From: Clostridia bacterium
Lineage (GTDB): Bacteria > Bacillota > Clostridia > Lachnospirales > Lachnospiraceae
Length of the DNA stretch: 32,658 nucleotides
Direction: 5' to 3'
Assembly (NCBI GenBank): GCA_003252135.1
Contig: QKDK01000272.1
Location: 1-32,658, forward strand
Each line of letters starts with the position of its first letter. Positions within the stretch are counted from its first letter, which is position 1. Shown here piece by piece: positions 1 to 32,658 of the stretch. Under the pieces are notes generated by a model, which was given only the letters and a program-made list of their open reading frames with translations, was not told the origin of the DNA and did not search any database. The translations under genes were made by a program, and so were the position numbers.

Positions 1-421
1 TTTCTTCGTCTTTTGTTCTTAAAGACAGCTCAGTAAATGCATTTTCTATGCTGCTTCCTGCTCTGATCTGCCGTACCATTCGATTGAACTCTTTTCTGAT
101 CAGTGCTTTTTCATCATAGATAAGACTCAGATCTCTGCACGCTTCCTCCAATGCATTCTCTGCTGAATATCCCGCTTCCAGTGATGCCAGAAACGCACTC
201 AGTCCATCCCTGAATTCAAGTGAGAACCTGTTCCTTTGCTTTTCTCTGTATTTTCCCGTATATCTTTTATAAAGCGGTATAAGAAGCGGAAATAAAAGCA
301 GAATTCCGGCTGCACTTTTATAGAACAGCCACCCGCAGGCAGAACACAGCAAAATTCCAAAAGTAACTGCTTTCAGCGATTCAATATATGGTATCTGAAA
401 AATGTCTGTTTTACGTTTCAT
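1..421 (-). CDS. TadB-like pilus assembly membrane protein (partial, 3' end outside window)
   Basis: This open reading frame is absent from the ORF track because it runs off the window edge. It starts with MKRKTDIFQIPYIESLK, has a hydrophobic stretch near residues 20-45 (FGILLCSACGWLFY, then LLLFPLLIPLY), and then the cytoplasmic segment typical of the type II secretion F family, with FRDGLSAFLASLEAGYSAENAL and a basic, helical continuation. About 140 residues are visible. TadB proteins form the inner-membrane platform of the Tad/Flp pilus on which the CpaF ATPase acts. The start codon overlaps the end of the cpaF reading frame by 11 bases, so the two are translationally coupled. The family is inferred from the motif and the neighbours; the partner TadC would be expected beyond the window. 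Confidence 0.8.
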   Translation of the reverse strand, partial: MKRKTDIFQIPYIESLKAVTFGILLCSACGWLFYKSAAGILLLFPLLIPLYKRYTGKYREKQRNRFSLEFRDGLSAFLASLEAGYSAENALEEACRDLSLIYDEKALIRKEFNRMVRQIRAGSSIENAFTELSLRTKDEE

Positions 422-1661
422 AAGCACACATACCTGCATCTGCCAGCTTTTGATAAATTCCTGCTGCTTTTCCTTTGTTGATTCTCTGCATCCAGTTCTT
501 GGTCGGCTTTAATTCTCCAAAAACTTTACCCTCTGTATTCTCTCCCTCTTCCACAAACTGAAAAAGCGGGTTCATGACAATATCTCCGTTCAAGCATTCA
601 CCGACTTCGCAGATCTCAAGGACCCTTCTGCTTTTATCTCTCAGTCTGCCAAGCTGCACAATGATATCCAGCGCAGTAACAATTTGTTTCCTGACGGCCA
701 GCAGCGGGATCTCCGCACCGAGAATACACATTGTCTCAAGCCTTGACAGGATATCTCTTGAGGAATTAGCATGACCGGTCGACAGCCCTGAGTGTCCTGT
801 GTTCAGTGCCTGCAGCATATCGATGCATGCGGCATCCCGGACTTCGCCGATAACGATCCTGTCTGGCCGCATACGAAGACTGGCTTTTATCAGGTCTCTG
901 ATCGTAATTTCATTGTTTCCCTCCTGATTGGCATTTCGAACCTCAAGCCTTACCAAATTTTCAACATTCTTTAGCTGAAGCTCAGCAGAGTCCTCAATGG
1001 TGATTACACGTTCTCCTTTGGGTATGTAAGAAGAAAGGGCATTCAGAAAGGTAGTCTTACCTGATCCTGTTCCTCCGCTGATAAAAATATTATATCCGGC
1101 CTGAACCAGAAGAATCAGAAAATCAGCAGCTTCCTTCGTAATCGAGCGTATTCCGATCAGCTTTTCCATGGTCATGACCTCCAGCGGAAATTTACGGATA
1201 GTTATCACCGGACCGTCAAGAGCAACCGGCGGCAGCACGATACTGACACGGGAACCATCAGAAAGCCTGGCATCCACAATCGGCTGTGAAGCATTCACGA
1301 TCCTGTTTGAACCGGATGCGATCTGCTGTGCAATATCCTGCAGCCTCTCTTCCGTGTCAAAACTGTTTTTCCAGCGTTTCAGCCTGCCTTCGACCTCAAC
1401 AAAAATATTATCCTTTCCATTGACCATGATCTCTGTTATTTCTGAAGAATCAAGAAGGAATTGTAAAATATCAAGCCCTCGTACAGAAGCATAGATTTCC
1501 TGTTTCAGACGAAGCCTGTCACGCACGCTGATAAACTGTAACTGGCTTTCTTTCTGTATTTCTGTTTGAATCAGATCAAGCAGAGCTTCCTCACTGAAAT
1601 CCTGTCCAAAATCAATCTGTTCTACGATCCTTTTTTGCAATAGTTGTTTTATCTGGTTCAT
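411..1661 (-). CDS. cpaF: CpaF/TadA family secretion ATPase
   Basis: Hexameric ATPase that powers Tad/Flp pilus assembly at the inner face of the membrane. The 416-residue length is normal for the family. The Walker A motif GGTGSGKT lies at residues 196-203, the Walker B-like segment RIVIGEVRD at about 268-276, and the His-box TGHSGLSTGHANS follows at about 288. The N-terminal region contains the usual VNGKDNIFVEVEGRL fold before the ATPase core. It lies between the TadZ-like gene (41-base gap upstream) and the TadB-like gene (11-base overlap downstream), which is the standard Tad order. The start is the ATG after an AAGAGGTGAT ribosome binding site. Recognition is firm; the symbol follows common usage. 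Confidence 0.93.
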   Translation of the reverse strand: MNQIKQLLQKRIVEQIDFGQDFSEEALLDLIQTEIQKESQLQFISVRDRLRLKQEIYASVRGLDILQFLLDSSEITEIMVNGKDNIFVEVEGRLKRWKNSFDTEERLQDIAQQIASGSNRIVNASQPIVDARLSDGSRVSIVLPPVALDGPVITIRKFPLEVMTMEKLIGIRSITKEAADFLILLVQAGYNIFISGGTGSGKTTFLNALSSYIPKGERVITIEDSAELQLKNVENLVRLEVRNANQEGNNEITIRDLIKASLRMRPDRIVIGEVRDAACIDMLQALNTGHSGLSTGHANSSRDILSRLETMCILGAEIPLLAVRKQIVTALDIIVQLGRLRDKSRRVLEICEVGECLNGDIVMNPLFQFVEEGENTEGKVFGELKPTKNWMQRINKGKAAGIYQKLADAGMCAYET

Positions 1662-1702
1662 ATCACCTCTTTTTCCATGGTTACGGATTACTGTTCATTC
1701 CT

Positions 1703-2647
1703 TTATACATCACCTGAAGTTCCTGCATCTATGCTTCTTTGCAGCATCAGCTTTTCTGTGTCCCAGTCATCAGTAATCTTATAAAAATTCTCCGTCTTGC
1801 ATTGCCCTCCTCCAAACCGGAGCTGTCTAAGAAAGCTTTCGTAATAGCTGCTGCCGGCTTTGCCGCCTGTTTTACTTTCTACATAGAAAACAGCATGGCA
1901 CTTTTCCAGTAATGCCCTGGTATACGGATATAATCCCCCAGCTTCAACCAGTATAAGATCGTATAAGCGGCTCTCTGACAATTCTTTGCAAAGGCAGGTC
2001 ATATCTTCTTCCTCTGCATCGCAGGCATCTGCCCAGTTCGCATAACCAGCCAGAAAATCAACCCCTTTGATTTCCCTGATCAGCTTCTTGAGCTGCAGTA
2101 TAGTAAGACCTTCCTGTTTCTTTATCAGATAAAAAAGTTCAGAAACTGCATATCCGGTTTCTCCTTTTTCCGCCGGAAAAAGCGGGTGCAGCATGAGCAT
2201 TAGTACCTTTTTATTCACCGCTAGTGTCTTTGCAAGCTCGCACATCAGATTTTCTGCTGCACACGGATCTTCAAAGGTCAGAAAACCCATAAACTGCGTT
2301 TGACCGCTTGCGGCAGCTTTGTTTTCAGGTGCAAAGTGCGAATGAATCGCTTTGCACAAAACCTTAGATGACTGGTACTTATAAAACACATGGTCATCAG
2401 ATTCTGATGGTTTTTCTTCAGAAAGAAAAAACAAAGGCATCTGTATGGGAATATCCTCAAGAACTTCACTAAATATTCTGTTCAACAATAATGCATCTAC
2501 TCTCTCTGTCTTGCAGTATGTGACTGCTTTTTGCGGTTCTGTAAACGTAATGACCTGAAAAGCATAATCACTGTATTCGTTCATATAATCCATAAGTCTG
2601 GCTGCATATGATGCATCATCTTCTAATAATAAAACCCTGATTCCCAT
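1703..2647 (-). CDS. TadZ/CpaE-like pilus localisation protein with degenerate ATPase domain
   Basis: The N-terminus (MGIRVLLLEDDASYAARLMDYM) is a response-regulator-like fold, as in the atypical receiver domain of TadZ/CpaE proteins. The second half resembles a MinD/ParA-like domain but no KGGxGKT Walker A motif is present; the equivalent place reads FLTFEDPCAAENLMCELA. TadZ proteins place the Tad machinery at the cell pole. The ORF track start at 2698 is rejected: the ATG at 2647 has an ideal ribosome binding site (AAAGGGG, 4-5 bases upstream) and the promoter at 2670-2698 covers the longer reading. That gives 314 residues. It is first in the operon with cpaF and the TadB-like gene. The family call leans on both fold pattern and context. 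Confidence 0.7.
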   Translation of the reverse strand: MGIRVLLLEDDASYAARLMDYMNEYSDYAFQVITFTEPQKAVTYCKTERVDALLLNRIFSEVLEDIPIQMPLFFLSEEKPSESDDHVFYKYQSSKVLCKAIHSHFAPENKAAASGQTQFMGFLTFEDPCAAENLMCELAKTLAVNKKVLMLMLHPLFPAEKGETGYAVSELFYLIKKQEGLTILQLKKLIREIKGVDFLAGYANWADACDAEEEDMTCLCKELSESRLYDLILVEAGGLYPYTRALLEKCHAVFYVESKTGGKAGSSYYESFLRQLRFGGGQCKTENFYKITDDWDTEKLMLQRSIDAGTSGDV

Positions 2648-2669
2648 AATTCCCCTTTCGTTTACCATT

Positions 2670-2698
2670 ATTTTACATGCCGATGGTTTAGATGTCAA
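2670..2698 (-). promoter_or_regulatory. Sigma-A-type promoter of the Tad operon
   Basis: On the minus strand TTGACA is followed after exactly 17 bases by TAAAAT. The expected start of transcription is near 2662, leaving a short leader of about 15 bases that holds the AAAGGGG ribosome binding site of the TadZ-like gene. Confidence 0.75.
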
Positions 2699-2913
2699 TA
2701 TATGGATGTAAGTTGTGTTGTTCTGTACATTTTTCTTGCTATCATCTCAACAGTCTGCCTCTTCATTACTGCTTATACCAGGACGCAGCTTCATCAGTTT
2801 GCTCTTTTTTACAGGATAATATATACACAATATACAAATATTCCATATTATGTAGATTCTCTTTAATTCCTTATTTTATATGCCTTTTATAACAATGAAA
2901 TTTTTTCAGCACC
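2699..2913. other. AT-rich intergenic spacer between divergent promoters
   Basis: The spacer separates the divergent tad and yqeY promoters. I see no convincing coding sequence: the 66-residue ORF listed here has no ribosome binding site and odd composition. No strong hairpin or RNA motif stands out. Confidence 0.5.
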
Positions 2914-2942
2914 TTGATAATCCTCTGATTATGCAATATACT
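2914..2942 (+). promoter_or_regulatory. Promoter of the yqeY-like gene
   Basis: TTGATA and TATACT are separated by 17 bases. The predicted transcript would start near 2949 with about 57 bases of leader before the yqeY start codon. It may also read into the pucR-family gene, since no terminator lies between the two. Confidence 0.65.
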
Positions 2943-3005
2943 AGTCAATATATGAAGTTGGTCTAGCTTATCAACCATAAAAAAGAATATGGGAGGTTAC
3001 CTGTT

Positions 3006-3443
3006 ATGCAAATGGAACAATTACAAAAAGACATGATCGCCGCAATGAAAGCAAAGGATAAAACACGCAAGGATGCTATCTCAGCACTGGTATCCGCTGT
3101 AAAAAAGCTTGCTATCGATGAAGGCTGCCGGGATAATATTATGGAAGAGCTTGTTGACAGAGCTGTATTAAAAGAAATGAAGCTCGTAAAAGAGCAGTAT
3201 GACACCTGCCCTGATGAAAGAGCCGAACTGAAGGCAGCCTATGGTACGACCTATGGAATTATGAAGGAATACGCTCCTGTCCTGATGTCAGAGGAAGAGA
3301 TTACAGAATATATTAAGACCCATTTCTCGGAAGCACTTGCAGCAAAGAACAAGGGTGTATTGATGAAAGCCATCATGGCAGATCTGAAAGGTAAAGCAGA
3401 CGGAAAAATTATTAATAAGATTGTTGCTGCTCTTTGTGAATAA
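3006..3443 (+). CDS. GatB/YqeY domain protein
   Basis: A 145-residue cytosolic helical protein of the YqeY family, which resembles the C-terminal tRNA-binding domain of the GatB amidotransferase subunit. Family signs are the start LQKDMIAAMKAKDKTRKDAISALVSAVK and the end MKAIMADLKGKADGKIINKIVAAL. The length is normal for the family. The biochemical role of stand-alone YqeY proteins is not settled; a link to tRNA-dependent amidation or tRNA binding is by homology only. GGGAGG lies 9 bases before the first ATG and 15 before a second in-frame ATG (MEQLQK), so the first is preferred. It is followed after 54 bases by a PucR-family regulator without a visible terminator. Confidence 0.85.
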   Translation: MQMEQLQKDMIAAMKAKDKTRKDAISALVSAVKKLAIDEGCRDNIMEELVDRAVLKEMKLVKEQYDTCPDERAELKAAYGTTYGIMKEYAPVLMSEEEITEYIKTHFSEALAAKNKGVLMKAIMADLKGKADGKIINKIVAALCE

Positions 3444-3497
3444 AGCAGCATAAGTTACCCTTCCATTCAGCGAATTAAAATATAAAGGGAGATTCCT

Positions 3498-4685
3498 ATG
3501 TTAAAAGTCAATGAAATTATGCAGCTTTCCCTCTTTAAGAATTTCAAATTTGTTTGTGGTGAAGACGGACTTGATAATCCCGTTGTCTGCGTTGTAATTC
3601 TTGAATATGAAAGTATACAGACCAATTATGAAGGATTTAATACCGGTGATTTTGTCTTAGCTTCTTTATTTTTTACCCGTGATACACCGGATTTCGTGTA
3701 TAAAGCACTGGAAACCGTAATCAAGCGCCGTGTCTCAGCTATTGCTTTAAAGACGACCTTTTCAGAAGCCATCCCGCAGTATCTGATTGAGCTCGCTGCT
3801 GAGTATAATGTCCCTTTGTTTACATTTTCCAATGCGTACATGGAAGATCTGATTATTAATATCAATGAATCTTTGAAAACAAAATCACAATATCTGGTCT
3901 ACGAAGAAAAGCTGCATAATATTATTGACACCTCTCCAGATCCTCATACGGTTAAAAATGTTGCCAAAGAAATCAATCCGACATTTCATCCCTATCTTTT
4001 CACCGCATACATTACGCCGATAGATGAAGTCAGCAGCATAACCATTCACTCCTACTTCAAACGGCTTGTTTATAAGCAGTTCCGGGACAGGAACAGCTAT
4101 GATTATTCCTTTGTAAAATACAATTCCGGAATCATACTGATTTACTCCTATCCTGATACAAGCATTCCAAAGCCTGATTCTTTACTTTTCATGATCGAAT
4201 CTCTGCTGACAGAAATTGAATTCAATCCGGCTACATTTTATATCGGGATCAGTGACATACCTGCAAAATTATCAACACTGGATGTATCGGTGCGGCATGC
4301 CATCTATACTAATTTTGTCTGCAGGAAAAACCAGGAGCACAGCATACATTATACGCAGACTGGTATTTATCAATATCTGCTGCCGCTGGTCTACAGTCCG
4401 CTGGTCTATCATAATGTACGTGAAAAAATCAATCTGCTGATTGAGTATGATTCCTCTTATTCATCCAATCTGCTGGACACAATGATTGTATATATTAAGA
4501 ATAACGGTGATATAAAACAGACGTCGAGCGAGATCTTTCAGCACACGAACACTGTCCGGTACAGAATAAAGAAAGCTGCTTCTATTCTTTCTCTTGACGA
4601 GGAAAACAGCTATGAATCACTCTTTTTACTGATCTCCATCTACACACTGCACCAGCAGATCAAAGTCGATTATCCTGAAGACTGA
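3498..4685 (+). CDS. PucR family transcriptional regulator
   Basis: A 395-residue DNA-binding regulator. Residues 1 to about 125 match the PucR N-terminal ligand-sensing domain (starts MLKVNEIMQLSLFKNFK, contains GDFVLASLFF). A middle CdaR/GGDEF-like region follows, and the C-terminus (about 325-385) carries the PucR/CdaR helix-turn-helix with NNGDIKQTSSEIFQHTNTVRYRIKKA. PucR proteins control purine, sugar-acid or amino-acid use and usually respond to a small metabolite. The ribosome binding site is AAAGGGAG. The gene converges on the sda genes across a shared terminator, so its target is not obvious from position. The opp-sda operon and the downstream catabolic genes are candidates only. Confidence 0.88.
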   Translation: MLKVNEIMQLSLFKNFKFVCGEDGLDNPVVCVVILEYESIQTNYEGFNTGDFVLASLFFTRDTPDFVYKALETVIKRRVSAIALKTTFSEAIPQYLIELAAEYNVPLFTFSNAYMEDLIININESLKTKSQYLVYEEKLHNIIDTSPDPHTVKNVAKEINPTFHPYLFTAYITPIDEVSSITIHSYFKRLVYKQFRDRNSYDYSFVKYNSGIILIYSYPDTSIPKPDSLLFMIESLLTEIEFNPATFYIGISDIPAKLSTLDVSVRHAIYTNFVCRKNQEHSIHYTQTGIYQYLLPLVYSPLVYHNVREKINLLIEYDSSYSSNLLDTMIVYIKNNGDIKQTSSEIFQHTNTVRYRIKKAASILSLDEENSYESLFLLISIYTLHQQIKVDYPED

Positions 4686-4712
4686 CGATCAGATACGCTT
4701 TTAGCGCACAGT

Positions 4713-4760
4713 AAAAAAGCCCCTTATATCAGCTTATTCTGCTGATATAAGAGGCTTTTT
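4713..4760. terminator. Bidirectional intrinsic terminator between pucR-like gene and sdaAA
   Basis: The stem GCCCCTTATATCAGC pairs with GCTGATATAAGAGGC around a 7-base loop, flanked by A6 on one side and T5 on the other. It works in both directions, ending the regulator transcript and the long minus-strand opp-sda transcript. Confidence 0.88.
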
Positions 4761-4776
4761 CCGTTACCCGTTACCC

Positions 4777-5664
4777 TTACCCTTGTTCTCTTGTAACAGC
4801 TCTCAGCTGTTTTACAATTTCCTGTCCGGTCGGCGTATTGCCAAGACCGCCTTCTCCAGTCTCACGAAGCTTTGCGACCATGGCATCACCAACTTCACGC
4901 ATGGCATCAATTACTTCGTCCGGCGGAATTCTGCTTGTTATACCTGCAACTGCCATGTCTGCACAGGTGACTGCGTTCACAGCACCTACCACATTACGCT
5001 TCACGCATGGCACCTCCACCAGCCCTGCGACCGGATCGCAGACCAGTCCCAGCAGATTTTTTAATGCCATGGCTGCTGCATGGGTAATCTGTAAAGCAGA
5101 TCCGCCGCGAAGATGAACGATTGCACCTGCTGCCATGGCACTTGCCGATCCGATCTCCGCCTGACAGCCGCCTGCTGCTCCTGATATATATGCTCTGGCT
5201 GCAAGCACTTCACCGATTCCCGCAGCAACGAAAAGGGCTTCCACCAGCATGTCTTCCCTGCATTCATACTGCTCCTGATAAGTCAGCAGTACAGCGGGAA
5301 GTACTCCGCAGGCTCCTGCTGTTGGTGCTGCAACAATTTTTTTCATACAGGCGTTGGATTCGCCCATTTTAACAGCCTTCTCCATGACTTTCGACATAAA
5401 CATACCGCTGATCAGCTTGTCCTTTGCGATTGCCTGTGCTATCTTCTCCCCATCTTTTCCGACGAGTCCGCTGGCCGAGCATAGTGATTTATCATATCCT
5501 TCGTCAGCCTGTTTCATATGATGGTACATGGACTGCATTAATGCAAATGCCTCCTGCTCTGACATCATGCGTTCATCACATTCATCTTCCAGTATGATCT
5601 TCCAAAACGGTTTCTGCTGACTGACAGAAAGGGTTTCGATTTCCTTTAATGATTTAAAACTCAT
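4777..5664 (-). CDS. sdaAA: L-serine dehydratase, iron-sulfur type, alpha subunit
   Basis: Catalytic subunit of the two-chain anaerobic L-serine dehydratase, which converts serine to pyruvate and ammonia using a [4Fe-4S] cluster. At 295 residues it is full length. The core motifs are present: AAPTAGACGVLPAV (about 112-125), GAAGGCQAEIG with C167, and CDPVAGLVEVPC with C209 and C220, which match the three cluster ligands known for this family. The start overlaps the end of sdaAB by 11 bases. It is the last gene before the terminator at 4713-4760. In this context serine probably comes from peptides imported by the upstream Opp system. Confidence 0.96.
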   Translation of the reverse strand: MSFKSLKEIETLSVSQQKPFWKIILEDECDERMMSEQEAFALMQSMYHHMKQADEGYDKSLCSASGLVGKDGEKIAQAIAKDKLISGMFMSKVMEKAVKMGESNACMKKIVAAPTAGACGVLPAVLLTYQEQYECREDMLVEALFVAAGIGEVLAARAYISGAAGGCQAEIGSASAMAAGAIVHLRGGSALQITHAAAMALKNLLGLVCDPVAGLVEVPCVKRNVVGAVNAVTCADMAVAGITSRIPPDEVIDAMREVGDAMVAKLRETGEGGLGNTPTGQEIVKQLRAVTREQG

Positions 5665-6328
5665 TTTTTTCCTCCATGCTCAGATAGGTGACCTTCACAA
5701 TACCTTCCAGTTTTCTTAACCAGTCAAGAGCTTCCAGCGGTATCTCCTGGTCACATTCGATCACCATGACAGCGTTTCCGCCTCTTCTGTCCCTGAAAAG
5801 CTGCATTTCTGCTATGTTTACAGATTTGTGGCCCAGCATGGAAGTTACCTCTGAAACATGTCCTGGCTGGTCAATATTATGCACGATCAGTGTCGGATAC
5901 ATCGCACAGATATTTGCTTCCAGTCCGTCAATGCTGCAGATCTTTATAGCCCCGCCACCCAAAGAAGATGCCACGATTTCAAGTTCCATTCCATGAACTC
6001 CCTGTAATCGCAGCATCACACTATTTGGATGTACATCCCTCAATTCAATTCCGTGAAAATGATACTCCAGTCCTTTTTGCTTTGCTATATTCAGACTGTC
6101 TGGTATTCTTTCATCGTCAGCCTTCATCCCTAAAAGACCGGCAATCAGAGCCTTATCTGTTCCGTGACCTTTCCCTGTAGCAAGAAATGATCCATGCAGA
6201 TATATCCTGGCTGACCTGATTTCTTCTCTGATCAGCTGTCTTGCAATGAATCCTATCTTGACCGCCCCCGCAGTATGGGAGCTGGAAGGACCGATCATAA
6301 CAGGCCCTATGATTTCAAATGCATTCAT
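5654..6328 (-). CDS. sdaAB: L-serine dehydratase, iron-sulfur type, beta subunit
   Basis: Regulatory partner of SdaAA, 224 residues. The family signature IGPVMIGPSSSHTAGAVKIG is at the N-terminus. The C-terminal part (from about residue 145, LIVHNIDQPGHVSEVTSMLG) is an ACT domain that binds serine in related enzymes. The only Shine-Dalgarno-like sequence (GAGAGG) lies unusually far from the ATG, about 14 bases, so translation may rely on coupling with the upstream small gene, whose stop codon is 26 bases away. The gene order sdaAB-sdaAA with an 11-base overlap is the usual one in Firmicutes. Confidence 0.95.
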   Translation of the reverse strand: MNAFEIIGPVMIGPSSSHTAGAVKIGFIARQLIREEIRSARIYLHGSFLATGKGHGTDKALIAGLLGMKADDERIPDSLNIAKQKGLEYHFHGIELRDVHPNSVMLRLQGVHGMELEIVASSLGGGAIKICSIDGLEANICAMYPTLIVHNIDQPGHVSEVTSMLGHKSVNIAEMQLFRDRRGGNAVMVIECDQEIPLEALDWLRKLEGIVKVTYLSMEEKNEF

Positions 6329-6354
6329 ACTTCTTGTGCTATCCTCTCTTCAAA

Positions 6355-6759
6355 TTACCCCAGAACTCTCCGGCAACTTTCGAGCAATTCTTTAACTTCT
6401 GATGGTTGTATATAGATTACCGGATTTTCGCCCTTATCCAGTTCAAGGATCATAGCAAATTTGCTGCCCCAGTCATTCATTGTGACCTTCTTTAGTATTC
6501 CGTCTTTGGGATATCTTGCCTGATTGACTTCTTTCAGGGTATCTCCCATGATTGCATACCCAAAGATCACGCTTAAGGCATCTTTATAATAACTCAGTGA
6601 CTTCGCAAAAGGCTCCGTCATATTTATTACTACCTTAATTTCAGAAATTCCGCCTTCGATAAAAATACCGTCATCGCGTACAATTCTGAATTTCTCAGGA
6701 TCAAAATAATCCTTCAATGATGCAAATAATACATCGTCGTTTTTCGTGTCCTGTGTCAT
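6355..6759 (-). CDS. Uncharacterised 134-residue protein
   Basis: I do not recognise this family. It is a small, soluble, acidic protein without a signal peptide or membrane segment. It looks like an alpha/beta fold, with alternating strands such as FRIVRDDGIFIEGGISEIKVVINM and a C-terminal helix PSEVKELLESCRRVLG. The ORF track start at 6765 is unlikely because GGGAGG abuts that ATG; the second ATG at 6759 has correct 6-base spacing. The start sits right after the stop codon of the MATE gene, so the two are translationally coupled, and sdaAB follows after 26 bases. Codon use and composition match the neighbours. Confidence 0.75.
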   Translation of the reverse strand: MTQDTKNDDVLFASLKDYFDPEKFRIVRDDGIFIEGGISEIKVVINMTEPFAKSLSYYKDALSVIFGYAIMGDTLKEVNQARYPKDGILKKVTMNDWGSKFAMILELDKGENPVIYIQPSEVKELLESCRRVLG

Positions 6760-6761
6760 TT

Positions 6762-8108
6762 TCATCCTCCCGCAAAATTAGTTATTTCTTCTCGCTTACG
6801 CTTCATCTCCTGATGATGTCTCATATACATAAATACCGCTGCAATATTCAGAAAGCACTGCGATATTGTCGTGGATATCCAGATTCCATTCATCCCGTAT
6901 AGTCTCGGAAGGATGAGCAGCAGCAGCGGAGTCAGCAGCAGCGGATCAAAATATATCATGAACAGAGAATATTTATTCTTGCCAACGGCATAAAAATAGG
7001 AGTTCGAGATCCTGACGAGTCCGGTAAATACAAGCTGTGTCGCACTGATCATCAGGGGCCAGTAGGATTGCTCCTTCACCTCTTTGGAAACTCCAAATAT
7101 TGCCGGGTAGTACTTTGCTGTTGCAACGGTAAATAAAAATAAAAATACACTGACTGCAACTGCTGTAAAGATCCCTTTATTTCTGATGCGCATCATGGAA
7201 TCATAGTCTCTGGCACCCGCAGATACACTGGCCAGCGGCTGCACACCTTCCGCTACACCGATCAAGATCATTCGATATGCACCGATTGTCGCAGAAATCA
7301 GTGAATAGATTGCAATTCCGACATCGCCGCCATATTTGATGCACTGCACATTATTATACAATATCAGAAGTGATGGTGTCAAAGAAATTCCAAAAGGAGA
7401 TATCCCGATCCGTAACATCTTACTGATCAGTGCCGGTTTGACCTTAAACTGTGAGAAATGAATAGGACGGACTTTATTCCGCAGAAGAGTTACCACACAG
7501 CTGATAACAGTTATCATCTGTGACGAAAGTGTTGCTATCGCTGCACCTTTGATTCCCATTTTCAGTACATAAATGAGAAGATAATCAAGAATAACATTAC
7601 ATATCATACCCACGACCATGATTGACATTGCAGAAACGACTTTGTTGTCATTTCTGAGTATCGGTGTAAGACCAGCCGCAAACATCTGGATAGAGCATCC
7701 ATAAATCATGATCCTGCCATACTCCATGGCATAATTGTACAGTTCCCCCTCTGCACCCATCATACGAAGCAGACTGGGCAGTAAAAAGGAAGAAATAAGT
7801 GTGATAAAACCACTTAAAACAATAAGCACGATCAGAATGTTGGCTCTTGCTATATCAGATTCCTCAGGCTTCCCCTCACCCTGCCTGGTGGACATGATTA
7901 CTGCTCCGCCGCATCCGATTCCGGTCCCTATAGCTACAATCACTGCGAGGATCGGCCATACAACATAAACTGCTGCAAGACCTTTATCCCCGACAAGATT
8001 GCTGATAAAGAGGCTGTCCACAAGGGAGTACAATGTTGTTATCAGCATGGTGACCATGGATGTAAACACGTAGGTAAAAAACTTCTTTTCTGATAACTTT
8101 TGCTCCAT
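6762..8108 (-). CDS. MATE family efflux transporter
   Basis: An integral membrane exporter of 448 residues with about 12 hydrophobic segments, the normal size and topology of the multidrug and toxin extrusion family driven by sodium or protons. Family signs are an N-terminal TMLITTLYSLVDSLFISNLVG, followed by GIGCGGAVIMSTRQGEG, and the matching second-half repeat with SVSAGARDYDSMMRIR. The ribosome binding site AAAGGGG is 8 bases before the ATG. It lies 38 bases after oppA with no terminator between, so it appears to belong to the opp-sda operon. The substrate is unknown; export of a peptide-derived amino acid or toxic by-product is a guess from context. Confidence 0.92.
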   Translation of the reverse strand: MEQKLSEKKFFTYVFTSMVTMLITTLYSLVDSLFISNLVGDKGLAAVYVVWPILAVIVAIGTGIGCGGAVIMSTRQGEGKPEESDIARANILIVLIVLSGFITLISSFLLPSLLRMMGAEGELYNYAMEYGRIMIYGCSIQMFAAGLTPILRNDNKVVSAMSIMVVGMICNVILDYLLIYVLKMGIKGAAIATLSSQMITVISCVVTLLRNKVRPIHFSQFKVKPALISKMLRIGISPFGISLTPSLLILYNNVQCIKYGGDVGIAIYSLISATIGAYRMILIGVAEGVQPLASVSAGARDYDSMMRIRNKGIFTAVAVSVFLFLFTVATAKYYPAIFGVSKEVKEQSYWPLMISATQLVFTGLVRISNSYFYAVGKNKYSLFMIYFDPLLLTPLLLLILPRLYGMNGIWISTTISQCFLNIAAVFMYMRHHQEMKRKREEITNFAGG

Positions 8109-8146
8109 TGCAGATGCCCCTTTGAAATTACTTTTATTGGTTGATT

Positions 8147-9820
8147 CTACTGTGTGATATCTGCAAATCTAAAGTCAAGATATCCCATTACATAATTTGT
8201 CTGGCCGGTAATGCTTGGGTTGACAAGGTAAAGCGATTTTGTTGTGAACAAAGGACAGATTACAGTATCTTCTGAAACAAGAATCTTTTCTGCTTCCTGT
8301 AACAGTGCCTGACGTGCTGCAGTATCCATTTCACTTGCTGATTCTGTCATGATCTGGTTGTATTCATCGTTTAACCAGCTAATATCGTTCTGTGAGTTAC
8401 CATCGCGGTACATATCGAGCCATGTAGCAGGGTCATTGTAGTCACCTGTCCACTGATGACGGGCAAGCTGAAGCTCTCCGGCTCTTCTTGCATCTACATA
8501 CACTTCATATTCCATAGCATTTAATTCTACTGTAACACCAAGCTGCTGCCATTGTGCCTGAAGTACCTGCGCAACGTCTGCTTCATAGCTCATGGATGGA
8601 TAGGTATAGGTTATGGTAGGAAGTCCTTCCCCGTTAGGGTAACCTGCGTCTGCAAGCAGCTGTTTCGCAGCTTCAATGTTCTCATCAAGAAGAGCTCCCT
8701 GTAAATCAGACCATTTTGTTCCGTCGACCTTGCTCTTATAGTTCGCAGCAACGAAGGTCGTAGAAGGTGTGTAGCAGCTTCCGATTACATCACAGATGCC
8801 CTGTCTGCTTACCGCAAGGGCAAATGCCTGACGGACTCTAACATCATCAAACGGAGCCATATTGATATTGAATAAAATATAGTTCGTTACTAATACATCC
8901 GCTGACTGAAGATCTGCCTGATCTGCGTACTGGTCTTCCACATAGTAAGGAGCACCGCTCAAGATGTCGATTTCACCAGTCTTGTATGCTGAAGTCTTCG
9001 CCTGGTCATCATCCATGAATTTAAAGGTAAGTGTATCAAATTTAACTGCATCACGATCAGAGTAGTATTCATTCGGTGCGAAGGTTATGTATTCACCTGA
9101 TTTGTAATCGCTCATGTGATATGGTCCGTTACCAAGGTTCTTTGTTACATCTGTATCCCAGCCTTCATCTGCATTCGTTGCATATGTAACATTAGATGGC
9201 ATGTAAACTGGCAGACGTACATAATCAAGGAAGTTTGCACAAGGAGAAGCAAGTGTGAAAATAATTGTCAGATCATCCGGGCATTCAACACCGATATCAT
9301 CAATGGAAGCTGTTCCGTTAAATGCATCTGAAGCACCTTTGATTAAAAACAGAGCGTCAACATACCATGCACCTTTTGCAGGGTCAAGGGCACGCGTGAT
9401 TGTGTTTAAGAAATCCGCAGATGTTACTTTACTTCCGTCTGACCAGTAACCATCTTCTTTTAAGTGGAATGTCCATACGGAACCATCTTCGTTCGCTTCC
9501 CAGCTTGTTGCCGCTGCAGGAATTACAGTTCCTTCTTCATCATAATCGATCAGACCTTCCAGACAGTAGCTCTGTAAGTCAAAGTAAACATATGCTGTTG
9601 CTCCAGCCGGATCATACTCACCATTTTCTGGCTGTTCTGAGCAAATTATGTTTTTAGCATCACCACTGGTTGCTGTTTCGGTGCTGCCAGATGCTGCTGC
9701 ATCTGTTACATTGGAAGACCCTGTGTTTGAACTGTTTCCGGCATTGTCGCCGCATGCTACAAGTCCAAATACCATTGCGCTGCATAAAAGCGCTGCGATT
9801 ACTTTCTTAAAATTTTTCAT
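8147..9820 (-). CDS. oppA: Peptide ABC transporter substrate-binding lipoprotein (OppA-like)
   Basis: Extracellular peptide-binding protein of the SBP family 5, 557 residues. The N-terminus is a lipoprotein signal peptide (KKVIAALLCSAMVFGLVAC) with lipobox LVAC and C23 as the lipidated residue. It is followed by a Ser/Thr/Ala/Gly-rich linker of about 35 residues that tethers the binding domain to the membrane. The family core is visible at AATSWEANEDGSVWTFHLKE and at VRQAFALAVSRQGI. The ribosome binding site is GGAGG, 5 bases upstream. It is the fifth opp gene, 110 bases after oppF; no terminator is seen in that gap. The exact peptide specificity cannot be read. Confidence 0.93.
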   Translation of the reverse strand: MKNFKKVIAALLCSAMVFGLVACGDNAGNSSNTGSSNVTDAAASGSTETATSGDAKNIICSEQPENGEYDPAGATAYVYFDLQSYCLEGLIDYDEEGTVIPAAATSWEANEDGSVWTFHLKEDGYWSDGSKVTSADFLNTITRALDPAKGAWYVDALFLIKGASDAFNGTASIDDIGVECPDDLTIIFTLASPCANFLDYVRLPVYMPSNVTYATNADEGWDTDVTKNLGNGPYHMSDYKSGEYITFAPNEYYSDRDAVKFDTLTFKFMDDDQAKTSAYKTGEIDILSGAPYYVEDQYADQADLQSADVLVTNYILFNINMAPFDDVRVRQAFALAVSRQGICDVIGSCYTPSTTFVAANYKSKVDGTKWSDLQGALLDENIEAAKQLLADAGYPNGEGLPTITYTYPSMSYEADVAQVLQAQWQQLGVTVELNAMEYEVYVDARRAGELQLARHQWTGDYNDPATWLDMYRDGNSQNDISWLNDEYNQIMTESASEMDTAARQALLQEAEKILVSEDTVICPLFTTKSLYLVNPSITGQTNYVMGYLDFRFADITQ

Positions 9821-9930
9821 ACATTCCTCCGTTCTGTCTCCTTAAGACACTCTGATTTTTTACCTTGCTGCATTTTGAAAACGGCCCATTCCTACACATC
9901 TTTTCTTATGGATTTGCCTTATTTCACTTT

Positions 9931-10893
9931 TTAGTCTGCTGCATATAAGAAACATGCAACCTTTCTGCCTTCAAAATCGACCATCTCTGGTTTTTTTCTG
10001 CGGCATTCTTCTGTAGCGTGTGCACATCGTCCGGCAAAAGCACATCCTGGCGGCGGGTTCAACGGGCTTGGAACCTCTCCCTCCAGTATGATTCTTGATT
10101 TTGCCCGGGACTGATTTGGATCTGGAATTGGTGCTGCAGAGATTAAAGCTCTTGTATATGGATGCAGCGGATTCTTATAAATATCATCCGAGCTGCCATA
10201 TTCAACTAGATTGCCCAGGTACATAACGCCGATCTTATGACTGATGTGATGAACCATGCCAAGATCGTGAGCTATAAATAAATAGCTGATACCTGTTTCC
10301 TTCTGGATTCTTTCCAGTAAATTGATGATCTGCGCCTGAATGGATACATCAAGCGCCGAGATCGGTTCATCGCAGACAATGAAATCCGGCTGCAGGGTAA
10401 GTGTTCTTGCAATTCCGATTCTCTGTCTCTGTCCGCCGGAAAACTCGTGCGGGTATCTTCTGATATGATCAGGTTTCAGTCCTACCGTTTCGATCAGATC
10501 CTGAACCTTTGCTTTTCTTTCTTCCGGTGTGCCTATTTTATGGATGATCATTGGTTCTTCAATAATATCACCGATTGTAAATCTCGGATTCAATGATGCA
10601 TAAGGATCCTGAAAGATCATCTGCATCTTTTTTCTATAAGGAAGCATCTGCTTTCTTGACAGGCCGGTGATATCCCTGCCGTTAAATATGATCTGTCCGC
10701 TTGTCGGTTCGTATATCTTTAATATCGTTCTTCCCATGGTGCTTTTTCCGCAGCCGGATTCACCAACGATGCCCAGTGTCTCTCCTTTGTTCAGTGTCAG
10801 ACTGACATTGTTCACCGCATGTACTTTTTTTCCGCCCTTGACAGGAAAGACCTTCGATAAATTATTCAACTCCAGTATGGGTTTTTCATTCAT
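9931..10893 (-). CDS. oppF: Oligopeptide ABC transporter ATP-binding protein (OppF-like)
   Basis: Second ATPase of the peptide importer, 320 residues. Walker A is GESGCGKST, the signature is FSGGQRQR, and Walker B is FIVCDEPISALD. The C-terminal extension has the Cys-rich CAFAGRCAHATEEC seen in Opp/Dpp ATPases, a region that in related DppD binds an iron-sulfur cluster. Its start overlaps the end of oppD by 8 bases. Together with OppD it forms the cytoplasmic motor under the OppB/OppC channel. Confidence 0.95.
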   Translation of the reverse strand: MNEKPILELNNLSKVFPVKGGKKVHAVNNVSLTLNKGETLGIVGESGCGKSTMGRTILKIYEPTSGQIIFNGRDITGLSRKQMLPYRKKMQMIFQDPYASLNPRFTIGDIIEEPMIIHKIGTPEERKAKVQDLIETVGLKPDHIRRYPHEFSGGQRQRIGIARTLTLQPDFIVCDEPISALDVSIQAQIINLLERIQKETGISYLFIAHDLGMVHHISHKIGVMYLGNLVEYGSSDDIYKNPLHPYTRALISAAPIPDPNQSRAKSRIILEGEVPSPLNPPPGCAFAGRCAHATEECRRKKPEMVDFEGRKVACFLYAAD

Positions 10894-11923
10894 TGGCTTT
10901 CTCTCCTTCCAGTACCTCCTGGTAACGATCTCTGCAGTAGAGCCAGCAATTACATTTATGTGTCTTTGAAAACTCAGTTTTCAAAGGATTGTAATCCTGG
11001 CATATCGCCATAGCTTCAGAGCATCGTGCCGTAAAAGGACATCCTTTTTTTAGTTTCAAAAGATCGGGCGGGGTTCCCGGAATAGGCTTTAATGGTTCTT
11101 TTTTATCACCTTCACTGTTTGAGATACTATTGAGAAGTCCTCTGGTGTACGGATGTTTCGGTTCATAAAAAATCTCATCTGTTGTTCCTTCTTCCATAAT
11201 ATTGCCGCCGTACATGATACTGATTCTGTCACACATGGATGCAACAACACCAAGATCATGGGTGATCATTATGACGCCGGTCTCTGTTTTTTTCGTCAGA
11301 TTCTTGATCAGTTCCAGTATCTGCGCCTGTACGGTAACATCCAGTGCTGTTGTAGGTTCATCAGCAATGATCAGTTTCGGGTTACAGGCCAGTGCGATAG
11401 CTATGATGATACGCTGTCTCATACCGCCTGAAAATTCATAAGGATATTGTTTGAGCCTGCTTTCGGGGGAAGGAATACCCACCAGGTTCATCAGCTCAAC
11501 TGCTCTTTTCTCTGCCTCTTTTTTTGTAATTTTTTCGTGACAGAGAATTCCTTCGGTCATTTGTCTGCCTATGGTAATGATCGGGTTCAGAAAGGACATC
11601 GGATCCTGAAAAATCATTCCAATATCATTTCCCCTGATTGCCCGCATTCTTGTTTCATATGCTCTTTTTTTCTTTCTAGAGTCAAGTCCAGAGGGTGTGA
11701 TATCTTCCCCGTCAAAGAGGATGGTTCCTTCTACAACACTGCCATTTTCAGCAAGCAGTCCCATCAGGGAAAGCATACCAACGCTCTTTCCAGACCCGGA
11801 TTCTCCTACGATTCCCAGAATTTCGCCTTTTTCCAGCGTATAATCGATTCCGCGGATTGCTTTGACAATTCCCTGGCTTGTTTTAAATTCTGTTGTCAGT
11901 CCTTTTATCTCTAATAGACTCAT
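10886..11923 (-). CDS. oppD: Oligopeptide ABC transporter ATP-binding protein (OppD-like)
   Basis: First ATPase of the importer, 345 residues. Walker A is GESGSGKSV (Val replaces the more usual Thr at the end, common in OppD), the signature is FSGGMRQR, and Walker B is LIIADEPTTALD. The C-terminal CPFTARCSEAMAIC is the Cys-rich extension of the peptide transporter subfamily. The ribosome binding site AGGAG precedes the ATG. Eleven bases separate it from oppC and it overlaps oppF by 8 bases, so the operon is tightly coupled. Confidence 0.95.
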   Translation of the reverse strand: MSLLEIKGLTTEFKTSQGIVKAIRGIDYTLEKGEILGIVGESGSGKSVGMLSLMGLLAENGSVVEGTILFDGEDITPSGLDSRKKKRAYETRMRAIRGNDIGMIFQDPMSFLNPIITIGRQMTEGILCHEKITKKEAEKRAVELMNLVGIPSPESRLKQYPYEFSGGMRQRIIIAIALACNPKLIIADEPTTALDVTVQAQILELIKNLTKKTETGVIMITHDLGVVASMCDRISIMYGGNIMEEGTTDEIFYEPKHPYTRGLLNSISNSEGDKKEPLKPIPGTPPDLLKLKKGCPFTARCSEAMAICQDYNPLKTEFSKTHKCNCWLYCRDRYQEVLEGEKANE

Positions 11924-11934
11924 CGCATCATCTC

Positions 11935-12852
11935 CTAACGTTTTGCTTTTGGATCCAGTGCTGTTCCTAATCCCTCACCGACAAAGTTGAAGGCAAAGAT
12001 TGTTATACAGATAGCAAGCATAGGGTAAGCAGTCTGCATCGGGTAGATCTCGATCAATGCACGGGCATCCTGCGCCAGTGTTCCCCAGCTGGCAAGCGGT
12101 GCCGAAATACCTACACCAAGGAAACTTAACCAGGCTTCCGTAAAGATAGCCTGCGGTACCATCAGTGTTACGGTAACGATAATCTGTCCCACTGTATTAA
12201 CGAGCAGATGCTTGAATAGAATTCGTTTATCACTGGCACCGATGACAAAGGCTGCCATGGCAAATTCCTGTTCTTTCAGGCTCCTGACCTCCTGCCTTAC
12301 GATTCTTGCCATATCAATCCAGCTTGAAATTGAAATACCGATCATTACACTGGTAACGCTGGCACCAAAGATCAGCATGATCAAAACAATATAAAGCATT
12401 GCGGGTACAGAATAGATAATATCTACAATACGCATCATCAGCATGTCTGTCTTCCCGCCGATATATCCGGAAATACCGCCGTAAACAGTTCCGATAACAA
12501 GATTGATGATAGCTGCTACAAGCCCGACCATTAAGCTGATTCGTGCTCCATACAGAATTCTTACAAAGATATCCCGTCCGAATTTATCTGTTCCAAACCA
12601 GTGTGCAGCGCTTGGTGCCGCATTTTTTAAGGCTGTATTTTGTGTTTCATAGGAATAAGGACTGATCATTGGTCCAAATATTGCAAGCAGAATAACAATC
12701 AGTAAGATGACAGCTCCTGCCAGTGCTCTTTTATTATGTCTGAAATTCTTCATTGCTGCCTGCAGGAAGGTCTGGCTCTCAACAGCGATGAACTCATCAT
12801 TTTTTTCTTCTGCTTCCAGCTTGCGAAACAGTATCGCTTCTCTGTCGTCCAT
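11935..12852 (-). CDS. oppC: Oligopeptide ABC transporter permease (OppC-like)
   Basis: Inner-membrane permease of 305 residues. The N-terminal cytoplasmic tail is followed by a first membrane helix (ALAGAVILLIVILLAIFGPMISP) and the characteristic HWFGTDKFGRDIFVRILYGARISL sequence of DppC/OppC proteins. The EAA loop reads EAWLSFLGVGISAPLASWG. The length and roughly six membrane helices fit the family. The ribosome binding site GAGGAGG is near the ATG, 12 bases after oppB. Confidence 0.95.
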   Translation of the reverse strand: MDDREAILFRKLEAEEKNDEFIAVESQTFLQAAMKNFRHNKRALAGAVILLIVILLAIFGPMISPYSYETQNTALKNAAPSAAHWFGTDKFGRDIFVRILYGARISLMVGLVAAIINLVIGTVYGGISGYIGGKTDMLMMRIVDIIYSVPAMLYIVLIMLIFGASVTSVMIGISISSWIDMARIVRQEVRSLKEQEFAMAAFVIGASDKRILFKHLLVNTVGQIIVTVTLMVPQAIFTEAWLSFLGVGISAPLASWGTLAQDARALIEIYPMQTAYPMLAICITIFAFNFVGEGLGTALDPKAKR

Positions 12853-12864
12853 AACATTCCTCCT

Positions 12865-13791
12865 CTACAGTGTATTTTTAATCCGGGGATCTACAAAGGA
12901 ACAGATCAGGTCAGAAATCATATTACATATTATGATAATTGCGCCAATGAAAATGGTGATTCCCATAACCAGTGTGTAGTCGTGGTTACTTATGGCGTTA
13001 ACAAATTCTTTTCCGATTCCGGGAATTGTATACAGGTTTTCGATAACAACACTGCCGGTAAGAAGAAATGCAACCATCGGTCCCATATAGGTAATGACTG
13101 GAAGAAGTGCATTTTTCAGAATATGGCGAAAAGTAATGGCACTGCTGCTTAGCCCTTTTGCTTTTGCCATTGTTACATAATCCTGACGCATGACATCTTC
13201 ATAGCTAGTCTGGGTAAGTCTGGCCACAGCTGATATCGGATAGAGTCCCTGTGCAATTGCAGGCAGCACGTAATTCATCGGAGTGTCAAGACCAAGGACC
13301 GGAAACCAGCGAAGCTGTACACCAAAGATAATGAGCAGCAGCAGCGCCACGATAAAGTTTGGCACGCTTACACCAAGTGTCAGACCAGAAAGCCAGAGTC
13401 CTCTTATAAAATTACTTTTTGTCTTTGCCATGGCAATACCGGCACTGACGCCTACAACGAGGGTCAATATAAAAGTAACAATACCGAGACGAAGTGTTGG
13501 CTGGATTCTTGAAAGTATTATATCTGTAACCTCAGTACCGACTTTTTTGTAGGAAGTTCCGAAATCTCCATGCAGCAGGTTCTTGCAGTATATAAAGAAC
13601 TGTTCGATTACAGGTTTATTCAGCCCGTATTTTTCTTCCATCTTTTCGAGTACTTCACCAGAAACATTTTTCGATTGCAGTGGACTACCCGGCATCAATT
13701 TGGTCATTGCAAATGTTATTGCTACTAGAACAAAAAGCGTTAAAACTCCGATACCGATTCGTTTTATCAGATATTTAACCAAAGCCCGCAC
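12865..13791 (-). CDS. oppB: Oligopeptide ABC transporter permease (OppB-like)
   Basis: First permease of the importer and first gene of the operon, about 308 residues. After a short basic start (KYLIKRIGIGV) come the first membrane helix and the family motif FAMTKLMPGSPL; the conserved C-terminal part includes VVIENLYTIPGIGKEFVNAI. The ORF track ATG at 13824 would place the start inside the hairpin at 13809-13848. The GTG at 13791 with AGGA 6 bases upstream, or a TTG at 13782 with AAGGTG 6 bases upstream, are both more likely; homologues usually begin close to KYLIKR. The upstream leader is about 250 bases long and structured. Confidence 0.92.
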   Translation of the reverse strand: MRALVKYLIKRIGIGVLTLFVLVAITFAMTKLMPGSPLQSKNVSGEVLEKMEEKYGLNKPVIEQFFIYCKNLLHGDFGTSYKKVGTEVTDIILSRIQPTLRLGIVTFILTLVVGVSAGIAMAKTKSNFIRGLWLSGLTLGVSVPNFIVALLLLIIFGVQLRWFPVLGLDTPMNYVLPAIAQGLYPISAVARLTQTSYEDVMRQDYVTMAKAKGLSSSAITFRHILKNALLPVITYMGPMVAFLLTGSVVIENLYTIPGIGKEFVNAISNHDYTLVMGITIFIGAIIIICNMISDLICSFVDPRIKNTL

Positions 13792-13808
13792 CTTCTTTCC
13801 TGTTATTT

Positions 13809-13848
13809 CAAAATAAAATGACAACGAGGTCTAATGACTCCGTTGTCA
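13809..13848 (-). terminator. Second hairpin with T-rich tail in the opp leader
   Basis: On the minus strand TGACAACG and CGTTGTCA form a perfect 8-base-pair stem with a 14-base loop, followed directly by TTTTATTTT. It looks like an intrinsic terminator and lies just upstream of the oppB ribosome binding site, so it may attenuate the operon. The T tract is interrupted by one A, so strength is uncertain. Confidence 0.5.
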
Positions 13849-13876
13849 GTAAAAGCAGTATTTTCATTTTTAAAAT

Positions 13877-13888
13877 TGTAACGTTACA
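13877..13888. promoter_or_regulatory. Perfect 12-base palindrome TGTAACGTTACA in the opp leader
   Basis: A perfect palindrome with a central CG, the layout of LacI-family operators. On the minus strand it partly overlaps a possible -10 sequence TACAAT, with a TTGCAC 19 bases upstream, so it could control a second opp promoter. The link to a LacI-type repressor is inference. Confidence 0.4.
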
Positions 13889-13948
13889 TATAAATCATGG
13901 TGCAATTTACGAACACAAATAAATATACATGGTTCTTATGTTTGTTAC

Positions 13949-13978
13949 TTACATCCATAAATCAATCAGCGAATACAT
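13949..13978 (-). CDS. Possible 9-residue leader peptide in the opp leader
   Basis: Between the two hairpins of the opp leader a nine-codon frame (MYSLIDLWM, then TAA) starts 6 bases after an AAAGG Shine-Dalgarno sequence. Leader peptides of this size occur in attenuated operons, but a frame this short can arise by chance. It has no run of one amino acid that would suggest a specific signal. Confidence 0.2.
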   Translation of the reverse strand: MYSLIDLWM

Positions 13979-13999
13979 CACAAACCTTTATAAAACTTT

Positions 14000-14033
14000 A
14001 AAAAAAAGAGCGCCTAAACATGAGTTTAAGCGC
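14000..14033 (-). terminator. Promoter-proximal intrinsic terminator / attenuator of the opp operon
   Basis: The minus strand reads GCGCTTAAAC, loop TCAT, GTTTAGGCGC (ten pairs, one G-U), C or T, then a run of eight T. There is no minus-strand gene upstream whose transcript it could end; the dehydrogenase upstream is divergent. The hairpin begins about 16 bases after the predicted opp transcription start, so it most likely controls read-through into the operon. Confidence 0.7.
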
Positions 14034-14055
14034 CGTTGCATCTTTCATGTGACTA

Positions 14056-14084
14056 TTATTAGCACATAATTTTTCTTCTGTCAA
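14056..14084 (-). promoter_or_regulatory. Promoter of the opp-MATE-sda operon
   Basis: Minus-strand TTGACA, 17 bases, TAATAA. Predicted start near 14049. It is divergent from the dehydrogenase promoter at 14165-14193. The leader to oppB is roughly 250 bases and holds two terminator-like hairpins, a palindrome and a possible leader peptide. Confidence 0.65.
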
Positions 14085-14111
14085 TAAATTTTTATAATTT
14101 TTTATCAAAAT

Positions 14112-14161
14112 ATTTCTCATTTCCGAAATTCTCTCCGTATACTTACGTGCTTGTGAGAAAT
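14112..14161. repeat. Inverted repeat ATTTCTCA ... TGAGAAAT between divergent promoters
   Basis: Two perfect 8-base arms (14112-14119 and 14154-14161) are separated by 34 bases and lie between the opp promoter and the dehydrogenase promoter, ending 3 bases before the dehydrogenase -35 box. It is a candidate regulator site; chance is possible for arms of this size. Confidence 0.3.
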
Positions 14162-14164
14162 CAC

Positions 14165-14193
14165 TTGACATAATTTATATCTGTAAATAGAAT
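14165..14193 (+). promoter_or_regulatory. Promoter of the D-2-hydroxyacid dehydrogenase gene
   Basis: TTGACA, 17 bases, TAGAAT. Predicted start near 14200 with about 90 bases of leader before the ATG at 14292. Confidence 0.75.
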
Positions 14194-14291
14194 ATAGGCT
14201 AGCGAAAAGTCACACCCCTTTATATTTATTGAAAGTAACAACTGTTTCTTTACCAACCATTAACTTAATCAATAATGAAAAGGAGATTACT

Positions 14292-15302
14292 ATGAAAGTA
14301 GTCGTTATTCAGGAATCGTCCCTGCAGATCGATAATATAGCTGCAGAGATCACAGAACATTGGAAAGCACTTGCACATATACCGGAAGTTACAGAGCTTG
14401 TTATCAAAACTCCGGATCATTACCCTTTTGGAGATGAACTGCATGAAATAATTGGTGATGCAGATATTGTCTTCGGCGTCTGGATTTCATCTTACTGTAT
14501 CAATGCAGATTTTTTAAGCAAGCATCCAAATCTTAAATACATCGCAACACTGGGACACGGCTGGGAAGAATTCGATGTGCCCATGACAAGAGAAAAAGGT
14601 ATCACGATCACAAATACCATCTATGGTTCACAGACGATCGCAGAATATGCTTGGTCACTTCTTATGGAAGTCTGTCATCACACACACATCCATTCAGAAT
14701 ATCTAAAGAATGTTGACTGGACAAAACCAAACGGAGGTGACGCCGCATTTACAAGACTGCTTACACCTCAGATCGAACTTTATGGACAGACAATTGGTAT
14801 TGTAGGTCTTGGCTCTATAGGCTTTGCTCTTGCCAAGATGGCACAGGGCTTTGGTATGAAGGTTCTTTCCTTTAGCCGTAATAAAAAGACCGGTGCTGAA
14901 TATGATTTCATTGAACAGGTATCTTTTGACGAACTGCTTAAAAGAAGTGATGTGATATCTTTGCACGCCCCATTTTCTGCAAGCAGTGCTGATATGATCA
15001 ACAAAGAAACAATCGCAAAGATGAAGGATGGTGTTATTCTGATCAATACTGCCAGAGGTGGTCTTATCGTAGAAGAAGATCTGTATGATGCTTTGAAAAG
15101 CGGCAAAATATACGGCGCAGGACTTGATGTTGTTCGCGATGAGCCTCCAAAGGCTGATATTCCATTGTTTCATTGTGAAAATGCCATTATTACCGGTCAT
15201 ATTGCCTGGCTTACAAGAGCATCCAGACTTCGTGCAACCGATATGGCTATCGAAAACTTTAGGGCATATCTGGCCGGAACACCTGTTTCTGTAATAAATT
15301 AA
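14292..15302 (+). CDS. D-isomer-specific 2-hydroxyacid dehydrogenase
   Basis: NAD(H)-dependent enzyme of the D-2-hydroxyacid dehydrogenase family, which interconverts 2-oxoacids and D-2-hydroxyacids. The Rossmann motif GLGSIG is at residues 172-177. The catalytic triad is in place: R255 in NTARGG, E284 in RDEPP, and H303 in TGHIAW. The 336-residue length is normal. The TTG-initiated extension in the ORF track (14229) is rejected because AGGAG sits 6 bases before the ATG at 14292. The gene has its own promoter and terminator. It resembles hydroxypyruvate/glycerate reductases, but the active-site surroundings do not settle the substrate. Given the ior/paaK operon nearby, reduction of arylpyruvate to aryl-lactate is a testable alternative. 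Confidence 0.92.
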   Translation: MKVVVIQESSLQIDNIAAEITEHWKALAHIPEVTELVIKTPDHYPFGDELHEIIGDADIVFGVWISSYCINADFLSKHPNLKYIATLGHGWEEFDVPMTREKGITITNTIYGSQTIAEYAWSLLMEVCHHTHIHSEYLKNVDWTKPNGGDAAFTRLLTPQIELYGQTIGIVGLGSIGFALAKMAQGFGMKVLSFSRNKKTGAEYDFIEQVSFDELLKRSDVISLHAPFSASSADMINKETIAKMKDGVILINTARGGLIVEEDLYDALKSGKIYGAGLDVVRDEPPKADIPLFHCENAIITGHIAWLTRASRLRATDMAIENFRAYLAGTPVSVIN

Positions 15303-15323
15303 CAATGTAGCTGTAGTTTGAAC

Positions 15324-15365
15324 AAAAGGCAAAGGGATTTTACATCTTCCTTTGCCTTTTCTTTG
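15324..15365 (+). terminator. Intrinsic terminator after the dehydrogenase gene
   Basis: AAAAGGCAAAGGGA and TCCTTTGCCTTTT form a stem of about 12 pairs followed by TTTTCTTT. It closes the dehydrogenase transcript and could act on both strands. Confidence 0.85.
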
Positions 15366-15411
15366 TAATAATTACAATCCAAATGTAAAATCTCTAAATA
15401 TAGCAAAGGCG

Positions 15412-15451
15412 TTTTAGATTTTGTACTATTGACTGTCTTTTAGATTTCGTA
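15412..15451 (+). repeat. Direct repeat TTTTAGATTTYGTA around the aminotransferase promoter
   Basis: TTTTAGATTTTGTA (15412-15425) and TTTTAGATTTCGTA (15438-15451) are 26 bases apart and flank the -35 box of the promoter at 15429-15457. An inverted relative (AAAATCT) lies just upstream near 15388. The position, one copy before -35 and one inside the spacer, is typical of an operator, but the binding protein is unknown. Confidence 0.4.
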
Positions 15452-15457
15452 TAAAAT
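15429..15457 (+). promoter_or_regulatory. Promoter of the HisC-like aminotransferase gene
   Basis: TTGACT, 17 bases, TAAAAT. A start near 15464 gives a leader of about 275 bases. A second candidate (TTGATC, 18 bases, TATAAT, at 15514-15543) lies further in, followed by a small perfect hairpin AATCGAA-TTGC-TTCGATT at 15541-15558. I do not recognise a known riboswitch in the leader. Confidence 0.6.
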
Positions 15458-15737
15458 TCCTCCATGATGAACAAATATCATTAAATTGCTCCATTTACGA
15501 GAATTTTGTGTGTTTGATCAGGTACTTTGAACTTTCATATAATCGAATTGCTTCGATTTCACTTCCTATCATCTATTCTTCTTCGGCAAGTACAATGTGG
15601 TGCTTCCTAACAGAAGTATGCTAGGCCGCAGGTATTTGTTTTCCTTACCATGTCCCTGCCCGAAAGTTAAAAGATATGAAGAGGCATCTTTCATAAAATA
15701 CTAAAGAACAGACCTATAAGCGAGAGGAGAACTATAT

Positions 15738-16817
15738 ATGAACGTAAATCTATTATTGAATGAAGCAATTAGGAAGAAACCTGCCAGCAACCGTGCCAGC
15801 AGAAAAAGAAGCAGTTCCACTCCTGATGATATTATCCGTATGAATTATAATGAGAATCAGTATGGTATGTCTCCAAAGGCATATCAGGCATTTGTTGAAG
15901 CAACTGCAAAATCCAGTTATTATCCTGACTTCTTTGCAATTGACTTAAAGACAGCACTGGCAAAGGAATTTAATCTGGAATGGGCTAATATAATCACTGT
16001 TGCAGGTTCGAGCGCTCTGATCGATATGGTAGGAGCGATCTTCATCAACCCAGGTGACGAGGTCCTCTTTTGTGAACCGACCTTCGATGCATTTCGTGAT
16101 ATGGCAAATGACTACGGTGCAACCTGTGTGACCGCTCCGCTGGATGAAAATATGTGCTTTGATCTTGATGCCCTGTACAGCAAGATTACTGATAAAACTA
16201 AAATCATTGTTATCTGCAACCCGAACAATCCGACAGGCGGACATATTGCTTCTGATAAAGTAGAAGCTTTTATTCGCAAGGTTCCTGAATCTATTCTTGT
16301 TGTTGTAGATGAGGCTTATATCGAATATGTTGATCGTGAAGAAAACAGCAGTATGGTTCGGATGATCCAGTCTGGTTACGATAAGCCTATGATCGTTCTC
16401 CGTACCTTCTCGAAGATCCACGGAATGGCAGGTCTGCGTGTTGGTTACGGTATTGCCAGTGCTGAAATTGCCGACGAGTTCGGCAAGTCCTCACATGCAT
16501 GGAATGTCAGCAATGTTGGGCAGGCTACTGCAGTTGCCGCTTTAAATGATAAAGAATATGTAAAAGATGTACGCGCAAAAAATAAAGAATGCAGAGAATA
16601 TATCACTGCTGAGCTTTCAAAGCTTGGATGCAAGGTCTATCCTTCCCAGACCAACTTTATCTTCTTCGACTCAAAACTCGCTCCTGCGGATATGACTGCA
16701 AAATTAAAGGAAAAGAAAATTCTAATCGGTACCTTTGCATCCAGTCGTGTAAGTATTGGCACGATGGATCAGAGTAAAAAATTCATCGCTGCAGTTGCTG
16801 AGATTTTAAGTGAATAA
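15738..16817 (+). CDS. Class I/II PLP aminotransferase, HisC-like
   Basis: Pyridoxal-phosphate aminotransferase of the histidinol-phosphate aminotransferase group, 359 residues. The lysine that binds PLP is K226 in TFSKIHGMAGLRVGYG. Other family motifs are NPNNPTG (161-167), DEAYIEY (191-197) and the early MNYNENQYG substrate loop. The start follows GAGAGGAG. It is not in a histidine operon: the neighbours are a 2-hydroxyacid dehydrogenase and the ior/paaK operon. HisC-like enzymes often accept aromatic amino acids, so a role in making phenylpyruvate, hydroxyphenylpyruvate or indolepyruvate is plausible but inferred. The leader is long and the promoter carries repeated boxes, suggesting regulation. 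Confidence 0.9.
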   Translation: MNVNLLLNEAIRKKPASNRASRKRSSSTPDDIIRMNYNENQYGMSPKAYQAFVEATAKSSYYPDFFAIDLKTALAKEFNLEWANIITVAGSSALIDMVGAIFINPGDEVLFCEPTFDAFRDMANDYGATCVTAPLDENMCFDLDALYSKITDKTKIIVICNPNNPTGGHIASDKVEAFIRKVPESILVVVDEAYIEYVDREENSSMVRMIQSGYDKPMIVLRTFSKIHGMAGLRVGYGIASAEIADEFGKSSHAWNVSNVGQATAVAALNDKEYVKDVRAKNKECREYITAELSKLGCKVYPSQTNFIFFDSKLAPADMTAKLKEKKILIGTFASSRVSIGTMDQSKKFIAAVAEILSE

Positions 16818-16886
16818 TCAGTTTTCCTTTTTGAACGTTCAGGACATGCACTGTACTCAGGTATAATGTTTTGAACTGGTCATCGC

Positions 16887-16933
16887 TATATTAATAAGGA
16901 AGCATTTTTATTGCATTTCTTCCTATTAATATA
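16887..16933. repeat. Long hairpin without T tract downstream of the aminotransferase
   Basis: TATATTAATAAGGAAG and CTTCCTATTAATATA pair over about 15 bases with one bulged A and a 16-base loop. No T run follows on either strand, so it is not a standard terminator. It could protect the 3' end of the aminotransferase mRNA or be part of its 3' untranslated region. Confidence 0.5.
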
Positions 16934-16960
16934 AAGTATTATACATAAGACTCCCAAGTC

Positions 16961-16990
16961 AAAAAAGAAGAGGTGCAGACCTCTTCTTTT
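16961..16990. terminator. Bidirectional terminator between aminotransferase and ior/paaK operon
   Basis: AAAAGAAGAGGT, loop GCAG, ACCTCTTCTTTT is a perfect stem flanked by A and T runs on both sides. It ends the plus-strand aminotransferase transcript and the minus-strand paaK-ior-ACT transcript. Confidence 0.9.
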
Positions 16991-16991
16991 C

Positions 16992-17031
16992 CTTTGTATT
17001 CCTTTGTATTCCTTTGCATCTCTTTGTATAT
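16992..17031 (-). repeat. Four 10-base tandem repeats after the ACT gene
   Basis: On the minus (coding) strand the units read ATATACAAAG, AGATGCAAAG, GAATACAAAG, GAATACAAAG. They fill the space between the last ACT gene's stop and the terminator. The core RTRCAAAG resembles repeat motifs in two other spacers of the same operon (18878-18915 and 19955-20030). Confidence 0.75.
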
Positions 17032-17048
17032 CCATTAATCAACTGCTG

Positions 17049-17480
17049 TTATGCCTGAAAGCTGTATACTTCTTCTGCTTTATACAGGATAAAACCTGCC
17101 TTTTGTAAGTTGTCTGCAACAGGCTGTGTATCACTTACTTTTAATATTACAGAGGAGTTTACTCCAGTTGACAGAACATACATATATTCAATGTTGCTGC
17201 CGGCCTCAGATACCACCTTTAGAATCTGCTGCAGCTGGCCGCTTTTATTGGGAACTCTTACGGCGATTACATCTGTAAATTTTGCAGAAATGCCTGCTTC
17301 CTTAAGAACCTCGCGTCCTCTTTCGGGGTCTGAAACAATGACACGTAAAATTCCGTATTCAGAAGTATCAGCAAGACTCAGGGTTACTATATTAATATCA
17401 TGTTTTGCGAGAACATCTGTAACTTCTAAAAGCCTGCCTTCGCGGTTTTCTATAAAGACTGATAATTGCTTTATTAACAT
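17049..17480 (-). CDS. Double ACT-domain protein (first copy)
   Basis: A 143-residue protein made of two ACT domains, roughly residues 1-65 (MLIKQLSVFIENREGRLLEVTDVL) and 68-140 (TDVIAVRVPNKSGQLQQILKVV). ACT domains bind amino acids and regulate enzymes. Stand-alone pairs like this commonly sit beside paaK/ior genes. The start at 17480 has AAAGGAGG at 7 bases; the ORF track's longer start at 17504 overlaps the ribosome binding site and is rejected. It follows paaK by 20 bases and is the last gene of the operon. It is a clear paralogue of the ACT protein at 18923-19345 but has diverged. Sensing phenylalanine, tyrosine or tryptophan is an inference. Confidence 0.88.
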   Translation of the reverse strand: MLIKQLSVFIENREGRLLEVTDVLAKHDINIVTLSLADTSEYGILRVIVSDPERGREVLKEAGISAKFTDVIAVRVPNKSGQLQQILKVVSEAGSNIEYMYVLSTGVNSSVILKVSDTQPVADNLQKAGFILYKAEEVYSFQA

Positions 17481-17500
17481 CTGACTTCCTCCTTTACTTT

Positions 17501-18799
17501 TCAATACAGTTTTCTGTTATCAATGACACGTTTTGCTTTACCTTCACTTCTGGCAAGTGTCTTTGGTTCGACCAGTTTTACGTGTGCGACAACGCCAAGT
17601 GCCTGCTCCAGCGTTCTTTCAATTCTCTTTGTCATATTCTCCAGCTCACGAATCTCATCAAAGTTGAAGGAATCATCTGCTTCGACCTGTACTTCAAGTG
17701 TATCAAGATTATTGATACGGTCGACAACCAGCAGATAGTTTGGTGTTACCCCACCCATTTCAAGCAGCGCTGCCTCCACCTGAGAAGGAAACACATTAAC
17801 TCCTCTGATGATCAGCATATCATCGGACCGTCCCTGGAACCTTGAAAGTCTTGCCATGGTCCGACCGCACGGACATTTGTCATAAGAAATGCTTGTAAGG
17901 TCCTTTGTTCTATAGCGGAACAAAGGCAGGGCTTCTTTTGTTACAGGAGTGAATACCAGCTCTCCCACTGTTCCAGGCGCAACCGGCTGCAGGGTCTTTG
18001 GATCTATGATTTCAGGAATAAAATGATCTTCATAAACATGCAGGCCGGTATGATACTCACAGTCTCCGGCAACACCCGGTCCGAGAATCTCGCTCAGACC
18101 ATAAATGTCATAAGCAGTAATACCTAATCTTCTTTCAATTTCATTCCTCATGCCATCTGTCCAGGGTTCGGCTCCGCAGATCGCACTTTTCAGCTTGATC
18201 TTCCCTACCTTTCCTTCTTCTTCCAGCGCTTCTGTCAGATACATCAGATAAGACGGAGTACAGCAAATTGTTGTGACGCCAAAGTCTTCCATCAGGGTGA
18301 GCTGTTTTTTTGTATTTCCGGTAGAAAGCGGTACGACCATGGCACCAACATTTTCAGCACCATAATGCACACCCAGTCCGCCGGTGAACAGTCCGTAGCC
18401 ATACGATATCTGAACCTTGTCATTTCGTCCTACTCCGCCCATAGTAAGTACTCGTGCCACACACTCCGACCACATCTCAATATCTCTTCTTGTATATCCC
18501 ACAACCGTAGCTTTTCCCGTTGTTCCGGATGACGCATGAACACGTACGATTTCTGATTCTGGAACTGCAAACAGACCAAATGGATAGTTGTCACGTAAAT
18601 CATCTTTTGTTGTATACGGCAGCTTCGATAAATCCTCAATTCCCTGAATATCGCCTGGTTCCAGCCCCATCTGCTGCATCTTTTTACGATAAAATTCCAC
18701 ATTATGATAAACGTTGTTTACCATTTTAACAAGCCTTGCGCTTTGCAGCGTCTGAATCTGATCGCGGCTCATACACTCTTTTGTCTCATTCCAGATCAT
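17501..18799 (-). CDS. paaK: Phenylacetate-CoA ligase family protein (PaaK, first copy)
   Basis: AMP-forming aryl-CoA ligase of 432 residues, the usual size. It joins phenylacetate or a related aryl acid to CoA, or in reverse could release the acid from its CoA ester. The ATP-binding loop is SSGTTGKA (about 90-97), the adenylate motif is YGLSEILGPG, and RSDDMLIIRGVNVFPSQVE with a later EGKAKRV marks the C-terminal lid domain. A PCGR Cys motif (YDKCPCGRTMARL) is also typical. It differs from the second PaaK at the substrate-pocket motif (SEILGPGVAG versus SELNGPGLSG). It is preceded by a 123-base spacer with a 19-base tandem repeat and followed after 20 bases by an ACT gene. Confidence 0.93.
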   Translation of the reverse strand: MIWNETKECMSRDQIQTLQSARLVKMVNNVYHNVEFYRKKMQQMGLEPGDIQGIEDLSKLPYTTKDDLRDNYPFGLFAVPESEIVRVHASSGTTGKATVVGYTRRDIEMWSECVARVLTMGGVGRNDKVQISYGYGLFTGGLGVHYGAENVGAMVVPLSTGNTKKQLTLMEDFGVTTICCTPSYLMYLTEALEEEGKVGKIKLKSAICGAEPWTDGMRNEIERRLGITAYDIYGLSEILGPGVAGDCEYHTGLHVYEDHFIPEIIDPKTLQPVAPGTVGELVFTPVTKEALPLFRYRTKDLTSISYDKCPCGRTMARLSRFQGRSDDMLIIRGVNVFPSQVEAALLEMGGVTPNYLLVVDRINNLDTLEVQVEADDSFNFDEIRELENMTKRIERTLEQALGVVAHVKLVEPKTLARSEGKAKRVIDNRKLY

Positions 18800-18877
18800 C
18801 GTTTAAGAACCATCCCTTTCTTATATATAGTCATTTTATTTCGCAATACACTTTCCTATTCCTTTTTGTTATTCAAA

Positions 18878-18915
18878 TTACTTCTGTATCACCTGTTTAC
18901 TTCTGTATCACCTGT
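18878..18915 (-). repeat. Perfect 19-base tandem duplication in the ACT-paaK spacer
   Basis: On the coding (minus) strand ACAGGTGATACAGAAGTAA occurs twice in a row, perfectly. The core ATACAGAAG recurs in the iorA-iorB spacer. The rest of the spacer (18800-18922) shows no terminator and only weak promoter-like sequence. Confidence 0.85.
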
Positions 18916-18922
18916 TTATTTC

Positions 18923-19345
18923 TCATTCCTGCGTAAGCTTTTCCGTGACCATGACCCCATTTTCCATCAGAACCTTTTCCGCCTCTTCCATTCTGTCAAG
19001 ATTCATCAGCATCAGCGGTTCGCTCTGCCCGCGCAGAACAAATGAGTAAATGTAGTTGATTTCCAGTCTGGCATCAGCAAGAATCCACATGACACGGTCC
19101 AGCTCGCCTGGTTTATCCACAAGCTCAATTGCAACAACATCTGTCAGTTTAACAATAAATCCATTTTCTGTCAGAACGCGCTTTGCTTCACCTGTCTTAT
19201 CCACCATCAGTCGCAGAATTCCAAACTCTGGTGAGTCAAAAGAAGCAATTGCACGGATACTGATATTATTTTCTCGAAGAACACGTGTTACTTTTGCAAG
19301 ACTTCCAACTTCATTCTCCACAAATACAGAGAGCTGTTTTACCAT
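18923..19345 (-). CDS. Double ACT-domain protein (second copy)
   Basis: A 140-residue protein with two ACT domains (MVKQLSVFVENEVGSLAKVTRVL and TDVVAIELVDKPGELDRVMWIL). It is colinear with the ACT protein at 17049-17480 and shares short motifs such as KQLSVF.EN and YGILR/FGILR, so the two arose by duplication. AAGGAGG lies 8 bases upstream of the ATG. It follows iorB by 13 bases, which places it in the oxidoreductase operon as a likely amino-acid sensor. It has no DNA-binding domain, so it probably acts by contact with an enzyme or other protein. Confidence 0.88.
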   Translation of the reverse strand: MVKQLSVFVENEVGSLAKVTRVLRENNISIRAIASFDSPEFGILRLMVDKTGEAKRVLTENGFIVKLTDVVAIELVDKPGELDRVMWILADARLEINYIYSFVLRGQSEPLMLMNLDRMEEAEKVLMENGVMVTEKLTQE

Positions 19346-19358
19346 ATCATTCTCCTCC

Positions 19359-19946
19359 TTACGCGTTGATCTTCTGTAATTCGAATCCTGTTACAAATGC
19401 CTTTTTGTTTATCTCGACTGTTTTTGGCGGGACAAGCTTCTCAATCACTTCCAGCCAGTCTTCTTTTGAAAAGTCCATATGCTGTGCCGCAACACCGAGT
19501 ACTACAATATTAAAGGTTCGGGCATTTCCAAGTTCCTTCGCAATGCTCATTGCATCAACTGCAATTACTTTATGCCTGCTCTGCAGCATTTCTATTATAT
19601 TCTCCGGATATACTGCTGCTCCGATGACAACCGGCATCGGGTCAATGCGTTGATCGTTCAGTATCAGGACCCCATCCTTTTTCAGATAATGCGCGTATCG
19701 ATAAGCCTCTAGCCGTTCAAATGCAATCAGGACATCTGCCTGCCCTTCTTCAACAATCGGTTCAGCGACCTTTTCACCGTACCGGACAAACGTTACCACG
19801 CTGCCGCCTCGCTGTGCCATCCCATGTACCTCAGAAAGTTTAACATCAAAACCTGCATGAATGGTAATACCCCCGAGGATTCTGCTAGTCAGCAGTGTTC
19901 CCTGACCGCCTACTCCGACGATCATTATATTTTTCGTTGTTTTCAT
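19359..19946 (-). CDS. iorB: Indolepyruvate:ferredoxin oxidoreductase, beta subunit
   Basis: Gamma-domain subunit of the arylpyruvate oxidoreductase, 195 residues. The N-terminal nucleotide/CoA-binding motif is IMIVGVGGQGTLLTSRILG, followed by SEVHGMAQRGGSVVTFVRYG, both hallmarks of IorB and related 2-oxoacid:ferredoxin oxidoreductase gamma domains. Together with IorA it converts aryl-2-oxoacid, CoA and oxidised ferredoxin to arylacyl-CoA, CO2 and reduced ferredoxin. The Shine-Dalgarno is a modest GAGGG close to the ATG. The spacer to iorA upstream is a 97-base purine-rich repeat tract. Confidence 0.95.
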   Translation of the reverse strand: MKTTKNIMIVGVGGQGTLLTSRILGGITIHAGFDVKLSEVHGMAQRGGSVVTFVRYGEKVAEPIVEEGQADVLIAFERLEAYRYAHYLKKDGVLILNDQRIDPMPVVIGAAVYPENIIEMLQSRHKVIAVDAMSIAKELGNARTFNIVVLGVAAQHMDFSKEDWLEVIEKLVPPKTVEINKKAFVTGFELQKINA

Positions 19947-19954
19947 CTTACCCT

Positions 19955-20030
19955 CACTTCTGCACTTCGCTTCTGTATTTCATTTCTGTATTTTACTTTT
20001 GCACTTCATTTTTTCATTTCATTTTGCTTA
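19955..20030 (-). repeat. Degenerate purine-rich repeats in the iorA-iorB spacer
   Basis: On the coding strand the spacer contains GTGCAAAAG, ATACAGAAA, ATACAGAAG and GTGCAGAAG at intervals of about 12-15 bases, within a tract that is almost all purine (plus ATGAAATGAAAAAATGAAG). The core RTRCARARR links it to the repeats at 18878 and 16992. No hairpin is likely in such a tract, so the mRNA here should be single-stranded. Confidence 0.6.
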
Positions 20031-20042
20031 TTCATATACTCA

Positions 20043-21782
20043 TTATTTATCAGACTTTTGAATCGCTCCAAATTTACAGATCTGCGCGCAAAGTCCGCAT
20101 CCGTTGCACATAGTATCATTGATCACCACACTCTTATCTGATCTTCTTGTGATAGCCGGACAGCCCGGTTTCATGCACATACCGCATTTTGTACAGATAT
20201 CTGTATTGATTTTATATTGAGATGTAATGGCCTTCTTATCCAGCAATACACAGGGCGCTTTTACAATTACCACTGAAAGCTCATCTTTTGCCACTTCCTC
20301 TTTGATGACCTGTTCCAGTTTTTCTGTGTTAAAAGCACCGACTGAAACGACATTTTTTATACCGATCGATTTACAGAGCATCTCCAGGTCGATTGCAGGG
20401 ACTGTTTCTCCCATCAGTGTTTTTCCCGTAGCTGCATGATCCTGATGGCCTGTCATTCCTGTTGTTGAATTATCAAGAATCAATATAGTTCCGGTTCCCT
20501 GATTATATACCGCATTGATCAGTGAATTGATGCCGGTGTGCATAAAGGTCGAATCTCCGATAACAGCAACCCAGTCTTTGATAAATTCTTTTCCTTTTGC
20601 TTTTTCAATACCATGCAGTGAACTGATGCTGGCGCCCATGCAGATCGTGGTATCGATGACGCTGAGCGGAGCCACCGCTCCCAGTGTATAACAGCCGATA
20701 TCGCCTGCAGCATGGATCTTTAACTTACTCAGAACATGGAAGGTACTGCGGTGCGGACAGCCGGGGCAAAGAATCGGCGGGCGCATCGGCGCTGCTGCTG
20801 CTTGTTCGATCTCGAGCTCCTGCCTGAGGATAGCTGTCCTGAGCAGATTTGCGCTGTATTCGCCCTGAATGGTTAATATTTCTTTTCCTATCGCTTTGAT
20901 TCCCCAGGCTCTTACCTGCTCTTCAATGATTGGATCAAGTTCTTCAACAATATATAATGTTTCAACATTTTCGGCAAATTCCATGATCAGGTTTTTAGGA
21001 AGCGGATTTACCAGTCCAAGTTTTAACACAGAAACATCAGGCATTGCTTCCTTTACATACTGATAAGGAATTCCTGCCGTTATAACACCGATTTTTCTGT
21101 CATTATATTCTACTTTATTAACAGCCATTGAGCAGCCGTCAACTGCCATGCGCTTTTCTCTGTCTTCAACATGCAAATGTCTTTTTACTGCATTTCCCGG
21201 CATCATAACATTTTTCGCAATATTTTTCACATAAGGTCTGTCTTCTCTTTCTGTTCTTTCACAAAGCTCGACCATGCCCTGAGAATGAGAAAGCCTTGTC
21301 GTTACACGGACGATGACGGGGGTGTCGTATTGTTCGCTCAGGTCAAAGGCAAACTTGGTAAATTCCTTTGCTTCTTCGCTGTCCGACGGTTCCAGCACAG
21401 GCACCTTTGCAGCTCTTGCAACAGCCCTTGTATCCTGCTCATTCTGCGAACTGTAGAGTCCCGGGTCATCCGCTGCTGCCAGGACCAGTCCTCCGTTTGC
21501 TCCGATATAGGATACCGTATAGAGCGGGTCTGCAGCCACATTGACACCGACATGCTTCATGGATGCCAGTGCTCTAACTCCGCTGATGGATGCACCGATG
21601 GCCACCTCCATTGCAACTTTTTCATTTGGTGACCATTCTGAATAAATCTCTTTATATTTAACAATGTTTTCGCTGATTTCAGTACTTGGTGTTCCCGGAT
21701 ATGCTGCGGAAACCTTAACACCTGCTTCATATGCTCCTCTGGCAATAGCTTCATTGCCAAGCATGATTACTTTATCTGACAC
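20043..21782 (-). CDS. iorA: Indolepyruvate:ferredoxin oxidoreductase, alpha subunit
   Basis: Catalytic thiamine-pyrophosphate subunit, about 579 residues. In order: the 2-oxoacid oxidoreductase alpha-like domain (GNEAIARGAYEAGVKVSAAYPGTPSTEI), the CPGCPHR motif, the TPP-binding segment GDIGCYTLGA with GDSTFMHTG, and a C-terminal ferredoxin-like domain with two Cys clusters (CTKCGMCMKPGCP and CNGCGLCAQIC). This arrangement is specific to IorA. The ORF track begins at a TTG inside the upstream paaK gene. The GTG at 21782, with AAAGGAG 8 bases away, is the better start and leaves a 32-base gap. The enzyme feeds reduced ferredoxin to the anaerobe's energy metabolism. Confidence 0.95.
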   Translation of the reverse strand: MSDKVIMLGNEAIARGAYEAGVKVSAAYPGTPSTEISENIVKYKEIYSEWSPNEKVAMEVAIGASISGVRALASMKHVGVNVAADPLYTVSYIGANGGLVLAAADDPGLYSSQNEQDTRAVARAAKVPVLEPSDSEEAKEFTKFAFDLSEQYDTPVIVRVTTRLSHSQGMVELCERTEREDRPYVKNIAKNVMMPGNAVKRHLHVEDREKRMAVDGCSMAVNKVEYNDRKIGVITAGIPYQYVKEAMPDVSVLKLGLVNPLPKNLIMEFAENVETLYIVEELDPIIEEQVRAWGIKAIGKEILTIQGEYSANLLRTAILRQELEIEQAAAAPMRPPILCPGCPHRSTFHVLSKLKIHAAGDIGCYTLGAVAPLSVIDTTICMGASISSLHGIEKAKGKEFIKDWVAVIGDSTFMHTGINSLINAVYNQGTGTILILDNSTTGMTGHQDHAATGKTLMGETVPAIDLEMLCKSIGIKNVVSVGAFNTEKLEQVIKEEVAKDELSVVIVKAPCVLLDKKAITSQYKINTDICTKCGMCMKPGCPAITRRSDKSVVINDTMCNGCGLCAQICKFGAIQKSDK

Positions 21783-21814
21783 AACCTGTTCTCCTTTCGG
21801 TTTTACGTTACTCT

Positions 21815-23134
21815 TTAACAATTCAGACCAAGTTCCTTACGCAGGTCTGTTACACGCTTTGCTTTTCCTTCAAATCGTTTCAGGGTTCCAGGTGCGACCA
21901 GCTTGATGTCAGCATCCAGACCAAGCACAGATTTCAGATTTCCGCGAACTTTTTTTGCCAGATCATTTAACTGGCCGTAAGATTCAAGCTGCGATTCATC
22001 CACCAGTTCAACCTTTATGGACATTGTATCCAGATGATTGATTCTTTCGACAATAATTTCATAATGCGGTCCAATCTCGGGAATTCGAAGGAGTACCTCC
22101 TCGATCTGCGTCGGAAATACATTGACACCCCTGATGATCAGCATATCATCGCTCCTGCCGGACAGATTCTCCATCCTGCATGTTGTTCTGCCGCATTTGC
22201 ACGGTTCATAGAAAAGCCTTGTGATATCTCTTGTTCTGTACCTGATCATAGGCAGCCCTTTTTTGGTAAGGCAGGTAATGACAAGTTCGCCTTTTTCACC
22301 CGCCGGCAGAACTTCTCCGGTCTCAGGATTGATGACTTCCGGTATAAAATGATCTTCGTGGATATGCATTCCGCAAAGTTCGAGACATTCTCCTGAAAGA
22401 CCTGGACCGTTCAGCTCACTCATACCGTAATTCTGCGTTGCTTTGAAGTCATCGCCCCAAAGCTTGTACATCTCCTGTCTCATGGGTTCTGTCATGCCTT
22501 CTCCGCCAAATAGTCCAATTTTAACTTTCAGATCCTTCTGTGGGTCTAACCCCATTTTCCTTGCAACCTCACCCATATGAAGTGCATAAGATGGCGTTGC
22601 CACCAGAAGCGTTGTCCCAAAATCTTTCATATACATCAGCTGTTTTTCTGTATTCCCGGAAGATGTCGGTGCTACCGCCGCACCCAGATTCTCCAGTCCG
22701 TAATGCAGTCCGAGAGCTCCGGTGAACATCCCGTAACCAAAACAGATCTGTGCAATATCATGGCTTGTCGCACCCCCAAGTGCAGCCACTCTTGTCACAG
22801 TCTCTGTCCAGTTAGCCATATCTTCTTTTGTATAACCGACCACGGTCGGTTTTCCTGTCGTTCCTGAGGAAGCATGAATTCTAACCATGTCATCCACCGG
22901 TACCGCAAACAATCCGTAAGGATAATGATCTCTGAAATCTTTCTTTACAGTAAATGGAAGGTTTTTTAAGTCTGCCAGTGACTTGATATGTTCCGGTCGT
23001 AACCTTGCTTCCTCCATTTTGCTGCGGTAAGGTGCTACTTTTTCATATGCCCATGTAACCTGTTCTTTCAACCTGGCGAGCTGTATTTCCTCCATCTCGG
23101 CACGTGTACAGGTCTCTTCTTTTGCCCAAATCAT
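21815..23134 (-). CDS. paaK: Phenylacetate-CoA ligase family protein (PaaK, second copy)
   Basis: First gene of the ior operon, 439 residues, an AMP-forming aryl-CoA ligase. The motifs are SSGTTGKP (89-96), YGMSELNGPG, CKCGRTTCRM, RSDDMLIIRGVNVFPTQIE and the terminal EGKAKRV. The start chosen is the ATG with GGAGG at 6 bases; the ORF track's start at 23152 overlaps the ribosome binding site. It is co-transcribed with iorA from the very strong promoter at 23212-23239. The close pairing with Ior supports a role in handling arylacetyl-CoA made by the oxidoreductase. Direction in the cell (activating arylacetate or releasing it) cannot be told from sequence. Confidence 0.93.
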   Translation of the reverse strand: MIWAKEETCTRAEMEEIQLARLKEQVTWAYEKVAPYRSKMEEARLRPEHIKSLADLKNLPFTVKKDFRDHYPYGLFAVPVDDMVRIHASSGTTGKPTVVGYTKEDMANWTETVTRVAALGGATSHDIAQICFGYGMFTGALGLHYGLENLGAAVAPTSSGNTEKQLMYMKDFGTTLLVATPSYALHMGEVARKMGLDPQKDLKVKIGLFGGEGMTEPMRQEMYKLWGDDFKATQNYGMSELNGPGLSGECLELCGMHIHEDHFIPEVINPETGEVLPAGEKGELVITCLTKKGLPMIRYRTRDITRLFYEPCKCGRTTCRMENLSGRSDDMLIIRGVNVFPTQIEEVLLRIPEIGPHYEIIVERINHLDTMSIKVELVDESQLESYGQLNDLAKKVRGNLKSVLGLDADIKLVAPGTLKRFEGKAKRVTDLRKELGLNC

Positions 23135-23175
23135 TCGTATCCTCCAATGCATTGCACTGCCTGCTTTTCGCGTTT

Positions 23176-23197
23176 TTGCGTTGAAGCTTTAGCGCAG
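23176..23197. promoter_or_regulatory. Candidate operator dyad in the paaK-ior leader
   Basis: TTGCGTTGAAG directly abuts its imperfect inverse CTTTAGCGCAG (8 of 11 positions match). It lies about +8 to +30 relative to the predicted paaK-ior transcription start. The half-site TTGCRYYRAMG is also found twice in the symporter leader (23363-23392). Confidence 0.5.
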
Positions 23198-23211
23198 TAA
23201 ATTTACTTTAA

Positions 23212-23239
23212 ATTATAGCATTTCCAACTGATATGTCAA
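23212..23239 (-). promoter_or_regulatory. Very strong promoter of the paaK-ior operon
   Basis: Perfect TTGACA and TATAAT hexamers on the minus strand with a 16-base spacer and an extended -10 element (TGCTATAAT). The start of transcription is predicted near 23205. Confidence 0.85.
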
Positions 23240-23314
23240 TTGTTTTGGGATATTTATGCGTTTTTGCAATTCCCTTTTTACTGATAATTTTATGAAATAA
23301 TCGGGAATAACTAA

Positions 23315-23344
23315 TTGACACAGCCATGATATTAATGCTATCAT
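23315..23344 (+). promoter_or_regulatory. Promoter of the sodium:solute symporter gene
   Basis: TTGACA, 18 bases, TATCAT. It is divergent from the paaK-ior promoter about 75 bases away. The predicted start is near 23351. Confidence 0.6.
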
Positions 23345-23362
23345 TTTCAACATGAGACTTTA

Positions 23363-23398
23363 TTGCACCAAAGCGTCGAAACGTTGATGCAACAAAGC
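23363..23398. promoter_or_regulatory. Candidate operator with three half-sites in the symporter leader
   Basis: TTGCACCAAAG (23363-23373) and CGTTGATGCAA (23382-23392) form an inverted repeat with 9 of 11 matches and 8 bases between. A further direct copy, TGCAACAAAGC, starts at 23388. The site begins about +12 from the predicted start, the same place as the dyad in the opposite paaK-ior leader. Confidence 0.5.
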
Positions 23399-23444
23399 AA
23401 CGGGGATATTTTTATTTTCAATTATTTGAAGGGAGAGGAAACTT

Positions 23445-24962
23445 ATGGTAATTAAAATTCTTATGTTGATCGTGTTTTTTGCAATTATGCTGTCTGTTGG
23501 TCTGTATACAAGAAAAAAAGTAAACAGCGCTAACGATTTCGTGCTCGGAGGACGTACCGTCGGCCCATGGATAACAGCTTTTTCTTACGGTACTTCTTAC
23601 TTTTCTGCTGTTGTTTTCATTGGTTATGCCGGACAATTCGGCTGGAAATTCGGTATATCGGCAACCTGGATCGGTATTTTTAATGCACTAGTCGGAAGCC
23701 TTCTTGCATGGGTCATATTGGGCAGAAGAACCAGAGTCATAACCAATCATCTGTCAGCTTCCACTCTGCCTGAGTATTTTGGCAAACGCTTTAATAACAA
23801 GCCAATCAAGATAGCAGCCTCTATGATAACCTTTATTTTCCTGATTCCTTATACTGCATCGATTTATAATGGTCTTTCGAGACTATTCGCAATGGCTTTT
23901 AATGTTCCCTACACTGCCTGTGTTATCGGAATGGCTGTCTTTACAGGCTTTTATCTTGTTCTCGGCGGATATATGGCTTCCTCTATCAACGATTTTATTC
24001 AGGGTATTATTATGCTGGTGAGTATTGCCTTTATCATTGGCGCTGTACTGGCAGGACAGGGCGGTTTTACAGAAGCCTTATCCTCCCTTGCAAATGTTAC
24101 AGACACAACTAATTCGACACCCGGAATTTTTGCTTCCTTCTTCGGTCCGGATCCACTGACACTTTTAAGCGTAATTGTACTCACTTCACTAGGCACTTTA
24201 GGTCTTCCGCAGATGGTTCATAAATTTTACGTAATTAAAGATGAACGTTCTATAAAAACCGGGACCATTGTTTCGACAGCATTTGCTTTTATCATAGCTG
24301 GCGGCTGCTATTTCCTTGGCGGCTTCGGACGGCTTTTTGATTCAGCTGCTATCTATACTGCCACCGGAACAGTCGCATATGATACGATCATTCCTAGCAT
24401 GCTTTCCTCACTTTCCGATATACTGATCGGTATTACTGTTGTCATGGTTCTTTCTGCCTCCATGTCAACACTGTCTTCTCTTGTACTTACGTCAAGCTCG
24501 ACCCTGACACTTGATTTTATCAAAGGTAACTTCATAAAGAAAATGGACAACAAAAAACAGCTGCTCGTCCTTCGTATAATGATCGTCTTCTTCGTAGCGC
24601 TGTCAGTTGTTGTGGCATTGAAGAAAAATGCATTTATTGCGCAGCTGATGGGATATTCATGGGGCGCACTTGCAGGATCTTTCCTTGGTCCGTTGATCTT
24701 CAGCCTTTACTCTAAAAAAGTCAGTCGTCTTGCTGTGTGGGCAAGTATGGCAAGCGGTGTCGGTATCACAGTTACAAATATGATTTTCGGTTATTTCTCT
24801 TCTCCTATTATTGCAGGTGCTATCGCCATGATCGTAAGCCTGATCATTGTTCCTCTGGTCAGCTTTATTACACCAAAGATGCCAAAGGCAGAGGTTGACT
24901 CAATGTTTGACTGTTTTCTTGAATCAGTCACCGTATCAAAGAAAAAATCACTGGATAATTAG
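23445..24962 (+). CDS. Sodium:solute symporter (SSS family)
   Basis: A membrane carrier of 505 residues with about 13 hydrophobic segments, which fits the SSS family (PutP, PanF and relatives). The N-terminus has the typical DFVLGGRTVGPWITAFSYGTSYFSA sequence of the sodium-binding first helices, and further on come GRRTRVITNHLSASTLPEYFG and GGYMASSINDFIQG. The ribosome binding site is GGGAGAGG. It is divergent from the paaK-ior operon and shares candidate operator half-sites with it, so uptake of an aromatic acid or amino acid is a reasonable guess; the family does not give the substrate away. A strong terminator follows. Confidence 0.93.
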   Translation: MVIKILMLIVFFAIMLSVGLYTRKKVNSANDFVLGGRTVGPWITAFSYGTSYFSAVVFIGYAGQFGWKFGISATWIGIFNALVGSLLAWVILGRRTRVITNHLSASTLPEYFGKRFNNKPIKIAASMITFIFLIPYTASIYNGLSRLFAMAFNVPYTACVIGMAVFTGFYLVLGGYMASSINDFIQGIIMLVSIAFIIGAVLAGQGGFTEALSSLANVTDTTNSTPGIFASFFGPDPLTLLSVIVLTSLGTLGLPQMVHKFYVIKDERSIKTGTIVSTAFAFIIAGGCYFLGGFGRLFDSAAIYTATGTVAYDTIIPSMLSSLSDILIGITVVMVLSASMSTLSSLVLTSSSTLTLDFIKGNFIKKMDNKKQLLVLRIMIVFFVALSVVVALKKNAFIAQLMGYSWGALAGSFLGPLIFSLYSKKVSRLAVWASMASGVGITVTNMIFGYFSSPIIAGAIAMIVSLIIVPLVSFITPKMPKAEVDSMFDCFLESVTVSKKKSLDN

Positions 24963-24991
24963 AAAACTGCTCTTTTACCATCAAAACATCG

Positions 24992-25025
24992 ACTTCCGGG
25001 GGATATGCCACCGGAAGTTTTTGTT
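24992..25025 (+). terminator. Intrinsic terminator after the symporter gene
   Basis: ACTTCCGG pairs with CCGGAAGT around an 11-base loop, followed by TTTTTGTTT. Confidence 0.85.
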
Positions 25026-25069
25026 TACCATTGTTTGAATTATTATACATTTATCTTTATTAAATATAC

Positions 25070-25098
25070 TTCACAATCTGCACTGTTTGTGCTATACT
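25070..25098 (+). promoter_or_regulatory. Promoter of araD
   Basis: TTCACA, 17 bases, TATACT, with a TG dinucleotide before the -10 box. The leader that follows (about 25105-25289) is near 185 bases. It contains short pairings such as CTTGT...ACAAG around 25232-25265 but no RNA family I recognise. Confidence 0.6.
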
Positions 25099-25289
25099 TT
25101 TCCTATACAGCATTATAACCTGCATGTCTGGCTGATGACTTGCCTAAACCCTTGCTTTTAGCAGGAACTGTGCCTGAATACTGATTTTTCTGAAGCTTTT
25201 GTGAAAGATGCATTCTGGTCACGGAACAAGCGCAGCCTTGTCAGTACAACACAAAATAAACAAGTTGTTATTATGAAAGGAGTAACCTT

Positions 25290-25988
25290 ATGCTGGAAAA
25301 ATTAATTCAAGAGGTTTATGAAGCGAATATGCTTCTTCCTAAATATGGTCTGGTAACATTTACCTGGGGTAATGTATCAGGGATAGACCGCAAGAATGGA
25401 CTTGTCGTGATCAAACCATCCGGCGTCGAATATGAATCAATGACCGTACATGATATGGTCGTTATTGATCTGGAAGGTAATCATGTGGAGGGACGTTATA
25501 AACCATCATCAGATACCGCCACGCATCTTGCACTATACAATGCCTTTCCAAATCTGGGCGGTGTTGTCCACACCCACTCACGTTGGGCGACTACATTTGC
25601 ACAGTCTGGTCTTGGCATCCCTGCTCTTGGCACAACACATGCAGATTATTTTTATGGTGAAATTCCCTGTACCAGAAAGATGACACAGCAAGAAATTTCC
25701 GGTGCTTACGAACGCGAGACCGGTAATGTTATTATCGAACGTTTTATATCCGCAAAGATAGAACCAGATGATATTCCGGCTGTTCTTGTACACAGCCACG
25801 GTCCTTTCACATGGGGAACCGATCCTCATAATGCTGTGCATAATGCAGTTGTTTTAGAAGAAGTCGCCTTCATGGCATGGCATAACCTGTCACTGTCAGG
25901 AATGACCATCTCTCCAATGCAGCAAGAATTATTGGACAAGCATTATTTAAGAAAGCACGGTGCCAATGCATATTACGGTCAGAAATAA
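25290..25988 (+). CDS. araD: L-ribulose-5-phosphate 4-epimerase
   Basis: A 232-residue class II aldolase-fold enzyme that interconverts L-ribulose 5-phosphate and D-xylulose 5-phosphate. The zinc ligands fit AraD: HTHSR at 94-98 (H94, H96) and HSHGPF with H168/H170. The phosphate/substrate loop KPSSDTATH is at about 71-79. The stretches [24 protein letters not shown] and the end [18 protein letters not shown] match AraD proteins throughout rather than the fuculose aldolase branch. It stands alone, with no araA or araB beside it, and has its own promoter and terminator. Its product enters the non-oxidative pentose pathway, where the transketolase at 28211-30193 also works. AAAGGAG precedes the ATG. 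Confidence 0.93.
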
Positions 25989-25995
25989 AGCTATC

Positions 25996-26023
25996 AAAAA
26001 AGCCCTGGATTCAGGGCTTTTTT
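25996..26023 (+). terminator. Intrinsic terminator after araD
   Basis: AAAAAAGCCCT, loop GGATTC, AGGGCTTTTTT: a short, strong stem with flanking A and T runs, working at least on the plus strand. Confidence 0.9.
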
Positions 26024-26067
26024 CATTGAATCGCTGCCTATGTTCAATCCATTAATATGTTATTTGC

Positions 26068-26147
26068 TTTACTGGTTGCAGCTTTTACAGGGTTTACGAC
26101 CTTTACTGGTTGTAGCTTTTACAGAGTTTACGACCTTTGCTGGTTGC
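26068..26147. repeat. 34-base tandem repeat in the araD-HAD spacer
   Basis: TTTACTGGTTGCAGCTTTTACAG... (26068-26101) repeats at 26102-26135 with two mismatches, and a decayed third start (TTTGCTGGTTGC) follows. The surrounding spacer (26024-26296) has no believable gene; the 69-residue ORF across it has no ribosome binding site and the repeat length is not a multiple of three. Confidence 0.85.
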
Positions 26148-26296
26148 TGACTAGCAAGCCTGCATTTACTCGTGATCATGTTACCTGCCTTTTCAAACAA
26201 ATTTTTAATTATAAAATCATGCAGATATATAGCGATCTTACTGCTCAGGTGACCATGTATTCCTAAAAATTATATACATATCAAGCACAGAGTTAT

Positions 26297-26896
26297 TCAT
26301 GCTATAATTGTTAAAAGCTCTTCTCTCGCTTTTAACTGATCCTCAACAAGAAGTGTCTGAAATCCCATGTCCTTTGCGGCCTTCAGATTTTCTGGAACGT
26401 CGTCGAGAAAAATAGACTCTTCAGGAAGAATATGGTACGTATCAAGCAGTGCCTGGTATATTTCACGCTCCGGTTTGACCTTCTTAATTGTATAGGAAAT
26501 CATTTTTCCGTCAACAAGCTTTATAAAATCAGCCCTTTCCTCCAGGTAAAGATATGCTTCTTCTGAATAGTTTGAAAGCAGATACACTTTTTTTCCGCAG
26601 GCTTTTACTTCCTCTACCCATTCTTTTGCGAATGGAAAGGGTACTGCGATCTCATTTCTCCGGGCAAAAAAAGCCCGGATTTCTGCTGAGATATCTGGGT
26701 TTTCATTTGCACAGGTATCAATCAGCTCCTGCAGTAAAATCTCTCCTCGGTCTACCTCTTTCCAAAGTGGAGAACCAACCGTAGCTGCACCTACTTTCTG
26801 CGCAAGCAAATCATCCTCAAACATATCTTTTATGAATTCTTTCCAGTGAAATGCTACAAGCACCTGTCCAATATCAAATATTACATTTTTGATCAT
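26297..26896 (-). CDS. HAD superfamily hydrolase (YihX-type phosphatase)
   Basis: A 199-residue haloacid-dehalogenase-fold enzyme, class IA. Motif I is FDIGQVL with D8 as nucleophile; the second acidic residue of the usual DxD is Gly, as in the YihX (glucose-1-phosphatase) group. Motif II is LLSNYS, motif III includes KPEREIYQ, and motif IV is FLDDVPEN. The start follows AGGAG at 6 bases. Immediately upstream of that Shine-Dalgarno is a 15-base A-rich tandem repeat. The substrate is not predictable; small sugar phosphates are typical. It stands alone on the minus strand between araD and a radical SAM gene. Confidence 0.9.
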   Translation of the reverse strand: MIKNVIFDIGQVLVAFHWKEFIKDMFEDDLLAQKVGAATVGSPLWKEVDRGEILLQELIDTCANENPDISAEIRAFFARRNEIAVPFPFAKEWVEEVKACGKKVYLLSNYSEEAYLYLEERADFIKLVDGKMISYTIKKVKPEREIYQALLDTYHILPEESIFLDDVPENLKAAKDMGFQTLLVEDQLKAREELLTIIA

Positions 26897-26915
26897 GCTT
26901 ATCTCCTGCTTTTTT

Positions 26916-26962
26916 GTGATTTTGTTTTGTTGTAATTTGTTTTGTTATAATTTGTTTTGTTG
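26916..26962 (-). repeat. Three A-rich 15-base repeats just before the HAD ribosome binding site
   Basis: On the coding strand AACAAAACAAATTAT, AACAAAACAAATTAC and AACAAAACAAAATCAC occur in tandem, ending about 6 bases before AGGAG. Such a tract is unstructured and AU-rich, as in translational enhancer regions, and could vary in copy number by slippage. Confidence 0.75.
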
Positions 26963-27005
26963 TTCGTTATCTGTACAGTTTATTCTAACAGTCTTTCGGA
27001 TTCTA

Positions 27006-27014
27006 TGCTATAAT
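27006..27014 (+). promoter_or_regulatory. Extended -10 promoter element of the radical SAM gene
   Basis: TGCTATAAT, a perfect extended -10, with no good -35 box upstream. Predicted start near 27021, about 85 bases before the start codon. Confidence 0.5.
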
Positions 27015-27104
27015 AAATTATTCAAAAGCGCATTAAAGTGTGCCGCATACATCACCACTCTTTCAAATGTAATATATGCAAAGATCAACGCAGGAATGGG
27101 GTAA

Positions 27105-28094
27105 ATGATGAACAGCAAAAGTTATCCACAACAAAGATATAAAACTCTAAATGAATACCTGCAAACCCGTTTTGGATGTAAGACATATAAGTTGTCTCTG
27201 AATGCAGGTCTTACCTGTCCAAACAGAGACGGCACCTGTGGACAGCGCGGGTGTATTTTCTGCAGTGCGGGAGGCTCCGGTGATTTTGCTTCTTCCAGTG
27301 AACTGTCTATTCACGAGCAATTGTCTATGGCAAAGCAAAAGATTTTTTGCAAAATGCCAAAGAATCAGGAACAGCATCAATTCATTGCATATTTTCAGGC
27401 ATTTACCAATACCTATGCTTCTGTCGATTATCTTGAAAACATATATATGGAAGCAATCCTAGAGCCTGATGTGTGTGCCATATCTATTGCCACACGTCCT
27501 GACTGCCTGGGTCCCGAAGTTATATCGCTTCTTGCAAGACTAAATAAACAAAAGCCAGTCTGGGTAGAGCTTGGTCTTCAGACAATACATGAATCAACTG
27601 CTTTATTTATCCGCCGTGGATATCCTCTTTCTGAATACGTCAGTGCTGTGGATAACCTTACCCGTGAAGGTATTGAAGTTATTGTTCATGTTATACTGGG
27701 CCTTCCTTACGAAACAAAAGAAATGATGCTGGAAACCATCGATTTCATTTCAAATCAACCCATAAAGGGCATCAAGCTTCAGCTGCTTCATGTACTGGCG
27801 AATACCGACCTTGCTGATTTTTACCAGGCATTAACCGATTCCGAACGAGAACAGATTTTTTTAATGATGCAGCAGAATGCTTATTATGAAATACTTCTTT
27901 CCTGCATTGATCGGCTGTCCCCGGACATTATCATTCATCGGATTACAGGAGACGGAGACAAAAAACTGCTGCTTGCACCTCGTTGGAGCGGTAATAAAAG
28001 AGAAGTTTTGAATAGTTTTCAAAAAGTATTATCAGCTTCTGATACCTGGCAGGGCAGATATTATAAGAATAAACTGATTAACATTACGTCTTAA
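27105..28094 (+). CDS. Radical SAM protein, TIGR01212 (YhcC-like) family
   Basis: A 329-residue radical S-adenosylmethionine enzyme. The iron-sulfur site is in LNAGLTCPNRDGTCGQRGCIFC, which is the family's distinctive Cys arrangement rather than the plain CxxxCxxC. Further family segments are YFQAFTNTYASVDYLE, SIATRPDCL, WVELGLQTIH, VHVILGLP and the C-terminal APRWSGNKREVLNSF. The natural reaction of this family is not established. Two ATG codons are adjacent at the start; GGGG fits the second (27108) slightly better. It converges on transketolase across a shared terminator. Confidence 0.92.
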   Translation: MMNSKSYPQQRYKTLNEYLQTRFGCKTYKLSLNAGLTCPNRDGTCGQRGCIFCSAGGSGDFASSSELSIHEQLSMAKQKIFCKMPKNQEQHQFIAYFQAFTNTYASVDYLENIYMEAILEPDVCAISIATRPDCLGPEVISLLARLNKQKPVWVELGLQTIHESTALFIRRGYPLSEYVSAVDNLTREGIEVIVHVILGLPYETKEMMLETIDFISNQPIKGIKLQLLHVLANTDLADFYQALTDSEREQIFLMMQQNAYYEILLSCIDRLSPDIIIHRITGDGDKKLLLAPRWSGNKREVLNSFQKVLSASDTWQGRYYKNKLINITS

Positions 28095-28110
28095 AATACT
28101 TCTATATAAA

Positions 28111-28165
28111 AAGCTGCAATTCAATGAATCATGTTCTCATTCACTGAATTGCAGCTTCTCTTTTC
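28111..28165. terminator. Bidirectional terminator between radical SAM gene and transketolase
   Basis: AAGCTGCAATTCAATGAAT pairs with ATTCACTGAATTGCAGCTT (one mismatch) around an 8-base loop. Flanking A- and T-rich sequence allows termination on both strands. Confidence 0.85.
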
Positions 28166-28210
28166 TAATACTTTATTTTTATTTGTGCTAATTTCTTTAA
28201 CCCAAAGTGA

Positions 28211-30193
28211 TTACAGTATAGATTTTACAGTTGCAACAACATTCTCTGTAGTAAAACCAAACTTAGGGAAAAGCTCTGAAAATGGTGCGGATGCTCCAAA
28301 GCCAGTCATCGTAACACATGCGCCGTCAAGTCCGACATATTTGCCCCAGCCAAAATCAATTAATGCTTCAACTGCAACTCTTGCACGTACTGATTTTGGA
28401 AGAACCATTTCTTTGTATTCCGCTGATTGTTCTTCAAAAAGGTCCATACATGGCATGCTGACAACACGAACATCAATTCCTTCAGCTTCAAGTTTTTCCT
28501 GTGCAGAGACAGCAAGAGATACTTCAGAACCCGATGCGATCAAAATAGCATCCGGAACATCTTTTTTAGAAGCAGAAACTACATAACCGCCTTTTAATGC
28601 TTCCTTAGAAGAGCCCGGAAGCTGAGGAAGATTCTGTCTTGTTAAAACAAGGGCTGTAGGTGTTTCCTTTGAAGTCACAGCGGCATACCAAGCGGCGGTT
28701 GTTTCTGTTGCATCTGCTGGTCTGAACACATGAAAATTAGGCATGGAACGAAGCATGGCAAGTTGTTCGATCGGTTCATGTGTAGGTCCGTCTTCGCCAA
28801 CACCGATACTGTCATGTGTAAGAACATAGGTTGTCGGAATTTTCATAATGGAAGAAAGACGTGCCATAGGCTTCACATAATCACTGAACACAAAGAAAGT
28901 GGAACAGAAGCCACGTAAGCCGTGCAGTGTAAGACCATTTGCCATGGCAGTCATTGCAAGCTCTCGAACGCCGTAATGCATATTTCTTCCGAGGCGATCT
29001 TCTTTCGAAAAATCTCCGGCATCTTTCATATATGTTTTTGTTGAAGGTGAAAGATCCGCTGCACCTCCAAAAAGACCAGGTATCTTATCTTTCAGCTTAT
29101 TGATTGTATTGCCGGAAAGATTTCTGGTTGCTTCTGGTTTATTGTCAAATGCCCAGAAGTCTGCATCATCAAGCAGAGAAAGACCAATGTTCATATCGAA
29201 CTCATCATCCCAGGCTTTTTTCATCTCCGGATATTTTGCGCAGTACTCTGCAAACATCGCATTCCATGCAGCTTCATCATTTGCTTTTTCAGCTGCAATT
29301 GCTTTATAGTTTGCATACACTTCATCAGGAACAAAGAAAGGTTCCTGTGCAGGCCATCCTATATTTTCTTTTAAAGCAGCAACATTCTCATCACCCAGAG
29401 GTTCACCGTGTGCACTTGCCTTGCCTTGCTTTGCTGGACATCCATAACCAATTTTTGTTCTTATCATAATCATGGAAGGACGTGTAGTGTCTGCTTTTGC
29501 TTCTTTGATTGCTGCCGTAACCGCATCCATATCGTTTCCGTTCTCAACAACGATTGTCTGGAAGCCATATGCATCAAAACGCATCCTGACATCTTCTGTG
29601 AAAGCAAGGTCTGTGCTTCCTTCGATGGATATCTTATTACTGTCATAAATGATAATTAGTTTACCAAGGCCAAGAGTACCGGCCAGTGAAAATGCTTCAT
29701 GCGAAATACCTTCCATCATACATCCGTCACCGCCGAGTGCAAAGGTAAAATGGTCAACAACTGGAAAGCCTGCTTTATTGAATTTTGCCGCAAGATGCTC
29801 CTCTGCGATTGCCATACCAACTGCCATTCCCATACCAGCGCCTAAAGGTCCTGTTGTTGCTTCAACGCCTTTTGTGTGCTTGTATTCTGGATGTCCAGGT
29901 GTGAGAGAATCAAGCTGTCTGAACTGTGCAAGGTCTTCTTTTTTTAAACCATATCCGAATAAATGCAGAAGGGAGTATAAAAGCATAGATCCGTGCCCAC
30001 CGGAAAGTATAAAGCGGTCTCTGTTCGCCCAGTCAGGGTTTCCTGGATTGTGCTTCATCTCTTTTGCCCAAAGTGCATATGCAGCATCGGCACATCCTAA
30101 CGGTAAACCAGGATGTCCGGATTTTGCCTTTTGAATGGCATCAGCGGATAAAACTCGAATTGCATTAATAGACATTGTTTCAATATTATTCAT
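28211..30193 (-). CDS. tkt: Transketolase
   Basis: Full-length 660-residue thiamine-pyrophosphate enzyme of the non-oxidative pentose phosphate pathway. The N-terminus carries AIQKAKSGHPGLPLG with the catalytic His; the TPP-binding motif is GGDGCMMEGISHEA; the second domain includes TYVLTHDSIGVGEDGPTHEP and the last domain the ILIASGSEVSLAVSAQ signature. GGAGG is 9 bases before the ATG. It lies 31 bases after the pdaA-like deacetylase with no terminator between, so they may share a transcript, an unusual pairing. It ends at the bidirectional terminator at 28111-28165. Confidence 0.97.
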   Translation of the reverse strand: MNNIETMSINAIRVLSADAIQKAKSGHPGLPLGCADAAYALWAKEMKHNPGNPDWANRDRFILSGGHGSMLLYSLLHLFGYGLKKEDLAQFRQLDSLTPGHPEYKHTKGVEATTGPLGAGMGMAVGMAIAEEHLAAKFNKAGFPVVDHFTFALGGDGCMMEGISHEAFSLAGTLGLGKLIIIYDSNKISIEGSTDLAFTEDVRMRFDAYGFQTIVVENGNDMDAVTAAIKEAKADTTRPSMIMIRTKIGYGCPAKQGKASAHGEPLGDENVAALKENIGWPAQEPFFVPDEVYANYKAIAAEKANDEAAWNAMFAEYCAKYPEMKKAWDDEFDMNIGLSLLDDADFWAFDNKPEATRNLSGNTINKLKDKIPGLFGGAADLSPSTKTYMKDAGDFSKEDRLGRNMHYGVRELAMTAMANGLTLHGLRGFCSTFFVFSDYVKPMARLSSIMKIPTTYVLTHDSIGVGEDGPTHEPIEQLAMLRSMPNFHVFRPADATETTAAWYAAVTSKETPTALVLTRQNLPQLPGSSKEALKGGYVVSASKKDVPDAILIASGSEVSLAVSAQEKLEAEGIDVRVVSMPCMDLFEEQSAEYKEMVLPKSVRARVAVEALIDFGWGKYVGLDGACVTMTGFGASAPFSELFPKFGFTTENVVATVKSIL

Positions 30194-30224
30194 TTATTTT
30201 TTCCTCCTATAATGATTCATAATT

Positions 30225-31322
30225 TCAAAGCTCGTCTAAGGTTCCAAATCTGTATCCTTGCTCTTCAAGATATGTCAAAACAGAATCAAGTGCTTCACTA
30301 TTCGATTCAGATACAATGTGAATCAGTGCTATGGCTCCATTATGGTAATACTTCTGGAATTGCTCCAGAACATAATCTGTACCCGGCTGATTATCAACGA
30401 CCCAGTCCTGGTATGCAATGCTCCAGAATATAGTTTTATATCCCAGATCCTTTGTTATATGCAGAGACTTTTCACTATATGCTCCTTCCGGTGGTCTGAC
30501 ATAGCAATCCATGTCATATCCTGTCGCTTCTTTAAATAGTTCTGCATTTCCAAGCAGTTCATGTTCGACCTCTTCAGCACTCAGTGTTGCAAGGTTCAGA
30601 TGATTAATCGTATGGTTTCCAACAATATGGCCTTCTTCCTTCATTCGTTTTAAAATCTCAGGTGCCTGGTCTATATAGGCTGAAGTAACAAAAAAGGCCG
30701 CTTTTGCATTATGCGCCTTCAGAACATCCAGAATATGCTCTGAATAACCATTTTCATATCCGCAGTCAAATGTCAGATAAATGACCTTGTCGTCTTCCGT
30801 TACATTCTTGTCTATGTAAAAAGTATCGAGTGTGTCAAACTTGTATTTTGTGTCGAAACCAAAGCTCTCAGACGGTACATGATCTGCCATTCTTCGAAAT
30901 GACCAGTTTTGAACATCGGTATTAAATGAAGCATACTCATCATCATATACATCACTTACAGGTGTTGGAGCAACCGTTATTTCAGGTGATGGTGTTGCTG
31001 TCGGTGATGGTTCTGCAGTCGGTGACGATGTCTCTGATGGAGCCTTCGTTACTGTTGGTAACGCAGTTACCAAAGGAATATCAGTAACTGTAATTGCCGG
31101 AGTCAGCGTCTCTGCCGGTGTATCACTGATCAGCTCATTTTTTGAAGGATTATGTTCTCCTTGTGACGCTGTGCTCAAAAGCTTTTGTTGAAATATAATA
31201 AATATTACAATAATAATTGCTATAATAAGAATTGCGTCAATTATGATCCATTTCTTCGTACCTTTTCTTTTTGCTCTTACTCCTTTTTTTATTGATGTTT
31301 TTTCCTTATTATCTTCGTACAT
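30225..31322 (-). CDS. Polysaccharide deacetylase, PdaA-like
   Basis: A 365-residue membrane-anchored carbohydrate esterase family 4 enzyme. A basic N-terminus precedes one membrane helix (about 25-44), then an extracellular Thr/Pro/Ser-rich linker with repeated TP-type motifs (about 65-120), then the NodB domain. The metal-site motifs are TFDCGYENG (D186) and HTINH (237-241), followed by RPPEGAYSE and IHIVSESN. The TFDxGYENG and FGTLDEL patterns resemble PdaA, which deacetylates N-acetylmuramic acid to form muramic delta-lactam in the spore cortex. That function is inferred; the long Thr/Pro linker is more than B. subtilis PdaA has. GAGGAAG precedes the ATG. Confidence 0.9.
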   Translation of the reverse strand: MYEDNKEKTSIKKGVRAKRKGTKKWIIIDAILIIAIIIVIFIIFQQKLLSTASQGEHNPSKNELISDTPAETLTPAITVTDIPLVTALPTVTKAPSETSSPTAEPSPTATPSPEITVAPTPVSDVYDDEYASFNTDVQNWSFRRMADHVPSESFGFDTKYKFDTLDTFYIDKNVTEDDKVIYLTFDCGYENGYSEHILDVLKAHNAKAAFFVTSAYIDQAPEILKRMKEEGHIVGNHTINHLNLATLSAEEVEHELLGNAELFKEATGYDMDCYVRPPEGAYSEKSLHITKDLGYKTIFWSIAYQDWVVDNQPGTDYVLEQFQKYYHNGAIALIHIVSESNSEALDSVLTYLEEQGYRFGTLDEL

Positions 31323-31431
31323 TTACTTCCTCATTCCTGCTTTGCTATATCAAAGTATGGCATTGCTGCTTTTCAGGTTTTAAGTGTTTGAATAAAAAAC
31401 TACTTCTTCTTTTCTAAGCGCATTTCATAGG

Positions 31432-31450
31432 AAATTGTACCATACAATTT
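31432..31450. promoter_or_regulatory. Dyad AAATTGTA-CCA-TACAATTT upstream of the deacetylase
   Basis: Perfect 8-base inverted arms with a 3-base centre, about 110 bases before the pdaA-like start. The minus-strand arm contains TACAAT, a possible -10 box, so a bound protein could block a promoter there. The pattern resembles operators of GntR-type regulators. The -35 region is poor. Confidence 0.4.
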
Positions 31451-31517
31451 GGTGAAAATCTATATGATTTTATTTCATATAATAAAGTTTCAAGCGTTTA
31501 CACTTTACTCTATTAGC

Positions 31518-31559
31518 AAAAAAAAAACTACAAAAACAAAAGAAATCTGTTTTTGTAGT
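31518..31559 (-). terminator. Strong terminator of the rRNA-tRNA operon
   Basis: On the minus strand ACTACAAAAACA and TGTTTTTGTAGT make a perfect 12-base-pair stem followed by ten T. It lies directly after tRNA-Lys. Confidence 0.92.
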
Positions 31560-31565
31560 AATTAA

Positions 31566-31638
31566 TGAGACATCCGGGATTCGAACCCGGGACAACTTGA
31601 TTAAAAGTCAAGTGCTCTACCGACTGAGCTAATATCCC
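31566..31638 (-). tRNA. tRNA-Lys (anticodon TTT)
   Basis: The cloverleaf reads from GGGATAT with the anticodon loop CTTTTAA (TTT) and GGTTCGAATCC T arm. The acceptor stem pairs fully with two G-U pairs; the discriminator is A and no CCA is encoded. Last tRNA of the cluster. Confidence 0.95.
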
Positions 31639-31689
31639 ATACTTCATGAATCTGTGATTCCTCATTGGTGAACACGTTACATAAAGAAA

Positions 31690-31762
<73 letters not shown>

Positions 31763-31782
31763 ATGTAAAGCATAATTGATGA

Positions 31783-31856
<74 letters not shown>

Positions 31857-31887
31857 ACAGTATAATATCCACACCTAAATGGATTAG

Positions 31888-31969
31888 TGGATGGGGAAGG
31901 ATTCGAACCTTCGAAAGCGTCGCTAACAGATTTACAGTCTGCCCCCTTTGGCCACTCGGGAACCCATCC
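31888..31969 (-). tRNA. tRNA-Tyr (anticodon GTA)
   Basis: Long variable arm (82 bases in all), acceptor GGATGGG/CCCATCC, anticodon loop CTGTAAA (GTA), T arm GGTTCGAATCC. Discriminator A. Confidence 0.95.
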
Positions 31970-31991
31970 ATATTTAATATTTATTTTTCAA

Positions 31992-32063
31992 AGCCGATGA
32001 TCGGATTCGAACCGATAACCTGCTGATTACAAATCAGCTGCTCTGCCATTGAGCCACATCGGC
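31992..32063 (-). tRNA. tRNA-Thr (anticodon TGT)
   Basis: Acceptor GCCGATG/CATCGGC, anticodon loop TTTGTAA (TGT), T arm GGTTCGAATCC, discriminator T. Confidence 0.95.
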
Positions 32064-32100
32064 ATATAACAGTGGTAAACCTTCAAATCTTTACATCGAA

Positions 32101-32173
32101 TGGGACCTATAGGGCTCGAACCTATGACCCTCTGCTTGTAAGGCAGATGCTCTCCCAGCTGAGCTAAGATCCC
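32101..32173 (-). tRNA. tRNA-Val (anticodon TAC)
   Basis: Acceptor GGGATCT/AGGTCCC, anticodon loop CTTACAA (TAC), T arm GGTTCGAGCCC, discriminator A. Confidence 0.95.
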
Positions 32174-32191
32174 TTGTAAATAATCAATAAA

Positions 32192-32265
32192 CGACCCAGA
32201 TCGGACTCGAACCGACGACCTCCGCCGTGACAGGGCGGCGCTCTAACCAACTGAGCCACTAGGCC
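32192..32265 (-). tRNA. tRNA-Asp (anticodon GTC)
   Basis: Acceptor GGCCTAG/CTGGGTC with G-U pairs, anticodon loop CTGTCAC (GTC), T arm GGTTCGAGTCC, discriminator G. First tRNA after the 23S rRNA gene. Confidence 0.95.
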
Positions 32266-32315
32266 TAATCCTTATTCAATTACACATTATACCATCCATT
32301 TTTAACAAACCATAC

Positions 32316-32658
<343 letters not shown>

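Follow-up and report, generated by a model that had tools for sequence, protein, structure and literature searches.

The window analyzed here, a whole stretch of 32,658 nucleotides from a genome of the Lachnospiraceae (contig QKDK01000272.1), carries on its minus strand an operon of nine genes running from oppB at 13782 to sdaAA at 4777. The leader of this operon raises the question of why two hairpins resembling intrinsic terminators should stand between a promoter and its first gene. The original prediction had taken the arrangement to suggest attenuation of the nine-gene operon, for which a protein or an antiterminator based on the nascent RNA would be needed and not a large riboswitch. Comparative evidence supports attenuation by two serial terminators and points to a protein that acts on the RNA as it is made, and the curated covariance models of Rfam, applied to the window at the gathering threshold, match only tRNA and 23S rRNA and no riboswitch. 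The leader is probably a serial attenuation switch run by a glnA-linked ANTAR protein, in a promoter-proximal variant with a single hexaloop per terminator.

Organization of the opp Operon and Its Leader

The features of the operon and its leader are collected in Table 1. The last two genes encode both subunits of an iron-sulfur L-serine dehydratase, and the 136-amino-acid protein encoded ahead of them shows no match in Pfam or NCBIfam. Convergent to the operon lies a gene for a PucR-type regulator (3498 to 4685, plus strand), at which no hexaloop terminator is seen; relatives of this regulator beside opp in Treponema (L016 and L021, minus strand) are accompanied by one. At the end of the contig (31566 to 32658, minus strand), the 3' end of a 23S rRNA gene is followed by a cluster of seven tRNA genes.

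Table 1. Features of the opp operon and its leader in the window
Feature	Position	Strand	Basis or remark
Sigma-70-like promoter TTGACA-18-AATAAT	14055..14084	-	Promoter scan; both hexamers unchanged in L010
Hexaloop 1, GC[AACGGC]GC	14030..14039 (loop 14037-14032)	-	Identical in L010
Terminator hairpin T1	14009..14034	-	Fold versus shuffles; pairing maintained in L010
Hexaloop 2, TGAC[AACGGA]GTCA	13835..13848 (loop 13844-13839)	-	Candidate antiterminator hairpin
Terminator hairpin T2, tail ATTTTATTTTG	13819..13848	-	Fold and covariation
Shine-Dalgarno sequence of oppB, GGAAAGAAGG	13791..13800	-	Start TTG 13782-13780; homology alignment from residue 1
oppB	12865..13782	-	Homology
oppC	11935..12852	-	Homology
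oppD	10886..11923	-	Homology
oppF	9931..10893	-	Homology
oppA-like substrate-binding protein	8147..9820	-	Homology
MATE-family transporter	6762..8108	-	Homology
136-aa protein, between MATE and serine dehydratase genes	6355..6765	-	
sdaAB, L-serine dehydratase beta subunit	5654..6328	-	Exceeds family cutoff
sdaAA, L-serine dehydratase alpha subunit	4777..5664	-	Exceeds family cutoff
Operon-end terminator	4714..4760	-	

The promoter hexamers TTGACA (14084 to 14079) and AATAAT (14060 to 14055) are separated by a spacer of 18 nt and agree with the consensus at 11 of 12 positions, placing the predicted transcription start at about 14050 to 14048. The predicted hairpin with a run of eight T's close to the start is confirmed: T1 begins 14 to 16 nt past the predicted start and consists of 11 pairs followed by C and T8 (14007 to 14000), and its fold of -16.2 kcal/mol (z score of -3.56) is equaled by none of 200 shuffles. 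The second hairpin, which had been placed shortly ahead of oppB, is likewise borne out, with a fold of -15.4 kcal/mol and a z score of -4.86 against shuffles. The interrupted T run of T2 made it escape a simple terminator scan, yet the hairpin is supported both by its fold and by covariation among orthologues. The neighboring gene upstream (14229 to 15302, plus strand) is divergent from the opp operon, so that, as predicted, no upstream gene needs termination here.

Bare site counts in the region are not enriched over shuffled sequence (6 promoter-like sites versus 8.9 and 4 terminator-like sites versus 2.1); the case for the promoter and the terminators rests on their conservation. A promoter downstream of 14000, named beforehand as the arrangement that would make T1 irrelevant, is disfavored: the promoter and T1 are kept in L010, and the interval between T1 and T2 contains no promoter comparable to TTGACA-18-AATAAT, the best other one being TTGCAC-19-TACAAT with a score of 6.1 versus 9.9. 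The same interval contains a perfect palindrome, TGTAACGTTACA, at 13888 to 13877, which is operator-like or due to chance and was dropped as an operator because it is missing from L010.

Hexaloops Overlapping the Terminators

Each terminator overlaps a small stem-loop with a loop of six nucleotides, hexaloop 1 with the 5' arm of T1 and hexaloop 2 with T2, and the pairings are mutually exclusive. Both loops begin with A and have G as their fourth base (A1 and G4), as in the ANTAR elements of the eut, ami, and nas leaders (PMC3369931), and share with those elements the exclusivity with an intrinsic terminator. SELEX with NasR selects the same A1 and G4 together with a closing C:G pair (PMC7496416). 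Hexaloop 2 has the stem of an ANTAR element, with at least three pairs and a closing C:G. Hexaloop 1 shows A1, G4, and the closing C:G, with a stem of only two pairs before a U-U mismatch (-0.7 kcal/mol), which makes its assignment less certain than that of hexaloop 2.

Conservation of the Leader in Relatives

One comparison is offered by L010, a leader from the metagenome-assembled genome SZUA-610 on a contig identical to G001:C42. Its promoter hexamers are identical, as are the bases from TGTGCTAATAAT through CATGTTT, and no base differs from the -10 region up to and including the T1 loop. In the 3' arm of T1, two adjacent stem bases are changed and both are still paired. The interval between T1 and T2 is diverged and shorter, leaving the loops ∼106 nt apart compared to 193 nt here. 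A search of relatives with the leader DNA finds it in G001/L010 only; the remaining matches are short and AT rich and were rejected as chance.

Among Lachnospiraceae, other Clostridia, and Treponema, further orthologous opp leaders contain a terminator directly 5' of oppB. T2, not T1, is common to all orthologous leaders; T1 is known from two opp leaders only, within one genus. The covariance analysis of relatives' leaders that had been proposed as a check was carried out on 12 leaders from Clostridia and Treponema, and both the T2 terminator and its hexaloop stem covary. Across these leaders, 93.7% of the cells of T2 are paired, with changes on both sides at 8 of its 12 pairs. The aligned 5' arms read GRC-[AANGRN]-GYC, with A1 in 11, G4 in all 12, and the closing C:G in all 12. 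Pairing in the small stem holds in 36 of 36 cells, with its middle pair varying among G-C, A-U, and G-U. A terminator as such has no need of conserved GRC-AANGRN-GYC letters. In the close relative G001, an element CAAC[AAAGAA]GTTG (L074, G001:C24:61989-62040) precedes a second, paralogous opp operon and sits directly behind the preceding gene.

Nitrogen Genes, Tandem Copies, and Promoter Proximity

Elements of the same kind were sought in two steps, first with a covariance model built on T2 and then by testing the matches for the hexaloop. The genome of the window itself has one ahead of the P-II gene (G000:C319), and elsewhere, in many gut Clostridia and Treponema, the element precedes nitrogen-assimilation genes, among them amtB, ureA (urease), GSIII, gltB, asnB, gdhA, and a PucR regulator gene. 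Other genes behind it encode a serine dehydratase subunit, CTP synthase, an Na-alanine symporter, and the second opp operon. A gene of the PEP-synthase/PPDK_N type is also repeatedly found with a hexaloop terminator (L083 in G003:C47 and L130 in G348:C157).

The double terminator arrangement is a recurring design, since tandem terminators with a hexaloop on each also precede asnB (L064, L078, and L094) and gltB (L095) in Treponema as well as GSIII (L286, from the Clostridia genome G247, and L073). The distance from loop to loop in these other tandem leaders is 87 to 216 nt. A T1 of the Treponema tandems, CAAGC[AAAGAC]GCTTG, directly follows a TTGAAA-17-TATATT promoter.

Closeness to the promoter is likewise shared. 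Among 44 elements, counted without the T2 copies of tandem leaders, 24 have a promoter with a score of at least 8 and a loop that begins 10 to 26 nt past its -10 box, mostly 13 to 17 nt, compared to 1.0% of shuffled sequences and none of 24 control terminators (Fisher P = 1.8e-6). The published ANTAR motif consists of two hairpins, P1 and P2, joined by a linker of 5 to 12 nt, and altering the linker or removing P1 ends control (PMC3369931, PMC8934654). In the 24 promoter-proximal elements, only ∼5 to 21 nt of RNA lies 5' of the loop, which is too near the RNA start to leave room for P1. None of these 24 leaders has, ahead of the loop, another A1/G4 hexaloop on a stem of two or more pairs, and none of 27 other elements has one on a stem of three or more pairs 5 to 12 nt upstream; all 51 elements checked thus lack the dual-hairpin organization.

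The ANTAR Protein and an Independent Pattern Test

Exactly one ANTAR protein is encoded in the genome of the window (G000:C150:9322-9480), in each of three congeners, and in all 12 orthologue genomes. At every locus inspected, its gene lies directly 3' of the glutamine synthetase gene glnA. In five genomes (L214 to L218, in G238, G204, G303, G254, and G136), a hexaloop hairpin with a stem of seven pairs and no terminator is found upstream of glnA, where the glnA-ANTAR mRNA is predicted to begin; its stem sequence varies while the pairing is maintained. This comparison suggests that the glnA-ANTAR mRNA may be autoregulated by another route, possibly translation or stability.

The terminator-shaped model R1 was judged not specific enough to detect the element throughout the class, as it also picks ordinary terminators in genomes without an ANTAR protein; its match at 15322 to 15364 in the window is a plain terminator lacking the loop stem. 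In place of R1, detection relied on tests for the hexaloop and the pattern. The pattern joins a -10 box to the hexaloop (TATRAT-N5-12-GRCAAHGRNGYC) and was applied to a broad sample of 293 Clostridia genomes, 156 of which encode an ANTAR protein. It matches 99 times, compared to 41 for a control with C at loop position 4 and 41 with the hexaloop reverse complemented. An overlapping terminator follows 15 of 59 matches in genomes with an ANTAR protein, 1 of 35 in genomes without, and 1 of 40 for the control with G4 changed to C. Taken without the terminator criterion, the pattern is mildly enriched in ANTAR-positive genomes (P = 0.03, or 0.006 with TATAAT). The pattern match in the genome of the window, at C150:5902-5926, lies within an open reading frame and was set aside as chance.

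Proposed Mechanism

By default, RNA polymerase would drop off at T1, ∼45 nt from the start, and polymerase leaking past T1 would mostly drop off at T2. An active ANTAR protein would bind each hexaloop hairpin as it exits from the polymerase, and the bound hexaloop would tie up the 5' arm of that terminator in the alternative pairing, blocking the terminator. With the terminators blocked, the opp-MATE-sda operon would be transcribed. One hexaloop per terminator would have to suffice for this antitermination, and a pair of serial switches would be less leaky. Nitrogen status presumably provides the signal, because the element accompanies nitrogen genes. The opp operon would be tied to this status along with P-II, amtB, urease, GSIII, gltB, asnB, and gdhA, and peptide import together with serine deamination would release ammonium.

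Several points count against this ANTAR reading. EutV needs P1 for antitermination (PMC3369931), and the affinity of NasR for a lone hairpin is about ten times weaker (PMC7496416), so that both the absence of P1 and the weak single-hairpin binding speak against a single-hexaloop site. The weak stem of hexaloop 1, the presence of T1 in two leaders only, the matches of R1 to ordinary terminators, and the mild enrichment in ANTAR-positive genomes weigh in the same direction. A single loop is physically plausible, since a crystal structure shows one hexaloop contacted by both domains of an EutV dimer (PMC8934654).

Alternative Explanations

A canonical dual-hairpin ANTAR site, in which hexaloops 1 and 2 serve as P1 and P2, respectively, and are bridged by a dimer, with T1 incidental, would agree with the two ANTAR-type loops per leader found here and in the asnB, gltB, and GSIII leaders. 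It is very unlikely given the spacing of the loops, which is 193 nt here, ∼106 nt in L010, and 87 to 216 nt in the others, compared to 5 to 12 nt in eut, where a longer linker abolishes antitermination by EutV (PMC3369931, PMC8934654); many leaders, moreover, have a single loop, located at the RNA 5' end. A reader of the same stem-loop other than ANTAR, such as another RNA-binding protein, a small RNA, or an antiterminator of the LoaP/NusG type, is unlikely. The link of ANTAR to these RNAs is indirect and the published ANTAR sites comprise two hairpins, which leaves some room for such a factor, but the loop consensus equals that of ANTAR in A1, G4, and the closing C:G, every genome of the set encodes one ANTAR protein, and terminators after the pattern are almost confined to ANTAR-positive genomes. 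Control by LoaP or a small RNA was considered, and no evidence for either was found.

The stem could also be read as DNA, namely, as a GRC-N6-GYC inverted repeat near the start that serves as operator for a repressor, with the terminators as a separate matter. Its dyad symmetry and its location 10 to 26 nt past the -10 box, a typical operator position, fit this reading, which is nevertheless highly improbable: the signal is orientation specific, the reverse-complemented loop remaining at background (41 versus 99), the T2 copies lie 60 to 220 nt downstream, and the position of the element coincides with terminators. The longer hexaloop stems of the glnA leaders, in addition, differ in sequence and stay paired, and the association with ANTAR would be left aside. 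A constitutive role of T1 and T2 as insulation from upstream transcription, with loop letters arising by chance, is scarcely credible. Strong terminators are common, and the raw count of terminator-like sites does not exceed that of shuffles, but the promoter of the operon itself precedes T1, the gene on the upstream side is transcribed divergently, and the loop letters are kept across phyla in a nitrogen-gene context.

Relation to Known Systems and Implications

The serial attenuation switch proposed here resembles the eut leaders of Enterococcus faecalis, controlled by EutV/EutW, in its A1/G4 hexaloop exclusive with an intrinsic terminator (PMC3369931, PMC8934654), and the EutV/EutW system also shares a receiver-type ANTAR protein and several terminators per regulon. 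In contrast to eut, which needs two hairpins and a linker of 5 to 12 nt, only the terminator-overlapping hairpin is present here, often no more than ∼15 nt from the 5' end of the RNA. The nasF leader of Klebsiella oxytoca, read by NasR, shows the same closing C:G, A1, and G4, the terminator overlap, and nitrogen genes, but it has two hairpins, and NasR is a one-component nitrate sensor that is not a neighbor of glnA (PMC7496416). ANTAR regulons predicted by covariance, as in Desulfotomaculum acetoxidans, likewise comprise P-II, ammonium transport, urea, and glutamate and glutamine synthase genes (PMC3369931). They were found with a dual-hairpin model, and published searches of this type would miss single-hexaloop elements such as those here. 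On the sequence evidence, the leader has the loop and the terminator overlap of the published ANTAR family and occurs with an ANTAR protein, lacks the dual hairpin, and is best filed as a variant.

With slightly better than even probability, these elements form a P1-less ANTAR class, in which a hexaloop located in about the first 20 nt of the RNA is fused to a terminator, often doubled, for general nitrogen control in Clostridia and Treponema. The class would be run by the glnA-adjacent ANTAR protein, which would also act on the glnA mRNA that encodes it, through a version free of a terminator. Neither a promoter-proximal ANTAR class with one hexaloop nor a single-hairpin glnA-ANTAR regulon was found described in the searchable open literature, which does not prove that no such description exists.

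According to work on EutV and NasR, two hairpins separated by a short and fixed distance are required, yet the crystal structure shows a dimer on one hexaloop. Natural single-hexaloop sites, if true, would make this contradiction directly testable and would provide a short, simple, and strongly patterned element for target prediction. They would also give gut Clostridia and Treponema a circuit of global nitrogen control.

Follow-up and report, generated by a model that had tools for sequence, protein, structure and literature searches.

A candidate arylacetate uptake and salvage operon with two PaaK-type ligases and two double-ACT proteins in a Lachnospiraceae genome

Among the closest described systems is a Bacteroides cluster with an indolepyruvate oxidoreductase (IOR) and an AMP-forming ligase, which was assayed as an arylacetate-CoA ligase and for which a biosynthetic role was suggested (PMC13285125). 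In Methanococcus maripaludis, aryl acids are converted to aromatic amino acids via indolepyruvate oxidoreductase with electrons from the Ehb hydrogenase, according to work in the form in which it is cited in PMC3462420 and PMC4162585, and in the rumen phenylalanine is made from phenylacetate (PMC7356843). The oxidative Stickland trio consists of an OFOR, a phosphate acyltransferase (Pta) and an acyl kinase, as in HpdDEFG/HpdJ/HpdK and the C. difficile IOR cluster, and ior genes of this Pta/kinase type are of the energy-conserving, catabolic type (PMC13285125). The operon described here resembles the Bacteroides cluster in having iorAB beside an AMP-forming arylacetate-CoA ligase, but its ligases number two and belong to different clades, and two double-ACT proteins and a divergently encoded sodium symporter are present as well. 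A route to aromatic amino acids by reductive carboxylation of arylacetyl-CoA would be common to the operon and the methanogen pathway, and the ACT_8 family is also present in the control genome of Methanosarcina acetivorans; the supply of electrons by Ehb hydrogenase is a difference. The oxidoreductase superfamily and the thioester chemistry are common to the operon and the Stickland trio, whereas Pta and kinase are replaced by ligases, ACT proteins and a symporter, and the host genomes of the two types differ in biosynthetic status. The gene families are already known. With its doubled ligase and ACT genes and its symporter, the operon is a variant of a known arrangement; no description of this doubled layout with a dedicated symporter was found in the literature searched.

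The window, i.e. the whole analysed stretch of 32,658 nucleotides, carries six genes on the minus strand in the order paaK1-iorA-iorB-ACT1-paaK2-ACT2. All six ORFs were confirmed, at the same positions as in a preliminary description of this DNA and with family matches for each. The features of the operon and its surroundings are as follows.

15738..16817, plus strand: HisC-type aminotransferase, convergent, possible arylpyruvate aminotransferase and tentative member of the system (TIGR01141 over cut-off)
16961..16992, minus strand: predicted intrinsic terminator hairpin, 14 bp, common to the operon and the convergent aminotransferase gene (folding; stem kept in L052)
17049..17480, minus strand: ACT2, double-ACT (ACT_8) protein (PF19571; adjoins PaaK2)
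17501..18799, minus strand: PaaK2, predicted PaaK-type AMP-forming arylacetate-CoA ligase, downstream-position clade (domain and structure matches, tree, GAEPW motif)
18923..19345, minus strand: ACT1, double-ACT (ACT_8) protein (PF19571)
19359..19946, minus strand: IorB, beta subunit (NF005325 over cut-off; PF01558)
20043..21785, minus strand: IorA, predicted indolepyruvate (arylpyruvate):ferredoxin oxidoreductase alpha subunit with TPP and two Fe-S clusters (TIGR03336, invariant Cys and TPP motifs)
21815..23134, minus strand: PaaK1, predicted PaaK-type AMP-forming arylacetate-CoA ligase, 439 aa, upstream-position clade (domain and structure matches, SD GGAGG, alignment, tree)
23196..23207, minus strand: AGTAAATTTACT, perfect 12-bp palindrome directly past the -10, candidate operator (conserved in L052; single copy in the genome)
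23212..23239, minus strand: perfect sigma-70-type promoter TTGACA-16-TATAAT (motif search; conserved in L052)
23363..23392, minus strand: near-perfect inverted repeat TTGCATCAA...TTGGTGCAA in the leader of the symporter gene (conserved in L052)
23445..24962, plus strand: divergent sodium:solute symporter (SSS family), predicted importer for the operon (PF00474; recurrent neighbour)

Alignment together with ribosome-binding sites led to corrected starts for PaaK1 (23134), IorA (near 21785, placed there by alignment within an ORF that opens at 21821) and ACT2 (17480). The spacers between iorA and iorB (96 nt) and between ACT1 and paaK2 (123 nt) could contain further elements. IorA scored 703 bits against TIGR03336 (cut-off 650.9), and IorB, encoded beside it, 273.6 bits against NF005325 (cut-off 230). 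The motifs of the TPP domain and eight cysteines of the ferredoxin domain, which make up two 4Fe-4S motifs (C543, C546, C549, C554, C572, C575, C578 and C582), were invariant across 11 relatives, in agreement with the initial assignment of IorB and of an IorA with TPP and two Fe-S clusters. IorAB is accordingly a predicted arylpyruvate-active oxidoreductase by family match. A second iorAB in the same genome (G000:C150:25973-29630, L033) has a distant PaaK, neither ACT_8 nor SSS, and genes for an iron alcohol dehydrogenase and an M18 aminopeptidase as neighbours; 13 loci of this type were seen and may serve another role.

Both ligases contain the PF00501 and PF14535 domains, a P-loop SSGTTG and the C-terminal catalytic Lys region GKAKR, motifs of AMP-forming phenylacetate-CoA ligases that identify both as predicted AMP-forming enzymes. 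Because their scores of 505.8 and 549.4 bits fall under the TIGR02155 equivalog cut-off (646.3 bits), they are termed PaaK-type and not PaaK proper, which leaves the earlier assignment of two PaaK-type aryl-CoA ligases intact. The closest structures include 4r1l, 4r1m, 4rvn and 4rvo, and PaaK2 shares the GAEPW motif with crystallised phenylacetate-CoA ligases. A tree of 90 PaaK proteins split them by operon position, upstream or downstream, with two label changes, compared to 26 in shuffles. GAEPWT was found in the downstream group (65 cases), whereas the upstream group mostly has GGEG-T variants. As this region, which we take to be the lining of the acid pocket in this superfamily, differs between the groups, PaaK1 and PaaK2 are likely to use different acids. 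At some Clostridia loci PaaK1 is replaced by another AMP-forming acyl-CoA synthetase, about 544 aa long.

Comparison of gene order at 192 IorA loci led to ten with exactly this six-gene order (the window, L039, L042, L043, L049, L052, L063, L072, L075 and L089), distributed over several Lachnospirales genera and a Clostridiaceae bin. The preliminary description had held that the genes belong together and had named gene neighbourhoods in relatives as the check, with a lack of conservation as grounds for rejection; the recurrence of the identical order in ten loci shows the opposite. A shorter core of iorAB-paaK2-ACT2, with or without PaaK1, is widespread in Clostridia, where IorA was detected in 171 of 243 sampled genomes and operons of the ligase/ACT type are the commoner kind. 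An amidohydrolase-2 family gene recurs beside iorAB or after ACT2 (L044, L062, L065, L067, L077, L086 and L087) and perhaps frees an acid from a conjugate.

ACT1 and ACT2, described from the start as double-ACT proteins, both matched PF19571 (ACT_8) with 104.8 and 84.8 bits (gathering score 23.5); they are 31% identical to each other, and the closest solved double-ACT structure is 2f06. Genes of this family lie beside iorAB in 87 of 98 loci with PaaK, compared to 0 of 72 without, and the gene following PaaK2 encodes an ACT protein in 72 of 85 cases. Since PaaK1-IorAB-ACT also occurs without PaaK2 (10 loci), ligase and ACT gene travel together, and as ACT_8 occurrence follows PaaK, the six-gene operon reads from its gene content as PaaK1-IorAB-ACT1 plus PaaK2-ACT2. 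The control by amino-acid sensing that was originally suggested is plausible for double-ACT proteins with their putative ligand binding, but it would act on the ligase and not on Ior, because the ACT genes track PaaK.

The symporter gene, overlooked in the preliminary description, is divergent to paaK1, and no second SSS gene was found in this genome (80% complete). SSS proteins are importers, and the family includes the phenylacetate permeases known from other bacteria. Fourteen related genomes have between zero and three SSS genes each, and in six of them an SSS gene adjoins the operon; within five genes of the locus, SSS was detected at 35 of 98 PaaK-type loci compared to 0 of 11 Pta/kinase-type loci. 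The symporter of the window belongs to a subclade different from that of the SSS proteins encoded directly upstream of PaaK1 in other genera. On the other side of the operon, the HisC-type aminotransferase is one of three such paralogues, and its position is conserved in L052. In two Syntrophomonadaceae loci (L107 and L118) a HisC-type aminotransferase gene separates PaaK1 from iorAB, and L107 also has SSS upstream; in L086/L087 an aminotransferase is the last operon gene, completing the path to the amino acid. Further away, positions 4777-13824 of the window (minus strand) encode a two-subunit iron-sulfur L-serine dehydratase, a complete ABC transporter for oligopeptides and a MATE transporter, which fits an organism that uses peptides and amino acids.

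The operon promoter, noted as perfect from the first, is the sole perfect match in the window (0 in 100 shuffles) and is kept together with its flanking sequence in L052, from a second species of the genus. The terminator proposed at the same time corresponds to a strong hairpin at about 16992-16961 (-16.5 kcal/mol, z -3.96) with its stem retained in L052, and, judged from the sequence, a single promoter and a single terminator would serve all six genes. As an operator common to the six-gene loci the 12-bp palindrome was discarded, being absent upstream of paaK1 in eight others and confined to the genus. In the paaK1 leader of L039, a -10-like site is immediately followed by a terminator-like hairpin and T run, possibly reflecting attenuation or the terminator of the upstream gene. 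A T-box or other riboswitch ahead of the operon would have fixed the direction of the pathway; neither a T-box nor another known amino-acid riboswitch was detected at Rfam gathering thresholds in the window and 17 related loci.

The two operon types also differ in the company of prephenate dehydratase, which was detected in 51 of 52 genomes with ligase-type loci compared to 2 of 10 with Pta/kinase-type loci (p 1e-7, uncorrected for relatedness, the ten loci being from two families, with three further families seen elsewhere). The comparison of all 243 Clostridia genomes, again uncorrected for relatedness, gave prephenate dehydratase in 128 of the 135 that have both Ior and ACT_8, in 16 of the 36 that have Ior but no ACT_8, and in 36 of the 72 that lack Ior; genomes with Ior lacking ACT_8 were not smaller, as judged by eye, which bears on genome size as a confounder. 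This co-occurrence ties the ligase/ACT-type Ior to amino acid biosynthesis, retained biosynthesis being an indirect marker of direction. Loss of de novo synthesis as the cause of salvage was considered and rejected, as the trend is opposite and the genome itself retains prephenate dehydratase and a chorismate-binding enzyme; since the organism can synthesise its own aromatic amino acids, salvage would not be essential. The genome G008 (L043) is 97% complete and carries all six genes of the operon, yet neither of the two enzymes was found in it; it is possibly an arylacetate-dependent auxotroph and an exception to the trend.

Taken together, the AMP-forming ligases, the ACT genes that follow PaaK, the recurrent symporter and the retained prephenate dehydratase favour an operon for arylacetate uptake and salvage with feedback at the ligases, to which we assign a probability of roughly 0.6. 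The work on Bacteroides, methanogens and the rumen cited at the outset is in partial accord with this. The symporter would take up an arylacetate that other anaerobes have released (phenylacetate, 4-hydroxyphenylacetate or indoleacetate), and the two ligases of different acid preference would convert arylacetate and ATP to arylacetyl-CoA, AMP and PPi. IorAB with reduced ferredoxin would then form arylpyruvate from arylacetyl-CoA and CO2 by reductive carboxylation, and an aminotransferase would lead to phenylalanine, tyrosine or tryptophan. Each ligase would have one double-ACT partner (PaaK1/ACT1 and PaaK2/ACT2), which may sense the aromatic amino acid and turn down the ATP-consuming committed step once enough of the product is present. 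Our analysis shows the genes and motifs, the conservation of the gene order, the promoter, and the statistical association of ligase, ACT, symporter and retained phenylalanine biosynthesis with one another; the direction of flux, the substrates, the compound that is transported and the interaction of ACT and ligase we infer from these.

That the enzymes join arylpyruvate and arylacetate via the arylacetyl-CoA ester is supported by our analysis as it was proposed before; the title of the preliminary description, however, had them oxidise arylpyruvate. On that route transamination would be followed by conversion of arylpyruvate to arylacetyl-CoA and reduced ferredoxin by IorAB, arylacetate would be freed by the ligases running in reverse (ATP from AMP and PPi) or by another enzyme, and the ACT proteins would sense an excess of amino acids. 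Ior enzymes are reversible and accept arylpyruvates, and PPFOR-type enzymes from gut acetogens, when expressed, form phenylacetyl- and indoleacetyl-CoA (PMC13290082). According to mutant work on Bacteroides thetaiotaomicron (Zhu 2023), in the form in which it is cited in PMC13285125, its IOR contributes to the formation of phenylacetate from phenylalanine, and the oxidative direction is thus apparently open to an IOR whose neighbour is an AMP-forming ligase. Nevertheless, phosphate acyltransferase, acyl kinase and ADP-forming synthetase had no family match among the operon and adjacent genes, unlike in catabolic clusters, AMP-forming ligases normally favour synthesis of the CoA ester, and the oxidative route leaves two ligases and a sodium symporter unexplained and sits poorly with the strong tie of ligase-type operons to retained phenylalanine synthesis. 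We therefore consider it rather unlikely. The reverse direction had been allowed for in brackets in the original proposal, and an energy-saving production of arylacetate by reversed PaaK is favoured by no sequence evidence.

Quite improbable in our estimate is a two-way balancing of redox state and amino acids, the switchable route of the preliminary description, in which the ligases merely re-activate leaked arylacetate, the ferredoxin state sets the direction of Ior and ACT is the switch. Double-ACT sensors are indeed present, Ior steps are near equilibrium in related pathways, and the corresponding HPP-to-HPA steps are reversible (PMC13285125). However, ACT genes follow PaaK and never lie beside a ligase-free Ior (0 of 72 loci), and no evidence of a switch was found.

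Should arylacetate salvage be correct, it would change how Ior genes are read, as they are often taken as a sign of phenylacetate and indoleacetate production in the gut, compounds tied to host health. If operons of the ligase/ACT type mainly consume arylacetates, an annotation as producers would be the wrong way round for many genomes, and this would fit the measurable indoleacetate from only 5 of 206 gut isolates (PMC13290082) as compared to IorA in 171 of 243 Clostridia genomes. With some hesitation we suggest that ACT_8 proteins might be dedicated allosteric partners, one per ligase, that gate two classes of aromatic acids separately, and that the ligase/ACT-type Ior across Clostridia might be biosynthetic and mistaken for a source of arylacetate in the gut. 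Arylacetate salvage would also give the uncharacterised ACT_8 family a role that can be tested.
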